From Trichocoleus desertorum NBK24 (GTDB lineage: Bacteria; Cyanobacteriota; Cyanobacteriia; FACHB-46): 64,000 nucleotides of DNA. The stretch spans positions 591,628-655,627 of the forward strand of contig NZ_CP116619.1 of the NCBI RefSeq assembly GCF_030409055.1, read 5' to 3'. Shown here piece after piece: positions 1 to 64,000 of the stretch (positions are counted from its first letter, which is position 1; each line of letters begins with the position of its first letter). Both the position numbers and the translations under genes were made by a program. Under the pieces are notes generated by a model. It was not told the DNA's origin. It did not search any database and saw only the letters and a list, made by a program, of their open reading frames with translations.

Positions 1-89
1 ACCATTGATGAACCATAAAAAATATTGCAACTCATAGTCATAACGAGTATGATTTAGAATATAAGCAACACATCGCTCAGCAACATCCG

Positions 90-353
90 ATGTCAAGAGT
101 TGAAGATATCCCCATCCAAAAAATTCGTCGTCCTTTATTCCGCCAAAACGACCAAGCCAAAGTTGCAGCTCTAATGACCTCCATTCAAGCAGAGGGCTTA
201 AGAGAACCCATTGATGTCTTGGAAGTTGAGGGCGAGTACTACGGTTTCTCTGGTTGCCACCGCTTTGAGGCTTGTAGTCGATTAGGTCATGAAACGATCC
301 GCTGCAATGTACGTCGGGCTCCGCGATCGGTTTTGCGGATGCACCTGGCCTAG
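90..353 (+). CDS. srx: Sulfiredoxin (Srx), ParB/Srx fold
   Basis: 87 residues, the whole length of a bacterial sulfiredoxin. The family reduces the sulfinic acid form of hyperoxidised 2-Cys peroxiredoxins in an ATP-dependent reaction. The signature FSGCHRFEA near residues 53-61 carries the single catalytic cysteine and the adjacent His-Arg of the family; the N-terminal part (IPIQKIRRP...QAEGLREPIDV) is the ParB-like nucleotide-binding fold. The gene stands alone, just ahead of two Dps genes, which fits an oxidative-stress neighbourhood. The 89 bases before it hold nothing I can name. The call rests on motif and length. Confidence 0.9.
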   Translation: MSRVEDIPIQKIRRPLFRQNDQAKVAALMTSIQAEGLREPIDVLEVEGEYYGFSGCHRFEACSRLGHETIRCNVRRAPRSVLRMHLA

Positions 354-484
354 GTTGGCGGCACCAACTTGGTAAACTGCCCTTTAGGTTTACCCGTTAC
401 GTTTAGCTATCTACTACCTGCCATAATCTAGTTGCAGGCTGAGCAGTAAGCTAACAAAATTTTTTAGTTACCAACGGAGATACT

Positions 485-976
485 ATGCAAGCTCAATCTA
501 AAGGTATCGCCATTAATATTGGCATTGACGAAGCAGACCGCAAGGAAATTGTAGACGGGCTCTCGCGTCTGCTCGCAGACACCTACACGCTTTACCTCAA
601 AACTCATAACTTCCACTGGAACGTAACGGGTCCAATGTTCCAGACTCTCCACCTCATGTTCGAGACTCAGTACAACGAGTTAGCTTTGGCCGTAGATCTG
701 ATTGCAGAGCGGATTCGGGCCTTAGGATTTCCTGCTCCCGGCACCTACAGCGATTTTGCTCGCCTCAGTTCCATTGAGGAAACCCCTGGCGTTCCCTCGG
801 CTGACGAAATGATTCGTCTTCTAGTAGCAGGTCAAGAAGCTGTGGTTCGCACTGCTCGTTCTGTGTTTCCTGCCACAGAGCGCGTCAACGATGAGCCTAC
901 CGCTGACCTACTAACCCAGCGGATGCAAATTCACGAAAAAACTGCTTGGATGCTAAGAAGCTTGCTCGATCAGTAA
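485..976 (+). CDS. dps: Dps-family ferritin-like DNA-protection protein (copy 1)
   Basis: 163 residues. Dps proteins form 12-subunit cages that oxidise ferrous iron with H2O2 and store it. The inter-subunit ferroxidase signature is visible at residues 40-77: HNFHW, then a His in QTLHLMFE, then the DLIAER pair of acidic ligands. A GGAG sequence lies about 9 nt before the ATG. A second, divergent copy (1894-2433) follows 0.9 kb downstream on the same strand with an HTH/GrpE-like gene between them. Bases 354-484 are the promoter side; no confident -10/-35 pair was found. Confidence 0.93.
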
Positions 977-1074
977 CTTTTTGAACCAGAGGTTCTGCTT
1001 AATTAGTGCAGGGTTTATTTGCGGGTAGATCATGAGATGGTATTACTTCAGAGCTACCCGTTGATGCAATTAGG

Positions 1075-1764
1075 ATGACCCAATCGAACTCTCCAGACTA
1101 CACCCATCAGTTGCGACAGCTTATGCAACAGGTGGGTGTTTCTAGCTTTAAATCCCTCAGCGAAACAGCTAGCGTGTCAGAGTGGCAAGTGAGGCAACTG
1201 CGGCAAGGCCAAGCGGCTCAGATGCGAGCAGAAGCTTTGATCAAGCTGAGCCAAGTACTGCAAATTTCCTTACCTGAACTAATCACTACTTTTTCCCAGG
1301 TGACACTCAAGACCGATGTAGCAGATGTTCAGACAACTTTAGACCAAACAACTGCAAATGCTGAGATAGCAGCCCTGAAATTGGAATATGAGCGATCGCA
1401 AGCACAGCTAGCTCAACAACGCGAGGTACTTTGGCAAGAGTTTCAGCAAACTACCTTACAGACGATCGAGTCTTGGTTGTTGCAATGGCCCACAGCGGCT
1501 TATGCCGCCCAACAAAACCCTCAAGCTCCAGCAGTCAGGCTGTTGCCACTATTGCGACCGATTGAAGCCCTGTTGCAGCAATGGGGTATAGAAGCGATCG
1601 CTGAAGTTGGCACAGAACTACCCTACGACCCAACTCAACATCAACTAATGGAAGGAATCGCTCAACCTGGCGATCGCATGCGAGTGCGTTACACAGGCTA
1701 TCGTCAGGGCGAAAAACTCCTCTATCGCGCCAAAGTTAGCCCCCTAGTTTCCAGCAAAACCTAA
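1075..1764 (+). CDS. HTH protein with GrpE-like C-terminal domain
   Basis: 229 residues. Residues 1-70 read as an XRE-like helix-turn-helix (SEWQVRQLRQG, then LSQVLQISLPEL). Residues 90-130 are a probable coiled coil rich in Gln, Glu and Ala. The last ~65 residues resemble the beta domain of GrpE: a WGIEAI segment, PYDPTQHQ where GrpE has its conserved DPxxHxA stretch, and a closing GEKLLYRAKV strand. True GrpE is the nucleotide-exchange factor of DnaK; a DNA-binding-type N-terminus on a GrpE-like tail is a known cyanobacterial arrangement, but its function is not clear. It lies between two Dps genes. The HTH call is moderately sure, the GrpE likeness fairly sure. Confidence 0.7.
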   Translation: MTQSNSPDYTHQLRQLMQQVGVSSFKSLSETASVSEWQVRQLRQGQAAQMRAEALIKLSQVLQISLPELITTFSQVTLKTDVADVQTTLDQTTANAEIAALKLEYERSQAQLAQQREVLWQEFQQTTLQTIESWLLQWPTAAYAAQQNPQAPAVRLLPLLRPIEALLQQWGIEAIAEVGTELPYDPTQHQLMEGIAQPGDRMRVRYTGYRQGEKLLYRAKVSPLVSSKT

Positions 1765-1893
1765 AGACTCGCGCTTTAGCATCCGCCAAGATTCAGAACT
1801 CGTATCTCTTACATAATCTCTCATTCGGCTGATGCTGCAATTGTGTGGATTTGTTGCAGTAGTAAGAGAGCCGAAGCGTGGAGAAAAATAAAA

Positions 1894-2433
1894 ATGCGTA
1901 AGTTAAACATTGGTTTGACCGAAGAACAGCGTCAAGGCGTGGTTGGTTTGCTCAATCGCGACTTGTCTGATGCTTATTTACTTTTGATCAAAACTAAGAA
2001 GTACCACTGGGATGTCGTGGGTCCTCAATTCCGCTCTCTACATCAGATGTGGGAAGAGCATTACCAGGCTCTAACCGAAAATATTGATATGATCGCTGAG
2101 CGAGTTCGGATGTTGGGCGGCTATCCTGTAGGTACTGCTCAAGGCTTTTTAGAAAACGCAACCATTCAAGAGCATGGCGGTGACGTTCCCACAGCGGAGC
2201 AAATGGTCTTTAACTTGGTCGGTGACCACGAGCAGGTAATTCGTAATCTGCGCGACCATGTGGATCAGTGCGGCGAAAACTTCCATGATCAAGGAACGGC
2301 TGACTTCCTCACAGGCTTGATGGAACAGCATGAAGAAATGGCTTGGATGTTACGTTCCTTTATTGAAGGACAATCCATTCAACCTGATGGTCAGACTAGC
2401 GCTGAACCTAAGCTAACAGTTGCTGCTGGCTAG
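1894..2433 (+). CDS. dps: Dps-family ferritin-like protein (copy 2)
   Basis: 179 residues from the ATG at 1894. An upstream GTG at 1843 would add 17 residues (many Cys, Lys and Trp) that do not look like a Dps N-terminus. The ferroxidase signature is present: KKYHWDVVG, a second His in SLHQMWEE and the IDMIAER acidic pair. It differs from copy 1 in the Gly/Gln-rich N-terminus and a ~20-residue tail, so it is probably a specialised paralogue and not a recent duplication. A hairpin terminator follows at 2463. Confidence 0.92.
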   Translation: MRKLNIGLTEEQRQGVVGLLNRDLSDAYLLLIKTKKYHWDVVGPQFRSLHQMWEEHYQALTENIDMIAERVRMLGGYPVGTAQGFLENATIQEHGGDVPTAEQMVFNLVGDHEQVIRNLRDHVDQCGENFHDQGTADFLTGLMEQHEEMAWMLRSFIEGQSIQPDGQTSAEPKLTVAAG

Positions 2434-2462
2434 ATCACTAGATTAATTTTGTAGGGCGTAGG

Positions 2463-2490
2463 AGGTGGAATCCAATTTCCACCTTTTTTA
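2463..2490 (+). terminator. Intrinsic terminator after dps copy 2
   Basis: Perfect 8-bp stem AGGTGGAA/TTCCACCT around a 6-nt loop, followed at once by a run of T residues. It lies 30 bp after the stop codon of the second Dps gene. Confidence 0.85.
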
Positions 2491-2709
2491 TTTAGTTGTT
2501 TGAGCAAAATTAGCTTTTGTGAAATGAAGCGATCGCAAAAGGCTTTTTTTGACTCGTTTCTGTAAAGATAATTAGTAGGATTGAATGGTTAGGCGGAATC
2601 GCTGATAGAGGTTGAGTCATTTGGCTAGGGGAGTTTAGGGGTCTGCGAGTACAGAATTGGATAGTTAAGCGCAAATATTCCATTTCTGGCTTGAAGAGAC
2701 CTAATCCCT

Positions 2710-2910
2710 ATGACACCGGAAGAATTTAGAGAGGCTTATTTAGCAGCTCAAAATGGCTTGGGCAACGATCTGCAAACTTTAGTGAGTCTATCTAGAAGTT
2801 TTAGTGAACTGGCAACTAAATTTAGCGACTTAGCAGATAAGATCCCTGTAAATTACAGCAAAATCAATGAAATTGTTGAATCCTTCATTGAGGAGCAAGA
2901 GCAACCATAA
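2710..2910 (+). CDS. Small helical protein of unknown function
   Basis: 66 residues, acidic, predicted mostly helical, with no Cys and no membrane segment. I do not recognise it. The body is amphipathic (LVSLSRSFSELATKFSDLADKIP) and could form a short coiled coil. It ends 4 bp from the end of the convergent response-regulator gene, so the two 3' ends abut with no room for separate terminators. Coding status is supported by length and clean amino-acid composition only. Confidence 0.5.
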   Translation: MTPEEFREAYLAAQNGLGNDLQTLVSLSRSFSELATKFSDLADKIPVNYSKINEIVESFIEEQEQP

Positions 2911-2914
2911 TGGG

Positions 2915-3328
2915 TCATAGAACTGAGCAGGTAGCTTCTAGCTGAGCTTCAATTGTTTTTACTAAATTCTCAAGAGCGATCGGTTTTGTGAGATAAGAAC
3001 TAGCTCCTAAATCGATCGCTTTTTGCTTCTCACTCTGGAATGCATAAGCAGAGGCAATAATTACTGGAATAGAAGACCAAGGAGATGCTTTCAACTGCTG
3101 TAACAGTGTAAAACCATCAATACAGGGCAATTTGAGATCGAGCAAGAGCAAGTCGGGCTGAAACTTGGCTACAGATGGAAAGAAGTTGAGGCCATCAGGC
3201 AGGCTAAGAACGGTGTAACCCTCAGCTTCTAAGCAATCATGAGTGATTAGGCGATGAAGATCATTGTCCTCAACAATCAAAACTCGCTTTTTAACCGTTG
3301 TTGAATTGCAAAGCTTAGTAATTGGCAT
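2915..3328 (-). CDS. Stand-alone response-regulator receiver protein
   Basis: 137 residues, almost entirely one CheY-like receiver domain. The acidic pocket VEDND, the phospho-acceptor Asp in LLLLDLKLP, the Ser/Thr switch position in IIASAYAF and the Lys of LTKPIA are all present, so it should be phosphorylatable. There is no output domain. No sensor kinase lies nearby, so its partner is encoded elsewhere. It is convergent with the small gene at 2710. Confidence 0.9.
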   Translation of the reverse strand: MPITKLCNSTTVKKRVLIVEDNDLHRLITHDCLEAEGYTVLSLPDGLNFFPSVAKFQPDLLLLDLKLPCIDGFTLLQQLKASPWSSIPVIIASAYAFQSEKQKAIDLGASSYLTKPIALENLVKTIEAQLEATCSVL

Positions 3329-3577
3329 CAGGCTCCTATATCAAGTTTGTGTAAAGTTGTAGACTCCCTTTATTGTGCGCTCAACTTTCTCTACTGTACT
3401 CACTAAACTGGCGGAACTATAGTTAGCGAAATCGCGTAAAATCTACGCTTCCAGAGCAGATTTTATACCTTCACTGTTTAATTAGTTAGGCAGCGTGGTT
3501 CTTTCCTATAAGCGTCGTGTAGAGCACCATTGAAAATATAGCCAAACGGCTTGATGCAATTTTGAGGGTATATTCCA

Positions 3578-3862
3578 TTGATTTGGTTAACGCTGATCTC
3601 TTTAGCTGCCCTCATCGGAGGCATTTGTGGTTGGAGCTTCCAGGGGTATCGTTCCGTTATTTTGGGAGGTGCAATTCCTTGGTTTGGGCTGCTGGCGTGG
3701 CTACTCTACAACGAGTATTTCGTCCCCTACCAAGGCGGTGGAGCATCCATGTGGCCGATCGCCCAACTTTTTGCTGGCTCTATAGTGGCTGTGGTGGGTG
3801 TACTTGCAGCGGTTGTTGTTCGTGAAGTCAAAGCAAGATTGCGAAGAAGCAAGCGACCCTAA
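3578..3862 (+). CDS. Small integral membrane protein
   Basis: 94 residues from a TTG start preceded by GAGGG. Three hydrophobic stretches (about residues 2-22, 28-44 and 61-82) suggest three membrane segments, with a basic tail (VKARLRRSKRP) that would face the cytoplasm. An overlapping reading frame (3562-3825) encodes a Cys- and Arg-rich product and is a shadow. No family was recognised. Confidence 0.55.
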   Translation: MIWLTLISLAALIGGICGWSFQGYRSVILGGAIPWFGLLAWLLYNEYFVPYQGGGASMWPIAQLFAGSIVAVVGVLAAVVVREVKARLRRSKRP

Positions 3863-3912
3863 AACCCGGTGCTCACTAAATTGAACCCGTACGAATCGAT
3901 TTTCTATTACGT

Positions 3913-4194
3913 TTACTGACGCGATCGCTGCCTCGCTTCAGCCCTGCGATCGCCCAACCACATCAGTGCCAGAACAGGCATACCTATCACTATAGGCACC
4001 AGAAATCGGAAATCGGCTGCGGCTACCCCCACTCCGGAAATGGTGAGAGTGAGGAGTGCTGTGATCAAGTATCGGGTGTTAATGCCCTTGCCGAGATACT
4101 TGAGCAGTAGTAACACTGGCCAAAAAATGACATAAAAGGCCAAGGAAAACAGGAATATGCCCAACAGCGAATAAAAGATGGTAGTCAAAGACAT
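3913..4194 (-). CDS. Small integral membrane protein
   Basis: 93 residues with hydrophobic stretches at about 5-35, 42-58 and 63-80 and a basic C-terminus (GDRRAEARQRSRQ). Convergent with the membrane gene at 3578. Not recognised. It is the last apparently intact chromosomal gene before the mobile-DNA relics at 4341. Confidence 0.55.
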   Translation of the reverse strand: MSLTTIFYSLLGIFLFSLAFYVIFWPVLLLLKYLGKGINTRYLITALLTLTISGVGVAAADFRFLVPIVIGMPVLALMWLGDRRAEARQRSRQ

Positions 4195-4340
4195 ACAAAA
4201 GGCTCAAGACTAGCAGTTCTGACAAATACCCATTAAGGATGCCCTTCCAAGGCGATCGCCCCACTCACCCTAATGAGGGAATGGCTCACTAAGATGCTTG
4301 CGAGCCGCATTCTCTCGTTGACCCATTGCATCCCCCACAA

Positions 4341-4456
4341 TTGAAACAGGCTCTAAGGAGAGCCAGAATTATCAGCTCCGAGTGGAGTGATGAGGTAACT
4401 CTAGACTAGCTAGGTAACTTTTTACGGTGTTATAAGAAAGACCCGTTTCACGACTT
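4341..4456 (-). pseudogene. Relic: 3' end of a serine recombinase gene
   Basis: The minus strand from 4456 to the TGA at 4372-4374 encodes the last 28 residues of a resolvase (SRETGLSYNTVKSYLASL, then LPHHSTRS). These match the C-terminal HTH of the complete recombinase at 8064-8693 with only a couple of changes. Similarity also covers the downstream hairpin (4349-4364 against 8041-8056), though here the T-run of the terminator is lost. The N-terminal catalytic domain is absent: similarity stops at about 4456 and the DNA runs directly into the integrase relic. Confidence 0.85.
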
Positions 4457-4478
4457 ATCTATAGATGAGCCCCTACGG

Positions 4479-4784
4479 GTGCTGCTGATGTCGGTTATGC
4501 CTACTAACCCCGGCCCAGATTTCTTAGTCTTCACAACTGTTAAGGGTTGCACTATTGACTCTGGAAACTTTAGGGAGCGGTTATGGGTTAAGGTGCTCAA
4601 GCGATCGGGAGTGCCTTATAGGAAGCTCCACACTATTAGGCACACCTTGATCAGTCACGCCATAGAACAAGGCATCCCAATGACGGGAATCGCTTATCTG
4701 GCTGGTCACAAGGACACAAGGATGGTGATCCAGACTTATGGGCACATAGTTAATAGACCTGACTTGCCAGAAATGCCTATCTGA
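4479..4784 (+). pseudogene. Relic: C-terminal catalytic part of a tyrosine integrase
   Basis: About 100 residues holding the second Arg box of tyrosine recombinases (TIRHTLISHA), the LAGHKD box and the catalytic Tyr in TYGHIVNRPDLP. The first catalytic Arg and the N-terminal DNA-binding domains are missing. The segment matches the C-terminus of the element integrase (31524-32639) in layout, including NFR..W..VL...GV.YRK and RP.LP, but is clearly diverged from it. It therefore belongs to an older or different element of the same family. It follows the resolvase relic directly. Confidence 0.85.
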
Positions 4785-4912
4785 ATAGTTAGGAATGTTT
4801 TAGATGCTTATCCTGAGAGGCTGCTTGTGCCAGGAAAGAAGGATCTAGCTAAGCCTCTAGCTAAGGCTAAGCGTCTGTGCCTTCTCAAGTGATCGACTAG
4901 GAGCTGAAACTA

Positions 4913-5299
4913 TTGAATACTGAAGCATTAACGAGCACACCTCAACACTTATGGAGTGCCTTGGAGGGCTATCTATTGGCTCATCCCCCTTTTGCTCCTG
5001 TCATAGCAGCATTTCTCGGCCCCACCCTGGCTTTTCTTTTAAGTCAGTTGGCAACTCGTAGACAACTGAATGCAGCAACTAAGAAGCCTGTAACCCTTGC
5101 CAAGGAACCTGAGGGCTCTAACAGGGTCGAGCCTCTAGATGACATTGATTTTATGGATATGACTTATGTGGTGGATGAGCTTTCCGATGCGGATTGGCAG
5201 GCATATTATCTGGCATTCCAGGAGTCATATCGCATGGAAGGGCAGAAGCTAAGCAGGGATTATGAACAAACAGAAATAGACCTTGATTCAGACGAGTGA
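4913..5299 (+). CDS. Hypothetical protein beside the integrase relic
   Basis: 128 residues from a TTG start with AGGAG 8 nt upstream. One hydrophobic stretch at about residues 25-45 (PFAPVIAAFLGPTLAFLLSQL) could be a membrane anchor. The C-terminal half is acidic with aromatic residues (DADWQAYYLAF). No family was recognised. It lies between the integrase relic and the left element end, so it is probably cargo of the older element. Confidence 0.45.
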   Translation: MNTEALTSTPQHLWSALEGYLLAHPPFAPVIAAFLGPTLAFLLSQLATRRQLNAATKKPVTLAKEPEGSNRVEPLDDIDFMDMTYVVDELSDADWQAYYLAFQESYRMEGQKLSRDYEQTEIDLDSDE

Positions 5300-5360
5300 C
5301 GCTTAGAAAGCGTTCTGATTCAAGGCCTCGAATCTGGCAAGCTAAAACTAGTCTAAGCAC

Positions 5361-5472
5361 AGAACCACGAAGATTCAAACAACTGCCGTTTAAAACAACA
5401 AAACCTGCTCAGTGAGCAGGTCTTATGCGATCGGAGCGGCGGGATTCGAACCCACGACCCCTACTACCCCAA
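5361..5472. repeat. Left copy of the 112-bp attachment repeat (attL side)
   Basis: Aligns without gaps to 32731-32842 with five mismatches, and the last 48 bases are identical. Bases 5432-5472 are the 3' 41 nt of the tRNA-Pro(GGG) gene, from the anticodon loop to the discriminator end, on the minus strand. The 5' half of the tRNA is absent, so this is a tRNA fragment and not a gene. The repeat also includes the tRNA terminator hairpin (around 5402-5422). Identity ends exactly in the anticodon loop, a usual crossover region of tRNA-targeting tyrosine integrases. Confidence 0.9.
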
Positions 5473-5631
5473 GGCAGGAATTTGTACCCTGAAGCTTTCT
5501 GATAGCAGGAGTTCCAAGAATTCTCAATAGCTGGAATACCAACAGGATCGCAATTATGGGCGGGAAGGCGATCGCCTGAAGGGTCGATGCACGGTGCTCG
5601 TTAAGGGCTAGGCTCCTGTTTATGCTGCTTT

Positions 5632-6612
5632 TCACTGGTAGATTGCCACTTCTAGACGATTTGCTAAAGCAATAATGTCGTCCTTACGAGCAATTGTATT
5701 CATCCACTCCACTGGGATGCCTTCGACTCCGTAGTAAATACCTGCCAAACCTCCAGTGACTGCTGCCGTAGTATCTGTATCCTCACCCAAGTTAACAGCC
5801 TTTAGAACTGCTTCTACATAGGAGGACGTATTCAACAAACACCACAAACTAGCTTCTAAGGTATCAATTACGTAACCTTCAGAATTAATACTCTCAATCG
5901 GTAAAGCATCAATTTGACCGCTAAATACTCGTTCAAAATGAGTTCTCTCTTGGCTGTAAGGGTACCTTTGGTAAACCAGTTCAACTCGGTCTAACCCTTC
6001 TTGATACGCTACTTTAGGATTTCTACCCTCTAATAGAGCAATGGCGACACTGATATAAATACCGCAAGCCATTTGTGAGCGAGGATGCGCGTGAGTAATG
6101 CAAGAGACTTGATGAACTCGTTCAAGTAACACCGAGAAATCCCAAGTTTTATAGTAATAGGCCAGTGGCAAGATTCGCATCAAAGAGCCATTGCCATTGC
6201 TACGTTCTACAGTGTCTCCTGCCTGTAAAGGTGGTACTCCTCGACGCAGTTTCTCAATCGCCATTTGTGTCGTAATTCCAATATCAAACACTTTCCCTCG
6301 TGCAGTCCACTTTTGCTCGTAATACCAGTCACAAAAGGAATCGGCGATCGCCTGCAACGAAAAGCCATTGCAGAGAGAATCAGCTAGACAGAAGGTTAGA
6401 GAACTATCATCAGACCAAGTACCAGGAAGTTCATTCCAGGCATTGTGGCTGTTCATATCAAGAACAGGGTGTTGAGTTCGTTCTTCACGAGTTGAAAACT
6501 CAACAGGAACGCCAAGAGCGTCCCCTATGCAAAGACCCATTAGACCAGCTAGTACCTTTGAGTGTTTCATAGGATCAACAATACTTTTCAGTGCTCCCAC
6601 ATTTGGCTTCAT
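5632..6612 (-). CDS. ADP-ribosylglycohydrolase family protein
   Basis: 326 residues. The family removes ADP-ribose from proteins or small molecules, including DraG-type and macromodule hydrolases. Visible signatures are GLCIGDALGVPVEF near the N-terminus, GTWSDDSS (first metal-ligand cluster), ITHAHPRSQ, and NLGEDTDTTAAVTGGLAG near residue 270 (second metal cluster). A downstream start at 6570 (MKHSKVLAGLMG) would fit the family better than the 14 extra residues. It is the only gene between the two left-end copies (5472 and 6737), so it looks like a one-gene cargo unit. A link to toxin/antitoxin or phage-defence ADP-ribosylation is possible but not shown. Confidence 0.88.
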   Translation of the reverse strand: MKPNVGALKSIVDPMKHSKVLAGLMGLCIGDALGVPVEFSTREERTQHPVLDMNSHNAWNELPGTWSDDSSLTFCLADSLCNGFSLQAIADSFCDWYYEQKWTARGKVFDIGITTQMAIEKLRRGVPPLQAGDTVERSNGNGSLMRILPLAYYYKTWDFSVLLERVHQVSCITHAHPRSQMACGIYISVAIALLEGRNPKVAYQEGLDRVELVYQRYPYSQERTHFERVFSGQIDALPIESINSEGYVIDTLEASLWCLLNTSSYVEAVLKAVNLGEDTDTTAAVTGGLAGIYYGVEGIPVEWMNTIARKDDIIALANRLEVAIYQ

Positions 6613-6736
6613 CCCATAATCTCAAAGATTCAGTTTGGCAGTATAACCATTATTTATAGGGAAATTCTTTTGTATCTCAGGTTTCTCTAGACTTTATCTA
6701 TACACAAGAGAGCCTTTTCTGAAGTTCAAGGATGAT

Positions 6737-6840
6737 CCCTACTACCCCAAAGCAGGAATTTGCGGTCTAAATTCTAGTAGTAGCAAGGACTTTAAGCATT
6801 CTCAATAACTGGAATATCAACAATATCTCAACTGTGCAAG
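6737..6840. repeat. Degenerate second copy of the element's left end
   Basis: Bases 6737-6762 match 5459-5484 in 25 of 26 positions; this covers the edge of the tRNA core (CCCTACTACCCCAA) and the first element bases. Weaker but colinear similarity continues for about 80 bp (for example ATTCTCAATAACTGGAATA here against ATTCTCAATAGCTGGAATA). Only about 14 bp of tRNA sequence remain, so this is not a working tRNA half. Confidence 0.75.
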
Positions 6841-6870
6841 CAGAAGCGATCATCTGAGCAAGGGCAGTAT

Positions 6871-7782
6871 TTAGGCAGCATTATGAATCGCATTTACAAA
6901 AGGAAGCATAGCCCGAAGGGAGATTCGGCAAAGGTTCGACAATGCTGAGATAGTAGGCCCCTCACCCATTATGGAAATTACATCCTCCATATCAACCACC
7001 ACTTTCTCTTGAGCGGTCCGTGCTGTCCCCATGTGGACACCGCCCATAGCGTTTGCACAGGCACGGATTACATCGCGCACTGATGCCTGGCTAGATGTCA
7101 TTTTTAAGCAGGGGGCTTTTAAGAAGGTGTCAAGATTTATATCGATCGTGGGAGATTTTGGATATAAGGTGGGGTCTAAACTCTGCCAGTGCATGGTTGG
7201 ATTGCCTGGTGGCGGAGTCCGGTAATCCATTACTCGAAACCGAATAGGCAGACGATACTTCTGATTTACGACGTGGGCAAGGGCATTACTATCGAGCAGA
7301 AGTTGGCGTAGGAGGCCAGCAGAACGAATGAGTCCGTAACGTTTCCTCTCAAGGAATTTACTTTCTATATCTCTAAGTGTTTCAAGAAAAAAAAGCTCTT
7401 GCTCGTCACTTGTCTGGATAGTGTGAAGCGGTGGAAGAATAGCAGATGGTATCGGCGAAAAATTTATGTCATTAGTTGTTAGTACAAACGGAGTAACACC
7501 AAGACAATCCTCAATTAGTTCAATATTGTTGAGAGAAAATAATAAACTTCCATTCGACCAACCTAGATACAACAAAGCCTGACCAAAGCCTCGTATTTCA
7601 ATTGGTTGAAATGTTTTGAGGCATGTCTGCGCCTCCGTTACTACGCGAACTATTAGGCGACCTTGCGAATCCCCTAAGACTTGTGCGGAGAATTCGTCGT
7701 CACGGTAGGAGAATAGCTCACCTCCTACTAGCGGCGGCCATGGCAGTAGAAAAGATAAGACTACGTATAGTGTACGTTCCAT
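6871..7782 (-). CDS. Unknown cargo protein
   Basis: 303 residues; no family recognised. The first ~20 residues are hydrophobic (VVLSFLLPWPPLVGG) but hold no clear signal cleavage site. The C-terminal ~100 residues (from VRDVIRACANAMGGVHMG to ISLRAMLPFVNAI) look helical and conserved-like, and a central segment carries DYRTPPPGNP. It is probably cargo of the element, between the second left end and the recombinase gene. All three leftmost element genes point the same way. Confidence 0.5.
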   Translation of the reverse strand: MERTLYVVLSFLLPWPPLVGGELFSYRDDEFSAQVLGDSQGRLIVRVVTEAQTCLKTFQPIEIRGFGQALLYLGWSNGSLLFSLNNIELIEDCLGVTPFVLTTNDINFSPIPSAILPPLHTIQTSDEQELFFLETLRDIESKFLERKRYGLIRSAGLLRQLLLDSNALAHVVNQKYRLPIRFRVMDYRTPPPGNPTMHWQSLDPTLYPKSPTIDINLDTFLKAPCLKMTSSQASVRDVIRACANAMGGVHMGTARTAQEKVVVDMEDVISIMGEGPTISALSNLCRISLRAMLPFVNAIHNAA

Positions 7783-8035
7783 TGAATATTGCTCTAATAA
7801 ACTTCTAACTAATCAATAAAAGCTTTAGCAATTCATAGGGAATGAATCGTTTCTTATGAATTGTCCTTGTTTCAGCACGATTCTAGTTTGGCCTAACCTT
7901 AACTCGTACTACAACAAGCTGGCCTAATTCTGGACTGAAAAATCCAACAACATCGGCACTACAAGCGTAATCTATGGTGTTTTTAGAGCCTAAAACCTTC
8001 ATTTCTTCGTTGAGTAATTGCGTACTCTGCAATCG

Positions 8036-8056
8036 AAAAAGGCTCTAAAGAGAGCC
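8036..8056 (-). terminator. Terminator of the serine recombinase gene
   Basis: On the minus strand GGCTCT-CTTT-AGAGCC is followed by five T residues, 8 bp after the stop codon of the recombinase. The diverged copy at 4349-4364 keeps the hairpin but not the T-run. Confidence 0.8.
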
Positions 8057-8063
8057 AGAAGTA

Positions 8064-8693
8064 TTAGCTTCGAGTGGAGTGATGAGGTAGCTCTAGCCTA
8101 GCTAGATAGCTTTTTACCGTGTTATAAGAGAGACCCGTTTCACGAGCTATCCGCCCTTGCGAGTAGCCAGCAACTTGTAGTTCGGCCAGTTGGTCTTTCC
8201 ACTGTTCAAAGCCATCAGGACGACCTAAAACTTTTCCCTGCGATCGCACTCGTTGGAGTCCTGCCTTGGTTCGTTCTGAGATGCGGGCTGCCTCTTGTTG
8301 TGCGAGGTAGGCCAACACTCCCACAACGATGTGGGCCACCAATTCATTCTCGGTATCAAGCAGCGGCTCAGTATAGCTCTTGAACCTACAGCCTAGATTG
8401 CTGAGTTGCTGGAGATAAGCGATCGTCTTGCGGATACCCTCACGACTAAAGCGATCGAGTGACCAAAACAGCACTAAGTCAAACTTTCGCTTAGCTGCAT
8501 CTTCAAACATGCGGCTGAAGTCGCCACGTTCGCGCTTCCCCTTTCGGCCAGATTCGCGATCAACGTAGGTTTCAACAATCTGCCAACCTTGGCGATCACA
8601 AAACTCTTGTAGTTGAAAAAGCTGGTTGTCAGTGTCTTGCCCTCTGTCAGTTGTTGAGATTCGTAAGTAGAGAGCGCAAACTGTTTTTTTCAT
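8064..8693 (-). CDS. Serine recombinase (resolvase/invertase family)
   Basis: 209 residues, the normal size of a small serine recombinase. The N-terminus has the catalytic motif LYLRISTTDRG with the nucleophile Ser and the nearby Arg. FWSLDRFSREG is the conserved D-R-x-x-R helix, and the C-terminus (YSQGRIARETGLSYNTVKSY) is an HTH_7-type DNA-binding domain. It may resolve element multimers or invert a segment. Upstream repeats at 8703-8810 could be its recombination or operator site. Its 3' end exists a second time at 4341-4456. Confidence 0.9.
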   Translation of the reverse strand: MKKTVCALYLRISTTDRGQDTDNQLFQLQEFCDRQGWQIVETYVDRESGRKGKRERGDFSRMFEDAAKRKFDLVLFWSLDRFSREGIRKTIAYLQQLSNLGCRFKSYTEPLLDTENELVAHIVVGVLAYLAQQEAARISERTKAGLQRVRSQGKVLGRPDGFEQWKDQLAELQVAGYSQGRIARETGLSYNTVKSYLARLELPHHSTRS

Positions 8694-8702
8694 GCCGTAA
8701 GG

Positions 8703-8810
8703 CTATCAAAAAAGGACCGTTTATTGATAGTTCTAAAAGAAGAATTTAACCCATTGATTTAGGGTACTTTCAGCCTCTCCAATTTGTACCCCTTTTTTGA
8801 TAGTCCTAAA
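8703..8810. promoter_or_regulatory. Repeat-rich region between recombinase and the long operon: candidate res/operator
   Basis: Holds a 13-bp inverted repeat, CTATCAAAAAAGG at 8703-8715 and its complement at 8791-8803. It also holds a direct repeat, TTGATAGTTCTAAA at 8724-8737 and TTGATAGTCCTAAA at 8797-8810. So TTGATAG occurs three times, once inverted, between two divergent transcripts. This layout suits a resolvase site or a shared operator; nothing in the sequence decides between the two. Confidence 0.5.
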
Positions 8811-8869
8811 TAGACTGTTTAAAAATTAGAGGGCATACTAGGGCCAATAGTACAGAGGCTCTAAGCAAA

Positions 8870-9199
8870 ATGGCTGAACCACTTTTAACCGCAATCTTTG
8901 GCCCCAACGCAGTACAAGATGCAAATACTCTAACAATTTCAAAGACAGACCTAGCTACGGTAGGTTTAACTCCCGCTGCTGGCAACCGAGCTGAATCGCT
9001 TTTCGCTGCGATCATTCGGTTGGCTGAACCAACCTTGACGACTACAGCACAAGAGACGAATCCAGACCAAAATATCACAATTGAGGATGGCTTCCCTTCG
9101 TTGATTGAGCGCAACGACGTGGCGTATAGAAGGAATCAAAAAACCATTTCATTTGACAAAGTTGACACTCAATCATCGATTGACCCTGACGACTACTAA
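8870..9199 (+). CDS. Unknown protein, first gene of the long element operon
   Basis: 109 residues; family not recognised. Residues 23-52 (ISKTDLATVGLTP, then NRAESLFAAI and LAEPTLT) recur in the next gene as IQKSSLHGLTP, NTAESLLAGL and QAESAFTG. The two are paralogues of one short domain. The C-terminus is acidic. It opens a set of close or overlapping rightward genes ending at 17166, interrupted only by one reversed gene. The promoter probably lies in the repeat region before 8870. Confidence 0.65.
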   Translation: MAEPLLTAIFGPNAVQDANTLTISKTDLATVGLTPAAGNRAESLFAAIIRLAEPTLTTTAQETNPDQNITIEDGFPSLIERNDVAYRRNQKTISFDKVDTQSSIDPDDY

Positions 9200-9201
9200 T
9201 C

Positions 9202-9591
9202 ATGAAAATTCCCCACTCGCTACTATTCGGTGAGGGATTCTATCAAGATTCCCAGGTAATCAAGATTCAAAAATCTTCCTTGCATGGGTTAACTCCTTTA
9301 CCTAATAACACCGCTGAAAGCTTATTAGCTGGCTTAGTTCTGCAAGCCGAAAGCGCCTTTACTGGAGTGCTTTTAGATGAGGATGAACAACCGTTATTAG
9401 ATGAGCTAAACAAACCTCTAGAGTATGACTCCTCATTGCTCTATGAGTCGTTACAGGTCTCTCTATGGCGGTTCTTGTTTCAAACCAAGAAGGGTGTACC
9501 CGTTGCTACTCACACATTCCTTATACAATTTTTCGCTTCACCCACCATCCCCTATGAACAACCCATTGAACCCAAGGATCTAGAGCTGTGA
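9202..9591 (+). CDS. Unknown protein, paralogous domain to its upstream neighbour
   Basis: 129 residues, starting 2 bp after the previous stop. The N-terminal ~45 residues share the I.K..L..LTP....AESL.A motif with the gene at 8870. The remainder (SLWRFLFQTKKGVPVATHTFLIQFFASP) has alternating hydrophobic residues suggesting beta strands. The last codons overlap the next gene's GTG start (GTGA). No function can be assigned. Confidence 0.65.
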   Translation: MKIPHSLLFGEGFYQDSQVIKIQKSSLHGLTPLPNNTAESLLAGLVLQAESAFTGVLLDEDEQPLLDELNKPLEYDSSLLYESLQVSLWRFLFQTKKGVPVATHTFLIQFFASPTIPYEQPIEPKDLEL

Positions 9592-10409
9592 AACTGTCCT
9601 TAAAACCGCCAATAGAATCAATTGATGAGCTAACAAAATTCCCATTAATAGAGGGTGTGACCAATGCTGTAAAACTAGCTAGCTTTGAACAATTGCAAGC
9701 AAGCTTTGGTAATAGCAATAGTGGATCTATAGGTAGGGATTTTCAGTCTCAGGTACTGCTAGATATGCCTGAGCTATTTACAGACTTTGACCTTGAAGGA
9801 GACGGAAGAATAAGCGATGTAAGCGGATTTGGTAGCCACGGCACCGGAGTTGGAAGCTACACGATCGGCGGGTCTATCTTGCCATTTGCACCTAACAGCA
9901 AGTCTTTAGTGTGTGATGGAGCCACGGGCAAGATCCGATTCAATGCGGAAGCGATACCAGCCAGTAACACCGCAAGAGTAACCCTCATGGGTTGGGCGGT
10001 TGCTTCTGCCAGTGCAAAAGGAATGATGCTCAGCCTTGGCGGAAACGAAAGCGGAACCTCAGGTGAGGGAATTGCGATCGGATATGGTGGCGCAAATATC
10101 GACCAGCCGGGCCTAGTTCCCTGTGCTTTTTCTCAGGGTGTAGCTTACGTCAATGGTTCAAATACTGTTAGCCCTGGACTGCATCATCTAGCGCTAACAG
10201 TAAGTGAGCGCGAATGGCGAATTTATGTAGATGGCAAGCTTTTTCATTTTCAAACGTCTGATGTCTTAGCTACTCAGGGTAGAGGGCACATAGGCGGATA
10301 TAGCAACCGAACTTCTAACTTTGGAATTGCTTACCCTGCTTACTATTCATCTGCCTTACCACATAGCAGAATCAAAGCCCACTATCTAGCAACTAAGGCC
10401 ACGCTGTAG
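9588..10409 (+). CDS. LamG/concanavalin A-like lectin-fold protein
   Basis: 273 residues from a GTG start overlapping the previous stop. Residues ~90-270 resemble a laminin-G/concanavalin-like jelly roll: SLVCDGATGKIRF, a VTLMGWAV strand, then HHLALTV...WRIYVDGKLF, which is the typical 'calculate and display' strand pair of LamG_3 domains, and GHIGGYSNR. The ~60 N-terminal residues are a separate region. LamG-like domains are common in tail-fibre, surface-binding and adhesion proteins, so a role in contact with a surface or glycan is a fair inference, not a proof. Confidence 0.65.
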   Translation: MKLSLKPPIESIDELTKFPLIEGVTNAVKLASFEQLQASFGNSNSGSIGRDFQSQVLLDMPELFTDFDLEGDGRISDVSGFGSHGTGVGSYTIGGSILPFAPNSKSLVCDGATGKIRFNAEAIPASNTARVTLMGWAVASASAKGMMLSLGGNESGTSGEGIAIGYGGANIDQPGLVPCAFSQGVAYVNGSNTVSPGLHHLALTVSEREWRIYVDGKLFHFQTSDVLATQGRGHIGGYSNRTSNFGIAYPAYYSSALPHSRIKAHYLATKATL

Positions 10410-10419
10410 AGGTTGTTCA

Positions 10420-11094
10420 ATGTCTAGTCACTGTGCCAATGAACCACCAGTGACGGTACTTATCCAATATAAAGACGGCAAAAAAGAGGAGGTTATATCT
10501 GCCTCTGTCCCCATCACTGTAGAGGTTAGAAAAAAGTCAGGGTTGCAAACAGAAGATCCTGACCCAAACACGCCTACTGGTGGATGCTGTGATGTCGCCT
10601 ACGAAGTGAAGCTGACCTATCAATATTGTGCGCTAGGTTCAGAGCCTAACACTTGTAGTGGGGAAACTATAACCGCTCCACCAGTAGAACTAGATGTGGT
10701 AGGTAAGATTTTAGGAACCCGTGTTACTCAATTCCAAGGCACAGACAATGCAATTGAACTTACTAGGAGAGGATGCGACGGAATAGAGCAAAAGCTCAAT
10801 TTAATCGGCTTGAGTTCACAGAAACTAGTCAGTTATTCAATCCAGTCAATTGCTAGAGCTGACGGAAAACCAGACATCTGTGACCCTCCTGACCCTGAGG
10901 CGGGAAAGTGCGAAATCATAATCAAAAGCTCCAACGGTTCACTTATTTACACAAAGACCGATGATTGCCCTATCAAATATAAAGTTCGATGCGGTGATCA
11001 ATGCGCCGAAGGTGAGATTAGGTGTGAGTCTAATTCATATCCTGGGTATTGCTGTACTGATTGTGCAGATTTAGCGAGAAGTTTACGGAGGTAA
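10420..11094 (+). CDS. Cysteine-rich unknown protein
   Basis: 224 residues with about 20 cysteines, concentrated at GGCCDVAYEV, YQYCAL, a central RRGCDG, DICDPP, GKCEII and the C-terminal CGDQCAEGEIRC...GYCCTDC. No signal peptide is visible, although so many Cys would suit metal binding or disulfides. Beta-strand-like sequence dominates. Start ATG with AGAGG 7 nt upstream. Not recognised. Confidence 0.6.
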   Translation: MSSHCANEPPVTVLIQYKDGKKEEVISASVPITVEVRKKSGLQTEDPDPNTPTGGCCDVAYEVKLTYQYCALGSEPNTCSGETITAPPVELDVVGKILGTRVTQFQGTDNAIELTRRGCDGIEQKLNLIGLSSQKLVSYSIQSIARADGKPDICDPPDPEAGKCEIIIKSSNGSLIYTKTDDCPIKYKVRCGDQCAEGEIRCESNSYPGYCCTDCADLARSLRR

Positions 11095-11096
11095 TT

Positions 11097-11315
11097 GTGG
11101 CTAATTGTGGAGATTTAGAGCGGGGTTTACAGGATATGAATCGGCGTATCCGCGAACTGGAAAGACAAGCTGGTGGGGGAGGTGGCGGTACAGGTAACAA
11201 TAATTTTGATGAGGAAAGGATAGTTCAAAAAGTTCTAGCTAGGTTGTGGAAACATCCTAAGTGGGTAGCTGTCACTGAATGTCTTGAAGTAATTCTTTAT
11301 GGGAAGGTGAGCTAA
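11097..11315 (+). CDS. Small coiled-coil protein
   Basis: 72 residues from a GTG start with GGAGG 5 nt upstream, which I prefer over the longer TTG form at 11061 that overlaps the previous gene. It has a short coiled coil (LQDMNRRIRELERQ), a poly-Gly hinge (six consecutive Gly) and a helical tail. Its stop overlaps the next gene's ATG (TAATG), so it is probably translationally coupled to the 844-residue protein. Confidence 0.6.
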   Translation: MANCGDLERGLQDMNRRIRELERQAGGGGGGTGNNNFDEERIVQKVLARLWKHPKWVAVTECLEVILYGKVS

Positions 11316-13849
11316 TGCCAGTAGATGTTTTAGTAATGGCAAGAGAAGCGAAGTTAATTCGTAGCGGATTGCCACTTAAGGAACTAGTAGAACGTTCAAA
11401 ACTGATTGAACAATTAGAACGACAATTAGGGGGAGTGAAAACTGATGCTATTAAAGCAGGCGAGGTCGCCAAACAAGCTAATACTGAAGCAAAAAAGGCG
11501 ACTGAATCAGCGAATATATACAAACGAGAGTTTGAGAGAGCGAAAACTCAAATAGGGAGGGATTTTAATAAATTCAAAGGTGATGTAGACAGAGTTACTA
11601 AACCTTTGCAAGAAGGCTACAAAAAAATAGACAACGGAGTGCAACGACTCACTAAAGGTCTAGATAAATTTGGAGCGGCTGCGGGTATCGGTTTTGGGCT
11701 TGCAGGGGTTGTTATTTCGTTCGCTGCATTGTGGACAAGCGAACGAAATCAAGCAGCGTTCGATAAACAAATCGACCGATTCCAAGTTGATATGACGGCT
11801 CAGGGAGGCTTCAATCTTAGGATTCAGAATCGAGTAAAAAAACTTAGAGAGGAGTTCGACGCTTACAAGAAGAAATCAGAGAAAACTTTTGACTACATTT
11901 CTCAAGACTTAAAACTAGCGCGTCGAATCGCTGATGCCGCCAAAAAACAGGCAAACGACATTACCTATGAGGCACGTACAAGACTAAAAAAATTAAACGA
12001 CCTTGTAGCGCAAGCTAACAGCAACGTGACAAAGGCACTCAAGCAGGATACGACCATTCAACAGTCAGTCAGTAAACTGCAAACCACTGTCAAGACTGTA
12101 GATGCGAACGTCAAAAAAGTAGAGGTTAAGGCTACTAAGGCAGAGTCAGAGGCGACACAGGCTAGAAACGGGGTCAAACTCGTAGACAGCAAGGCTACTA
12201 CAGCTTTGACTGCTAGCCAGCAATTGCCAGCAAAGATCCCATCAATAGTCCAAAACCAGATCGCCCCACTCAAGACCCAGGTGCTAGCGGCTGAAACTAC
12301 CGCTAAAAAAGCGATCGCTGAAAATCCTCCGCAAAACCAACGAATCACAGCACTAGAAAACAAGGTGCAAGCGATTCAGAACGCACCTAAGACCAATACC
12401 CCGACCACTAACCAACCGGGAACCAATACCCCAACAGTTAACCAAGCTGAAATCAATCGGGCTGTAAATAATTCCATCGCCGGGTTTGGCATCCTACCAA
12501 GGCTCACAGCAGCGCAAGCCACAGCGGATGCAGCATTAGCACGATCCACGGCTGCATTGAATAAACCGGAGCTAGACCCTATCGGACGAAGTGCGCTTGC
12601 CCTTGGCACCAATAACGCAGCCGCGATCGACAAACTCAACCGGGACATTCAGGCGCTCAAAGCTCCAAATCTGCTAGAGCCGCGATTGACCACGATAGAA
12701 ACCAAAGTAAGGGAGCGAGAAAGGGTGGATGCAGCAGCTAATCAGAAACTAGATCAACTGGTAGCCGATCGCTCGAAGCTTGACCTAATGCTTACTGGCC
12801 TGGGTGGACTCGCTCTCATGGCACCAGCAATCATCAACAATCTAGGGCCAAAGATTGACGGTATCCCAGATAAAGCAGCTAACGCCGTGGCTAGTGCTCC
12901 TTGTAACGCTAGGGGTTGCGGTGGCAAAACATCTGCCAAGGTTGATGGCCTGTCTGAGCAAGTCTCTGGACTGAGTAGCAAGTTAGACAAATTTAACGCG
13001 GGTGCAAACCTTGGGCAGTTGGCTCTGTTAACGAGAATTGATTCAACTACTCAGGGAATCACCAATAAGCTTGGCGCACCTATCCCCGGCGGCATCGGAG
13101 GATTGCTGCAAAAGTTCTCTAATTCCTTTGAGAAGTTCGCAGAGTGGGCACATCTGGATCGAGTGCTCAATATTCTTACCCTTACCGCAACGGTCCACAA
13201 TGCCTACATGTTGAGCAACGGGCTGAGTCAGACATTCTTCAGCATGGTTTCCAATGTGTTGGCAGCGGTTGGCATCAAAGACAAAGAGAACAATCCGCTT
13301 GACATCAACAAGATAGTAGGAACTAGCATTGAAAACTTGTTTAAGCAGATGCTAGGGGTTGCAACCGTTGATGGGATTAAGGCTGAGTGGAAGAAGTATA
13401 ACCGGATTTTGCAATCAGCTAGTAACCTACTTTGGAGCTTCCAGAGCATCGGCTACTCGATCCTAGGCTCGCTAGAAATCATTGCTAACTGGAATGCTTT
13501 GGTAGCCAATGCCCTCAAGAAATTTGGTGTAGTGGGTGAACGGGCTTATAAGTGGTTCAATCCTGAAGTCAACTTTCAAAATCGATTTTTTACAGCCATT
13601 GATAAGGCTGAAAATTTCGTGAGCAACATTGATCAAGTGGCACAAGAGACGCTGAGCATTCAGGAAACCATCACGCAGATAGGTAAGCAAAAGAAAGAAT
13701 TGGCTGATTCAGTAGCTCAGCTCGACAATTCCCCCCAACGTCCTCAAGTGCCTGAAGCGGCCAAAGTCGCAGCATCCAGCGCAACAGAGAAAGCAACTAG
13801 TGCTTCTCCCACAATCACAGTTACCGACCAAGTTAAAGCAGAGGTTTAA
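11315..13849 (+). CDS. Large coiled-coil protein with hydrophobic segments
   Basis: 844 residues, the largest element protein. Long heptad-rich Ala/Lys/Gln stretches (about 30-130, 165-330 and 430-480) alternate with hydrophobic segments: GIGFGLAGVVISFAALW near 122, LMLTGLGGLALMAPAII near 495 and a helical region near 625-665. A Pro/Thr/Asn linker with a repeat (NTPTTNQPG, NTPTVNQAE) sits near 365. The C-terminal tail is Pro/Ala/Ser-rich. Long helical rods with hydrophobic patches are seen in tail tape-measure proteins and in membrane-spanning appendage proteins; neither family is established here. Confidence 0.65.
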   Translation: MPVDVLVMAREAKLIRSGLPLKELVERSKLIEQLERQLGGVKTDAIKAGEVAKQANTEAKKATESANIYKREFERAKTQIGRDFNKFKGDVDRVTKPLQEGYKKIDNGVQRLTKGLDKFGAAAGIGFGLAGVVISFAALWTSERNQAAFDKQIDRFQVDMTAQGGFNLRIQNRVKKLREEFDAYKKKSEKTFDYISQDLKLARRIADAAKKQANDITYEARTRLKKLNDLVAQANSNVTKALKQDTTIQQSVSKLQTTVKTVDANVKKVEVKATKAESEATQARNGVKLVDSKATTALTASQQLPAKIPSIVQNQIAPLKTQVLAAETTAKKAIAENPPQNQRITALENKVQAIQNAPKTNTPTTNQPGTNTPTVNQAEINRAVNNSIAGFGILPRLTAAQATADAALARSTAALNKPELDPIGRSALALGTNNAAAIDKLNRDIQALKAPNLLEPRLTTIETKVRERERVDAAANQKLDQLVADRSKLDLMLTGLGGLALMAPAIINNLGPKIDGIPDKAANAVASAPCNARGCGGKTSAKVDGLSEQVSGLSSKLDKFNAGANLGQLALLTRIDSTTQGITNKLGAPIPGGIGGLLQKFSNSFEKFAEWAHLDRVLNILTLTATVHNAYMLSNGLSQTFFSMVSNVLAAVGIKDKENNPLDINKIVGTSIENLFKQMLGVATVDGIKAEWKKYNRILQSASNLLWSFQSIGYSILGSLEIIANWNALVANALKKFGVVGERAYKWFNPEVNFQNRFFTAIDKAENFVSNIDQVAQETLSIQETITQIGKQKKELADSVAQLDNSPQRPQVPEAAKVAASSATEKATSASPTITVTDQVKAEV

Positions 13850-13851
13850 TC

Positions 13852-14679
13852 ATGCCCTTACCAGAAACTTTTTCACCTTGGGAGCACTTACAAAATGTTG
13901 TGATGCAGGTACAAAATCGGCGCGTCCGAAAAGAGTTCAATGATGTAGGGGGAGACGACTGGGACCCAGACATTACAACTTCACGAGCCAGTCTCAGAGT
14001 AGCTTGCACCTTGCGGGACGATGACTCAATCCTTCAAACTTTCATCCGTTTGTGGTTGTTTGACGTGACTCTATTAGGTGCATCAAATTTACATCCGGCC
14101 ATTTATGGAATTCCAGTTACAAGCTTTCAAGAGTCAGTCAAATTTCTGCCACAAATACGACTGTATTTTTCGGAAGATTTAGCCCAAGTTGAGGATGATT
14201 TTGAACCCGTTGAGGCTGAAATTTCCTTTAGGCTGGTTGGTCAAACTTCTACAACTTTGACTCAGTCAGAGATGAGAGCTTACGCCAACAAAATCAGAAC
14301 TGCTTTTGCTGCGGGGTCTGGTTTCACATGGAAGAAAGGCCGACTCAAAGCCAGCTATAAAGACCAACATCATGGATACAACATGATTCTTACAATTTGG
14401 TCTGAAGCAGAAGCTAAACGGGTAATAGAACAGGTTCTAGATATTCAAGGCCATGCTCCAAACTGGGATTTTTTAACAGTAAACGAACCTAAACAAACGT
14501 TCCCCATTGTTCCAGGATTTCAAAATATTTTAGGCAAGTCGCGACGCAAGCCCAGAGAGCGCCCGATTGCTTACGTTCGCTTTCGATATGCAGAGCTAAA
14601 ACTTCACGGCCTGCCCAACGACATCACCTTAGTTGATCGCACTGGATTCAGGAAAAATCCCGTTGTTCAAGCTAGCTAA
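13852..14679 (+). CDS. Unknown protein, probable structural partner
   Basis: 275 residues, starting 2 bp after the coiled-coil gene. Mixed alpha/beta with no membrane segment; residues 40-60 hold an acidic DVGGDDWDPD and the C-terminal third is basic (GKSRRKPRERP). Its last 8 bp overlap the end of the convergent gene 14672-15037. Family not recognised; size and place suggest that it works with the 844-residue product. Confidence 0.6.
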   Translation: MPLPETFSPWEHLQNVVMQVQNRRVRKEFNDVGGDDWDPDITTSRASLRVACTLRDDDSILQTFIRLWLFDVTLLGASNLHPAIYGIPVTSFQESVKFLPQIRLYFSEDLAQVEDDFEPVEAEISFRLVGQTSTTLTQSEMRAYANKIRTAFAAGSGFTWKKGRLKASYKDQHHGYNMILTIWSEAEAKRVIEQVLDIQGHAPNWDFLTVNEPKQTFPIVPGFQNILGKSRRKPRERPIAYVRFRYAELKLHGLPNDITLVDRTGFRKNPVVQAS

Positions 14680-15037
14680 CAGTTCCTACAATTTCAGTTG
14701 CACTAGCAACGCGAATTCTAGAGTTAATTGCTCCGGATTGCGTGACGTAGCCATCCACAACAGCACCTCCACTGGTTGCGGGTGGAAAGGCGTTCAAGCG
14801 TTCACCTTCCGGTTGACTTTCATTAGCAACTGCTTGAGCAGTAGCGCAAGCTTCACGGAAGCGGGTTAGAAGTTTTACCATGCAGGGCTGATTCAAATTC
14901 GGAACCGTATCACCGAACAATAAAGACAGGCTTACCATTACTCCGATATTGCCAACTGGGTCTTCTCCTACGAAGAACGAATTAGCAGGCAGTTGAGCGA
15001 GAACTTGAGCGGGGGTAAGGTCTGTGAGTTGAGCCAT
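14672..15037 (-). CDS. Unknown protein, reversed inside the operon
   Basis: 121 residues. Begins AQLTDLTPAQVLAQLP and is rich in Val, Gly and Ser later (SGGAVVDGYVTQSGAINSRIRVA), which reads like beta sheet. It is the only leftward gene between 8870 and 17166 and overlaps its neighbour tail to tail by 8 bp. A poly-A-rich 150-bp gap separates its start from the next rightward gene, giving room for divergent promoters. Family not recognised. Confidence 0.55.
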   Translation of the reverse strand: MAQLTDLTPAQVLAQLPANSFFVGEDPVGNIGVMVSLSLLFGDTVPNLNQPCMVKLLTRFREACATAQAVANESQPEGERLNAFPPATSGGAVVDGYVTQSGAINSRIRVASATEIVGTVS

Positions 15038-15187
15038 AGGAATTAAAATTTCTCAATTTTTTACTAGCTTAATCGCTATTCGATTTGATTCGATTTGACT
15101 GGAAATACTAGTGTTTCCCGCTGTTTAATGTGACGTTTTTGACGTGTTAATCATGGGATACGTCCTCTTATAGGTTTTATTCCTTTT

Positions 15188-15745
15188 ATGTCGCGAATCC
15201 CAACCGTTGCAGAACTCACACGTCGTTTGAATGCCCTAAAAACCAGAGAAGCAAACCTCAAAGCGCGGCAAGCTGCCAACACTGGACAACGGGTAGGAAT
15301 GGGCCAAAAACGCCCTACAGAATCGGCGGCATATGGTAGTCCTTTCACGCTCAACACCTACACCGTAAACGCTGGAAAAGCAGCGGTTACTTTTTTTGGT
15401 GGCTTGGCTGCTTTAGGTCTAACTGCCCCAGCAGGCGACGATCCGTTACCCCGTGGTTTTAAGGTCGGGCAAGTTAAGGCGACACGTGGGAAAGCAACGG
15501 CAACCAAGGTGACGGCTGAACTGAGCCAACGCTCTTATTTGCGCTATTCGATTGAAGCAGGAACTGACACTCAAGGCACCTTCACAGCACCTCTTACTGG
15601 TGGCACTTTAGCTCTCATTAAGACTAAGTTCACTGCGATCGCTGCTGCTAAGAAAGATGACATTGGCGAGTACGGACGAATTGACTACGTTCCTGAACAG
15701 CCTGTATTTAGCATTGGTGGTGATGCTGGCGCGGCAGCTCCATAG
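15188..15745 (+). CDS. Unknown basic N-terminus/Gly-Ala-rich protein
   Basis: 185 residues. The first 40 are a basic helix (TRRLNALKTREANLKARQ); the rest is Gly/Ala/Thr-rich with alternating strands (KAAVTFFGGLAALGL, SYLRYSIEAGTD). Composition and size would suit a self-assembling structural subunit, but I see no capsid or pilin signature. Preceded by a 150-bp AT-rich gap with short repeats (GATTTGATTCGATTTGA). Confidence 0.55.
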   Translation: MSRIPTVAELTRRLNALKTREANLKARQAANTGQRVGMGQKRPTESAAYGSPFTLNTYTVNAGKAAVTFFGGLAALGLTAPAGDDPLPRGFKVGQVKATRGKATATKVTAELSQRSYLRYSIEAGTDTQGTFTAPLTGGTLALIKTKFTAIAAAKKDDIGEYGRIDYVPEQPVFSIGGDAGAAAP

Positions 15746-15760
15746 GGTAGGGCATACACG

Positions 15761-15970
15761 ATGACTGAATTTTCAATGCCTTTGATCTTCCAGCCTCACA
15801 TGTGCCAAGAGGAACTAGAGATTGGGGTTGAGAAGCTGTTTATCCGTACTCAAGCTAGAGAGCTTTGGCTCTCTGGTGGCTGTACGACTGAGGAGTTTCT
15901 AGACCTGGTGAATGAACAGAAAATTGATGTCTTCGACTTAGCAGATACTTGGGAATCAGGTAAATTATGA
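15761..15970 (+). CDS. Small unknown protein
   Basis: 69 residues, acidic and helical (CTTEEFLDLVNEQKIDVFDL). Its stop overlaps the next gene's start (ATGA), so the pair is probably translationally coupled. Not recognised. Confidence 0.55.
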   Translation: MTEFSMPLIFQPHMCQEELEIGVEKLFIRTQARELWLSGGCTTEEFLDLVNEQKIDVFDLADTWESGKL

Positions 15971-16494
15971 GCCTGTCGCTTGAGCTGACAGGCTCTAACA
16001 AGTGGAATCGTTTGTACTACCAGCGGCATGAGGGGAACCCTGAGAACCGCAAGGTGCGAGGGCCATACGTAGAACCATTTGAAATTCCGTTTGTGCTCCA
16101 ACAGCGCATTTTGGCTGTGACTTGTACGGCTTCAACGACTGAAATTCGCGCAACTTGGCGTACAGGCGGTTATTTAACTCAGGTTTACTCTGGCATCGAT
16201 TTGATGGGCAGCGGTGATGTGATTCCTGCTGGTGGTGCCTCTCCTACCATTGCGGTGGATGGGGAAAAGAAACGGGTTGGGCTTAATACTGTGGAGCTAG
16301 TCATCTTTCCGCTGCTGGCTCCACAGTTCTATTTGTTCTTCGATCCAGTGCCGTGGCTTAAAAATCTAACCTTTGGGCTGTGGGAATTCACTGGCGTAGA
16401 GCATGACGCAATCCTTGAACAGATTGAAATTGCTAGGGTTGCTTTAGCTCGTATCGAGTTCAAAGTTGATTTTTACAATTCAAACTCAACTTAA
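15967..16494 (+). CDS. Unknown beta-rich protein
   Basis: 175 residues, largely beta-strand-like (ILAVTCTASTTEIRATW, GLNTVELVIFPLLAPQFYLF) with a C-terminal amphipathic helix (DAILEQIEIARVALARIEF). No signal peptide or membrane segment. Coupled to the preceding small gene. Family not recognised. Confidence 0.55.
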   Translation: MSLSLELTGSNKWNRLYYQRHEGNPENRKVRGPYVEPFEIPFVLQQRILAVTCTASTTEIRATWRTGGYLTQVYSGIDLMGSGDVIPAGGASPTIAVDGEKKRVGLNTVELVIFPLLAPQFYLFFDPVPWLKNLTFGLWEFTGVEHDAILEQIEIARVALARIEFKVDFYNSNST

Positions 16495-16505
16495 ATCAGC
16501 GTTAT

Positions 16506-17000
16506 ATGGCTGTTACACCTTTAGAGGTTGTGGTTCCAGCTCTGGCTGGCATCATCACAGCCGGGGGGACAATCCTTACTTTTCGATGGCAAGAGGAGAC
16601 TAAGCGCAAGAAGGACGAGCGCGAAAATCAGGTCACGCTTATTAATAAAGTTGATGAACTGGTTGATGAGCGCATGGCTGAAAGCCGAGCTGATCGGAAC
16701 GAGATGAAGACGCAGCTACGACAAGCAGAAAAAGAGCGCAGAAAATTGGCGGAGGAGCAAGCAACCCTTAAAGAAGCCAATGCAATCTTAAAGTCTCAAA
16801 TCAGCGAAATTCAGTTGCATCGTGAGCAAGCCATCAACCGGATGCGCCAAGAAGTTAATGTCTTGTTTGATAAAAAGACAGTGCTGACGGCTGAAAATGC
16901 TGAACTGAGGACTCAACTAGAATCTTTGGCTGAAGAGAACAGTCGATTGAGGCAGCAAATCAATTGCAGTAGTGAAGATGTACAACAGCAACCACATTGA
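16506..17000 (+). CDS. Membrane-anchored coiled-coil protein
   Basis: 164 residues. One N-terminal membrane segment (VVVPALAGIITAGGTILTF), then a charged coiled coil over nearly the whole remainder (residues ~30-155, ending QLESLAEENSRLRQQI). This single-span 'holder' design resembles phage spanin/holin-adjacent or cell-division accessory proteins in outline only. The last 29 bp overlap the next gene. Confidence 0.6.
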   Translation: MAVTPLEVVVPALAGIITAGGTILTFRWQEETKRKKDERENQVTLINKVDELVDERMAESRADRNEMKTQLRQAEKERRKLAEEQATLKEANAILKSQISEIQLHREQAINRMRQEVNVLFDKKTVLTAENAELRTQLESLAEENSRLRQQINCSSEDVQQQPH

Positions 17001-17166
17001 TCCACAAGACGTTGCGGCTTATAAGCGCATCATTGATCAGATTAGGTTTGATACCCTCACTCCTACTCAAAAGCTTGCTTGTGCCCAGGCGCTAGAGCAA
17101 AAGGCCACTGAGCTGCGCCAAGACTCTGCCGAAGTCAATCGAGCTGCAAAAAATGACGTTTGGTAG
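16972..17166 (+). CDS. Small unknown protein, last gene of the long operon
   Basis: 64 residues, helical and polar (YKRIIDQIRFDTLTPTQKL). It overlaps the end of the coiled-coil gene in another frame and ends 10 bp before the convergent gene at 17177. Not recognised. Confidence 0.45.
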   Translation: MKMYNSNHIDPQDVAAYKRIIDQIRFDTLTPTQKLACAQALEQKATELRQDSAEVNRAAKNDVW

Positions 17167-17176
17167 GGCGATCGCA

Positions 17177-17707
17177 TTACCAGCGCCTATCCCGTTCCAG
17201 TCTCTGGATAGCGGCCTTCCAATACCACGCTTCAGGATGCCCCCCAGGCAAAACATTCTTTTCATAGAGCACCATGCTATGAGCTGCCCTGCGATCGCCT
17301 TGAAGCATCCCAATTAGTTGATTTTTGAGCCCTGGCAGTGAGCCAGCATATCGCTCAAAGGGGGGTGCCTCAACGGTCTCATATCCTCTAGTGCTTGAGC
17401 TTGCGCTGACCCCGGAACTTGAGGAGGCAGAGGGGGTCGGGTTGGTAATGATGATTTCTATTACTAGGGCTAAACCACCCGCAATGAGAATAGCTGACAA
17501 GAGTGAGACCCCATGAGACAGTAGAGCGGCACCCAGAGAAAGGGCACAAAGCAGCAGAAGGCCATGTCTAACCATGCGTTTCCTTGCTAAGCGCCGTGGG
17601 GCAGGTTTGATCCATCCCATTTCTCCTACCAAGGCATACAGTATCCAGCAAACTACGGCGGTGAAGGTGAGGGCAATCACGCTCACCAAAATCAATATCT
17701 CAAACAT
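17177..17707 (-). CDS. Membrane protein with a short cyanobacterial C-terminal motif
   Basis: 176 residues. Membrane segments at about 2-25, 50-65 and 67-85, a Ser/Pro-rich linker, then LKNQLIGMLQGDRRAAHSMV and WYWKAAIQRLERDRRW at the end. That L..LL.GD...A....  WY..KAI..L.RDR pattern occurs at the end of many small cyanobacterial proteins. The neighbour at 17818 has a similar N-terminal span and a worn version of the same tail, so the two are likely paralogues. A hairpin sits upstream at 17736-17763. Confidence 0.6.
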   Translation of the reverse strand: MFEILILVSVIALTFTAVVCWILYALVGEMGWIKPAPRRLARKRMVRHGLLLLCALSLGAALLSHGVSLLSAILIAGGLALVIEIIITNPTPSASSSSGVSASSSTRGYETVEAPPFERYAGSLPGLKNQLIGMLQGDRRAAHSMVLYEKNVLPGGHPEAWYWKAAIQRLERDRRW

Positions 17708-17817
17708 GGGAATGCTGATGGTAGTAGTGCAAGCCTCTCTTAGATTCTTCTGAGGGAGGCTTTATTCATGTTTCCCGTGATGGTGCGAGTGCTCCCCCGA
17801 TTCATTAGAGAAATTGT

Positions 17818-18138
17818 TTAGTAACGGCCACGTTGAATCTCATAAATCACTTTTTCAAAACACTGATTTAAAGACTTATCAGGGTTAGCTTGAATCGTTT
17901 GGTTAATTAGGTTAGTCGCTGTAGCTTGGTCGTAATTCAATAGATCCAATAACTCAGAGGCGAGTTGCTTGGTCACTCGTTCATTGAATAGCCGTTTTTG
18001 ATAAGACGTTAGCTGTCGTATGGTTCGCCGTTTGGGGCGAGGGCGAGGTTGCGGCTTGATGGAAGCTATGAGCAAAACGACAATGAGGCAGGTGAAGGCA
18101 AAGGCGATCGCGATTGCCCAAATTAGCATTTCAATCAT
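17818..18138 (-). CDS. Small membrane protein, paralogue of its left neighbour
   Basis: 106 residues: an N-terminal membrane span (MLIWAIAIAFAFTCLIVVLL), a basic stretch, and a C-terminal helix pair with LLDLLNYDQATATNLI and CFEKVIYEIQRGRY, a variant of the tail in the gene at 17177. The intergenic DNA upstream also resembles that before the neighbour (hairpin, then TTTCCCGTGATG), so gene and leader were probably duplicated together. Confidence 0.6.
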   Translation of the reverse strand: MIEMLIWAIAIAFAFTCLIVVLLIASIKPQPRPRPKRRTIRQLTSYQKRLFNERVTKQLASELLDLLNYDQATATNLINQTIQANPDKSLNQCFEKVIYEIQRGRY

Positions 18139-18235
18139 AGGAAATAGGAATACTGACGAGTAGTTAAAAGCCCTCTCTAGATTTTTCTGGGAAGAGCTTT
18201 ATTTATGTTTCCCGTGATGCTGCGATCGCTCCCCC

Positions 18236-18262
18236 AAAAAATAAGCCCTCGCTGTGGAGAGC
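18236..18262 (-). terminator. Terminator after the leftward membrane gene at 18287
   Basis: On the minus strand a G:U-containing stem (GCTCTC...GAGGGC) is followed by TTATTTTTT. It belongs to a recurrent intergenic motif of the element in which a hairpin plus T-run lies next to GCGATCGC. Confidence 0.65.
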
Positions 18263-18286
18263 AAGCATCAAAACTAGCTACCATTT

Positions 18287-18910
18287 CTAGGGATTCGGCT
18301 CTGAGTTTAAGTTTCTTCGTAACTGATTCAACTCTGCCTCTAGTGGATCAATTTGAGCAGTAGGCTGCGTTGTCCGAGTAGCAGGCGAAGCAGTGCGCCG
18401 TTGTTTGCGGTTGGAGCGACGGCGACGGACTAAGTAATCGTATTGGTATAAGTAAGCAGCCGAAACAAATAAAACCACTGTTGCAAAGGTTGTTTGCGCT
18501 TCTGGAAGCGGTGGGCAGACAACCTCATCAGCAAATATGGCGCATTGCATGAAGGGAATTAGAGTGACTAGTCCAGCCGCTATTGATACGACCATCACAA
18601 TCAAGGCAGTTAACCCTTCTTTTAAGCTGGCGGGGCTAGGCAACCACTGAGGCCAACGAGCAGGCGCTTTCCGCCAAATCAAGTTATGGGTATAAGCAAC
18701 TAGTAGAAATGGGGCCAAAAAGCCTGCTAATCCTAGAAGTATGAAGGGAACAACATTCCCGGATATAGCGGACATTGCAAGTCCCCAAAAACCTGTAAAT
18801 CGTAGGCTAACCATTAGAAAAGCTATCAGCATCATGATTAAGAATGCTCTGGCCCAGGAACTGGGGTAGGGAAACCAAGCAGGCCACCACGATCTTGATT
18901 TTTTACTCAT
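18287..18910 (-). CDS. Four-span membrane protein
   Basis: 207 residues from the ATG at 18910 (MSKKSRSWWPAWFPYPSSW). An upstream start at 18943 would read through a terminator-like hairpin and is unlikely. There are four hydrophobic segments; the phrases WWPAWFPYPSSWARAF and RWPQWLPSPASLKEGL recur before spans 1 and 3, so the protein is an internal duplication of a two-span unit. The tail is basic, then polar. Its start codon is preceded directly by a hairpin and seven T residues, as is the divergent gene at 19118. Confidence 0.6.
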   Translation of the reverse strand: MSKKSRSWWPAWFPYPSSWARAFLIMMLIAFLMVSLRFTGFWGLAMSAISGNVVPFILLGLAGFLAPFLLVAYTHNLIWRKAPARWPQWLPSPASLKEGLTALIVMVVSIAAGLVTLIPFMQCAIFADEVVCPPLPEAQTTFATVVLFVSAAYLYQYDYLVRRRRSNRKQRRTASPATRTTQPTAQIDPLEAELNQLRRNLNSEPNP

Positions 18911-18933
18911 AAAAAAAGCTCGGTCTACCGAGC
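18911..18933 (-). promoter_or_regulatory. Hairpin + T7 touching the start codon of the gene at 18287
   Basis: On the minus strand GCTCGGT-AG-ACCGAGC is followed by seven T residues and then directly ATGAG. It has the form of an intrinsic terminator with the start codon at its 3' foot. The divergent gene at 19118 has the same arrangement. Confidence 0.65.
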
Positions 18934-19094
18934 CTATAGGCATGCAGTTTAAAGATGCCCATTACAGGGCGATCGCTCTCGTCAAAAAATAAGCCCTTTG
19001 GTACAAGAGTTAATGTTACAAACTGGATAACCACCCCCATGAAATGAGGGAGCGATCGCTTTACTCTGGGCACGCTAAGGGTGCACGTGTCTAG

Positions 19095-19117
19095 GCTCGG
19101 TCAACTGAGCTTTTTTT
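19095..19117 (+). promoter_or_regulatory. Hairpin + T7 touching the start codon of the gene at 19118
   Basis: GCTCGGTCAACTGAGC is followed by TTTTTTT and ATGAG. It is an inverted near-copy of the structure at 18911-18933. No Shine-Dalgarno sequence is free between the hairpin and the ATG. Confidence 0.65.
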
Positions 19118-19531
19118 ATGAGAAATTGGTTCGCATCTTCCAAAATCCTTTCTGTTACTGCCCTCTTGGGTTTGAGTATCCTTGTCTGTGGTAGTGCCCG
19201 TAAGCAGTCTTCTACGCTGGTCATTTGGAACGACTCACCAGCAACACTAATCGTGGATCTGACGCAACGGCAAACAGGCCAGAAGTACAAGATAAAAGTT
19301 AAGCCTTGCCCAAAGTGCCAACACTACGTTGCGCTTAGCCCCCTTACCTGCGAGAAAAAAGGGACGGTTGGGAGTTATGCCTTTGCTCCTGGAACCTACG
19401 ACGCGAAAGTAACCTTTAGTGACAGGACGGTTCCTCCGAGTGAGGATGAGTTTGTCCTAGAAAGTGACACGACTCACATGCACTGCTTCTCAATCGTCAC
19501 ACAAATGCTCCTAGTACCTGGCATTCGATAA
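19118..19531 (+). CDS. Probable exported small protein
   Basis: 137 residues. N-terminal basic-hydrophobic signal-like segment (ILSVTALLGLSILVCGSARK) with a Cys that could be a lipobox-like site, although the context is not canonical. The body is beta-rich with the Cys pair CPKCQHY, a further CEKK and a C-terminal Cys; it resembles no family I know. Divergent from the membrane gene at 18287, with which it shares the unusual hairpin/T7 leader. Confidence 0.55.
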   Translation: MRNWFASSKILSVTALLGLSILVCGSARKQSSTLVIWNDSPATLIVDLTQRQTGQKYKIKVKPCPKCQHYVALSPLTCEKKGTVGSYAFAPGTYDAKVTFSDRTVPPSEDEFVLESDTTHMHCFSIVTQMLLVPGIR

Positions 19532-19669
19532 GCGATCGCTCCCGTAAAAAAACAACCCCACTGATTGGGGGGCAAGTGCTACAAACTGGGCGATCACTCC
19601 CCTGTTGCCCCTGTACGCCATTTCCTGACAGAATCCGGGCACTCTGAGCGCAGAGATGAAGGCAGGCTC

Positions 19670-19891
19670 ATGACGATTCAGTGGAGACGGGTTTTGATAA
19701 CGATCGCTCTAGGCAGCGGAGCGGTAATTTTACTCTCACCGTTGGCGGTATATGGGCTGCATCGTTACCGAGTTCATGCGGCTGGTGGAGTTTGGTGCTT
19801 TCGTGCTCTTGCAGATGGTCGAGAGCAGATTTTGTATGGGGAGGTTGACTGCGAATTGGCTTCTAAGGGTGTTTTTTCTTCGCCCCCATAG
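19670..19891 (+). CDS. Small single-span membrane or exported protein
   Basis: 73 residues from the ATG at 19670 (AAGGCAGG upstream); a longer form from 19565 lacks a plausible ribosome site. One hydrophobic span (VLITIALGSGAVILLSPLAVYGL) and a short outer domain with two Cys (GGVWCFRAL, EVDCELA). Not recognised. Confidence 0.5.
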   Translation: MTIQWRRVLITIALGSGAVILLSPLAVYGLHRYRVHAAGGVWCFRALADGREQILYGEVDCELASKGVFSSPP

Positions 19892-19999
19892 GGCGGTCAA
19901 TCTCTTGAGTTACCTATAGACTTCTCAGAAAATACAATCAAAACTTACTGTGCTTTGAGCTTCAATTTCTAATTTTATTGGTTAATATTACCAAGTAAT

Positions 20000-21640
20000 T
20001 TATACTTTTAATCCGTCATCATCAAGTTTTTTAATTGCCTTACTCAAATAATTTTTAATTAGTAATCTGAGAGAAAATCCACTAACTTTCCCTTTTCTGT
20101 TTTCAGCCTCTTTTTGCAACAAGTTCTGAACAGATTTTAGCCAATCTCGTTCTTCAGCCAGGATTTTATTGGTGTTGTCAAATTCATAGCGATCGCTTAA
20201 GGCAAAAAAAACCTGTCTCATATCTGAAAAGCCCATTAATAATAATTGATCAACAAAAGCACATGGCTCAATGTATTTAAGTATAGGAATCTTATAATAC
20301 TTCAAAGCTGGCATATCCTCAGAGGTTGAGCTGGCTGAACAAATCATTCTATAAAAACTTTGAACATTGTTTTTCATGGTAACGAGTAAATCTTGGCCAA
20401 TAACAGGCATACTCTCAACTCTTGCCAATTCCTGAACCTCAACAATATAAGATGAAAACTCATCAAACTCTTTAAATTCTTTCCCTTGAAAGGAAAGACC
20501 TTTATAGCCACCAAACATACTTTCAATAGTTGATAGGGGAAGAAGGCTAAGCTGATTACTATCCTTCAAATAATCAATATAAAACTTTGAATTCTCTAGT
20601 ATCTCGCTTCGACTCTTAGAGTAAACTTCAGCTTCGGAAAATATTAAAAATAATCCAAAAATATGCTTGATCACTCCAATATCAGTAAATTCTTTAGCAG
20701 CATACTGCAACTCAATTTCATTGATCACATCATTAAACTCATCATCAGAAAGATAAGAAAAGTGCCATAGTTTAATCCAGCTAGGCGTATTCTCATCCTG
20801 AAAATACTTACTGTTTAATAAAGACTGCTTCAATTCCTGTGTATCTATAACTCCTTTGTCAAAGAATGTTTGCCACCATACTGCACTTGGAAATGGATCA
20901 GATAAATCTACATCATATCTACTAAATAATTCTTGGAGTAAATTCTTTTCTTTACCGCTTTTTTCTTCACTATTTTCTTCTAAATTCGATATTGAACTTT
21001 GATTCCAGCGAACTGACCCGCTAAGTTCAGATAGATATTCTTCCCGTAGTTTACTTATATCTTCTGGACGTATATTTGCACGTTTGATTTCAATAGAGAA
21101 AGCCATAAGTACTTGTAAGATTTCTTGTAGAATTTCCGATCTTCCTTTCACCTTTTCAGGCAACAACTCAAAGATTCTCTCAAAATCTAAAACAATTTGA
21201 TTCAGATTTCTTAGATTTTCGTATTTAGCTCTGCCATACAATTTTTTTATCAATTCACTGTTGTTTGATAAAAGTACCTGGACCTTTGAATCTTTAACTC
21301 CCATAATAAAGTTTTCCAATGCACCTTCAAAGTCAAGAAATATATTAAAAGTCTTTCCTATTAGCTTCTCTTTGATGATTTTGTATTTATCATTTTCCGG
21401 TATCGCATCTTCATTTGCAATGAGAATCGCTTTTAATCCTTGATGTTCGACAAAGTAGTTGATATAGCCTAATATTTTGTCAATCTCTAAATTACAACGC
21501 TCTAAGTCATCAAATATTAAAACGCTTTTATCAGTATTTTTTAGATATTCAGGAAGGTTGATTTCAGGGATTTGAGAGTTTATTGTTGTTTCATCTTTTC
21601 CATCATTATTAAAATCAATCTTTAGGCCAGTTTTCAGCAA
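20000..21640 (-). CDS. Truncated KAP-like P-loop NTPase
   Basis: 546 residues beginning just before a Walker B-like strand (SVLIFDDLERC), followed by YINYFVEHQGLKAILIAN, the order seen in KAP-family NTPases. The Walker A loop that should lie ~100 or more residues earlier is absent, and the DNA before 21640 holds no ORF supplying it. The gene is therefore probably a 5'-truncated relic or a degenerate member. The Lys/Asn/Ile-rich composition and AT-rich DNA contrast with the neighbours, pointing to separate acquisition. KAP NTPases occur in several phage-defence systems; that role is only a possibility. Confidence 0.65.
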   Translation of the reverse strand: MLKTGLKIDFNNDGKDETTINSQIPEINLPEYLKNTDKSVLIFDDLERCNLEIDKILGYINYFVEHQGLKAILIANEDAIPENDKYKIIKEKLIGKTFNIFLDFEGALENFIMGVKDSKVQVLLSNNSELIKKLYGRAKYENLRNLNQIVLDFERIFELLPEKVKGRSEILQEILQVLMAFSIEIKRANIRPEDISKLREEYLSELSGSVRWNQSSISNLEENSEEKSGKEKNLLQELFSRYDVDLSDPFPSAVWWQTFFDKGVIDTQELKQSLLNSKYFQDENTPSWIKLWHFSYLSDDEFNDVINEIELQYAAKEFTDIGVIKHIFGLFLIFSEAEVYSKSRSEILENSKFYIDYLKDSNQLSLLPLSTIESMFGGYKGLSFQGKEFKEFDEFSSYIVEVQELARVESMPVIGQDLLVTMKNNVQSFYRMICSASSTSEDMPALKYYKIPILKYIEPCAFVDQLLLMGFSDMRQVFFALSDRYEFDNTNKILAEERDWLKSVQNLLQKEAENRKGKVSGFSLRLLIKNYLSKAIKKLDDDGLKV

Positions 21641-21726
21641 CTTGATTAAAAGAATTAGGCTAAGTAACTCCTTGAATAATACTCATGGATAAAAGAATTT
21701 TTTATTAAATTAAGATAGTTCCCTCC

Positions 21727-21755
21727 AAAAAATAAGCCCCCCTGAACCAGGGGGA
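21727..21755 (-). terminator. Terminator of the leftward translocase operon
   Basis: On the minus strand CCCCTGGTTCAGGGG forms a strong stem and is followed by GCTTATTTTTTGG, about 30 bp after the stop of the 21783 gene. Confidence 0.8.
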
Positions 21756-21782
21756 CGGTGCGGACGATTGAACGTAACGGAA

Positions 21783-22562
21783 TTATGCGACTCTCTCTAG
21801 TTGAGAGCGTCTGAGGTTCTGTTGAGCAAGAAAGGCGATGTAGCCCTTGCAGTTCTTGATGCTGCCGTAGCCCTTGAGCTCCAAATCTCGACAGATTTGC
21901 TTCATTTTGGTGAAAGTTAATTTCCCCGATTGGACTAGGTTTTCAAGTTCTTCTTGGCTCACAATATCCTCGGCCTCTGGGGTTGGCCCCGTGTCTCCTT
22001 CGGTCAGAATTGCTTCTGGTTCCTCTGGCTGTGCCTCACTCGTTTCCAAGGTTGGCTCTACACTGGACTCCTCCACCGTTGCAGATGCAAGAATTGCTTC
22101 TTCCTCTACGTTGCGGTGTGTGGCGTCTTCCGGTTGGGGCTCCTCCGTGGGGTCTGATTCCTCTGGCTGCTGGGCTTCCGGTTTGCTTACGGCTTGGGGA
22201 AACAAGGCGTAAACTTTCGCTTTCAGGCGTTCCGGTTGTTGGGCAACTGATTGGGGTTTCGTCGCCACTACGGGGGGTTGTGGTGCTTCTTCCGGTTGAG
22301 TGGGCTCTACTACTTCGAGAACTGCGGGCAGTTCCTTGGCGGTGGGAGCTTCCACACTGGCTTCCCTGAGCTGGAAGGATTGCTGGAGCTGGCGAAAGAC
22401 GTGATAGCCTGCCAGTCCGAGAATCGCTAACGCCGTTGTCAGCAATGCTGGTATGACCAGAGCGCTGAGCAGTAGGGCAGTTACTTTGAGTGCGAGGGCA
22501 GAGATGCTGCCGAACGCAGCGAGTAACAGGGTGGATTTGATGAGTCGTGTGTAGTTAGACAT
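21783..22562 (-). CDS. Membrane protein with acidic Pro/Glu linker and C-terminal SAP-like domain
   Basis: 259 residues. Two hydrophobic spans at about 12-50, then ~150 residues of Pro, Glu, Val and Thr low-complexity linker. The compact C-terminus (SGKLTFTKMKQICRDLEL, then GYGSIKNCKGYIAFL) resembles a SAP/Rho-N-like helix-turn-helix seen in DNA-binding proteins. A membrane-tethered DNA-binding arm next to an FtsK/HerA-type ATPase would suit DNA recruitment to a pump. Function not established. Confidence 0.6.
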   Translation of the reverse strand: MSNYTRLIKSTLLLAAFGSISALALKVTALLLSALVIPALLTTALAILGLAGYHVFRQLQQSFQLREASVEAPTAKELPAVLEVVEPTQPEEAPQPPVVATKPQSVAQQPERLKAKVYALFPQAVSKPEAQQPEESDPTEEPQPEDATHRNVEEEAILASATVEESSVEPTLETSEAQPEEPEAILTEGDTGPTPEAEDIVSQEELENLVQSGKLTFTKMKQICRDLELKGYGSIKNCKGYIAFLAQQNLRRSQLERVA

Positions 22563-22682
22563 CGTGGTTTCTCCTATTGGTTGCAGGTGTTGGTTAACCG
22601 TGCCGCCCTGGAGAGAGGGCTTATCTCAGTTTGTCAGTGTCTTAGTGTCTCGCTTCTAAGGTCGTGGACCTGGATTGAGTGT

Positions 22683-24080
22683 CTAAGTGTCTGACTCCCT
22701 AAGCTCGTCTGACGATGAATTAATTATCGTCAAATACTTTTCTCGCGCTTTACCGTAGCGCTTACCTCCGCCCTTGGTGGCTTTCCAGACTTCAAAGATG
22801 ATCTGGTTCTGGGGCATGCCCTGGCGTTGGAGGTTCAAAACTTTTTCGACTGCCCAAGGCTCTGTTTTTGCAGCGAATGGGTCAGCAATAGACTCTGAGT
22901 TCTGGGAAGGTTCGGAACCGTGGAACTCTAGCTCTAGCATGCGGTTCAGCTTGCGAACCATATCAGGTTCTACAAGGTTCGCAGTAGGTTCGGAACCACT
23001 TGGAACCGTGCTGGAACCTTCCTGAACCGAGGGAAGAACTGCAACGGAACTGGGCTGAACCAAGTGCTTTGTCGTGGCAAAGGTGAGGGGTGAGGGATGA
23101 AGGGGTTTGAGGTTAGCCGGGGGCAATCCCTTTTTAAATTGGGGGTAGTGGCCGTGGGTGGGGTGGATGCTGACATCTTCTCCCACTAGGCAGGGGAATC
23201 CTTGCTGCTTCAGCCGCTGCAACACGGTGCGATCGCTCAAGTTTTTGGCGTACTTGAGCGCAACTTTGTGCAGGCGGATTAGCAGATAGTTTTCTAGGAA
23301 ATCGCCTTTGCCTTCTAGTCCTAGTGCCTTGGTATTACCTGACTGTGAGCAGAACATGCAGAGCATGTTGAACTTGCGCGACTCGGAACCAAAGCGCAGT
23401 AAGAAGCGATCGGCGACATCGAGGGAGTTTTGCTGGCAGTAGGAACGGACAGCGGGCCACTCGTCACAGACCACAACGACTGGATCGAGTTTTTCTTTAC
23501 GACGGCGTTTTGGCCCTCGGTTGTCTAGCTCAGTGAGCAGCAGTTCTAGTTGTTCGGCAATGCCTTCGTAGCTGCTGACTACAGGCAAGCCGCCCCAGGT
23601 GTCGCCGTCGTCGTGGGGGTCTAACACTAGAATCTGGGTTTCGCCCATGAGGTTGATGATGTATTTAGCGACGCTAGATTTGCCGCTGCCACTGTTACCT
23701 AAGAGGGCAATGCCTACGGCCTCGTCTAAGATGCTGTCGAAGTTGTAGGTTTCGGGTAGTACTTCTGCTTCTACGGTGGTGACGGTGGCGTTAACTGGAT
23801 TCATCAGCTTGTACAGGCGGTTTTGGTAGCTCTGGGCTGAGATGTCTGACCAATCTTGCAAGCGATACTCGGCATCTTTAGCGGCGCTGCTGGCGAGGGC
23901 TCCCACGACGGTGAAGGCAGTCCCTAGCCCCGCGCCCCCTAGCTTGAGCCAAGGGGAACGGGTAGCCAGCATCATTCCCGCGCAGAACGGTAGAGCCGCG
24001 ATCGCGCACCAAGTAGCGAGGGTGTTGCGCCGTTTGGTTTCGAGCAGCAGTTGGAGTTCAGTGGGGTGGATGTCTGGCAT
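22683..24080 (-). CDS. Membrane-anchored FtsK/HerA-superfamily ATPase
   Basis: 465 residues from the ATG at 24080, which overlaps the upstream gene's stop (TAATG); the longer form from 24185 lies inside that gene. Two membrane segments at about 20-60. The ATPase core has Walker A GNSGSGKSSV near residue 143, ILVLDPHDDGD as in HerA/TraG-type proteins, Walker B VVVVCDEW and the MFCSQSGNTKALGL segment. The C-terminal ~90 residues (MPQNQIIFEVWKATKGGGKRY) are a helical DNA-binding-like tail. The family pumps DNA or, in viruses, packages genomes. It could move or partition this element; no relaxase accompanies it. Confidence 0.8.
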   Translation of the reverse strand: MPDIHPTELQLLLETKRRNTLATWCAIAALPFCAGMMLATRSPWLKLGGAGLGTAFTVVGALASSAAKDAEYRLQDWSDISAQSYQNRLYKLMNPVNATVTTVEAEVLPETYNFDSILDEAVGIALLGNSGSGKSSVAKYIINLMGETQILVLDPHDDGDTWGGLPVVSSYEGIAEQLELLLTELDNRGPKRRRKEKLDPVVVVCDEWPAVRSYCQQNSLDVADRFLLRFGSESRKFNMLCMFCSQSGNTKALGLEGKGDFLENYLLIRLHKVALKYAKNLSDRTVLQRLKQQGFPCLVGEDVSIHPTHGHYPQFKKGLPPANLKPLHPSPLTFATTKHLVQPSSVAVLPSVQEGSSTVPSGSEPTANLVEPDMVRKLNRMLELEFHGSEPSQNSESIADPFAAKTEPWAVEKVLNLQRQGMPQNQIIFEVWKATKGGGKRYGKAREKYLTIINSSSDELRESDT

Positions 24081-24499
24081 TAAAGATTCAGGGCTAGGAG
24101 AACGCCAATCAGCACACACAGGTAGTGGTAGAACATCAAGCCCCGACCGTTGGGGACGTTCTGAGCCACAAACTTGAATAGCCAAGCCGCTGCAACCAAG
24201 GCGATCGCCCCCACGACGAGGAAGGGAATCAGGTCAGCAGTCCCCCACCAAAGTGGAGAGCTGGTGACGATGACTCCCACCACTACGGATGTGGGGAAGA
24301 TGCGAAAGCTGATTTGTAGTAGCATGTCTCTCGGTCTGGCAGGGGGAAAGAGCAGGTTTAGCCAGTGCCATTGGCTTTCCATCACGGGATGCTGACGGTT
24401 GCTCTGGACGGTGACGGTCTTGGCGGTGGGACGGATGAGGTCTCCCAGGTCGGAGCCTTGGAGAATGATTTTGCTTTGGTCGTGGGGACTATCGGGCAT
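24080..24499 (-). CDS. Membrane protein coupled to the translocase gene
   Basis: 139 residues with membrane spans at about 68-88, 90-108 and 120-138 after a polar N-terminus. Overlaps the next gene by one base (TAATG) and the upstream gene by 11 bp. Probably a partner of the ATPase in the envelope. No family recognised. Confidence 0.6.
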   Translation of the reverse strand: MPDSPHDQSKIILQGSDLGDLIRPTAKTVTVQSNRQHPVMESQWHWLNLLFPPARPRDMLLQISFRIFPTSVVVGVIVTSSPLWWGTADLIPFLVVGAIALVAAAWLFKFVAQNVPNGRGLMFYHYLCVLIGVLLALNL

Positions 24500-24671
24500 C
24501 TTTGACGGCCTCCCGGTAAACTTGATAGTCCCGTGCGGTCTGTTCTAGTTGCTGTTTTTGGGCTTCGAGCTTGATGTATTTAGGGCTCAGGGCAGTGAGC
24601 AGATCGGCTGCTGTAGGTGCGACGATTGCAGCCGCTGCCGCTAAGCAAACGATGAATGCAAGGTCTTTCAT
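24489..24671 (-). CDS. Small single-span membrane protein
   Basis: 60 residues: signal-like or anchoring span (FIVCLAAAAAIVAPTAADLL) and a charged helical tail (QKQQLEQTARDYQVYREAV). Sits in the translocase operon with overlapping ends. Not recognised. Confidence 0.55.
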   Translation of the reverse strand: MKDLAFIVCLAAAAAIVAPTAADLLTALSPKYIKLEAQKQQLEQTARDYQVYREAVKDAR

Positions 24672-24745
24672 GGCTTCTAGTGCAAATTTTTGGCATGGGA
24701 AAGAAGGGCGATCGCTTGAGAGGAGAGCTGCGATCGCCCGTGGAA

Positions 24746-25015
24746 TTATTCGACTGGCTTGTTCAGCTCAGCAATGAGAGCATCAGCCGCATTGACGGCA
24801 AGTTCAGCATTGTGGGGGCCGTCTGCGAAAGTTGTGCTAGCCATGAGTCCCTGAAGGGCGATCGCGGCAAAGTACTCACGCTTGGTTAGGCCAGTGGCAA
24901 TGATTTCGCCGTCGTAGAGGGGGAAGACGGAGAGGTTTTCTTCTTTGGCTAGCAATATCTTCCTTGCTGCCTCTCGCATTCCCTGTAATCGTTGCTTTAC
25001 GGTGTAGGGCATCAC
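24746..25015 (-). CDS. Unknown small protein of the translocase operon
   Basis: 89 residues, soluble, Ala-rich. The start overlaps the stop of the upstream gene (ATGA), so it is coupled to it. No motif recognised. Confidence 0.55.
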   Translation of the reverse strand: MMPYTVKQRLQGMREAARKILLAKEENLSVFPLYDGEIIATGLTKREYFAAIALQGLMASTTFADGPHNAELAVNAADALIAELNKPVE

Positions 25016-25293
25016 TGCTGCCCTCCCTGGTCTTGCTGTTGCAGCTCAAATAGGAACTGCTCAAACCTGCGGGGGGCTAGGTGCTGGAATGATTTCAGCC
25101 GATTCCACTCATGGAAGAGGTTTCGCAAGCTGGACTCTAGCTCAGCAAGGGGGCGGGTTTGGGCTCCAGTGTTCGCTTGAGAGTCTTGCAGCATTCGGCT
25201 GACGGAGAGCAGGATGAGCTGAAACTCAAAATCGCTCACTTCCAACAAGCACTTGTCTTCATTTAAGGCTGAGGAGGGGAATGCCTTAATCAT
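25012..25293 (-). CDS. Unknown small protein of the translocase operon
   Basis: 93 residues from the ATG at 25293, which has GGAGGGCAGC just upstream and overlaps the preceding gene by 8 bp; a 116-residue form from 25362 lies deeper in that gene. Helical, soluble, Gln-rich end (LFELQQQDQGGQQ). Both this and the previous product end in a similar Gly-Gln-Gln run. Not recognised. Confidence 0.5.
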   Translation of the reverse strand: MIKAFPSSALNEDKCLLEVSDFEFQLILLSVSRMLQDSQANTGAQTRPLAELESSLRNLFHEWNRLKSFQHLAPRRFEQFLFELQQQDQGGQQ

Positions 25294-25576
25294 CCTGCTG
25301 CCCTCCCGAAGGCTGCGCTTCGATACGAGCTGCTTCTTTAGCAAGAACTTCGATCCCTTCACTAAACTTCAGGTGAGGGGATTGCTCCATCCAGTTCGCA
25401 ATGTTTCGTAAGTGCTGGATGATTTGAGCGCGGTCAAATTGTACGGGAGAAGAGTCAGATTCACTCAGATTGGGCATGACTCGGCCTCCCCCTCTGTGGT
25501 CGTCTCCCTGCATCAAAGCGCGATCGCTTTCTGCCCAAGGGCTTGAAATCTTTCTGTTACCTGAAAGTGTCATCAT
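25286..25576 (-). CDS. Unknown protein, first gene of the translocase operon
   Basis: 96 residues; GGAG lies 9 nt before the ATG at 25576. A second good start (ATG at 25477 after GGGGGAGG) would give 63 residues. Residues 47-85 form a helical unit (QIIQHLRNIANWMEQSP). The ~110 bp upstream contain the terminator of the repressor gene and probably this operon's promoter. Confidence 0.5.
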   Translation of the reverse strand: MMTLSGNRKISSPWAESDRALMQGDDHRGGGRVMPNLSESDSSPVQFDRAQIIQHLRNIANWMEQSPHLKFSEGIEVLAKEAARIEAQPSGGQQDD

Positions 25577-25612
25577 TTATATTGCTCCGGTTATGTACGT
25601 AACTGTGAGCTG

Positions 25613-25651
25613 AAAAAACCAGGGTGGCTGGTCGCACAGCCATTCCTGGTC
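25613..25651 (-). terminator. Terminator of the XRE repressor gene
   Basis: Minus-strand two-part stem ACCAGG...GGCTG / CAGCC...CCTGGT followed by six T residues, 36 bp downstream of the repressor stop and upstream of the translocase operon. Confidence 0.8.
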
Positions 25652-25686
25652 AACGGAATTAATTTAGTGAATCACCTCCTTATAAG

Positions 25687-25959
25687 TCACATGCCAGGGT
25701 ATGCCAGCCCTGGCTTTTCAGTTCCAGGGGCAGATGAACTTGGGCCGAGATAATCAGGCACCTCGTCGATAGAGCATTGCAACAGTCGGCAAAGTGCCTT
25801 CATCTGTGGAATCGTCAGTTTGGGGACAGCTCTGCCATGCTCCCAATTTCTGACAGTCTGCTCAGTGACGCCCAAGGCATCTGCGACTTCCTTCTGAGTT
25901 AAATCCAATCGCTCTCTGATTTTCACAAGGTTGGATTCGCGGTTAGCTTCATCTTTCAT
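25687..25959 (-). CDS. XRE-family transcriptional repressor
   Basis: 90 residues. Classic helix-turn-helix over residues 10-62: LVKIRERLDLTQKEVADALG, then VTEQTVRNWEHGRAVPKL. The short tail has no second domain. Its start codon abuts one arm of a 12-bp inverted repeat (25960-25971/25990-26001), strongly suggesting autoregulation and control of the divergent replication genes. It likely acts as the element's lysogeny-type switch. Confidence 0.88.
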   Translation of the reverse strand: MKDEANRESNLVKIRERLDLTQKEVADALGVTEQTVRNWEHGRAVPKLTIPQMKALCRLLQCSIDEVPDYLGPSSSAPGTEKPGLAYPGM

Positions 25960-26001
25960 TTTACCTCAAATTGATTCGCCCTACAAATGATTTGAGGTAA
26001 A
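25960..26001. promoter_or_regulatory. Inverted-repeat operator beside the XRE gene
   Basis: TTTACCTCAAAT (25960-25971) and its exact complement ATTTGAGGTAAA (25990-26001) are separated by 18 bp. The first arm touches the repressor's start codon, so bound repressor would block its own transcript and probably the divergent one. Confidence 0.75.
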
Positions 26002-26176
26002 CTAGGTTTGTCCTTAGCCATTTGCAGGTTGTAGATAAACAGCAATGGGCGGGGAAGATTGGCGTCTGTCCGCCCATCACCAATCATCCCAAAATCAATT
26101 AACGGTAGACCGTTAAGCGTTTGTACTCACAAAACTTATTCAGTGAGGTCAAAAGTGAAACGATTGCCACAAAAAA

Positions 26177-26196
26177 ACAGCCCGACAACAGGCTGT
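26177..26196. other. Hairpin in the divergent leader, terminator form on the minus strand
   Basis: ACAGCC/GGCTGT stem preceded by seven A residues. Read leftward it is hairpin + T7, but no leftward gene ends here. Confidence 0.5.
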
Positions 26197-26225
26197 CTCA
26201 GCACAAATGAATTCAGGAGTTTACA

Positions 26226-26252
26226 ATGTTGATGGAATTCCAAGACCTATAA
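26226..26252 (+). CDS. Candidate leader peptide (8 codons)
   Basis: ATG preceded at 6 nt by AGGAG, reading M-L-M-E-F-Q-D-L then TAA. The stop lies 4 nt before a strong terminator hairpin (26257-26296) and 200 bp before the first structural gene. The layout is that of a leader-peptide attenuator, although no run of a single regulatory codon is seen. Confidence 0.4.
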   Translation: MLMEFQDL

Positions 26253-26256
26253 AAAC

Positions 26257-26296
26257 AGAGAGGGCCGGGGACTGCTAGCACAGTCCTCGGCTCTTT
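26257..26296 (+). terminator. Strong hairpin in the leader of the replication genes (attenuator candidate)
   Basis: AGAGGGCCGGGGACTG pairs with CAGTCCTCGGCTCT around a CTAGCA loop and is followed by TTTT. It lies between the repressor/operator and the zinc-finger genes. Two weaker hairpins follow (26347-26362 and 26402-26427). Together they suggest premature termination control or a short RNA. Confidence 0.65.
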
Positions 26297-26458
26297 TGCG
26301 TTAAACCGTTCGTTTCTTCCAGAGGTATAAATGCACACTCCAACGAAGGGCTTAACAGCCCTATTTTCGCATTGTTTTTATCTGACAACTGTGCCTACTT
26401 TCACCCTGCCACTACACACACAGGGTGCGAAGTGGGCTTTTTGCTATGGGAGGAGCTT

Positions 26459-26668
26459 ATGAGCAAGACCCAGGTAAAACGGCCCTCAGAGGTTGACCCC
26501 TTAGAACTAGAGCTACATTACGACCTCTACGAGTGCCCACACTGCATCGGAGGCAATGCAGACGTTACCTACCCCGACTCAGACCAGGTGGAGTGGGAAA
26601 TCTGCGACCAGTGCGGGGGTGAAGGGGAGTTAGCAGTGAGGCGAAACGAGGGCGATCGCCATGACTAA
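26459..26668 (+). CDS. Small zinc-finger-like protein
   Basis: 69 residues from the ATG at 26459, which has GGGAGGAG upstream; the longer form from 26372 covers the leader hairpin. Two CxxC pairs (YECPHCIGG and EICDQCGGEGE) form a DnaJ-type or ribbon zinc site. The product ends in EGDRHD because its 3' end is GAGGGCGATCGCCATGA, which also contains the next gene's start. Confidence 0.6.
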   Translation: MSKTQVKRPSEVDPLELELHYDLYECPHCIGGNADVTYPDSDQVEWEICDQCGGEGELAVRRNEGDRHD

Positions 26669-26903
26669 AACCCTTCGTACCAGAGCCATCAAGCTCTACC
26701 TCAATAACTTCGACGCTGGAGATCATCTGGGAATCTTGCAGCACATGCTTTACCGGACGAACAAAGGCGAGGCCCACTTCAGAAGTCTTCTGACTCGCTT
26801 TAGTGCCAAACGTCGCCAAGACCTAGAACTGCGGAACGAATTGAGGGATGCGATCGCGTACTTGTACTGCGAAAAGCGAGGTGAGGGCGATCGCCATGAT
26901 TAG
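26661..26903 (+). CDS. Unknown small basic protein
   Basis: 80 residues, helical and Arg/Lys-rich (LLTRFSAKRRQDLELRNELRD). Start overlaps the previous stop by 8 bp; its own end repeats the same GAGGGCGATCGCCATGA junction, so this product also ends in EGDRHD. Not recognised. Confidence 0.55.
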   Translation: MTKTLRTRAIKLYLNNFDAGDHLGILQHMLYRTNKGEAHFRSLLTRFSAKRRQDLELRNELRDAIAYLYCEKRGEGDRHD

Positions 26904-27294
26904 CCAAAAAGAAGCAGAACGGCTAGGGTTCCGGATTGAATTCGACGAAGACCGAGGCACCTATGTCGTCAGCTCAGACGGCAAGAATTGGCGATCGCGG
27001 TCCATCTATAACACCCCCAAAATCATTACGCAGCATGAGCTAGGACACTTCTACGTCAAGCAGGTCTTAAAGCCCCAATTGGCTGAGGGTGAGAGCCTAT
27101 GTCACGTCTGCGCCAACGCTGGCAAGGTGGGCATTGTTCGCTATGCGGGCAGAATCTCAGGCCGCGAGGCATTCTGTGTAACCCGCTACGACGCAGACGG
27201 CGAACCTTACACCGTGGATGAGTACTTTGGCGTTCAGTACGACCAGTGGAAATGTACTAACTGTGGTCATCTAGCTGATTCCGAGTACGCCTAG
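26896..27294 (+). CDS. Unknown protein with zinc-ribbon-like Cys pairs
   Basis: 132 residues from the ATG at 26896 embedded in the repeated junction sequence; a longer form from 26848 lies within the previous gene. Two CxxC pairs (SLCHVCANAG and WKCTNCGHL) separated by ~50 residues could form one zinc ribbon. Its place before the primase-helicase suggests a replication accessory protein. Confidence 0.6.
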   Translation: MISQKEAERLGFRIEFDEDRGTYVVSSDGKNWRSRSIYNTPKIITQHELGHFYVKQVLKPQLAEGESLCHVCANAGKVGIVRYAGRISGREAFCVTRYDADGEPYTVDEYFGVQYDQWKCTNCGHLADSEYA

Positions 27295-27307
27295 GCGATC
27301 GCCCAAT

Positions 27308-27337
27308 AAAAAAGGAGCTGCTCGCCTCAGCAGCTCC
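27308..27337. other. Hairpin before the primase-helicase gene, terminator form on the minus strand
   Basis: Perfect 9-bp stem GGAGCTGCT/AGCAGCTCC preceded by A6 next to a GCGATCGC. Rightward it has no T-run; leftward it would terminate. Confidence 0.55.
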
Positions 27338-27387
27338 ACTAGTTAAAACCTGCCAACAGAATATTTGTCGCGCTTTCAGAGATAGGT

Positions 27388-29118
27388 ATGACAACTAATT
27401 TAACCCAACCCCAAACACTCTCCAGTATCAACGGAGCCATCGCCCCGAAACATTGGGACGAGTGGATCGCCTCCGCCGTTGACCCCGAAATCATCCGGCG
27501 CAACGTTTGGACCATTGAAGACCCACGCGAGGTGGATCAACTCCTCAACCGCAACAACAAACGCAAGTGGAAGCACTCCGAGGAATTGGTGCCCGGTTGG
27601 GCAGTCGGTGGTGTGGACCCCAAAACCGGAGAGCGCTCCTTTAAGGGAGTTCAGTTCAAACCAGATAAATCTCCCATAGACCCAGACACCCAGAAGCCGC
27701 GCAAGTACTTCAGCCCCTCCAAAGTGGCTCTTAGTCCCCTCTTCCTGGAAATGGAAGACCCCGAATACTGGCAGAAGCTCCTACTCGACTTCACCACGCC
27801 GATCATTCTGGCTGAGGGAGCCAAAAAAGCAGGAGCTGTCTTGTCCAAGGGGTTCCCCTGCATCAGCATTCCTGGAGTTGCCACCGGGGGCAAACTGGGA
27901 CGGCTGCGACCAGAGCTAGAGCTGTTTTGCAAATATGGCCGCCGCATCTACCTCGCCTTTGACCGCGACATTTTAAAGAAGCGTCCCGTTCAACAAGCCT
28001 TGCTCAACCTAGGCCGCATGATTGCTGGCAACGGGGCAATGGTCTACGTCCTGGAGTGGAACAACTTTAATAAGGGCATCGATGACTACCTAGCAGCAGG
28101 TGGTGATCTCCAGAGCCGCATTTACGATGCCAAGACCCTGGAAGAGTGGCGAGACGAACAGGAAGACGAACCCACCGAGCTGATGGAGATCGAAACCTGT
28201 CGCTTAGCCATGCGCTACAAAATGGTGAACGAAAAACTCAAAGGCCGTCTCAGATTCAACAACCTCAAAGGGGAGGTCGAACTGGATGGGCAAACAGCAG
28301 ATGTGGACGACTTACGAATTTATCTAGCCTTGAAGCACAACATTGATATTCCTGCCGAGGATTGCGCTCAGATTGTTACTTACATCTCTAAGCAGCAACT
28401 CTACAACCCCGTCGCTGAATACCTGCATCAATGCGCTGCTCTCTATGACCCAGACCCAGAGTTGCTGGCGTCTATTGCCAAGACATACCTCGGTACTGAC
28501 TCAGAGCTACACGCCACTTTCATTCGTAAAACTCTCATTAGTGCAGTAGCGCGATCGCTCTCCCCTGGATGCAAAGTGGACACCGTTTGCATCCTTGCAG
28601 GCCGTCAAGGTGTGGGTAAGTCTTCTTTCTGGAGAGTCTTGGCTGGTGACTGGTTCGACGACTCGATCGGCTCAGTCTCAGATAAGGATGAACGGCTCAA
28701 GCTTCACCAATCCTGGTTTGTGGAGTGGGCAGAGTTAGAGGCCGTGTTCAAACGCCGAGACATTAGTGCAGTAAAAGCTTTTATCACCACCCAGACCGAC
28801 CAAATCCGACCACCCTATGGTCGAACGGTGAAGGAGTTCCCCAGGCCGTCGATTATTGTCGGTACCACCAACTTTAATGAATTCCTTGCAGACCCCACAG
28901 GTAATAGACGGTTCTGGGTAGTCCCCATCCAACATGATTGGATTCCCCTCGATGACTTAGCAAGTGAGCGCGATCGCATTTGGGCCGCTGCTACCCATGC
29001 CTTCATGCAAGGGGAGAGCTGGACACTTCCCACCGAGATGAAGGAGCAGGCCGTGGAAGCAGGGCAAGAGTACGAACTCTCAGACCCGTGGGAAGAAGCG
29101 GTACTCATACCAATTTAA
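27388..29118 (+). pseudogene. Primase-helicase (DUF3854 + VapE/VirE-type), 5' part, broken by IS630
   Basis: 576 codons to a stop provided by the inserted IS. Residues ~120-240 are a DUF3854/Toprim-like region (PIILAEGAKKAGAVLSKG, IYLAFDRD, GIDDYLAAGG). Residues ~370-560 are a VapE/VirE-type superfamily-3-like ATPase with Walker A GRQGVGKSS, WFVEWAEL as Walker B, and GTTN...DPTGNRRFWVVPI with sensor and arginine finger. The family replicates plasmids, satellites and integrated elements. The 3' part resumes at 30257; deleting the IS with one AT copy restores a single frame, so the break is recent. Confidence 0.85.
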
Positions 29119-30256
29119 ACAGCGTTCAAGGCAGATAGAGCCTCCAAGATAAAGGGATAACCTGTGATGGAAGCAATCACTTCAGGCCTTAACTCAGCCA
29201 AGAGTTGATCGACTTTGGTTTGGAGTTGAGCCAACGTCTTGAACGAGGCCCATTTGAGATCTGCCTTGAGATGTTCCCACAATCGCTCCACCGGATTTAG
29301 CTCTGGACAGTAAGGCGGTTGAAACAACAGAATGATGTTCTCTGGCACCACTAGACCCTGGCCCTTGTGGAACCGTCCGTTATCGACTTGAACAATATTG
29401 AGGCTATCGGGATAAGCCTGAGAAAACTCATCCAAGAAGCGCTGATAGCACTCGGTATCGACATGGGAAAATTGCAGAAAAAAGGATTCTCCGGTTGCAG
29501 GTTCGACCGCTCCATAGAGCCAGAAGGCTTTGAACAACCACTGCCACTGTCCAATCGGCTTGACTCCACAAGCTGTAATCAAGCGTCCAATGAGCGTGTG
29601 CAGTCCAAAGCGGCTCTCATCTTGAGCAAAGTAGCGAATCGGGCGCTTGCCCTCCTGCCCTGGGTCAGCGTACTGACTCAGCAGGCTGAGGTCGTCTGCA
29701 AGGTTTGCTTAAACGCCTCTCGCTGCTGAGGGTCTTGCCGACAATTTTGAGGACGGGCCACTTTCAGTTTGGCTTGAAGTCGATAGCGAGTCATTTGATA
29801 GACCGCGTGATACTGCGCCTCTATCCCCAGCGTCTGAGCCAACCACTGCTGCACTGCTCCGTAACTTTGAAATCCATGATTAGGTTCTTGTAGGCGTTTG
29901 GCTAGGGCCGCTTCCGCCCATTGCGGAATCACCCGCGCCCTTCCAGATGATTTCTTCACGTCCAGCATCGCTGCGAGTCCCCCTTCTCGGTACATCGATA
30001 ACCAGGTTTGTACCGTATTTCGATGCTTTCCCACCGCTTGAGCGATCGTGCTGATACTCGGTGCCTGCTCTTGTTTGAGCCAGTAGAGCACTTGCAAGCG
30101 TTCTTTGGCAGTTGGCGTCGCCGCTTGGCGCAACTGTTCTACGAGCTCATCCAAACTTTCCTTCACGTCGATTGAGGTGACACCAGCCATCAGCAGAGCA
30201 GACGAAACAACTCCTCTCAGCCTAGCTTATCTCCCCTCTGCCTAATTTAAATTGGT
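29109..30256. mobile_element. IS630-family insertion sequence, 1148 bp
   Basis: Exact 11-bp terminal inverted repeats ACCAATTTAAA (29109-29119) and TTTAAATTGGT (30246-30256), flanked on both sides by AT. If AT is the duplicated target the host gene is restored in frame; a TA target (usual in the family) would leave a +1 shift. It carries one transposase gene on the minus strand. Confidence 0.85.
29115..30190 (-). pseudogene. IS630-family transposase with an internal frameshift
   Basis: Two overlapping frames. Codons from 30190 to about 29690 encode the N-terminal double HTH (ISTIAQAVGKHRNTVQTWLS) and end KQTLQTTSAC-stop. The -1 frame continues as LADDLSLLSQYADPG through 29582 to 29115. The second part has the DDE triad: Asp in FAQDESRFGL, Asp in IVQVDNGRFHKG and Glu in NPVERLWEHL. 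The joined product is about 350 residues. The shift sits near AAACCTTGCAGAC; whether it is programmed, as in some relatives, or a disabling mutation cannot be told. Confidence 0.8.
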
Positions 30257-30847
30257 ATCACTTACGTTGCCGACAAACAAAAAGTTACAGCAACTGACAT
30301 CCTTAGCAATGCGATCCATCTAGACCTCGACAGGCAGGATCGGGCATCGCAAATGCGCGTGACCAACCTCTTAAAGGCGAATTTGTGGACAACCTCCCGT
30401 CAGGTTGTCCACGGGCAAAGGTACAGATTTTGGCTTTCTCCCTCTTTTAAAGAAGAAGGTTGTCCAGGTTGTCCAGAGGACAGTGAAAGTCAAGCAGATG
30501 TAAGTGGACAACCTCTTGCCCAACCTCCTGCCCAACCTATAGCCCAACCCCCACTTTTAGCAGAATCAACTGTGCAAGAAATGGCCGTGCCCAACCTGCC
30601 CAACCTGCCCAACCACTTTCCTAGGAGCACTAGAGAACCTGATCCAGATCCAATTTCTACCCCCCTCGATGTCGGAGACAAAGTAGAAATCCTCTCAGGA
30701 CAATTCAGTGGTAAACACGTCTTTGTCGAAGAATTGCTACCTAGTGGAGTCCAGGTCAAACACCTAAACTGGAGCGTCTCCCGCAACTACAACCGCTCAG
30801 ACCTAAAACTGCTCAGACGAGTGGAGGAGGCAGAGCCATGCCAATGA
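30257..30847 (+). pseudogene. Primase-helicase, 3' part after the IS
   Basis: Continues the 27388 frame from ATC ACT TAC. The first ~55 codons (TYVADKQKVTATDILSNAI, then a winged-helix-like RVTNLLKANLW) are the usual C-terminal tail of VapE-type helicases. Then come a Pro/Gln/Asn low-complexity linker (QPLAQPPAQPIAQPP, NLPNLPN) and a KOW-like end (VGDKVEILSGQFSGKHVFVE). It may still be translated from the ATG at 30353, but without the ATPase it cannot act as a helicase. Confidence 0.75.
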
Positions 30848-31251
30848 ACCGCAAGCTCTACCCCAAAAACTGGGACGCGATCGCCCTCGCCATCAAAACC
30901 GAAGTGAACTGGACCTGTGAAAATTGCGATCGCCCTTGCCGTCGTCCTGGTGAAACTGACGGGGACTTGCAGGACCGCATCTATAACGAGCACGCCCAAT
31001 GGTGGGACGACCTCTGGGAAACCGAGGACGACGAAGAATTTGGCGAAATCGAGCACATAAAGCCTGTGAGATTTACCCTCACCGTGGCTCACCTCGACCA
31101 CCAGCCGGAGAACTGCGATCGCTCCAACTTACGCGCCTGGTGCTCGGTGTGCCACTGCCGCTATGACTTAAAGGCCATGCCCCTCAAGAAACGACTGAAA
31201 GCAGAGCGCGAGGGCCAACTGAATTTATTAGTGGGGGTGGACAATGCCTAA
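30838..31251 (+). CDS. HNH-like zinc-finger protein
   Basis: 137 residues overlapping the previous stop by 10 bp. CENCDRPCRRPG and WCSVCHCRYD supply the two Cys pairs, and between them come IEHIKPV and TVAHLDHQPENCDRSNL, the order of HNH/McrA-type nucleases (H..H, N, H/C). It may be a nicking or homing-type nuclease or only a structural zinc protein. Sits between the replication gene and the excisionase-like gene. Confidence 0.65.
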   Translation: MPMNRKLYPKNWDAIALAIKTEVNWTCENCDRPCRRPGETDGDLQDRIYNEHAQWWDDLWETEDDEEFGEIEHIKPVRFTLTVAHLDHQPENCDRSNLRAWCSVCHCRYDLKAMPLKKRLKAEREGQLNLLVGVDNA

Positions 31252-31588
31252 AGCCAAATCGCTCGAACCGCTGTTTGTTCTCAACCCTCAGCGAGCCGCG
31301 GCACTACTCGACATCAGCACCGACACCCTCGATCGCTATCGCATCGATTCACAAATTGGGTGGATTCAAGGCGTTCACTGGTTCCAACTCCCCCGTGGCG
31401 GCTACCGCTACAACAAGGAAATGCTTGAGGATTGGCTAGCAAATCTCCACGACCCAGAAACCCATCAACGGGCAGTCGAGCATTTTAGAGCGTCACTGCT
31501 CAGCAGTCGAGGACGGCGATCGCTCAAGCATCCCCCAGCAGGTCAGGTAGTTGAGGGCGACTTTTCACATTCCCCGCATAATGCCTAA
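31244..31588 (+). CDS. Excisionase-like HTH protein (Xis candidate)
   Basis: 114 residues. The N-terminal half has a winged-HTH/MerR-like pattern (NPQRAAALLDISTDTLDRYR, then GVHWFQLPRGGYRYN), typical of recombination directionality factors and of small DNA-binding partners of integrases. It starts 7 bp inside the HNH-like gene and overlaps the integrase gene by 65 bp tail to tail. The pairing with the adjacent integrase is an inference from position. Confidence 0.65.
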   Translation: MPKAKSLEPLFVLNPQRAAALLDISTDTLDRYRIDSQIGWIQGVHWFQLPRGGYRYNKEMLEDWLANLHDPETHQRAVEHFRASLLSSRGRRSLKHPPAGQVVEGDFSHSPHNA

Positions 31589-32639
31589 ACAGCGTTTCCT
31601 GCGTGTGCCCCGTCAGCTCACTTACTTCCGCTGGTGACATGCCCCTATCTAGCGCATGGCTCACCAGCGTGGCTCGTGTCGTCCTGGGCTTGCGATATTC
31701 CACGCCAGCCTCAGCTAGTACCGTTTTCCAGGCTCGGTTTCTAAAATTGTGGTCATCAATGGGTGCACCTCTGGCAGAAGGGAACACCAATTCGTTAGGG
31801 TCAATCTTCTTGGGCCTGCGAGCCAGCAACATCTTTTGCAAATGCATCGTTAAATTGACAAACCGCTCATCCTCAGTTTTTAATCCCTTAAATTGGCCCC
31901 GGTAGTAACTTTGTATAAAGTGAACTACCGAGCAATCATCGTTTAAGTGTCGCCACTTCAGGGCGATCGCCTCACCTAAACGGCAACCAGTACCGAGCAA
32001 AAACTCAACATAGTCTGCATAGTGGCTGTAGTAGCGGTCAGCATGGAAGCTCTCAACAATCCGCTTAATCTCTGCATCAGAGAACGGCTTCGGTTTCTGT
32101 TGCCGTGGCACCTTCACCTTAATTTCCTGCCAAGGGTTGGAATGAACCCACTTTTTCTTAATGGCCCAATTCCAGCAGGCATTTACCAGAGAGATTCGCT
32201 CGCGTAGAGTAATGGGTTCTACTCGCTTCCCTAGCCAGCTCCTAAACTTCTCCGCTTCAGTTTCCCCAATTTGGACAACCAACTTAGTTCTAAAAAATAA
32301 CCCTAGATGCCCCAACAGCCCCTGATACTTAGCCAAGGATTGAGGGTGTAAGTTTTTGGTTTTGTAATCAATAAATTTCTGAAATAGCTCAACCACTAAG
32401 AGTGACTGCTGCTTGCTGCCCTCTGGCCTGTAGCGGTCGAGGGTGCGGTCAAAAACTCCCGCTGCCATGTGGCTTTCAATCAATCGGGCCTTGGCCTCTG
32501 ATACCTTCCGGTTCGTTACTGTGTCGGGCAACTCCATGTAAAGGTAATACCGCTGCCCCTGGTAGCTCCATCGCAACCGCAAGCGATCGCGAATTATCTC
32601 GACTACCACCGTTCCCTTAGAGTTTTTCTTGACTGGCAT
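31524..32639 (-). CDS. int: Tyrosine integrase of the element
   Basis: 371 residues from the ATG at 32639 (MPVKKNSKGTVVVEI), which matches the family's usual N-terminus; a start at 32738 would add 33 unrelated residues. N-terminal arm-binding domain (GTVVVEIIRDRLRLRW, YYLYMELPDT), SAM-like core-binding domain, then the catalytic domain: LLGTGCRLGEAIALKW (first Arg), TTRATLVSH (second Arg), LTGHTQ and FRHYAGN (Tyr nucleophile). It reads away from the tRNA-Pro end, as in most tRNA-integrated elements. A diverged relative survives in part at 4479-4784. Confidence 0.93.
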   Translation of the reverse strand: MPVKKNSKGTVVVEIIRDRLRLRWSYQGQRYYLYMELPDTVTNRKVSEAKARLIESHMAAGVFDRTLDRYRPEGSKQQSLLVVELFQKFIDYKTKNLHPQSLAKYQGLLGHLGLFFRTKLVVQIGETEAEKFRSWLGKRVEPITLRERISLVNACWNWAIKKKWVHSNPWQEIKVKVPRQQKPKPFSDAEIKRIVESFHADRYYSHYADYVEFLLGTGCRLGEAIALKWRHLNDDCSVVHFIQSYYRGQFKGLKTEDERFVNLTMHLQKMLLARRPKKIDPNELVFPSARGAPIDDHNFRNRAWKTVLAEAGVEYRKPRTTRATLVSHALDRGMSPAEVSELTGHTQETLFRHYAGNVKSRPQLPDLLGDA

Positions 32640-32769
32640 TGAGTGCAGATTGAGATCAGAGTGCGACCAAACTGCACTCATTCTCTGCCCCTCTATGCCG
32701 TCTTCAGCCCCTTTTTGCGGATTGCTATTGAGAACCACGAAGATTCAGATAACTGCCGTTTAAAACAAC

Positions 32770-32792
32770 AAAACCTGCTCAATGAGCAGGTT
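32770..32792 (-). terminator. Terminator of the tRNA-Pro gene
   Basis: AACCTGCTC-ATT-GAGCAGGTT on the minus strand followed by a T-rich run. It lies inside the duplicated segment, and an almost identical copy is at 5400-5422. Confidence 0.75.
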
Positions 32793-32801
32793 CTATGCGA
32801 T

Positions 32802-32876
<75 letters not shown>

Positions 32877-32920
32877 GTGCTTTACGACTATAGCATAACT
32901 TTCTGATTCAGCACAAAAAA

Positions 32921-33286
32921 TTAGAAAACTTTCAGCACCTGAATTGCTTGTAACAGATCGGGCACCGCTGAAGCAGGCCACCCCCCTTCTCCCCGTCGCC
33001 CAGACTGCAAAATAAAGCGCAAACTGTAGACGTGGGGATAGCCTTCCGCTTCTAGCCAGAGGAGATCGCTTTCTGCCTCACAACTGATTTTTTCTTCATC
33101 CATTAGCTCAGTCGCCATGTGCTGCATCGTGCCAGCCAGTTGTTCACTAAGTCGGCAAAGATCACTTAATTCAGCTTCCGTCAGCTCGATCGCCCAGTCT
33201 TCTCCACCCACTAAACCTTGAAATTCCAGGGCATTAGGGTCCCAGCCCAGCCGCCAACCAGGGCCACTTTTGACTAATCGTTCCAT
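32921..33286 (-). CDS. DUF1818 protein
   Basis: 121 residues. Begins GPGWRLGWDPNA and continues with GLVGGEDWAIELTEAEL and ESDLLWLEAEGYPHVYSLRFIL, the pattern of the cyanobacterial DUF1818 family. Function unknown. First chromosomal gene beyond the element; transcribed toward it. Confidence 0.85.
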   Translation of the reverse strand: MERLVKSGPGWRLGWDPNALEFQGLVGGEDWAIELTEAELSDLCRLSEQLAGTMQHMATELMDEEKISCEAESDLLWLEAEGYPHVYSLRFILQSGRRGEGGWPASAVPDLLQAIQVLKVF

Positions 33287-33381
33287 CTCGTCGCTTTAAC
33301 ATTCCTAAAAAATAGGGATAGTAGAGTGAACCAAAAGCTAACGTCACTCAACTATCCCTCAAACTAAGTTGAATCAAACTC

Positions 33382-34002
33382 TTAGGGCAAGAGCAAGCGA
33401 GCATCCCCTGGCTTGGGTTGAAGTAACCGAGGTGGCGCTGTTGCGGGTGGCTGAACCGCCCTCGATGGCACCCCATTACTTGGCGGCGCTTGAGTAGGAG
33501 TCGTCTGGCCTATCCCAGGGCTAAACGCATTAGCCAAAGCCTGGGCTAAAACATCGCGTTGGGATCGATTCAGCCGACCAACAGCAGTGCGATCGCCCTC
33601 CAGAGGATTCGTTCTGAGGCTGTCATACCCTGGATACTGGGATTCCTGCATCAGGCTATTTGCACCCAAGTAATCCGCTAAAGTCAGCTTCCAGTCCAGG
33701 CGGTATCCCGGTGGTCGCCCTTTCACATAGACGTGGTAGCGAATCATCCGCCGCACTAATGTGTTGTTGGGGTCTACCTTTCCTGTTTCCCGACTCACGT
33801 ACTGGTTCTCACGGGGCAGATTGGGTACCTGCTGGTAGACTTTTTGCCAAGCGTCATCCACTCTGACCAAGCTTTGCGAGAAAGCAGGGGCAGGATGGAA
33901 TAAGCTAGGGTTGCCTAAAGTCATGACAGCCGCGATCGCAGTCAAACCCGCCACGCTGAGAACAGTCGCAATAAACTTTAGAACTCGATTTCGTCTTTTC
34001 AC
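33382..34002 (-). CDS. Exported protein of unknown function, coupled to rpoZ
   Basis: 206 residues from a GTG start that overlaps the rpoZ stop (GTGA). Signal peptide [19 protein letters not shown]...PAFSQS. The mature part has [18 protein letters not shown] and [20 protein letters not shown], then a Pro-rich tail. Cyanobacterial conserved protein, probably periplasmic or luminal. Confidence 0.7.
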
Positions 34003-34226
34003 TCGCCAATAATTTCTGGTTGAGTTAGCTCATCCGACATTTCCATGATCGCCCGCAACACAGGCTTCATCTTGGGGTCATCGATGCTGTCAAAATCTTC
34101 AAACCGACGACGCTTCGCCCGGTTGGCAACCTGTACCGTGATTCGATAACGATTAGAAGCGGCACCAATCAAATCTTCAGCCCGTCGCATGATTTGGGTG
34201 GTATCGAACACAGAACGCTTGTGCAT
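33999..34226 (-). CDS. rpoZ: RNA polymerase omega subunit
   Basis: 75 residues from the ATG at 34226 ([20 protein letters not shown]); the upstream start at 34250 would add eight residues. The core [19 protein letters not shown] and the end [20 protein letters not shown] are typical of cyanobacterial omega, which stabilises the beta' subunit. Confidence 0.93.
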
Positions 34227-34386
34227 AGAATTTTTAACTTGGGAGAGCAATCTCTAGTCTATCAGGAGTCTCCAAGACGCTGTTTGATCGCTAAAAGTTG
34301 CCCTCATGTCTGCTTCTATAGATGTATCAAGATTTGCAAAGTTTTTGTTTGAATGATAAAGTCCGATTCAGCGTTCAGGCGATCGC

Positions 34387-35106
34387 ATGCGAACCCTTGA
34401 ATCTCCTATTTCTCAGCAACAACTTTCTCAGCAACAACGCGGGCTTGTCTTCAAGCATCACCCTCAAAAGATCGTCGCCCTAGGTGACAGCATTGTGTAC
34501 GGATTTGGCGATCCCGTTGGGGGTGGCTGGGTAGATCGGCTACGCCGCAGTTGGATGCTTCCAGACAGCCCTGGCCATGTCCTTTACAACTTAGGCGTGC
34601 GGGGAGACGGAGTTCAACAGGTAGCTCAACGTCTAGAAAGCGAATTTCGGTATCGCGGAGAGCTAAGAAACCGAGTACCAGACCTAATCGTGCTCTCGGT
34701 GGGTGTGAATGATTCGGCTCGCCTAGGCCGACCGACCGGACGCAACTTTACCGACTTTGAGCTGTTTCAGACTGAAATGAGCAGTTTACTAGACCGAGCC
34801 AAGCAACTATGCCCGGTCCTGTTTGTGGGTATGGTGCCAGTGGACGAAACCAAGATGCCGTTTCTAGATTGCTTCTATTACAGTCACTTGGAACAGGCAC
34901 GCTACCGAGAATTCACGCGATTGGCCTGTGCAGAGCGACAAATCCCTTATCTAGATGTATTCCAAAGTTGGATAGCCCGGGGTGAAGGCTGGTGGCGATC
35001 GCGCCTCTGTGATGATGGCCTTCACCCCAATGTAGCGGGGTATCAGTCACTGTTAGAAGATGTCTTAAGTTGGCCGCAATGGCTCAGTGGGCAGGACAAC
35101 CGCTAA
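34387..35106 (+). CDS. SGNH/GDSL-type hydrolase
   Basis: 239 residues. Block I is VALGDSIVYGFGD (nucleophile Ser), a Gly block follows in NLGVRGDGV, SVGVNDSARLG supplies Asn, and DDGLHPN holds the catalytic Asp/His. Likely a lipase/esterase or TesA-like acyl hydrolase of unknown substrate. No signal peptide. Converges with the pentapeptide gene by 4 bp. Confidence 0.88.
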   Translation: MRTLESPISQQQLSQQQRGLVFKHHPQKIVALGDSIVYGFGDPVGGGWVDRLRRSWMLPDSPGHVLYNLGVRGDGVQQVAQRLESEFRYRGELRNRVPDLIVLSVGVNDSARLGRPTGRNFTDFELFQTEMSSLLDRAKQLCPVLFVGMVPVDETKMPFLDCFYYSHLEQARYREFTRLACAERQIPYLDVFQSWIARGEGWWRSRLCDDGLHPNVAGYQSLLEDVLSWPQWLSGQDNR

Positions 35107-35618
35107 CGACAGCCTAAACTATCGCGCGTCGCTACTTCTGTGACGGGGTTAACGCCTTCAGCTCGTTTGCAAAGCTGGGCAATCTCGTAGCGATCGAGCA
35201 CAGCATCGGTGAAGTCTGCCCCAGTAACGGTCGCTCCCTCAAAGCTGGTGCGGGTCATGATGGCTTCTTGGAAAATTGCATTGGAAAGATCTGCCCCTTG
35301 CAAAAAGACGCGATCGACCAAGGCTCCCGTGAAGTTAGCTCCCCTTAAGTTGGCATTCAGCAGTACGCCCTTCGTTAAGATCGCGTTGGTCAAATCCGAC
35401 TCCTGAAAATTGCTCTCTCGCATTTCGGCAGCGACAAACGTTTTGCCGACCAGGTTGGCATGGGAAAAATCTTGGTTGTTTAAGTTGGCGTTGTTATAGT
35501 TCACCGTATCTATCTGTGCCCAAGCTGGAGTAGCCGACAGAATAATCCACAACCACGCCAAGCTCAGCAGCAAAATAATTCCTAAGCAGCGCCGCAAAAT
35601 GGGTTGAATTGTTTTCAC
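35103..35618 (-). CDS. Exported pentapeptide-repeat protein
   Basis: 171 residues from the GTG at 35618, which has GGAGG 9 nt upstream; the longer form to 35690 lacks such a site. N-terminal signal or anchor segment (CLGIILLLSLAWLWIILSA...PAWA), then about twelve A(N/D)Lxx/ANFxx pentapeptides forming a right-handed beta helix, and two Cys near the end. Probably luminal or periplasmic. Confidence 0.85.
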   Translation of the reverse strand: MKTIQPILRRCLGIILLLSLAWLWIILSATPAWAQIDTVNYNNANLNNQDFSHANLVGKTFVAAEMRESNFQESDLTNAILTKGVLLNANLRGANFTGALVDRVFLQGADLSNAIFQEAIMTRTSFEGATVTGADFTDAVLDRYEIAQLCKRAEGVNPVTEVATRDSLGCR

Positions 35619-35644
35619 AAAGAATAAACCTCCTGCACATTTAT

Positions 35645-36343
35645 CTAGGTTAGCGGAGGTATTGGGCCTGCTGCTTGTATCAGTTGCCAAGCTTGGTCTA
35701 CGGCCTGAACCGAAAAACCAGCTTCAATTAATAGCTGACGCGCTTCATCCACAGTCACAAATTGTAGGTCTGGAAACTGGGTCACGTCATAGGTGTCCGA
35801 TTGCGATCGCGCCATTGTCTCCGCCCAAGTTCGCAATTCCGGTAAGCTGGACGATGCAACAGGGGTAGTGAGTGACTGTGACTCATCACCTATCGCCTCA
35901 GAACTAAGCTGCTTAGCCGTCAGAAGCGCTAATAGACAATACAAAACTTCTGCCTGGAGAGACGTTAGGGCGGCAGGGACTGCTGTGGTTGCTGGATCTG
36001 AGGAAGCGATCGCAGGTGGAGTAGATGCTGCTTTTGCTTCTGCTTTTGCTTTTACAGGCTTTTTGTCTGGCAAAGACGTGGTTGAAATGGGTTTTGCAGT
36101 TTTACGAGTTGCCACACCCGCTAAGAAAGCTCCTAAAATAGCTCCAGTTCCTAACCCTGTGAAACTTCCTTTCCACATGGCTCCGGGAGCAGTGGCGACC
36201 TTGCAAACCAATCTAGGCCCAAAGAAGCGAGCTTCACAGGCCCGATTTTGGGCAGAAAAGCCAAACTGCCCTCCCAGGTACGCCCCAAAAACGCCTGACG
36301 TGAGCGCAGTAACCGTGCAAATTAGGGTACGTCTAGGAGACAT
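35645..36343 (-). CDS. Membrane protein of unknown function
   Basis: 232 residues. An N-terminal span (LICTVTALTSGVFGAYLGG) and a Gly-rich second span (GSFTGLGTGAILGAFLAGV) with two Cys between them, an Ala/Lys/Pro linker, and a helical end (VDEARQLLIEAGFSVQAVDQAWQLI). Starts and ends close to the pentapeptide gene; the two may be cotranscribed. Confidence 0.6.
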   Translation of the reverse strand: MSPRRTLICTVTALTSGVFGAYLGGQFGFSAQNRACEARFFGPRLVCKVATAPGAMWKGSFTGLGTGAILGAFLAGVATRKTAKPISTTSLPDKKPVKAKAEAKAASTPPAIASSDPATTAVPAALTSLQAEVLYCLLALLTAKQLSSEAIGDESQSLTTPVASSSLPELRTWAETMARSQSDTYDVTQFPDLQFVTVDEARQLLIEAGFSVQAVDQAWQLIQAAGPIPPLT

Positions 36344-36443
36344 CAGCGCCTCTGGCGGGACTTCTAGATGGGCTATACCAAGCTGACTTAGGTTTATTCT
36401 AAGCCAGCTTTTTAATTCAGCCTAGCTTTTTAGCTCAGCTAGA

Positions 36444-39400
36444 TCAGCCCGTATTCCGCATACCCGCAGCAATGCCGTTGATGGTGAGCAAAGCTCCCCG
36501 GAGCAGTTCTCCCTTGCTATAGCGGGAGCGAATAATAGCAGTGGTAGAGCTGCTACGATGCTGGCGCAAACGCTTGAGCAGAGACACCTGCAAGAATCCC
36601 AGCGGCACAATCGTACCATTGCGAAGTTGCACCGATCGCTGAAGTTCTGGGTCACCATCCAGTAAGCGCTTATGACCCGTGATAGTCAGAACCAAATCTC
36701 GTGTCAGGTGGTACTCTTTGGCGATCTGCTCGTACAAAGCTTCAAATCGGACTCGATCCTCTGGCTCTGACAGTTCTCCTACATAGTGGTGGGCAATTTG
36801 CAAGTCCACCTTAGCCAAGGTCATTTCCACTTTAGAAATCACCATCTTGAAGAAGGGCCACTTGTAGTAAAAGTAGCGCAACAGCTTCAAGTGTTCTTCT
36901 GGTTCCTCTTGTAAAAATTGATCTAGAGCAGCGCCGACCCCATACCAAGATGGCACTAAGAAACGGCTTTGGGTCCAGCTAAACACCCAAGGAATAGCCC
37001 GCAAACTGCCCAAGTCTTTTTTGCCGCCCCGGCGCGCTGGACGAGAACTGATTTGCAGTTGACTGATTTCTTCGATGGGGGTGACTTGGTGGAAGAAGTC
37101 AACAAAATCTGGCTGCTCGTAGATTAAGGCGCGATAGTGGGTCCGCGATCGCCGAGACAGTTCCTCCATAATTTCGTTCCAGGGTTGAATGTCATCAAAC
37201 CCATTCCGCAGCAAGCTGGTTTGAATCACCGCAGTCGTGACGGTTTCCAAGTTGAAGAGCGCCAGTTCTGGTAAAGAATACTTAGAAGCTAAGACTTCTC
37301 CCTGCTCAGTAATCTTGATCCGACCGTTTACGCTCCGACCGGGCTGCGCCAAAATCGCTTCGTAAGCAGGGCCACCCCCCCGACCGACTGATCCACCCCG
37401 ACCGTGGAAGATCCGCAGATGAATTCCGTAGGTTTCGGCAATCTGCTGCAAGGCTTGCTGAGCTTTATGAATTTCCCAGTTGCTGCTGAGAAAGCCAGAG
37501 TCTTTGTTGCTATCTGAGTAGCCCAACATTACCTCTTGCAGCATCGGCAGCATCAGCTCTGGGTTGGTTGCTGCTACATAGCCCCCTGCCAGAAAAGCTC
37601 GATACAAGGGCAGTTCAAAGATATCTAGCATCACCGAGGGCGCTTGCTTCAAGTCTTCCACGGTTTCAAACAGAGGCACAACCTGAAGCGTCCCCATGCC
37701 CGTAGCGGGGTCGTAAAGTCCTGCTTCTTTGGCTAGAAGCAGCACTTCTAGCAAGTCGCTAGCCTCATGACTCATGCTAATCACGTAGGTTTGGCAAATT
37801 TCAGGGCCAAACTCCTGCTGCAATTTCCGCACAACCCGGAAAGTTTCAATAATTTCGCAGGTTTTTTCGGAGAAGGGCAGCTCGGCTGGAATCAGCGGTC
37901 GCCGCGTTTGCAACTCAGTGGCCAGCCAGAGCGATCGCTGCGCCTCGGACATGTCGTTGTAGGACTTGGGCAGAATTTGCAGATATTCTGCCACTTCATT
38001 GAACACATCTGAGTGGCGGGAGCTTTCTTGACGAATATCCAAATGAGCCAGGTTGAAACCGTAAATCTCCACCTGACAAATCAGATTCTCTAGCTCGCGG
38101 CAGCTCAGCCCAGTTGCGGTCAAGTTGCGATGAATCAGTTGCAGTTCAGCTAAGAACTCAGCCCCAGAGCGATAGGTATTTGCAGGCTGACTCTCCAGAA
38201 TTTCGTTTTGCAGGTAGTCTCCTGTCTGCAAGCGAGAGTTGCGTGCCTGAGTATTTTCTAAGCGTTGGAGAACGTAGGCGAGCTTGAGGCGGTACGGTTC
38301 TTGGCGATAGCGAATAGCCAATCGGTCGTACACCTCAGGCAGCTGCATTTGATCCTGTTCTAGGGATTCCAGGAGGTCAGGTAAAACATCGCACCAATGC
38401 AGCGAGAGGCTCAATAAGTTGGTGAGCCGCCGCACCGACTGGAGGTATTTTTCTAGAACTAAGTTGCGCTGGTAACAGGCCGTTTGCCAAGTAATTTGAG
38501 GCGTAACAGAAGGGTTACCATCTCGGTCTGACCCAACCCAAGAACCAAATTTGCAGAAACTATGTTGAGGCGGACGCAACCGGGGAAAAGAAGTGTCAAG
38601 CGCCCGTTTGAAGCGTTGATAGAGCTGAGGAATCACATCAAACAACACTTCTTGGAAATAGTGCAACGTGTAGTCCACTTCATCCAAGACCGTGGGCTTG
38701 AACTGGTGCAACTCGTCGGTACGCCACCAGAGGCGAATTTCCTCGGTGAGTTGCTCGCGCAGGGCTTCCAATTCCCAGGAAGAAACAAGATTGGCCGCAT
38801 CGCCGCCTTCCTCAATGCGATCGAGCTGGCGCAGAATTTTGGCAATCCGTCGCTGTTTGTCCCGAATCGTATGGCGAACAATTTCGGTGGGGTGAGCCGT
38901 GAAGACCAACCGCACGTCCAATTGGTCTATCAATCTTTGAATATGCTGCGGGGGCACATTCAGGTCTCGTAGCTTGGGAAACAACCCGTGAAAGGTTCCC
39001 ATCTCTCGGCGGGGTAGGTTGGGCTCTTGCAGGCTCTTTTCTAGGAGATTGGCTTGCAAATCCAGTTGTGGCTCGGCAGCCGACTGATCAAGAGGTTCGC
39101 CCATGAGCGAGGCGATTAAGTCTTGGGAGCGATCGCTATTTTGCGATCCACCGCCCTCATAAGCAGCTCGATATTGTTGCTGTTGGCCCCGCTGCTCGTA
39201 ATGCTGCTCAACAATATTGATTAATTGAAAGTAAAGCGCGAAAGCCCGAGCGGCCCGAATCGCTTCGTTAAGGTCGAGCTTTTCGACTACCTTTAAAACC
39301 TCTGGTTCCAAAGCATTAGCGGCTTGTCCTTCCGGCGAGCACATGGCCCGTAGTTGATTTAACAAGTCCACCAGCTCTTGACCGCATTCCTGCTGTAGCA

Positions 39401-39572
39401 CCGATTCCCACAAATCTTCCACGACTTTTAGGCGTTCGCGTAGGGGAAATGGCGTTTTTTGATGCGGAAACAGCTCTGAGGTAGTGCTCACAGCCATTGT
39501 TTGTGATGCCTCTGGGGCCGACATGGCTACAGAGCTGTAGGCATCATCTGACGAATGGAAGGTTGAACTCAT
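36444..39572 (-). CDS. ppc: Phosphoenolpyruvate carboxylase
   Basis: 1042 residues, a normal size for cyanobacterial PEPC. It fixes bicarbonate onto PEP to give oxaloacetate (anaplerosis). Signatures are [13 protein letters not shown] (catalytic His), [28 protein letters not shown] (PEP/effector loop) and the C-terminal [10 protein letters not shown]. The ~50 N-terminal residues before FPLRERL are extra and poorly conserved. Own promoter region at 39573-39846. Confidence 0.97.
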
Positions 39573-39846
39573 GGAGTCTGTTCCAGCCCAGTTAAAATAC
39601 TCAACAATTTTATGGGTTAAGCTCTAATTTTGGGGATTTTAGCGTCAATAAAGCCTGACTCTACCCCAATCTTGTGCTTGTTTCGGTTCATTACTAGCAT
39701 TTAGACCTGTCGCCTTCTTGAGGCAGTCTGCAAAACTAGCTTCAAGCAGTCATTGAGAGTTATTGAGACCAGTCTCAGGAAGTACAACAAGAACCCGCTA
39801 GATTTCAGAGCTAAAAAATAGTATCAGAATTCAAGTGACTTAAAGG

Positions 39847-40074
39847 TCACTCAGAAATTTCAGGATTAGCCGGATGAGGAGTTGGAAAGTCTACAGGGGG
39901 TAAGCGATCGCCCCTAAATACTTCCTCGCTCATCTGCCCCAACTCTTGCATCCACTCGGCTAATGCTTTACCGCCCAACAAGGCTACAAGTAAAGGGCCA
40001 GTGGCTAAGCTCAGCCAGGGATTAGGGTTGGCTCTAGATCGATCAGGGTTAGGTCGCTTTGAGGTGGATGGCAT
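39847..40074 (-). CDS. Small hypothetical protein
   Basis: 75 residues: a polar, Pro/Arg-rich N-terminus, one hydrophobic stretch (WLSLATGPLLVALLGGKALA) and an acidic Pro-rich tail. No family recognised. Confidence 0.45.
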   Translation of the reverse strand: MPSTSKRPNPDRSRANPNPWLSLATGPLLVALLGGKALAEWMQELGQMSEEVFRGDRLPPVDFPTPHPANPEISE

Positions 40075-40462
40075 AGCAAGGCCCTACAGACTGCTAATCA
40101 AGCGTTGAGTTGGAATGTCAGGTTGAAGCGGCTTACTAGTGTTAACTAGCATGTGCTACGCTGCGTCAAAGCTTACCCTGTTATAGTCAGACGGCCAAAC
40201 CAGTTGTAAAGCTTTTTAGCGATCCTCAGCCACTTTTGGAGCTTGGTATTGCTCTAGTAATAAAAGACTTAAGCTGGTATTTGCACAGCGTCTTAGGATG
40301 AGATAGTCTTCGTCAGTATAACGTTTCTGGAAGCGATCGCATCTGTCTTAGTAGTTTAACCAAACTTGTAATTTAACCAAGCTTAGGGGTTTAACTAGGC
40401 CAGAGGGCGTTACTCGTAAAAAGGCGGGCTGCTCAGTTGAATCAATCCAACGGGTCGGGGCT
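40075..40462. other. Intergenic region upstream of the DUF1574 gene
   Basis: No gene seen. Three direct repeats TTTAAC(C/T)A start at 40355, 40372 and 40390 (17-18 bp apart), just before the DUF1574 gene; they could bind a regulator. Confidence 0.4.
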
Positions 40463-43400
40463 TTGATGGTGAATGTAAATGAACGGGCTTCAGGTCGTCA
40501 GGCCGTCATCGCACAGTGGGTTGTCCGTGCCATTAATTTGCATGGCGTACGGGTCCACGTTAGGTTGCGCGGAAATCTCCTCCATATTCTGTGTGAAGGG
40601 CCGCAACCTCCAGACTCGGCTGTCGTAATGAGTCGCGTGGTAGAAGCGCTGGCCCAAGCAGATTTGGCTGCCTTGCTGCCTCCCGATCCACATCCGATTT
40701 ACCAGATTTTTCTCTATGGTCGTGGCTTGGGGAGCGATCGCCCTAGTTGGTCAGAGCCAATCTATCTCAACCAGCTCGATCGGCATTTAGAACAGCTTAA
40801 GCATCTCCAACCCCCACCGCCTGATCTCTCTAGCTTCGCCTTACGACAACCGCCTCTACAGTCCCGTGACTCAGCCACAACTTCGGTCTCAGCTAGGACT
40901 GCGGTCAAAGCAGTTCCTACAACTCCGAAAGCCAATAGAGCACCATCTAATAAACCTGCAAGTTCGCCAACCGCAACTCAACCCAAAACTCCATCTACCC
41001 CCACAGCTCCTCGCTCTACCTCGGCAGCAGGTACAGCCCTCTTGGTTCCCAACCGCACTTTAGCGAAGCAAGGTAAACCAGAGGCGATCGCTCGTTATTT
41101 GAGTGAAACCCTGGGAGCAATGGGAGTTGCGGTTGAAGTGACGGCTAAGGCGATTCCCTGTACGCCGGATGCTGCTACCGACAACCAGCATCGCAATCAG
41201 CGACTTTGGATTATCTGTGAAGCACCCTATAGCCCCGATCCTGCAACTCTTGCCGAGCCGATCGCGCAAAAGCTCCGAGGTTTGGAGCTAAATAGTTTTC
41301 GAGACGCTTTAGTTTTTAGTCAGGTCAGCGGTGAGCCTCGACCCGATTGGCGGCTACAGGTTGACTTAACCCCTCCCGATGAAATGCTCAAAGACTGGGC
41401 GCGTTGGGGTGATGTGCAAGCGATCGCCCGCCTCCTCAATCGCCCCCTGGCCGCAGAGAAAGTTGAAGTGGTAGCAGAGCTAAAAGAATCAACCCTGCAT
41501 CTACTTTGTAGTATTGCTAACTCGGATGGCAAAACAACGAGTGAAGCCCCCAGTCGAGCCACGGTAGTCCCGACAATTTCAACTTTACTGGAAGCTTTAG
41601 CCCCCCAAGGGATTCATGCAGCCACTCTTTACGGTCAGGTAGCGGGTCAAGAAGCGCCTGCTTGGGTAGATTGGCTCAACTTACCTGCGGCTGAACATGG
41701 CGCATTAACAGAGTCAGCGCTGGCATTGGCGCAACAAGGCGATCGCCCTGCCTTGCAGTTTTTGTTGAGTCGCCTCCTCAACCCTAATCTAGATCGGCGC
41801 TTGGCAACTGGAGGGGTACGCATTCAAGTCCTAGATCGAGAGGATTTGTTGCACATCATGAGCGATGCACCCGTTTGCCCCAAACAAAGGCAGGTAGGGC
41901 CAACTGTCGCTAAATTTGTGCGGCAACTCCAGATTCCTAACGTAGCAGGGATTCGGGTGTATGGCCGTCGAGCAGGTCAGAAGCGTCCGCTGTGGAGTTA
42001 TGGCGCTGACTTTGCGACCCGCGATCGCCTTGTCCCAGAAGCCACTCCAGAGTTTGCCGCCTCAGATGCCTATGTCAATGAGTTATTAACCCAACCCAAC
42101 GAGATTGGTCTCCGCCCTGAGCTAACTTCTGAAGCCCTACAGGCAGCAGTTAGCCAAACGACGCAGCGCGTTACTCAAACACTGCAACAGATTTTGCTGC
42201 GATCGCAGTTGTTCTTGCCCAACGATCAAGCTTTGGGGCAGCAGGTAAGCTATAAAGCAGCAGCCGTGGCTGTGGTTTGGGGTACCTTAGGGCTACTGTT
42301 AACTCTGCAAGCAGACTGGGTCTTGGGTCAAATTCTTCAAGTGAGAACCAATGTAGCCTCAGTAGATGCTCGGCCCACCACTGCATCTGATCAAGGAGCG
42401 GTAGCTCAAAGATCTGTAGCTCAAGGCTCAGCCACTCAAGAGTCTGTAGCTACGAATGCAGCCACCCGACCACGCCCTCCCCTAGCTGTGCCTAAACCCC
42501 CGGTATCGCTCCAGAAACCTCAGGGGAATGATAAAAAAGTCTTTAATGCATCTGGCTTTACCGACTCCATTACTCCAGTAGAAGCCCTAGCAAATGGCAG
42601 TGGCATCGCCCCCAAATCTTTACCCGCAGAACCGCTAAAAACGACTGCCACTTCAGCTGCAATTTTGGCCGCAGCTCGATCGCCTTATCCCACCTTCAAC
42701 AGTCGTCAGTTAGATGAAAAGTTGGCCCTTTACTACCAACGTCTTGCAGAATCTGGCCCCCCCGACATCTTGGTGATAGGAAGTTCTAGAGCCTTGCGAG
42801 GCGTTGACCCCGCCGCCCTCCAGAAAGCTTTGGCAACTCAAGGTTACGCTGGCTTGAGTGTGTTCAACTTTGGGGTCAATGGAGCGACGGCTCAAGTCGT
42901 AGATGTCATTTTGCGCCAAGTGCTTACGCCTGATCAGATGCCGAAGCTGATTGTGTGGGCGGATGGGGCGCGAGCGTTTAACAGCGGTCGAGTTGATATT
43001 ACTTACAACGCGATCGCTGTTTCTGAAGGGTATCGGCAGGTTTTAGCGGGTCAGATTCCTGATACACCGAATGGTACGGCTTCGAGCGCTGCAACTTCAG
43101 TCGCCACAAACAACCTAAATGCTGCAACTCCAGCAGGGACGCCCTCCGATGCCAACCAGGGTGTTGGCACTTCTCTAACAGCTAGTTATCAAGCCTTGAA
43201 CCAATGGATGAGTGAATCTTTGGGTACCTTTTCTGCAACCTATGCCCAGCGCGATCAACTGAAACAGTTATTGCAGCAACAATGGTCAGGTGTGTTGAAG
43301 CAGAAGCCAACTTTAGAAGAATTACTGGCAACCCAAGGCCAATTTGCGGCAAAATCGGCCTCGCCTAATGCTGAGGGAGTTGAACCAGATTCACTCCTCT

Positions 43401-43855
43401 ATGCGATCGATTTTGATGGTTTCTTGCCGCTGTCTCTACGGTTTAATCCCGCGACTTATTATCAGAAATACGCCAAAGTTTCGGGAGACTACGATAGCGA
43501 CTATGATGCATTTGAGTTGAAGGGTAAGCAAATGCAGGCCCTCACGTCTTTGGTGCAGTTTACCCAGGCCCAAGACATCCCCCTAGTCTTTGTGAACCTA
43601 CCGCTAACCCAAGACTACTTAGATGCGGTCCGGATGGAGCATGAAGTTGAGTTTCGCCAGCAGATGCTCCAGCTATCCACTGAGAATGGGTTTGTCTTTC
43701 GAGATTTGAGTCAGCTTTGGCCGACTGAAAATGATTATTTTTCTGACCCTAGTCACCTGAATCGCTACGGAGCCTACGAAGTCTCGAATCGCTTGGCTCA
43801 AGACCCCCTGATTCCTTGGCCGCGATCGCAAACTTCAGCCGCTAACACCCCCTAA
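40463..43855 (+). CDS. DUF1574 protein with four N-terminal repeats
   Basis: 1130 residues. Residues ~10-115, 200-305, 315-410 and 425-530 are four versions of one ~100-residue domain, each with an I...L...L start, a LHILCE-like strand and a closing YGR.xGQ.RPxW. A linker (AAVAVVWGTLGLLLTLQAD near 600) may be a membrane span. The C-terminal half is the DUF1574 SGNH-like domain: DILVIGSSRALRGVDP, NFGVNGATAQ and SDPSHLNRYGAYEV (Asp/His). The next gene is an MBOAT acyltransferase; the pair resembles AlgX/AlgI-type polysaccharide O-acetylation partners. Confidence 0.85.
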   Translation: MMVNVNERASGRQAVIAQWVVRAINLHGVRVHVRLRGNLLHILCEGPQPPDSAVVMSRVVEALAQADLAALLPPDPHPIYQIFLYGRGLGSDRPSWSEPIYLNQLDRHLEQLKHLQPPPPDLSSFALRQPPLQSRDSATTSVSARTAVKAVPTTPKANRAPSNKPASSPTATQPKTPSTPTAPRSTSAAGTALLVPNRTLAKQGKPEAIARYLSETLGAMGVAVEVTAKAIPCTPDAATDNQHRNQRLWIICEAPYSPDPATLAEPIAQKLRGLELNSFRDALVFSQVSGEPRPDWRLQVDLTPPDEMLKDWARWGDVQAIARLLNRPLAAEKVEVVAELKESTLHLLCSIANSDGKTTSEAPSRATVVPTISTLLEALAPQGIHAATLYGQVAGQEAPAWVDWLNLPAAEHGALTESALALAQQGDRPALQFLLSRLLNPNLDRRLATGGVRIQVLDREDLLHIMSDAPVCPKQRQVGPTVAKFVRQLQIPNVAGIRVYGRRAGQKRPLWSYGADFATRDRLVPEATPEFAASDAYVNELLTQPNEIGLRPELTSEALQAAVSQTTQRVTQTLQQILLRSQLFLPNDQALGQQVSYKAAAVAVVWGTLGLLLTLQADWVLGQILQVRTNVASVDARPTTASDQGAVAQRSVAQGSATQESVATNAATRPRPPLAVPKPPVSLQKPQGNDKKVFNASGFTDSITPVEALANGSGIAPKSLPAEPLKTTATSAAILAAARSPYPTFNSRQLDEKLALYYQRLAESGPPDILVIGSSRALRGVDPAALQKALATQGYAGLSVFNFGVNGATAQVVDVILRQVLTPDQMPKLIVWADGARAFNSGRVDITYNAIAVSEGYRQVLAGQIPDTPNGTASSAATSVATNNLNAATPAGTPSDANQGVGTSLTASYQALNQWMSESLGTFSATYAQRDQLKQLLQQQWSGVLKQKPTLEELLATQGQFAAKSASPNAEGVEPDSLLYAIDFDGFLPLSLRFNPATYYQKYAKVSGDYDSDYDAFELKGKQMQALTSLVQFTQAQDIPLVFVNLPLTQDYLDAVRMEHEVEFRQQMLQLSTENGFVFRDLSQLWPTENDYFSDPSHLNRYGAYEVSNRLAQDPLIPWPRSQTSAANTP

Positions 43856-43933
43856 ACCTTGCCAGTCCCGGATAGCTATTTCTAATGGGACAATTCTGTC
43901 GTATCCTCGGCCCAGTTGATTCTGCTCCTACCC

Positions 43934-45424
43934 ATGACCTTTCTTTCGCTGACCTACGGACTCTTTCTGCTCATCGTTCTCGGCATTTACTGGTCGGTTC
44001 GGGAACCGTGGTGGCGGTTGTGGACCTTGCTAATTGCCAGCCTAGTGTTCTATGCCTCCTTGCAGGTAGTTTATATTCCCCTGTTATTTGCAAGTTTGTG
44101 GCTAAATTTTCGGATTGGGCAGGCGATCGGTGAGCCACCAGATTGGCGAATTGAAGACTGGCAGTTCGCGCAACAGGATTGGAATCGCCGCCGAGGTCAG
44201 TTGTTGTGGTTTGGCATCATCGCTAACGTCCTGTTGCTAGTGGGCTTTAAGTATGTGCCTTTCTTGCTCTCTAGCCTAGGAGGTGGGCTAAATTGGACCG
44301 CCGCGCAGCAAAATGCTAGTTGGCTAGACGCAAACCTAGTAGTACCGCTGGGACTCAGCTTTTTTACGTTTGAATGTATTGCCTACTTGGTCGATGTCTA
44401 TCGTGGTGCTCCCGCCACACAGCAATTTCTCAAGTTCTCTGCTTACAAGCTGTTTTTTCCCAAGTTGATTTCTGGGCCGATTACCCGGTTTCACCTGTTC
44501 GCCACTCAATTTAAGGCTCAGAAATTTCCGAAGCCAGATCAGATAGTAGAAGGGATCTGGCTGATTGCCTGTGGTGCGCTTAAAAAAGGGCTTCTGAGCG
44601 ATAACATTGGCACTTTTGTCGATCTTTGTTTTGGCAATATTCAACGGGCAGGTAGCGGTGATTTATGGCTCGCTACTTTTGCCTATGGCTTACAACTCTA
44701 TTTAGACTTCAGCGGCTACGTGGATATTGTCCGGGGCAGCGCTCTGTTGCTGGGCTTCAACCTGCCACAAAATTTTGACTTTCCCTACTTCTCCACCAGC
44801 ATTGCCGATTTTTGGCGACGCTGGCACATGACCTTAGGGGATTGGCTGCGGAACTACCTTTACTTTCCGCTCGGAGGCTCCCGCCAAGGCTTACAGCGAA
44901 CCTGCCTCAACCTGATGATTGTGATGCTGATCGCGGGAATTTGGCACGGAGCGGCTTGGGGCTTTGTGGTTTGGGGAGCCATTCACGGGCTAGCTTTGGT
45001 GGCGCATCGACTAACACAGGCTTATAGCGATCGCGTCCCAGCACTCAAAACCTTCTGGCTCAGCATTCCAGGTGCGGTGACTGCTTGGTTGATCACGCAA
45101 CTGATGGTGTTTACAGCCTGGATCTTCTTCCGCCTCCCTAATCTAAAAGACTCGCTTTGGGTGGTGCAACATCTTTCGGGTCACACAGCGGATGCTCAAT
45201 TTACCCAAAAGATTTATATAGAAGGGTTAAAAATGGAGCGACCTCAAATCGCCCTGTTGCTGTGGTTAATCGTGGCATTAATGGGCATTGCCTATGCCTT
45301 TAGCCGAGGTCTGAAGCTACAAATCAATTGGCCCTTAAAACTGTTGCTAGTACCGATTAGCTTCTACCTAGTTTGGTTACTAGCGCCTCAGGGCAGTCTG
45401 CCCTACATTTACTTTGACTTCTAG
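43934..45424 (+). CDS. MBOAT-family O-acyltransferase
   Basis: 496 residues from the ATG at 43934 (MTFLSLTYGLFLLIVLG); a TTG at 43916 is also possible. About ten membrane spans. The invariant His lies in GIWHGAAWGFVVWG, with FWRRWHMTLGDWLRNYLYFPLGGSR before it, the MBOAT signature of AlgI-like acetyltransferases. Probably transfers acetyl groups across the membrane to an exported polysaccharide together with the DUF1574 product. Confidence 0.92.
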   Translation: MTFLSLTYGLFLLIVLGIYWSVREPWWRLWTLLIASLVFYASLQVVYIPLLFASLWLNFRIGQAIGEPPDWRIEDWQFAQQDWNRRRGQLLWFGIIANVLLLVGFKYVPFLLSSLGGGLNWTAAQQNASWLDANLVVPLGLSFFTFECIAYLVDVYRGAPATQQFLKFSAYKLFFPKLISGPITRFHLFATQFKAQKFPKPDQIVEGIWLIACGALKKGLLSDNIGTFVDLCFGNIQRAGSGDLWLATFAYGLQLYLDFSGYVDIVRGSALLLGFNLPQNFDFPYFSTSIADFWRRWHMTLGDWLRNYLYFPLGGSRQGLQRTCLNLMIVMLIAGIWHGAAWGFVVWGAIHGLALVAHRLTQAYSDRVPALKTFWLSIPGAVTAWLITQLMVFTAWIFFRLPNLKDSLWVVQHLSGHTADAQFTQKIYIEGLKMERPQIALLLWLIVALMGIAYAFSRGLKLQINWPLKLLLVPISFYLVWLLAPQGSLPYIYFDF

Positions 45425-45489
45425 AGCCATCCCTAGGGAGTTCTCAATGAAGCACTCAAGGCGAATGAAGCGCTAAACTTTAAAACAAG

Positions 45490-45517
45490 GAAGCCCTGAT
45501 CAATTGACCAGGGCTTC
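45490..45517 (+). terminator. Terminator after the MBOAT gene
   Basis: GAAGCCCTG/CAGGGCTTC stem with an inner TCAATTGA, then a T-rich run. Confidence 0.8.
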
Positions 45518-45520
45518 TGT

Positions 45521-45906
45521 TTATTAAATGCCAGCTAATTTATACAAGTCGCTAGCGGCTTTTATTTGTTTTTTATTTGTACAACTATCTTCGCTAACTT
45601 CTAGCTCCCAGGCTAGGGTTAATCTACCCATTCATTACCCAAGGCTTCTGGGTAACGGCTTTAGAATCTTTTTATGATTGCTCCGACAAGGCTCTAGCTA
45701 TAGAAAAAACCAAATAATTATGACACTAAAGCCTCTTTACAAAATTTAGTTATTTCGTGTTTAAACACTCTTAAGGAACAAATATTATTTAACAACATTA
45801 AGGAAAGAAGTTAGGTTAAACCTATATATTAGGTAGCCAGGTTTTGGCTTCCTTAAATGCTTAATCTCAATATATCCAAGCAAGTTAATTCAGCACTTAT
45901 CCAACC
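45521..45906 (+). promoter_or_regulatory. psbA upstream region
   Basis: 386 bp of AT-rich DNA between the MBOAT terminator and psbA, without a gene. Must hold the psbA promoter and 5' leader, but no pair of -35/-10 boxes could be chosen with confidence. Confidence 0.5.
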
Positions 45907-46989
45907 ATGACTACTACTCTACAGAGACGCGAAAGCGGTAACCTATGGGAGCGGTTTTGTGGATGGGTCACCAGCACCGACAACCGCCTCTATGTAGGCT
46001 GGTTCGGCGTCCTGATGATTCCTACCCTGCTCTCTGCCACCATCTGCTTCATCATCGCCTTCATTGCCGCTCCTCCCGTTGATATCGATGGTATCCGTGA
46101 GCCTGTCGCTGGCTCCCTCATCTACGGCAACAACATCATCTCTGGTGCCGTTGTTCCTTCCTCCAATGCGATCGGCCTCCACTTCTACCCCATCTGGGAA
46201 GCTGCTTCCCTCGATGAGTGGCTCTACAACGGTGGCCCTTACCAGTTGGTGATTTTCCACTTCCTCATTGGCGTCTTCTGCTACATGGGTCGTGAGTGGG
46301 AACTCTCCTACCGCCTCGGTATGCGTCCTTGGATCTGCGTTGCTTACTCTGCACCCGTAGCAGCAGCAACCGCAGTCTTCCTCATCTACCCTATCGGCCA
46401 AGGTTCCTTCTCCGATGGCATGCCCCTCGGTATCTCTGGTACCTTCAACTTCATGTTGGTGTTCCAAGCGGAGCACAACATCTTGATGCACCCCTTCCAC
46501 CAACTCGGTGTCGCAGGTGTATTCGGGGGTGCTCTGTTCTCCGCGATGCACGGTTCCTTGGTGACTTCCTCCTTGGTGCGTGAAACCAGCGAGAACGAGT
46601 CTCAGAACTACGGTTACAAGTTCGGTCAAGAAGAAGAGACCTACAACATCGTGGCAGCTCACGGCTACTTCGGCCGCTTGATCTTCCAATATGCGTCCTT
46701 CAACAACAGCCGGGCGCTGCACTTCTTCTTGGGTGCATGGCCTGTGATCGGCATCTGGTTCACGTCCTTGGGCATCAGCACGATGGCGTTCAACCTAAAC
46801 GGCTTCAACTTCAACCAGTCGATCATCGACTCACAGGGTCAGGTGATTGGCACCTGGGCTGACGTACTGAACCGTGCGAACCTGGGTATGGAAGTGATGC
46901 ACGAGCGCAACGCTCACAACTTCCCCCTCGACCTGGCTGCTGGCGAAGCAACGCCTGTAGCACTGAGCGCTCCTAGCATTCACGCTTAA
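45907..46989 (+). CDS. psbA: Photosystem II D1 protein
   Basis: 360 residues, full length. The Mn/QB side residues are recognisable: QB-site [13 protein letters not shown] (Ser264, His272) and the C-terminal [13 protein letters not shown] with the Mn-ligand region and the Ala344 processing site, followed by a 16-residue tail to be cleaved. Residue 130 is Glu (GREWELS) and residue 270 is Ala. Glu130 marks the high-light-type D1 forms of other cyanobacteria; other psbA copies lie outside this window. Confidence 0.98.
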
Positions 46990-47058
46990 TCAAAACTCAA
47001 GTGACAGGGTGAGACTTGCCCCCTGAGCCAAAACAAAACACCACTTGTTCGTTGTTAA

Positions 47059-47088
47059 AGGCGCTCTCCACACAGAGGGCGCTTTTTT
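47059..47088 (+). terminator. psbA terminator
   Basis: Hairpin GGCGCTCT...AGAGGGCGC with a short bulge, followed by TTTTTT. Confidence 0.8.
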
Positions 47089-47231
47089 CATTAGGCTAGA
47101 AATAGAATTGGGTGACGTGCAAAAGGGTACCTGGACGAGGTGAGTGCCTTTTGCGGCCTGAGCTTCACTCACAGGCGATCGCCAGAATTTTTGTGAGTCG
47201 AGCAACTTCAACCGTTATGATTTGAGCTTGG

Positions 47232-47849
47232 ATGAATTTAGGAGGCAGTCCCACGGTTTACGCACGTCCCTTAGCTCGCTTAATTGAGCAACTACAACGC
47301 TTACCAGGTGTGGGGCCTAAAACTGCGCAACGGCTCGCTTTACATATTCTCAAACGTCCAGAAACAGAGGTTCAAGCACTCGCTCAAGCTTTGATGGAAG
47401 CAAAGCAACAGATTGGCCTATGTTCTGTCTGTTTTCACCTGTCGGCTGAACCTGTTTGTGAAATTTGTCGCACCGCAAATCGCGATCGCACTACCCTCTG
47501 TGTCGTGGCCGATTCACGAGATGTGATTGCGATCGAAAAAACACGAGAATATCGCGGTAAGTATCACGTATTAGGCGGTTTGATTTCACCGATGGATGGA
47601 ATTGGCCCCGACCAACTTTATATCCATCAATTGGTGCGGCGAGTCAGCCAGGATAAGGTTCAAGAAGCCATTCTAGCCATTAGCCCTAGTATTGAGGGTG
47701 AAACCACCACCCTCTACGTCGGCCAGCTATTAAAGCCGTTTACAAAAGTGACTCGAATTGCCTTTGGTTTGCCAATGGGGGGCGACCTAGAGTACGCCGA
47801 TGAGGTGACGTTGGCAAGGGCACTAGAGGGCCGACGAGAGTTGGACTAG
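47232..47849 (+). CDS. recR: Recombination mediator RecR
   Basis: 205 residues. Order of domains: helix-hairpin-helix ([17 protein letters not shown]), C4 zinc finger ([17 protein letters not shown]), Toprim ([16 protein letters not shown] and [19 protein letters not shown]), then the C-terminal Walker-like region. Works with RecO/RecF in loading RecA at gaps. The ATG at 47232 gives a slightly longer N-terminus than some relatives; no alternative start is in place. Confidence 0.95.
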
Positions 47850-47906
47850 AAGTAAGTTTATGGCGCTAAAACGGTAAGCGATCGCCCCTCACCCGCCTGC
47901 CATAAA

Positions 47907-48479
47907 CTACTTCAGCTTTTGCTTGATGAAAGTAACAATCTGCGTGAGTTGTTTCTTCAGCCCATCAATTTCTGCCTGCATCTTGGCAATCTTCTCATTC
48001 AGCGCCTGAATCTCAGCAGCCGATGCTCCTGACTCTGTAGGTGCTGCGGTAGCGGCGGCGGCGGGGGTAGCGGCGGCGGCGGGGGCTGGTTGTACCCGTG
48101 GCAGTTTTGCTTTAGCCATTGAGGCTTTAATCGCTTCAATTAGCTCTTTCTGCTCAAAAGGCTTTTCAATAAATTCAAAAAACTCAAAAGGCTCAGGGAT
48201 TTTCTCGGTCACTTCTTCCCGACGCCCTGACATCACCACGAGGGGAATGCTTTGCAAATCGGCTTGATTCTGAATCTGTTGGAATACTTCCCAGCCACTC
48301 ATCCGGGGTAGCAGAAAGTCTAGCATGATCAGGTTTGGCCGTTCTTGGCGGATTAAGTTAAGACCTTCAACCCCATCTTTTGCTTCGAGGACTTCAAAGT
48401 TACCTTTGGGTAACATATCTCGCACTCGCATCCGGATGACTCTGCTGTCATCGATAACTAGGATCTTGTGACTTGCCAC
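47907..48479 (-). CDS. Response regulator with Ala-rich linker and coiled-coil tail
   Basis: 190 residues. Receiver domain at 1-125 (VIDDSRVIRM, LIMLDFLLPRMSG with the phospho-Asp, VVMSGR, IEKPFEQ). Then a linker of Ala, Pro and Thr encoded by two tandem copies of an 18-bp GC-rich unit (48048-48083), and a C-terminal coiled coil (IQALNEKIAKMQAEIDGL) for oligomerisation or docking. Related to PatA/PixG-type regulators in outline only. Confidence 0.85.
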   Translation of the reverse strand: MASHKILVIDDSRVIRMRVRDMLPKGNFEVLEAKDGVEGLNLIRQERPNLIMLDFLLPRMSGWEVFQQIQNQADLQSIPLVVMSGRREEVTEKIPEPFEFFEFIEKPFEQKELIEAIKASMAKAKLPRVQPAPAAAATPAAAATAAPTESGASAAEIQALNEKIAKMQAEIDGLKKQLTQIVTFIKQKLK

Positions 48480-48964
48480 AACTGACTCCTTAGGGGGTGA
48501 CTCAAGGTTTAGTGAAGATTTGGATTATTATTTCTCGACCGTCCTGCTGTTTGATCCTGTCGGAGGATAACCTTAGGTGAAGAATTAATCAATGCACAGT
48601 TAAGTAGAGAAATTTGGTATACATCACTCAAGTGATGTTGAGTACAGGCATAGTGGTAATTCTATGACACCATAAACCAGCGTAGCTTCTGCAAGTGAAA
48701 TTACTCTAATTTCGGCTGGGTTAAACACTTGTTTGGTGATGTTGGCATAGGACAGGCATTCTAATATGCCCAAAATCTCCCCAAAATTAATCTAAAAGCA
48801 AAAGCGATCGCGCTACCTTAGGCTTTCGCATAGATTGCGTTTTGGTGAGTGCCGCTATTATCAGTGACGGGAAAGGTCAAAATTGCAATTTCGATAACAA
48901 GTTCTAGAATTTGTAATCAGACGACCTGAACTCAGTAACCCCTGGCTGGAGCCACCCAAGTTTT
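48480..48964. other. Intergenic region between the response regulator and lipA
   Basis: No gene seen. One perfect 7-bp inverted repeat CATCACT-CA-AGTGATG at 48622-48637 could be a regulator site of either divergent gene. Confidence 0.4.
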
Positions 48965-49915
48965 ATGCCTGCCGAAGTAGAGCCAACCCTACAGCCAACT
49001 TTGACGACCCCATCGACTGCTACCCGTCGAGCCGAGATTGCCAGTATGCCCGAATGGCTCCGGCGTCCGGTGGGTAAGGCTAGTGAGATTTCTACGGTTC
49101 AAAAAATTATCAAGCAGCGGCAGATTCACACAATTTGCGAAGAGGGACGCTGTCCGAATCGGGGAGAGTGTTACGCCCAGAAGACGGCAACCTTTCTGCT
49201 GATGGGGCCTATCTGTACTCGTGCCTGTGGCTTTTGTCAGGTGGATAAAGGCCATGCTCCGATGCCGCTTGACCCTCAGGAACCAGAAAAAATTGCTGAA
49301 TCAGTTAATTTGCTAGGTTTGGAGTACGTGGTGCTAACTTCGGTCGCGCGCGATGACTTGCCCGATCAAGGAGCGAGTTGGTTTGCGGCGACGATGGCGG
49401 CAATTCGCAAAACAAACCCCAACACTCAAATTGAAGTGCTGACACCCGATTTTTGGGGTGGACGAGCAACTGATGTAGAGGCAGCAGAGATGCAGCGGCA
49501 GCGAATTGCGACCGTGACAGCGGCTCAGCCTGCTTGCTACAACCACAACATTGAAACAGTGAAGCGCTTACAAGGCCCAGTCAGGCGTGGTGCGAAGTAT
49601 GAGCGATCGCTGCAAGTACTACGAGTGGTGAAAGAGCTAACTCCCCAGATTCCTACCAAGTCTGGCTTAATGCTGGGGCATGGCGAAACCGAATCAGAGG
49701 TGATAGAAGCTCTGAAAGATCTACGGGCTGTGGATTGCGATCGCCTCACGCTGGGTCAATATATGCGCCCATCGTTAGAGCACTTACCTGTCCAGAAATA
49801 TTGGACTCCCGAAGAATTTGAGCATTTGGGGGCGATCGCTCGTGAACTGGGTTTCTCTCATGTGCGCTCTGGCCCTCTAGTGCGTAGTTCTTACCATGCT
49901 GGAGAAGCGGTTTAA
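48965..49915 (+). CDS. lipA: Lipoyl synthase
   Basis: 316 residues, a radical-SAM enzyme that inserts two sulfurs into protein-bound octanoate. The auxiliary cluster motif [12 protein letters not shown] and the SAM-cluster motif CTRACGFC are intact, followed by [24 protein letters not shown] and the final RSSYHAGE. N-terminus of ~45 residues is variable. Confidence 0.96.
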
Positions 49916-50058
49916 TCAGGGGGTGGGTATGGCGAGATCTCTCCTGGGATCGAGAAAAATCTTCGCCAAAGCAAAATAAAATCTTCCTACTGGCGCGTGT
50001 GCTTCACCTAGGCTCTTTGGTATTTCTGTTTAGTAGAGTTACACAAGGAGCTTGTTTA

Positions 50059-50211
50059 ATGAACGCTCAAGCAACGAAATCATCTGTTAAGACCAAAGCG
50101 GTTGTGAATGAGTCTAAGCCTCCCTATCCATACCGCACTATTGTTAGCTTGGTTCTTTTAGCTGGCAATTTCCTGGTTGCAGCTATTTATTTCCGTGCAA
50201 TCAACCCGTAG
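50059..50211 (+). CDS. psaX: PsaX-like photosystem I subunit
   Basis: 50 residues with AAGGAG 9 nt before the ATG at 50059. A polar N-terminus, then PPYPYRTIVSLVLLAGNFLVAAIYF, a single span closely like PsaX (FRT...LLLA.NFLVAA.YF), a small peripheral PSI subunit of some cyanobacteria. Too short to be fully certain. Confidence 0.75.
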   Translation: MNAQATKSSVKTKAVVNESKPPYPYRTIVSLVLLAGNFLVAAIYFRAINP

Positions 50212-50271
50212 TGGTCTTAGACTTCTGCTTTGGTTCAGTCTTGGTCTACTTAAGTTAGGCGCTAGTGTTGC

Positions 50272-51189
50272 TCAAATTGTGCCCTTAAATAAGCCCTGTG
50301 GGCGAACGAGTAGCACTAGCACCATGATTAATAAAGCCACTCCGAGCTTATATTCGGTGGGCAACCAATAAGTACTAACTTCTTGGGCCACTCCAATAAT
50401 CAAAGCGCCCGCGATCGCGCCATAAGGATTACCAATCCCGCCCAAAATGACTGCCGCAAACATGGGCAAAATCAAAAACCAGCCCATGTTAGGACGTACT
50501 GCGGTAATTAGGCCATACATGCCACCACCCAGGGCTGTCAGGCTACCCGCAATCACCCAAGTCCAGATTACAACTTGGTCTACGTCAATTCCCGACACCC
50601 GTGCTAAATCGATGTCATCCGCCACAGCTCGCATCGCTTTACCAATCTTGGTGTTTTGAAGTAGATAATGCAGGCCCAAAATCACTAAAAGCGCTAGACC
50701 AACCACAATCAAGCGATAGTAAGCAATTCGAATCCCAAAGAGGCTGACGGCAGAGGCGACGGGCAAGTCGTAGTTTTGATTCCCACCGCCCCAGAACAAA
50801 ATAATGCCGTTGCGCAGAAATAGGGCTAGACCAATGGAAATGATGATGAGGGTGGTGGAAGAAGCTCGGCGATCGCGCATGGGCGACCACAACAATTTTT
50901 CGGTGAGCAACACTGCCAAAATAGTCCCGACCACACCCAGAATTACGGCCAACCAGATGTTAAGACCAAAACCGTTAGCTAAAAGCGTGAGGTAAGCGCC
51001 TAGCGTGAGAAAGTCACCGTGGGCAAAGTTTGCTAAGCGCAAGATGCCATAGGTGAGTGTCAGGCCGACAGCTGCCAGAGCAATGATGGAGCCGACTGCA
51101 ATGCCATTCACGATGAGTTGAGCCAACTGTTGGCTAATGAGTGGACTCGACAGCTGAGCCAATAAATCCATAGTTTTGATCACCGTCAC
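50272..51189 (-). CDS. Branched-chain/neutral amino acid ABC permease (LivH/NatD type)
   Basis: 305 residues, about eight spans. GIAVGSIIALAAVGLTLTYGI, RLANFAHGDFLTLGAY and AVILGGIGNPYGAIAGALIIG are the family's signature blocks. One of two permeases of an ABC importer; the other subunits are not in the window. A start at residue 7 (MDLLAQLSS) is equally possible. Confidence 0.93.
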   Translation of the reverse strand: MTVIKTMDLLAQLSSPLISQQLAQLIVNGIAVGSIIALAAVGLTLTYGILRLANFAHGDFLTLGAYLTLLANGFGLNIWLAVILGVVGTILAVLLTEKLLWSPMRDRRASSTTLIIISIGLALFLRNGIILFWGGGNQNYDLPVASAVSLFGIRIAYYRLIVVGLALLVILGLHYLLQNTKIGKAMRAVADDIDLARVSGIDVDQVVIWTWVIAGSLTALGGGMYGLITAVRPNMGWFLILPMFAAVILGGIGNPYGAIAGALIIGVAQEVSTYWLPTEYKLGVALLIMVLVLLVRPQGLFKGTI

Positions 51190-51351
51190 ATTGTTCTCTC
51201 GCTCTGATTGTCCCTAAACCAGAGCTGTTTGAAAAGCCAACTCAACCATCAATCTGAGTTGAGCCAACTCCTTTACTCAATACGCTCTTTGGAACACCTA
51301 TCTAGCTAGCATGAGATAATAGGGCGATCGCAGGTATAAGCCGAAAAAATT

Positions 51352-51723
51352 ATGAAACTGCGAAGTTCTTACTTACCCGTATTCATCAATTTTCTAGCGC
51401 TATTTTGTGGCGGTGGGGTGTTACTTTTCTTTTTGTATTTCGGGACAGCCTTAAGCCAGGAAGAGGACACACCAGACATTTTAAGATCTGCTTTGCAGAT
51501 GGAGCTGGCTCATGCCGACATTAAGGCAGTAAAGTCCAACCCAAAACGCTTGTTGGTTCGTTCTTTCTCTGCTTTGAAGACCCATCTAGAGCAACGAGAT
51601 TGGATTTGGACAGACCAGATGGGATCGCTTGTCGTCTACCGCCAAGCAACTCAGCAACTAAATGTGGATTGTGCTATGTACTCCCGAAGCTACATGATCT
51701 GCGATTTAAGCCGAGTCCCGTAG
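51352..51723 (+). CDS. Membrane-anchored small protein
   Basis: 123 residues: one N-terminal span (VFINFLALFCGGGVLLFFLYF), then a mostly helical soluble part with two Cys near the end. No family recognised. Confidence 0.6.
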   Translation: MKLRSSYLPVFINFLALFCGGGVLLFFLYFGTALSQEEDTPDILRSALQMELAHADIKAVKSNPKRLLVRSFSALKTHLEQRDWIWTDQMGSLVVYRQATQQLNVDCAMYSRSYMICDLSRVP

Positions 51724-51771
51724 AGGTCTCAACGCTTCAGTAAAGTAACACCTGTGAATTCCATCCTCAGG

Positions 51772-52260
51772 CTACCAACGGCTGTAAGGATGATTTGCTA
51801 AATTGGCGTTGAAATAGCGTGGATCGTGGGAGACTTCTTCTCCAGCCCAACTGGGCAAGGTAATAGCTTGGTTCGCATCGGTTAGCTCTACTTCTGCCAC
51901 CATTAACCCTTGATTTTCTCCCGCAAACTCATCCACTTCCCAAACCAAGTTGTCCCAAGCAACTTTATGGCGAGTTTTTTCGATTAGAGGTGGCTCGCAA
52001 AGCTGATCGAGCATGGCAGCGGCATCGGCCAAGAGAATTTCGTACTCAAACTCTGAGCGTGTATAGCCAACCGTAGGGCCTTTAATCGTGATGAACCCGC
52101 GATCGCCTGCAATCCGGATTCGCACCGTCTTATTGACGCTAGAAAAGATGTAGCCTTGGCGGTAGAGCGTACTGCTGAGTAAAGTCGGATCAGAACTTTG
52201 ACGAAACTGCTGCCACTCTTCTGGTTTGACGAGAAATTTACGTTCGATTTCAGTAGCCAT
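51772..52260 (-). CDS. CYTH-domain protein (inorganic triphosphatase-like)
   Basis: 162 residues, one CYTH domain: the N-terminal EIERKFLV (ExExK) and further acidic/basic strand residues (VRIRIAGDRGFITIKG, FEYEI, VWEVDEF). Small CYTH proteins hydrolyse tripolyphosphate; adenylate cyclase activity is less likely at this size. Ends 12 bp from the sugar kinase gene on the same strand, so the two are probably cotranscribed. Confidence 0.88.
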   Translation of the reverse strand: MATEIERKFLVKPEEWQQFRQSSDPTLLSSTLYRQGYIFSSVNKTVRIRIAGDRGFITIKGPTVGYTRSEFEYEILLADAAAMLDQLCEPPLIEKTRHKVAWDNLVWEVDEFAGENQGLMVAEVELTDANQAITLPSWAGEEVSHDPRYFNANLANHPYSRW

Positions 52261-52272
52261 TAGCCAGGTACA

Positions 52273-53259
52273 TTAGCCAGATAGTTGTTGATTGAGGTAG
52301 AGAAAGGCCTCAACTTCTGCTGGGGTAGGTTGAGCAGCGATCGCACCCGGTCTGGTGGTGGTTAAAGCCCCGACGGCACTGGCGTAGGTCACGACTTTTT
52401 TGGCTGTTTCGGGGTCGCTGAGGCTTTGCAGCCCATTTTGAGCCACTTGATGCAGAAACCCAGCGACAAAGCTGTCACCTGCGCCTGTCGTATCTTCTGA
52501 TTCCACCTCAAAGGCGCTTAAGTGACCTTCATTTCCGCCCAAGTAGTAAGAGCAACCTTTAGCTCCAGCCGTCACCAACACACTCTCGGTATTGCCTAGG
52601 CGATGGGCGATCGCACCGGGATCACTAGTGCCAAATAGCCATTCGGCTTCGTCGTCTGCGAGCTTGAGAAAATCAACTCGCTTTAGCAAATCTTGAATCA
52701 TGGCAGGCGCAATTTCTGGATCAGGCCAGAACATGGGTCGCCAGTTTACATCTACCAAAGTCTTGACATAATGCTGCTCGGCTAACTGCAAAGCCCGTTC
52801 TGTAGCAGCTCGGCTCTCTGGGTAGGCTAGCTCCAAGGTGCCTAACACCAAGAAATCGGCTGACTCAAACAGCTCAACGGGTAGCTGGTCAGCTTGCAGG
52901 TGAGTATCGGCAAATTCTGCGGTATCTAAATTCCCAAAGCCAGAAAACATGCGATCGCCTGTCTCTGAACGCAATACATAAACTTGGCGCGTAGGAGCGG
53001 TAGGGTGGTGCTGCACTCCCTGGGTGTCCACACCCACCGTTTGCAACAGTTGAACCAAACTAGCTCCTGGCTCATCTTGACCGACACAGCCGACGAACCC
53101 AGCCGTAGTGCCGAGCTTAACCAGCGCACAAGCGACGTTTGCTGGAGCCCCACCAGGATAGGGAGTCCAAGACTCTACCTGCTCTAGCGATCGCCCCAAT
53201 TGATTCGCCAAACAGTCAAATAAAATTTCACCAAGACAGAGGACTCGCGGGTGAACCAC
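52273..53259 (-). CDS. PfkB-family carbohydrate kinase (fructokinase-like)
   Basis: 328 residues. GGAPANVACALVKLG is PfkB signature 1 and DTTGAGDSFVAGFL signature 2 with the catalytic Asp. Similar proteins phosphorylate fructose; the substrate cannot be read from the sequence. Confidence 0.9.
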   Translation of the reverse strand: MVHPRVLCLGEILFDCLANQLGRSLEQVESWTPYPGGAPANVACALVKLGTTAGFVGCVGQDEPGASLVQLLQTVGVDTQGVQHHPTAPTRQVYVLRSETGDRMFSGFGNLDTAEFADTHLQADQLPVELFESADFLVLGTLELAYPESRAATERALQLAEQHYVKTLVDVNWRPMFWPDPEIAPAMIQDLLKRVDFLKLADDEAEWLFGTSDPGAIAHRLGNTESVLVTAGAKGCSYYLGGNEGHLSAFEVESEDTTGAGDSFVAGFLHQVAQNGLQSLSDPETAKKVVTYASAVGALTTTRPGAIAAQPTPAEVEAFLYLNQQLSG

Positions 53260-53472
53260 ACCAACACTCCTTCTTCACTTCTCCAAGCCTATCAAACACC
53301 GCCTTCTGGTAGCGGTCTTTAGCCAAACTGCCGCTTTCCCAAGAAAACTGCAACTGAGCTAAGTTAGGGCCTTATACAGGTAACAGATACAGGTAGCAGA
53401 CCCCAGCGTCAGGAACTACCCCAGACGCTTCTCATCATAGGGGTGAATTTCACTTTTCTCACGGGTCGGGGC

Positions 53473-53943
53473 TTAGTCAGTGGCTTCTTGGATCTGAGCT
53501 GCCACCCGCTCTCCAAATTCCGAATCTGTATTGGCTAAGCCCAATAGTTGCAGATATTCGGTTTTGGTTAATCCTACAGCCGCAATAATGTCTAGGGCTT
53601 CAGTTTCTATGTCGCGTTGAACTTGCAGAGATTCTGATTCAGTTTCGGCTCCCTGTAGCTCACCTTCTCGGCGTTCAATCAGATCCAGCACTTGCAAAAA
53701 AGCACGGACAAACTGATTCACCTTCTCGGACGGAATATCGTTAGAGTCTGGGCTGGTGGTGCGACTAGATACAGATTGTTCTGTCGATAGTTCTAGACCC
53801 GCTGAAGCGGCGGACAAGGATTCTGCCCAAGCGATCGCGGGTAGGCTCTCTACAGAGATTAGCAAAGCCACAACTATCACCAAGGCCAGTAATCTAGCCT
53901 GTAGAAAACTCCATATAAGTTGCATCCACCCGCACAAGGTCAT
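53473..53943 (-). CDS. DUF4168-like exported protein
   Basis: 156 residues. N-terminal signal or anchor (LLALVIVVALLISVESLPAIAWAES), Ser/Thr linker, then a helical domain (VNQFVRAFLQVLDLIERREGEL...AVGLTKTEYLQLLGLANTD) in the DUF4168 pattern. Periplasmic; function unknown. Confidence 0.75.
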   Translation of the reverse strand: MTLCGWMQLIWSFLQARLLALVIVVALLISVESLPAIAWAESLSAASAGLELSTEQSVSSRTTSPDSNDIPSEKVNQFVRAFLQVLDLIERREGELQGAETESESLQVQRDIETEALDIIAAVGLTKTEYLQLLGLANTDSEFGERVAAQIQEATD

Positions 53944-53963
53944 GACGCGAGACAGCCAGAATT

Positions 53964-54293
53964 TCAGGATAGAGCGCCCACTAAGCTAGGGGTGAGTGGT
54001 TCTGCCAAAGATGGTTCATATTCGGGCCACGGAGAGCGTAGGCTAATCCAGAGAATGTAACGTTGGTCAGCGGGGGCCGTATTGCGATCGCTTATGCAAG
54101 TAATAACTGCCTGGACACCTCGCTGAGCAAGAGCACAACCTAAGCTGTAGGCATGATTGCGTCGATGGGTACTAAAAGTTCGAAAGTGACGAAATAGCTC
54201 ATTGCTGTAGCACATGCCTTCATGCACGGCATCGTTGTGCCAAAACTTGAAATACGAAGAACTCTGTTGCTCAGTGACGACCAATGGTTGCAT
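53964..54293 (-). CDS. Hypothetical protein
   Basis: 109 residues with several His, Tyr and Arg (FKFWHNDAVHEGMCYSNELF) and a Pro-rich end. Compact alpha/beta pattern (QAVITCISDRN, YILWISLRSPW). Coding is likely from composition; no family known to me. Confidence 0.5.
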   Translation of the reverse strand: MQPLVVTEQQSSSYFKFWHNDAVHEGMCYSNELFRHFRTFSTHRRNHAYSLGCALAQRGVQAVITCISDRNTAPADQRYILWISLRSPWPEYEPSLAEPLTPSLVGALS

Positions 54294-54948
54294 AGAAACG
54301 TTTACCCTCAGGCAAGAATGTAGCGTTTGGCATTGGAGTTAAAAAAATTCTTTAAAATGGGTGCTTATTGAAATCAAAAGGTTAATGGCATGAGCCTTGA
54401 ACCTTCAATTTCATGGGATTCAATCTCGCGAAAACAGCGGAGGAACCCAATTACGGTTTTTAGGTAGAAGTCTAAGTTTTGCAATCAATTGATCACAAAC
54501 TCGGAATAGCGACTCACTACTCTAAATCAACTCACCAAGACCAGGACACACACCTCAGGAAGGCCACGTTGCGGCAGGGAAACAGACAAACATCGAAGTA
54601 GGATAAACACCTAGACGATGGGGATACCAAATAGACACTTGGTAAGTTCTACTCTAAATTACCTCATCTAGAGTAAAAGAGCATCGGAAAGCACCAGTGT
54701 ATTAACTGCTACACTACTAAATTCCTCACAATAAATTCAAGCTTCTTCAGGCGATCGCCGTAAAAATTTGAAAGAACTTTACGGGAGTTCACGATTATTC
54801 GCTTCGCTATGTGCTTGTAGCCGTTTGCCACTCTCTAGGAGGAGCGATCGAAAATTAGGGATGTAATCCTCTGAAACTGGGGTGTTTATGAAAATTACCT
54901 CTAGAATTAGAGTAGGAATAAGTAAATATACACGGGTAGGAATAGGTT
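54294..54948. other. Long intergenic region before the LuxR-type gene
   Basis: 655 bp without a convincing gene. The motif CTACTCTAAAT occurs at 54517-54527 and 54649-54659, with a related inverted copy near 54906-54915 just before the gene; 54651-54674 can fold (ACTCTA...TAGAGT). Possible regulator sites or a small RNA. Confidence 0.4.
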
Positions 54949-55224
54949 ATGTCTGGTGTCGGGTCTCAGAACCACGGAGTCCTCTCAGACCGAGAGTTGC
55001 AAGTGATTGAACTAGTGGCTGCTGGCTTGACTAACCAGGAAATTGCAGAAAAGTTGGCGATTAGCAAGCGCACGGTTGATAACCACATCAGTAATATTTT
55101 GACCAAAACCGCTACCGAGAATCGCGTGGCATTGGTAATGTGGGCGCTGCAATGGGGTAAAGTCTGCCTCAATGATGTCAATTGCTGCCCCTTGCCCTCA
55201 GCGAACGACGAAGTTATTTCTTAA
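54949..55224 (+). CDS. LuxR-type HTH protein without a receiver domain
   Basis: 91 residues. GerE/LuxR helix-turn-helix over residues 11-70: LSDRELQVIELVAAGLTNQE, AEKLAISKRTVDNHISNIL. No receiver or ligand domain, so it is a small stand-alone regulator of the kind common in cyanobacteria. The C-terminal ~20 residues have two close Cys. Confidence 0.9.
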   Translation: MSGVGSQNHGVLSDRELQVIELVAAGLTNQEIAEKLAISKRTVDNHISNILTKTATENRVALVMWALQWGKVCLNDVNCCPLPSANDEVIS

Positions 55225-55263
55225 GCGAAGTTTAGAAAACTTTTAAGCTCAGTTCAGAAAACG

Positions 55264-55560
55264 ATGCAAACTGCTAACGCCCAACAGTTGCGGCACGAAT
55301 TTTATAACCCCACCCTACCTTTGGCGGTGTATCGAGAATTAGTAGCTCATCTGCATCAAGTGAATGGAGTGAAAGCTGGACTTTTACCTCAGTCAGCTCA
55401 AGAGTTTGACTACACTTACAGTCAAGTGGGCGGCTTGTGGTTAGAATACCCAGCCGAAGTTGGCACCCCAGAACTGAACCAAGCAATGCGGCGACGGATT
55501 GACCAGATTTTGGCTTACTATGGCGATCGCTATGGTGCCTGGAAAGCCCAGCAAGATTAA
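55264..55560 (+). CDS. Small conserved hypothetical protein
   Basis: 98 residues, soluble and mostly helical (LPLAVYRELVAHLHQVNGV, RRRIDQILAYYGDRYGAW). Lies 39 bp after the LuxR-type gene and 31 bp before hisS, so it may be cotranscribed with one of them. Function unknown. Confidence 0.65.
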   Translation: MQTANAQQLRHEFYNPTLPLAVYRELVAHLHQVNGVKAGLLPQSAQEFDYTYSQVGGLWLEYPAEVGTPELNQAMRRRIDQILAYYGDRYGAWKAQQD

Positions 55561-55591
55561 CGATCTTTTTGTAATTGGAACCTGAGAGGGA

Positions 55592-56896
55592 ATGGGCGCG
55601 ATTCAAGCATTACGCGGAACCCGTGATATTCTGCCGGACGAAGTTAAATACTGGCAACAAATAGAGTCGGCGGCTCGGACGATTCTTAGTCGCGCTGCTT
55701 ATCAAGAAATTCGCACCCCTATCTTCGAGCAAACGGAGCTGTTTGAGCGGGGCATTGGCGAAGCGACTGATGTAGTCGGCAAGGAAATGTACACCTTCAA
55801 GGATCGTGGCGATCGCTCAATGACGCTGCGACCTGAGGGCACGGCTGGGACGGTTCGCTCTTTTATTGAGCACAACCTGCACTCCCAGGGTGGAGTACAG
55901 CGCCTTTGGTACACTGGCCCCATGTTCCGCTACGAACGCCCTCAAGCAGGACGGCAACGCCAGTTTCATCAAATTGGGGTAGAAGTTTTAGGTAGTGCAG
56001 ACCCCCGTGCTGATGCGGAGGTAATAGCGATCGCTACAGATATTCTTAAAACGCTAGGGTTGATTGATTTACACCTACAGCTCAACTCGGTGGGTAATGC
56101 AGAGGATCGTCAGCAGTACCGGGATGCCTTAATTGCTTACTTCACTCCCTATAAGGAAGAGCTAGACTCCGACTCTCAAGATCGTTTGACACGCAATCCA
56201 CTCAGAATTCTAGATAGTAAGGACGGCAAAACTCAGGCGATCGCGCAAAACGCACCCAGCATCTTGGATTATTTAGGGTCTGAGTCTAAGCGCCACTTTG
56301 ATCAAGTCCAGCAATTTTTAACTGACTTAAACATTGCTTATCAACTCAACCCTTGCCTAGTGCGGGGCTTAGACTATTACACCCACACCGCTTTCGAAAT
56401 TCAGTCTACTCATTTGGGTGCCCAAGCAACAGTCTGTGGTGGAGGTCGCTATGATGGCTTAGTTTCTCAGTTGGGCGGCCCTAACACCCCAGCCGTGGGT
56501 TGGGCGATCGGGCTAGAACGCTTGGTGTTGCTGCTACAACAATTGAGTGCAGCTCCTCCATCGACACTAGATTTCTACTTAGTGTCACGGGGCGATCGCG
56601 CTGAAGCTCAAGCCTTAGTTTTAGCTCAAAAACTGCGTCAGGCGGGCTTTGCAACGGAGCTAGACCTAAGTGGCAGTGCCTTCGGTAAACAGCTCAAACG
56701 GGCTGATCGCAGCGGCGCATTAGCTTGCTTAATCTTGGGGGACACCGAGGCCGAAAACCAAACCGTTCAAATTAAGTGGTTGGTTTCGGGAGAACAACAG
56801 GCGATCGCTCAAGCAGAACTGCTAAGTAGTCCTGACGAACTAAGGCAACGCATTACAGAGTTTCGGGTGCACGTTCCAGCAGAAGCAACTAAATAG
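55592..56896 (+). CDS. hisS: Histidyl-tRNA synthetase
   Basis: 434 residues, class II synthetase. Motif 2 region FRYERPQAGRQRQFHQIGVE, histidine-binding GLDYYTHTAFEI and VCGGGRYDGL, motif 3 AIGLERL, then the anticodon-binding domain. Complete. Confidence 0.97.
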   Translation: MGAIQALRGTRDILPDEVKYWQQIESAARTILSRAAYQEIRTPIFEQTELFERGIGEATDVVGKEMYTFKDRGDRSMTLRPEGTAGTVRSFIEHNLHSQGGVQRLWYTGPMFRYERPQAGRQRQFHQIGVEVLGSADPRADAEVIAIATDILKTLGLIDLHLQLNSVGNAEDRQQYRDALIAYFTPYKEELDSDSQDRLTRNPLRILDSKDGKTQAIAQNAPSILDYLGSESKRHFDQVQQFLTDLNIAYQLNPCLVRGLDYYTHTAFEIQSTHLGAQATVCGGGRYDGLVSQLGGPNTPAVGWAIGLERLVLLLQQLSAAPPSTLDFYLVSRGDRAEAQALVLAQKLRQAGFATELDLSGSAFGKQLKRADRSGALACLILGDTEAENQTVQIKWLVSGEQQAIAQAELLSSPDELRQRITEFRVHVPAEATK

Positions 56897-57020
56897 TTGA
56901 CCCTAACGGGCTACAGTAGCCACTAGCAAATAAGACGTACTAAGGGTGCTGATCTGGCGATCGGTACCCTTCTCAGTTGGTGTTCGCAAGTCCTACACAA
57001 CTCCCATTGGTTGAGCGTTC

Positions 57021-57287
57021 TTAAGTTCGGTTCACGGGTGCCCAAGGCAGTAGCTTGAAAGAAGCAGGCTTGAGAAATAACCAACTCAGAAAGAAAAAAG
57101 TAGCTGTCAAGAGTTGCATCAGGTCAATGGCGGACAAGTAACCATCTGCGAGAGAAGCAATACTTCTATCCGTGATACCAAATAACCAAGAAGAAACTCC
57201 TAAGAGCCAAATTCCATTCTTAAGAGTGCCCATGAAATCGTCTGTAGAGCGTCCATTATCCATGCCGTTATTCATGCCGTTATTCAT
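57021..57287 (-). CDS. Small membrane protein
   Basis: 88 residues. N-terminus with an Asn-Gly-Met repeat (NNGMNNGMDNG), then two spans (IWLLGVSSWLFGI, LTATFFFLSWLFL). Not recognised. A 351-bp gap after it (57288-57638) shows nothing convincing besides the promoter side of the next gene. Confidence 0.5.
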   Translation of the reverse strand: MNNGMNNGMDNGRSTDDFMGTLKNGIWLLGVSSWLFGITDRSIASLADGYLSAIDLMQLLTATFFFLSWLFLKPASFKLLPWAPVNRT

Positions 57288-57638
57288 GATTGAGGCCGTT
57301 TCCTAACTAACTGGGTGGGAAAACAGCGGCACTGCTCTTGAGGACGACTGACAACCTCATGGCCGTTGTTAATACCATGTTAAGAAATGTTTTTTATACT
57401 TGCCATAGATCCAAGGATATACATTGGGGGCGGCAAGACTACGACTCCAGTGTATCCGGGCTTACCTTACCAAAGACCAAATCCAGCTTCATCAAAGCCA
57501 AGACAACTACGAGACCACTAGATATCTTCGTAGACTCCAACCCGGTAGAGAGTCCAGCCGAGCAGAAATTGAGATAAAATTTGCCTCGGTTCAACTTCGC
57601 CGGATTTGTGGAATCTCCCTATCGGGAACAGAGATTGA

Positions 57639-59240
57639 ATGGATATTGCAATTGATTTTGGGACTAGCAACACAGTTGTCGCTCGTTGGAATCGCGCTAC
57701 GCAACAGCCAGAAACCCTCGCTTTACCAGGCTTATCAGTTCAGTTGGGGCAAAATCCGCCCTTAATTCCTAGCCTGCTTTACGTAGAAAATGCGGCTGAG
57801 AATCGAATGGTATTGGGGCAAGCAGTCCGCGATCGCGGACTCGACCTCAGCAGCGATCCTCGCTTTTTTCGCAACTTTAAGCGCGGGATTGGCTCCCCCA
57901 TTCCAGGCTTTGTCCCGGAATTGGATGGTCAGCTAGTCACCTTTGATCAAGCAGGCACTTGGTTTCTGGCTCACATCATTGAAGAGCTCAAAACCAGCTA
58001 TCCAGAAGTTAAAGAATCGCTGGTGTTTACGGTGCCCGTAGATAGCTTCGAGGTGTACCGCAACTGGCTGGGGCAAGTTTGCCAATCGCTCCAAATTGAG
58101 CAAGTCCGAATGCTGGATGAACCGACAGCGGCAGCACTGGGTTATGGGCTGGCAGATCAAGAAATTCTGCTGGTGGTTGACTTTGGTGGCGGCACCCTAG
58201 ACCTTTCGCTAGTGCGTTTAGATTTAGGAAAACAACCCAATAGCAAACCGTTGGGCTTTATTTTGCAGTGGGGGCAGAAATCCCTGGCTGACAGTACTAG
58301 CCAACGACCCAAAACCGCGCGTGTTCTAGCCAAAGCAGGCCAAAATTTGGGTGGAGCTGATATTGATCACTGGTTGGTCGATTACTTTGCAGTCACTCAG
58401 GGACTCGCAACGACCCCTCTCACCACCCGCTTAGCAGAGCGACTAAAAATCCAGCTATCGCTCCAAACTCAAGCCAACGAAGTTTACTTTAACGATGAAA
58501 CCTTTGAGAGCTATGAATTAGCCCTCGATCGCGATCGCTTTGAATCAATCTTGCAGGAACATCAGTTTTTCGATCGCCTGGACGACAGCATGACTCAAGT
58601 GCTGCGCCAAGCCAGACAACAGGGCATCGAAATTGAGGACATTAGTGGCGTGTTGCTGGTGGGAGGAACAGCGCAAATTCCCGCCGTGCAAACCTGGGTG
58701 CAACAGTATTTTGATGCGGCTAAAATTCGTTCTTCTAAACCCTTTGAGGCGATCGCTCAAGGAGCCCTGCAACTGAATCAAGGGGTAGAACTCAAAGATT
58801 TCCTCTATCACAGCTATGGCGTTCGCTACTGGGATCGCCGCCAAAACTGCCACAACTGGCACCCGATCGTGAAATCGGGCCAACCTTACCCAATGACAGA
58901 CCCGATAGAACTGGTATTGGGCGCTTCCGCAGAGGGGCAACCCAGCATTGAACTAATTTTGGGCGAAATGGGATCTGAGTCAGGTGGTACAGAAGTGTAC
59001 TTTGATGGCGATCGCTTGGTGACTCGGAGCTTAGCGGGTGGTCAAACCCAAGTACAACCCCTCAACGACCGCGAAGGTGCCCGGACAATTGCTCAACTCA
59101 CACCGCCCGGATATCCAGGTAGCGATCGCATTAAGGTTTTGTTCCAAGTGGATGCTCAGCGTTTCCTGCGGATCACCGTCGAAGATTTGCTAATGAATCA
59201 AACCTTGCTCGATGACCAAGTTGTGGTGCAACTCAGCTAA
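57639..59240 (+). CDS. Hsp70-family protein (DnaK-like, short)
   Basis: 533 residues. Phosphate loops DIAIDFGTSNTVVARW and LLVVDFGGGTLDLSLV and the adenosine motif LLVGGTAQIPAVQTW are those of an Hsp70 ATPase; the substrate-binding part is short and lacks the usual lid. Probably a cyanobacterial DnaK paralogue of unknown client. Stands alone, without a DnaJ or GrpE gene nearby. Confidence 0.9.
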   Translation: MDIAIDFGTSNTVVARWNRATQQPETLALPGLSVQLGQNPPLIPSLLYVENAAENRMVLGQAVRDRGLDLSSDPRFFRNFKRGIGSPIPGFVPELDGQLVTFDQAGTWFLAHIIEELKTSYPEVKESLVFTVPVDSFEVYRNWLGQVCQSLQIEQVRMLDEPTAAALGYGLADQEILLVVDFGGGTLDLSLVRLDLGKQPNSKPLGFILQWGQKSLADSTSQRPKTARVLAKAGQNLGGADIDHWLVDYFAVTQGLATTPLTTRLAERLKIQLSLQTQANEVYFNDETFESYELALDRDRFESILQEHQFFDRLDDSMTQVLRQARQQGIEIEDISGVLLVGGTAQIPAVQTWVQQYFDAAKIRSSKPFEAIAQGALQLNQGVELKDFLYHSYGVRYWDRRQNCHNWHPIVKSGQPYPMTDPIELVLGASAEGQPSIELILGEMGSESGGTEVYFDGDRLVTRSLAGGQTQVQPLNDREGARTIAQLTPPGYPGSDRIKVLFQVDAQRFLRITVEDLLMNQTLLDDQVVVQLS

Positions 59241-59277
59241 GCCATCTTTAGAATTAATCGTTAGAACTAGCCAAATC

Positions 59278-59796
59278 TCAAGAATGTACAACTACTGGGG
59301 TGCCCACTGTCGCCCAGTCGAATAGCCAGTTGGCGTGGTTCACGGCCACATTGACGCAGCCATGACTCACTGGCGTGCCAAATCTGTGATGCCAATAAGC
59401 ACCATGAATCGCGTAGTTGCCAGAGTAATACATGGTGTAGGGCACGTCAGAAATATCGTAATCGGCTCCTCGCATCCGAGCTTGGCGATGCTTGGTTTGA
59501 ATGGCAAAAGCCCCTGTACGAGTGGGGGTTGAGGACTTTCCTGTAGAAACGATAATGGCGTAAACCGGAGTTTGGCCTTCCCAAGCAATCAAGCGCTGGG
59601 ATGAGAGATCAATTTCAATCCACCGCCGATCCGATTGACGCAACGCCTGCATTTTGGTCACGAGTGGGCCTGCCTGTTGAGCCGCAACCTTTGCCGTAAT
59701 GGCAGGTTCTACCCCCAACACTGCTAATGCCAACGCTGTACTCAACCAAATTCGGTGCCAACGCGGCTCCCCTTTAAAGTGGGTAATGCTGCCCAT
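59278..59796 (-). CDS. L,D-transpeptidase (YkuD)
   Basis: 172 residues. N-terminal signal segment ([19 protein letters not shown]), then the YkuD domain with [20 protein letters not shown]: first His, then S-H-G-C with the nucleophile Cys. Cross-links peptidoglycan stems or attaches proteins to it in the periplasm. Confidence 0.93.
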
Positions 59797-59879
59797 CCTG
59801 ATAGCCTCCTAAAAAACGAGAGGAATATTTGCAAATAGATAAAGCACCCGGATGGCTATTTTTCTATGTCCACCATAAA

Positions 59880-60545
59880 TCATGAAATCGAGACATTGGC
59901 AACTTGCTGACGCAGATTTCTTGCTTGTTGGGCGATCGCTTGCCAGTTACCTGCTTGAATCGCTGCGGCTGGAAATAGATTACCCGACAAGCCTACAGCG
60001 ATCGCCCCTGCTGCCAGAAAGTCTTTGGCATTCTCAATAGTGACCCCACCCGTCGGGATGAGGGGAATCTGACCCAATGGCCCCTGCAAATTACGAATAT
60101 AGCTAGCGCCCCCCACTGCCTGAACCGGAAATACTTTGACGCTACTCGCTCCAGCTTGCCAAGCGGTGACAATTTCGGTAGGCGACAAAGCCCCAGGTAC
60201 AATCGGCACGCCTTGCTGTAAAGCCAATTGAATCAAGCCGAAATCGACATGCGGCGTAAATAAAAATTGTGCTCCAGCCGCGATCGCAGACTGTAAATGC
60301 TCACGAGTTAGCAAAGTACCCGTACCAATTAAGCAGTCGGGTAACTCAGAGCGCAGAGCCGCAATCAGTTCGGGAGCGCGATCGCTATTCCAAGTGATCT
60401 CAATTAATCGCAGGCCACCTGCTGCCACTGCCCACGCCATTTGGTGACCTAGCTCAAACGTAGGAGCACGAATAACCGCGATCGCTCGTTCTCTTTTTAA
60501 GGTTGATAACCATAAATGCTCAGACATATTTTCTGATAATTTCAC
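59880..60545 (-). CDS. eda: KDPG/KHG aldolase
   Basis: 221 residues. Catalytic Glu in IEITWNS, Schiff-base Lys in VKVFPVQAVGG, GTLLTREH and the phosphate loop IPTGGVT. Cleaves 2-keto-3-deoxy-6-phosphogluconate to pyruvate and glyceraldehyde 3-phosphate (Entner-Doudoroff route). Start at 60545 or at the second Met six residues on. Confidence 0.92.
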   Translation of the reverse strand: MKLSENMSEHLWLSTLKRERAIAVIRAPTFELGHQMAWAVAAGGLRLIEITWNSDRAPELIAALRSELPDCLIGTGTLLTREHLQSAIAAGAQFLFTPHVDFGLIQLALQQGVPIVPGALSPTEIVTAWQAGASSVKVFPVQAVGGASYIRNLQGPLGQIPLIPTGGVTIENAKDFLAAGAIAVGLSGNLFPAAAIQAGNWQAIAQQARNLRQQVANVSIS

Positions 60546-60881
60546 TTAGGCAATTCCGCTGCTAAAAATTTTTCAAGTTTGCCCAAGCTTCATTCAACTT
60601 AAAGAGCTATCACTCTACAGTCACTCTTTCGGCGTACCAACTTGTGTCGAAAAGCTCATTTGATCCCATTTGTAAATTCATCACCCATAGATTTGGTAAG
60701 CCTTGAGGATACTAGCCTGCATCCGTTACTCCTTGCTATATACGGATCACGATTTTAATTAATTTTTAGAAAAAAGAACTCTATTTAGGTCAGCCATCAG
60801 GGAGATGAACTTACACTCATATCTTCCTAACCTGGGGGGTGAATGCAAAGTTGTTTTAAACATTACTTAGGAGGAGCATCC
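60546..60881. other. Intergenic region before the first PRC-barrel gene
   Basis: 336 bp, AT-rich, no gene seen. Divergent promoters of eda and of the DUF2382 gene must lie here; AGGAGGAG precedes the start at 60882. Confidence 0.4.
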
Positions 60882-61781
60882 ATGGCTCTCACAAAACTTG
60901 AAACCTATTATCCAGATTACAAAGACCATAACAACGGTGATGACATCAAATCTTTAGATGTTTACGCCCAAAATGACAAAGTTGGTTCAGTCAATGACGT
61001 TTTAGTAGATGAACGTGATGGTAAGTTCCGCTACCTCGTCGTTGATACAGGCTTTTGGGTCTTAGGCAAAAAAGTATTACTTCCCATTGGTTTAGCTCAA
61101 GTTGACTACTCTCAGCGCCGAGTCAACGTCAGCGGCTTGACCAAAGAACAAGTCGAGAACTTACCCGAATTCACTGACGAACTCAAAATCGATCAAGACT
61201 ACGAAGAGAATGTTCGGGGAGTCTACCGTCCGATGGCGGCTGGTAGAACGGGTACTGCTCAGACTGCTGCTAGCACCGCTAGTACGGCTAGCACTGCTGG
61301 CAAGGTGCCTTTCAACCGTGACACCTATGACTACAAGCAAGATGCCGCGCTATATGACATGAACGAGCGCGACCATCAGACTCTACGGTTGTATGAAGAG
61401 CGGTTGGTGACTAACAAACAGCGCCAGAAGACTGGGGAAGTCACAGTTGGCAAGCATGTTGAAACCGAAACTGCCAGAGTTTCTGTACCTGTAGAAAAAG
61501 AGCGAGTCGTGATTGAGCGCACTACTCCAACTGGTGCTGGCACTCCGGTCGCACCTGGCGACGCTGCTTTCCAAGAAGGCACTGTAGCCCACGTCGATAT
61601 CTACGAAGAGAGAGCCGACGTACACAAGGAAGCTTTTGTCCGCGAGCAAGTCAACATCCGCAAGGAAGTTGAGCAAGACACGGTGACTGCCGAAGAGCAG
61701 ATCCGCCGTGAAGAGTTAGACATTGATGACGCAGGTCGCGGCATTATCGACCAAGGCACCACCAAGCGCGATCGCCGCTAA
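60882..61781 (+). CDS. PRC-barrel + DUF2382 protein, copy 1
   Basis: 299 residues from the ATG at 60882 with AGGAGGAG upstream. PRC-barrel at ~15-85 (VGSVNDVLVDE, FRYLVVDTGFWVLGKKVLLP), an Ala/Ser/Thr-rich linker, then DUF2382 (LRLYEERLVTNKQRQKTGEV, VEKERVVIERTTP, VREQVNIRKEVEQDTVTAEE). The family is linked to stress response; its biochemical role is not known to me. Confidence 0.9.
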   Translation: MALTKLETYYPDYKDHNNGDDIKSLDVYAQNDKVGSVNDVLVDERDGKFRYLVVDTGFWVLGKKVLLPIGLAQVDYSQRRVNVSGLTKEQVENLPEFTDELKIDQDYEENVRGVYRPMAAGRTGTAQTAASTASTASTAGKVPFNRDTYDYKQDAALYDMNERDHQTLRLYEERLVTNKQRQKTGEVTVGKHVETETARVSVPVEKERVVIERTTPTGAGTPVAPGDAAFQEGTVAHVDIYEERADVHKEAFVREQVNIRKEVEQDTVTAEEQIRREELDIDDAGRGIIDQGTTKRDRR

Positions 61782-61836
61782 TTAGCCTGAATCTGCTAGG
61801 CCACTGATAGGCCGTTAAGTTGATTCAATACCAAGA

Positions 61837-61868
61837 GTGCAGGGAGGCTCGACCTGCCTGCACTTTTT
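61837..61868 (+). terminator. Terminator after DUF2382 copy 1
   Basis: GTGCAGG/CCTGCAC stem extended through AGG...CCT, followed by TTTTT. Confidence 0.8.
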
Positions 61869-61947
61869 CGTAAATCTAGCGATCGCCTTTTCTAAACCAA
61901 ATTGGGGTGAGGCGATCGCTAACGTTAACCTTTTTAGGAGCAAGTCT

Positions 61948-62964
61948 ATGGCTCTCTACAAACTAGATGATTTCTATCCCGACTACCGTCAAGAATTATT
62001 TGATGGTAACGATGTTAAAGGACTAGATGTCTACACCGAGCATGACGAGAAGATTGGCAGTATTCACAACGTCCTAGTTGATGAAGAAGGTCATTTCCGT
62101 TATTTGGTTGTAGACACAGGTTTTTGGATTTTTGGCAAAAAAGTGTTGCTGCCTGTAGGTCGTTTCCGTAGCGATCCACAAGCTCAGCGGATCTACACAG
62201 TTGGTTTGACGAAACAACAGGCAGAAAACTTGCCTGAGTATAACGACAGCATGACTGTAGACTACGACTACGAAGAACGAGTTCGTAGTGTTTACCGTAG
62301 CCCTACCTTAGAGTCCTCAGTGCCCGTTGAGGCATCTGCCCCTCTCGAAGCGTCTGTTCCAGTAGAACGGACTTACACAGCAGGTAGTACTCTTTATGAA
62401 CAGGGTCAGCCTGCACCCGTCGAAGCTTCTGTTCCGGTCGATAGTGCGGCTCTAAGAAGTCGTGAGCAAGTTCGTCCAGTAGCTCCTGCTACTCGCCCAG
62501 CTTACGATTATCGCCAAGAACCAGCTCTCTACAACATGAACGAGCAGGATCACCAAACGATTCGGCTATACGAAGAGCGATTGGTCGCTAACAAACACCG
62601 TCGCAAAGCGGGAGAAGTTTCGGTTGGCAAGCATGTCGAAACGGAGACTGCCAGAGTTGCGGTGCCTGTCGAGCGCGAACGAGTGGTCATTCAGCGCATC
62701 AACCCAACTCAAGTTGGAACTCCTGTAACACCCGGATCGGCTGACTTCCGTGAGGGTGAAGTTGCGCGGGTGGAAGTTTACGAAGAAACAGCAGACGTGC
62801 ATAAGGAAGCCTTTGTGCGAGAGCAGGTCAACATTCGCAAAGAAGTCGAACGTGACACTGTTACCGCCGAAGACAAAATTCGTCGCGAAGAACTGGACAT
62901 CGATACTCAAGGCCGTCCTATTCGAGATAACCGCCCAGGTAGCTCTCCTCGCGATCGCCGCTAA
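61948..62964 (+). CDS. PRC-barrel + DUF2382 protein, copy 2
   Basis: 338 residues from the ATG at 61948 (AGGAG upstream); the longer form from 61837 would run through the upstream terminator. Same order as copy 1, with a linker containing repeats of EASVPVE/EASAPLE. DUF2382 region IRLYEERLVANKHRRKAGEV, then VREQVNIRKEVERDTVTAED. Tandem duplicate of copy 1. Confidence 0.9.
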   Translation: MALYKLDDFYPDYRQELFDGNDVKGLDVYTEHDEKIGSIHNVLVDEEGHFRYLVVDTGFWIFGKKVLLPVGRFRSDPQAQRIYTVGLTKQQAENLPEYNDSMTVDYDYEERVRSVYRSPTLESSVPVEASAPLEASVPVERTYTAGSTLYEQGQPAPVEASVPVDSAALRSREQVRPVAPATRPAYDYRQEPALYNMNEQDHQTIRLYEERLVANKHRRKAGEVSVGKHVETETARVAVPVERERVVIQRINPTQVGTPVTPGSADFREGEVARVEVYEETADVHKEAFVREQVNIRKEVERDTVTAEDKIRREELDIDTQGRPIRDNRPGSSPRDRR

Positions 62965-63024
62965 ACGAGCCGCTTCGACTGAGTTAGAGATATGACTCAA
63001 CTAAAGGAAGCGCCAACCAAACGG

Positions 63025-63062
63025 TGCAGGTAGGGCAATATCAAGCTCTGCCTGCATTTTTT
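63025..63062 (+). terminator. Terminator after DUF2382 copy 2
   Basis: TGCAGG(T)AGGGC...GCTCTGCCTGCA stem followed by TTTTTT; similar in sequence to the terminator after copy 1. Confidence 0.75.
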
Positions 63063-63103
63063 CACCCGATTTTTTTACTTCTTGATCACTCAACGGGTGT
63101 CTT

Positions 63104-64000
63104 ATGAATAATTCACTATTTCCAGGTCACTCCAAACCTGAGGGCAAACAAGCTCGTCTCGATACTTTAGTGAACAAAGTACGCCACAAACTGAAAAATT
63201 TTGCGGTGCGAGATAGTCAAGGCGAGTTAGTGGGTGAGGTGCGAGATGTGCAGCTCACAGCCGATCGTCAGCTTCAGTTTGTGGTTTCTCTACCAGACGC
63301 GCATAAAGGGTTCCGCCTAGTTTTGTTAACTAGCAAATCCATCCACAGTATTGACTCCGCCAACCGTTCAGTGCTGACTCATTTAAGCGCAGCGGAAATT
63401 GCCCAATTGTCCGACTCCTCGCTACCTAGTCCCGTGAGTGCTGCATCTTCAGCCTTGCCCTCCAGACCTGTGACCTTACCTTTTGAAGCGAGTAGCCTCA
63501 ATTCTCCAGAAAGTTCTAATTCAACCTCAAATCCTATGGAAAGTTTCACTGATTCAACTTCAAATCAAAATCCTCTAGATCTTCCTCTTGAAGGCGATCG
63601 CATTGATGACACTAATGACACGGCCACGACTCGGGTCGTCGAGGAAGAAGCCATTCGCTTACTAGAAGAACGCCTAGTTGTAGACCGCAGCACACATAAA
63701 ATCGGTGAAGTGATTGTTCGCAAAGCCGTTGAAACTCAAATTGTGGAAGTTCCGGTGCGCCGCGAAAAACTAATTGTGGAGCAAATCAGCCCTGAACACA
63801 GACAACTTGCAGAAATTGATTTGAGCCAAGGTGATCTGACAGCGGTGGAACTAGCCAACGCCATGACTGCTGACAGTCAACATGTGGTTCGCGGCGAGTT
63901 CACTTCTCCGGGTGCAGCTAGCCAATTCCTAGATGCGATCGCTAAAACCCATCGACATGGCTGCGAGAAGATTCAGATAGAAATTGTTTTATCCGATCCA
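63104..64000 (+). CDS. DUF2382-domain protein, copy 3, cut by the window end
   Basis: Open from the ATG at 63104 to the last base (299 codons seen). The N-terminal PRC-like part is worn (FAVRDSQGELVGEVRDVQL), followed by a Ser/Pro/Asn linker. The DUF2382 part reads IRLLEERLVVDRSTHKIGEV and VPVRREKLIVEQISPEH. The end (ASQFLDAIAKTHRHGCEKIQIEI) goes beyond what copies 1 and 2 have. Third member of the tandem set. Confidence 0.85.
   Translation, partial: MNNSLFPGHSKPEGKQARLDTLVNKVRHKLKNFAVRDSQGELVGEVRDVQLTADRQLQFVVSLPDAHKGFRLVLLTSKSIHSIDSANRSVLTHLSAAEIAQLSDSSLPSPVSAASSALPSRPVTLPFEASSLNSPESSNSTSNPMESFTDSTSNQNPLDLPLEGDRIDDTNDTATTRVVEEEAIRLLEERLVVDRSTHKIGEVIVRKAVETQIVEVPVRREKLIVEQISPEHRQLAEIDLSQGDLTAVELANAMTADSQHVVRGEFTSPGAASQFLDAIAKTHRHGCEKIQIEIVLSDP

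What the first reader, a model, noticed from the sequence alone, without database searches (positions are those of the whole stretch)
8870..17166. An 8.3-kb operon of unrecognised structural-looking proteins is the best candidate for a new system
About a dozen genes with 2-12 bp gaps or stop/start overlaps: two paralogous small proteins, a LamG-like lectin fold, a protein with ~20 Cys, an 844-residue coiled-coil rod with hydrophobic patches, several beta-rich proteins and a membrane-anchored coiled coil. No phage capsid, portal or terminase and no secretion ATPase is seen among them. Rod + lectin + anchor suggests a surface structure or particle.
Basis: partly seen in the sequence, partly recalled or inferred. 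Interest (0 to 1): 0.75.

Follow-up and report, generated by a model that had tools for sequence, protein, structure and literature searches.

The report
Headless phage-like operon of cyanobacterial elements
This is the late (particle and cell-lysis) gene block of a widespread, undescribed family of small mobile DNA elements in cyanobacteria: it carries phage-style host-binding fibres and lysis genes but no recognisable phage head or DNA-packaging gene, so it may define a new kind of small virus.

Summary
The operon is real and is not a surface appendage. It sits in a 27.4-kb integrated element (117-bp direct repeats at 5361-5477 and 32731-32847, tRNA-Pro). A core (P109-type first gene, coiled-coil ROD, P275, p185, p69, p175, membrane coiled coil) recurs in the same order at most of 35 well-flanked cyanobacterial loci (55 distinct P275 genes; 27 of 386 genomes) under strong purifying selection. 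Complete small elements hold little else: a circular 14,575-bp contig and a 12,578-bp tRNA-Phe element carry only this operon, a primase-helicase, small genes and (in one) an integrase. In relatives the operon includes tail-fibre domains, a tail-fibre assembly protein, holin-like proteins and endolysins. No capsid, portal, terminase, sheath or conjugation protein was found, and none of 22 host genomes matches PF05065, PF04860 or PF03354. Core proteins match nothing by sequence; two predicted folds match nothing clearly. Best reading: virion-and-lysis operon of a small temperate virus-like element of unknown particle type; rivals are a fibre-carrying satellite or a plasmid-borne tail-like bacteriocin. 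Absence from IMG/VR counts against abundant virions. The window copy's replication gene is split by an insertion sequence.

The parts
5361..5477 (+). attL: 117-bp direct repeat (left end of the element)
   Evidence: 94% identical to 32731-32847, spacing 27,370 bp
32731..32847 (+). attR: 117-bp direct repeat reaching into the 3' half of tRNA-Pro(ggg) 32801-32874 (-)
31524..32738 (-). tyrosine integrase of the element
   Evidence: PF00589 8.8e-18 plus arm and SAM domains
31244..31588 (+). AlpA/excisionase-like small DNA-binding protein
   Evidence: phrog_66 0.0013 (weak)
27388..29118 (+). DUF3854 + VapE-like primase-helicase (replication); 3' part split off by an IS630-type insertion, remnant at 30251-30436
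   Evidence: PF05272 9.8e-75, PF12965 1e-27; relatives 865-1203 aa, tblastn split
8064..8693 (-). serine resolvase/invertase, divergent to the operon; relatives have a ~190-aa tyrosine recombinase in this slot
   Evidence: PF00239 3.4e-33
8698..8808 (.). recombinase-site-like inverted repeat (18 nt, 89%, 75 nt apart) in the operon's upstream region
8870..9199 (+). P109: first gene of the operon, conserved family with C-terminal IDPDDY
9202..9591 (+). P129: paralogue of P109
   Evidence: hhalign 99%
9588..10409 (+). LamG-like fibre/adhesin in the variable slot
   Evidence: PF13385 3.8e-5, below cut-off; slot holds other fibre types in relatives
10420..11094 (+). Cys-rich (15 Cys) beta protein ending in a CC motif
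   Evidence: family found in 13 of the first 40 regions, window included
11061..11315 (+). p84: small coiled-coil protein
   Evidence: family in 7 loci
11315..13849 (+). ROD: variable coiled-coil part plus conserved ~250-aa C-terminal domain with hydrophobic helices
13852..14679 (+). P275: most conserved core protein
   Evidence: 55 distinct relatives; AF2 pLDDT 83, no clear fold match; dN/dS 0.05-0.08 in closest pairs
14672..15037 (-). p121: operon gene inverted here relative to relatives
   Evidence: 34% and 32% identity to plus-strand homologues in L033 and L075
15188..15745 (+). p185: core protein, N-terminal helix + small ferredoxin-like alpha/beta domain (same family as c10/c18)
   Evidence: hhalign 94.6%; AF2 pLDDT 73.5, no match
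15761..15970 (+). p69: small acidic core protein
   Evidence: 25 of 35 loci
15967..16494 (+). p175: beta-rich core protein, (near-)invariant W64, G68, W130
16506..17000 (+). cc164: one TM segment + coiled coil, holin-like
   Evidence: phrog_2658 'hol-like' 1.2e-8
16972..17166 (+). p64: small last ORF of the operon (no relative found)

Best explanation
The block is the late (particle and lysis) operon of a small temperate, phage-plasmid-like genetic element of cyanobacteria. The element lives integrated at tRNA genes or as a circle and replicates with its own primase-helicase. On induction the P109/P129, ROD, P275, p185, p69 and p175 products assemble in the cytoplasm into a particle. The variable LamG, F5/8C or tail-fibre-type proteins give host binding, ROD is a (probably trimeric) tether or injection component whose conserved hydrophobic C-terminal domain docks to P275, and the TM coiled-coil protein (plus holin/endolysin in some members) opens the cell. 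I think the particle most likely carries the element's own DNA, i.e. a small virus with an unrecognised virion. Shown: element borders, gene set, conservation, phage fibre/lysis genes in the operon of relatives. Inferred: assembly, induction, DNA content and the role of each protein. My split: phage-type late operon 0.85; own DNA-carrying virion 0.45.
For: att repeats and integrase; complete elements made almost only of this operon plus replication: a circular 14,575-bp contig with exact 141-bp end overlap and a 12,578-bp element between 43-bp repeats at tRNA-Phe; conserved order at 35 flanked loci; purifying selection strongest on P275, p185 and p175, weaker on fibre genes and the rod part; tail fibre (phrog_24210 1.7e-18; PF21882 1e-10), tail-fibre assembly (5.2e-7) and endolysins (1.2e-30, 3.4e-9) in relatives' operons; hol-like TM protein in the window (1.2e-8); a fibre-slot gene shared with Nodularia phage kac65v151, downstream of its tape-measure gene; no export signals; ROD carries collagen repeats in some members.
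Against: No capsid, portal, terminase or conserved packaging ATPase was found, and the two predicted core folds resemble no known capsid clearly. Scans of IMG/VR with P275, ROD, P109 and p185 queries and tblastn of phage records gave no relative, although novel virions without marker genes could be missing there. The window element has a split replication gene.
Confidence: 0.5

Rival explanations
1. Phage satellite: the element (10-27 kb, integrase + VapE-type primase) uses a helper phage's head and packaging motor, but unlike known satellites brings its own fibre/tail-like and lysis module.
For: Size and replication genes are satellite-like; no head or packaging genes; circular 14-16 kb genomes with primase and integrase but few structural genes were recovered from a virus-size fraction of cryoconite and read as P4-like satellites (PMC4490671; homology to the present elements not tested).
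Against: Satellites normally lack virion and lysis genes; none of 22 carrier genomes has a PF04860, PF05065 or PF03354 match, so no resident helper of those types (other terminase families not tested).
Confidence: 0.22
2. Plasmid-borne tail-like bacteriocin: the operon builds a DNA-free, fibre-tipped killing particle released by lysis, maintained on plasmids and integrated elements much as colicins are.
For: Fibres + rod + holin/endolysin without head or packaging genes is the tailocin gene plan; plasmids pHT582-1 and -2 carry the operon with Par genes and are typed non-mobilizable.
Against: No sheath or tube homologue was seen; the whole small element is devoted to the operon plus replication, which looks like a replicon that spreads rather than a chromosomal weapon; no immunity gene was recognised.
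Confidence: 0.16
3. Exported surface adhesin or appendage.
For: LamG-like, F5/8C-like and collagen/coiled-coil parts.
Against: No signal peptides, no secretion genes, operon ends in holin/endolysin-type genes in relatives.
Confidence: 0.05
4. Domesticated or decaying prophage remains kept for another use.
For: The window replication gene is split; pHT582-2 has a truncated P109 and lost p185-p175.
Against: Low dN/dS on the core across elements; an intact-looking circular contig and an intact-looking tRNA-bounded element exist; two near-identical copies in one chromosome suggest recent movement.
Confidence: 0.07

Closest known systems
Tailed-phage late regions (Caudoviricetes), e.g. Nodularia phage vB_NspS-kac65v151
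   Same: Fibre-type proteins, tail-fibre assembly protein, holin-like and endolysin genes; one fibre-slot family shared with kac65v151 gp127
   Different: No recognisable MCP, portal, terminase, sheath or major tail protein; core families without PHROGs hits and P275, ROD and P109 without a tblastn match in 50,697 phage records
P4/PICI-type phage satellites
   Same: 10-27 kb, tRNA-site integrase, VapE-type primase-helicase, no head genes
   Different: Carry a particle/lysis operon of their own; no resident helper genes of the tested types
Phage-plasmids and DUF3854 (CyRepA) cyanobacterial plasmids (PMC10079941)
   Same: DUF3854 replication protein; circular forms, Par genes in pHT582-1 and -2
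   Different: Late operon unrelated by sequence to known phage genes
R/F-type tailocins and extracellular contractile injection systems
   Same: Fibres plus long rod plus lysis genes without a head
   Different: No sheath, tube, baseplate or AAA+ homologues; on replicating elements
Tycheposons (marine picocyanobacterial integrative elements; from memory)
   Same: tRNA-site integrative elements with replication genes in cyanobacteria
   Different: Not compared by sequence; no report of this late operon known to me

Membership tests
Caudoviricetes (tailed phage) | HK97-type major capsid protein, portal, large terminase | tested here: not met
   No such hit among the operon proteins and the main element proteins by Pfam and PHROGs (the HerA-type ATPase gives only a P-loop hit, 4.6e-4); 0 of 22 carrier genomes for PF05065, PF04860, PF03354. 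Sequence profiles only.
Caudoviricetes (tailed phage) | Tail fibre and lysis genes in a late operon | tested here: met
   In relatives: phrog_24210 1.7e-18, PF21882 1e-10, phrog_188 5.2e-7, phrog_90 1.2e-30
P4/PICI-type satellite | Integrase, excisionase-like regulator, primase-helicase | tested here: met
   (window; excisionase hit weak); integrase and primase-helicase also in G027
P4/PICI-type satellite | No virion structural or lysis genes of its own | tested here: not met
   Much of the element is a late operon with fibre/lysis genes in relatives; that the core is structural is inference
P4/PICI-type satellite | Needs a helper phage | not testable with these tools
   Only the absence of three helper gene families in 22 genomes
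Tailocin / contractile injection system | Tail tube or sheath homologues | tested here: inconclusive
   No Pfam or PHROGs sequence hit for the window operon; fold comparison of only two proteins, without match
Tailless viruses with jelly-roll capsid (Tectiliviricetes, Sphaerolipoviridae) | Jelly-roll major capsid protein | tested here: inconclusive
   P275 and p185 models are alpha/beta; beta-rich p175 and P109 not modelled
Tailless viruses with jelly-roll capsid (Tectiliviricetes, Sphaerolipoviridae) | FtsK/HerA-type packaging ATPase beside capsid genes | tested here: not met
   HerA-like ATPase (DUF87 3.8e-5) at 22683-24185 has a relative in only one other of the 40 regions compared
Phage-plasmid | Plasmid-type replication/partition plus phage genes on one replicon | tested here: met
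   pHT582-1: ParB, tyrosine recombinase, full core operon; circular contig L075
Conjugative element (ICE) | Relaxase and type IV secretion genes | tested here: not met
   None among the window element proteins searched; both plasmids typed non-mobilizable

The most novel reading that the evidence does not exclude
A new lineage of small (about 10-27 kb) temperate DNA viruses of cyanobacteria whose virion is built from P275, p185, p175, P109 and ROD, unrelated to HK97, jelly-roll or other known capsids, without a terminase or dedicated packaging ATPase, yet sharing exchangeable receptor-binding fibres and lysis genes with tailed phages, and missed by marker-gene virus searches.
Probability: 0.4. 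Interest if true: 0.9.

Novelty: new variant of a known kind. Interest (0 to 1): 0.72.

Why it matters
About 7% of sampled cyanobacterial genomes (27 of 386, 22 of 143 genera) carry a conserved phage-style late operon that no phage or virus collection searched here contains. If it makes a DNA-carrying particle, it is a virus group invisible to marker-based viromics and possibly a new virion architecture; if it makes a satellite's own adhesion/tail module or a plasmid-borne bacteriocin, that is also undescribed as far as I could find. Carriers such as Nostoc punctiforme NIES-2108, Anabaena sp. UHCC 0187 and Phormidesmis priestleyi ULC007 make it directly testable.

Tried and rejected
Jelly-roll or HK97 capsid among the core: P275 (pLDDT 83) and p185 (pLDDT 73.5) gave no Foldseek hit at E <= 0.001 and VIA Z at most 4.4; the best viral hit of P275 (Gordonia phage GMA6, a 324-aa protein that I take to be Orf12; E 0.006, TM 0.26) looks like a 2H-phosphoesterase (two HxTx-type motifs, my reading) whose motifs P275 lacks, so it was dropped. 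Tape-measure identity of ROD: only weak PHROG hits to the C-terminal-type domain (E 0.02-0.05), and collagen repeats fit poorly; left open. Conserved packaging ATPase: the window's HerA-like ATPase is not conserved. CRISPR-spacer matches to the operon: none convincing in 386 genomes; a 35-bp hit lies inside a long ORF. Anti-phage defence: no PADLOC hit in the five operon proteins scanned. Short tyrosine recombinase as the integrase of the elements: it lies next to the operon also in chromosomal copies, so resolution or inversion is more likely; not tested. L076 (10.67 kb) as a second circle: end repeat imperfect, only suggestive. Literature: no description of these families found in seven searches of the open-access library.
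Full report
WHAT IS THERE. The window is part of a complete cyanobacterial chromosome (5.46 Mb). At 8870-17166 twelve plus-strand ORFs cover 94% of the stretch, mostly with overlaps or gaps of up to 15 bp. The exception is a 508-bp gap after P275 that holds a gene on the opposite strand (14672-15037). Its homologues lie in operon orientation in two relatives (34% and 32% identity), so this segment is inverted in the window. The paralogy of the two small first proteins (99% by profile comparison), the long coiled coil with hydrophobic patches and the membrane-anchored coiled coil are confirmed. LamG is sub-threshold and the Cys protein has 15, not 20, cysteines.

THE ELEMENT. A 117-bp direct repeat (94%) at 5361-5477 and 32731-32847, the latter in the 3' half of tRNA-Pro, brackets 27.4 kb, with a tyrosine integrase next to the tRNA. 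Inside lie a weakly excisionase-like protein, an HNH endonuclease, a DUF3854 + VapE-like primase-helicase, a HerA-like ATPase, a truncated KAP-type NTPase that matches the PADLOC candidate defence family PDC-S49, a serine resolvase and the operon. DUF3854 proteins are replication proteins of cyanobacterial plasmids (PMC10079941). The primase gene is split by an IS630-type insertion: relatives align to 27388-29109 and again at 30251-30436. This copy is therefore probably not a fully working replicon.

A CONSERVED MODULE. P275 as a query finds 27 of 386 sampled cyanobacterial genomes (22 of 143 genera, single sequence and profile agree) and two plasmids of Nostocales HT-58-2. All 22 genome-contig hits are cyanobacteria. 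Among 55 distinct P275 genes, 35 have enough flank to judge. Of these, 31 have a P109-type first gene, 34 a ROD-slot protein, 31 a p185-slot protein, 25 p69, 31 p175 or a replacement, 30 a short TM protein downstream, 24 a recombinase and 17 a replication gene within the fetched stretch (slots assigned by profile and position). p185 and the divergent families c10/c18 are homologous (94.6%). Selection is strongly purifying on the core: in the closest pairs dN/dS is 0.05-0.08 for P275 and 0.06-0.21 for p185/p175 families, while ROD's rod part and fibre genes diverge faster. ROD has a conserved C-terminal domain (58% identity over about 210 aa to the plasmid copies) and an N-terminal part that may be coiled coil, collagen-like or Pro/beta-rich.

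COMPLETE SMALL ELEMENTS. In genome G027 a 43-bp repeat at tRNA-Phe brackets 12,578 bp containing the operon (P109, a 223-aa protein in the Cys slot, ROD, P275, p121, p185, p69, p175, TM coiled coil), small regulator-like genes, a primase-helicase and an integrase, nothing else large. Contig JACMKO010000387.1 (14,716 bp, Leptolyngbya MAG) ends in an exact 141-bp repeat, the signature of a circle assembled at k = 141: a 14,575-bp molecule with one primase-helicase and one long late operon. Such elements would have little reason to exist as mobile replicons if the operon did not serve their spread or maintenance (inference).

WHAT THE OPERON DOES. Operons of relatives add recognisable genes in the same run: tail-fibre domains (phrog_24210 1.7e-18; gp53-like C-terminal domain PF21882 1e-10), a tail-fibre assembly protein (phrog_188 5.2e-7), endolysins (phrog_90 1.2e-30; phrog_33083 3.4e-9), an F5/8C-like lectin, and a fibre-slot family shared with Nodularia phage kac65v151, encoded downstream of its tape-measure gene. 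The window's own cc164 matches a hol-like family (1.2e-8). The other operon proteins lack strongly hydrophobic N-termini, so they are most simply assembled in the cytoplasm and released by lysis. This is the plan of a phage late operon. No head, portal, terminase, sheath or transfer gene was found among the operon and main element proteins searched, and none of 22 carrier genomes has a match to PF05065, PF04860 or PF03354.

CORE PROTEINS. P275 (model pLDDT 83) and p185 (73.5) are alpha/beta proteins with no significant Foldseek match (P275: PDB and BFVD; p185: BFVD) and VIA Z at most 4.4 against PDB. P275 is duplicated or fused to the hydrophobic ROD-type domain in some elements.

READINGS. 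Three readings remain. (a) A small virus with its own unrecognised virion fits the element's gene budget best. (b) A satellite that brings fibres and lysis but borrows heads fits the size and VapE primase, but known satellites lack such genes and the tested helper genes are absent from carriers. (c) A plasmid-borne tail-like bacteriocin fits the absence of packaging genes but not the replication-plus-late-operon economy. Against (a): scans of 2.9 million IMG/VR contigs with P275, ROD, P109 and p185 queries and tblastn searches of 50,697 phage records with P275, ROD and P109 found no relative.

VERDICT. Observation partly confirmed and extended: a conserved phage-type late operon with unrecognised core proteins on small cyanobacterial mobile elements. 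Surface-structure reading rejected. Whether it carries DNA is open and directly testable.

Noticed in passing
window 8694-8869; upstream regions in L044, L056, L080, L086, L090: Between the divergent recombinase and the first operon gene lie imperfect palindromes whose arms covary between elements (e.g. TTCCACTTTTAC-N11-GTAAAAGTGGAA); serine and tyrosine recombinases occupy the same slot, suggesting dimer resolution or promoter inversion.
   Followed up: partly
window 4308-4784 and 8000-8151: C-terminal integrase remnant (4479-4784) and a 152-bp, 84% repeat shared with 8000-8151: probably a second, older insertion at the same tRNA-Pro site.
   Followed up: partly
window 29104-30250: IS630-type insertion splits the DUF3854/VapE replication gene.
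   Followed up: yes
window 20000-21640: KAP NTPase lacking its N-terminus, strong match to candidate defence family PDC-S49 (1.6e-177).
   Followed up: no
L042, L053, L062, L064 and window 14672-15037: p185/k37, p175 or p121 segments are inverted relative to the usual order in several elements, so operon segments flip repeatedly.
   Followed up: partly
L002 and L033 ROD; L060, L062, L064 P275: ROD carries collagen-like GXY repeats in some members; P275 is fused to the hydrophobic ROD-type domain in others.
   Followed up: no
L002 9827-14899 (pHT582-2): Decayed plasmid relative carrying a 1,690-aa protein with a MACPF domain (2.1e-6).
   Followed up: no
L042 and L053 (G191 chromosome): Two near-identical copies of the operon in one chromosome, suggesting recent movement or duplication.
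   Followed up: no
window 485-976 and 1843-2433: Two proteins that look like Dps-type ferritins flank an HTH regulator outside the element (sequence reading only).
   Followed up: no
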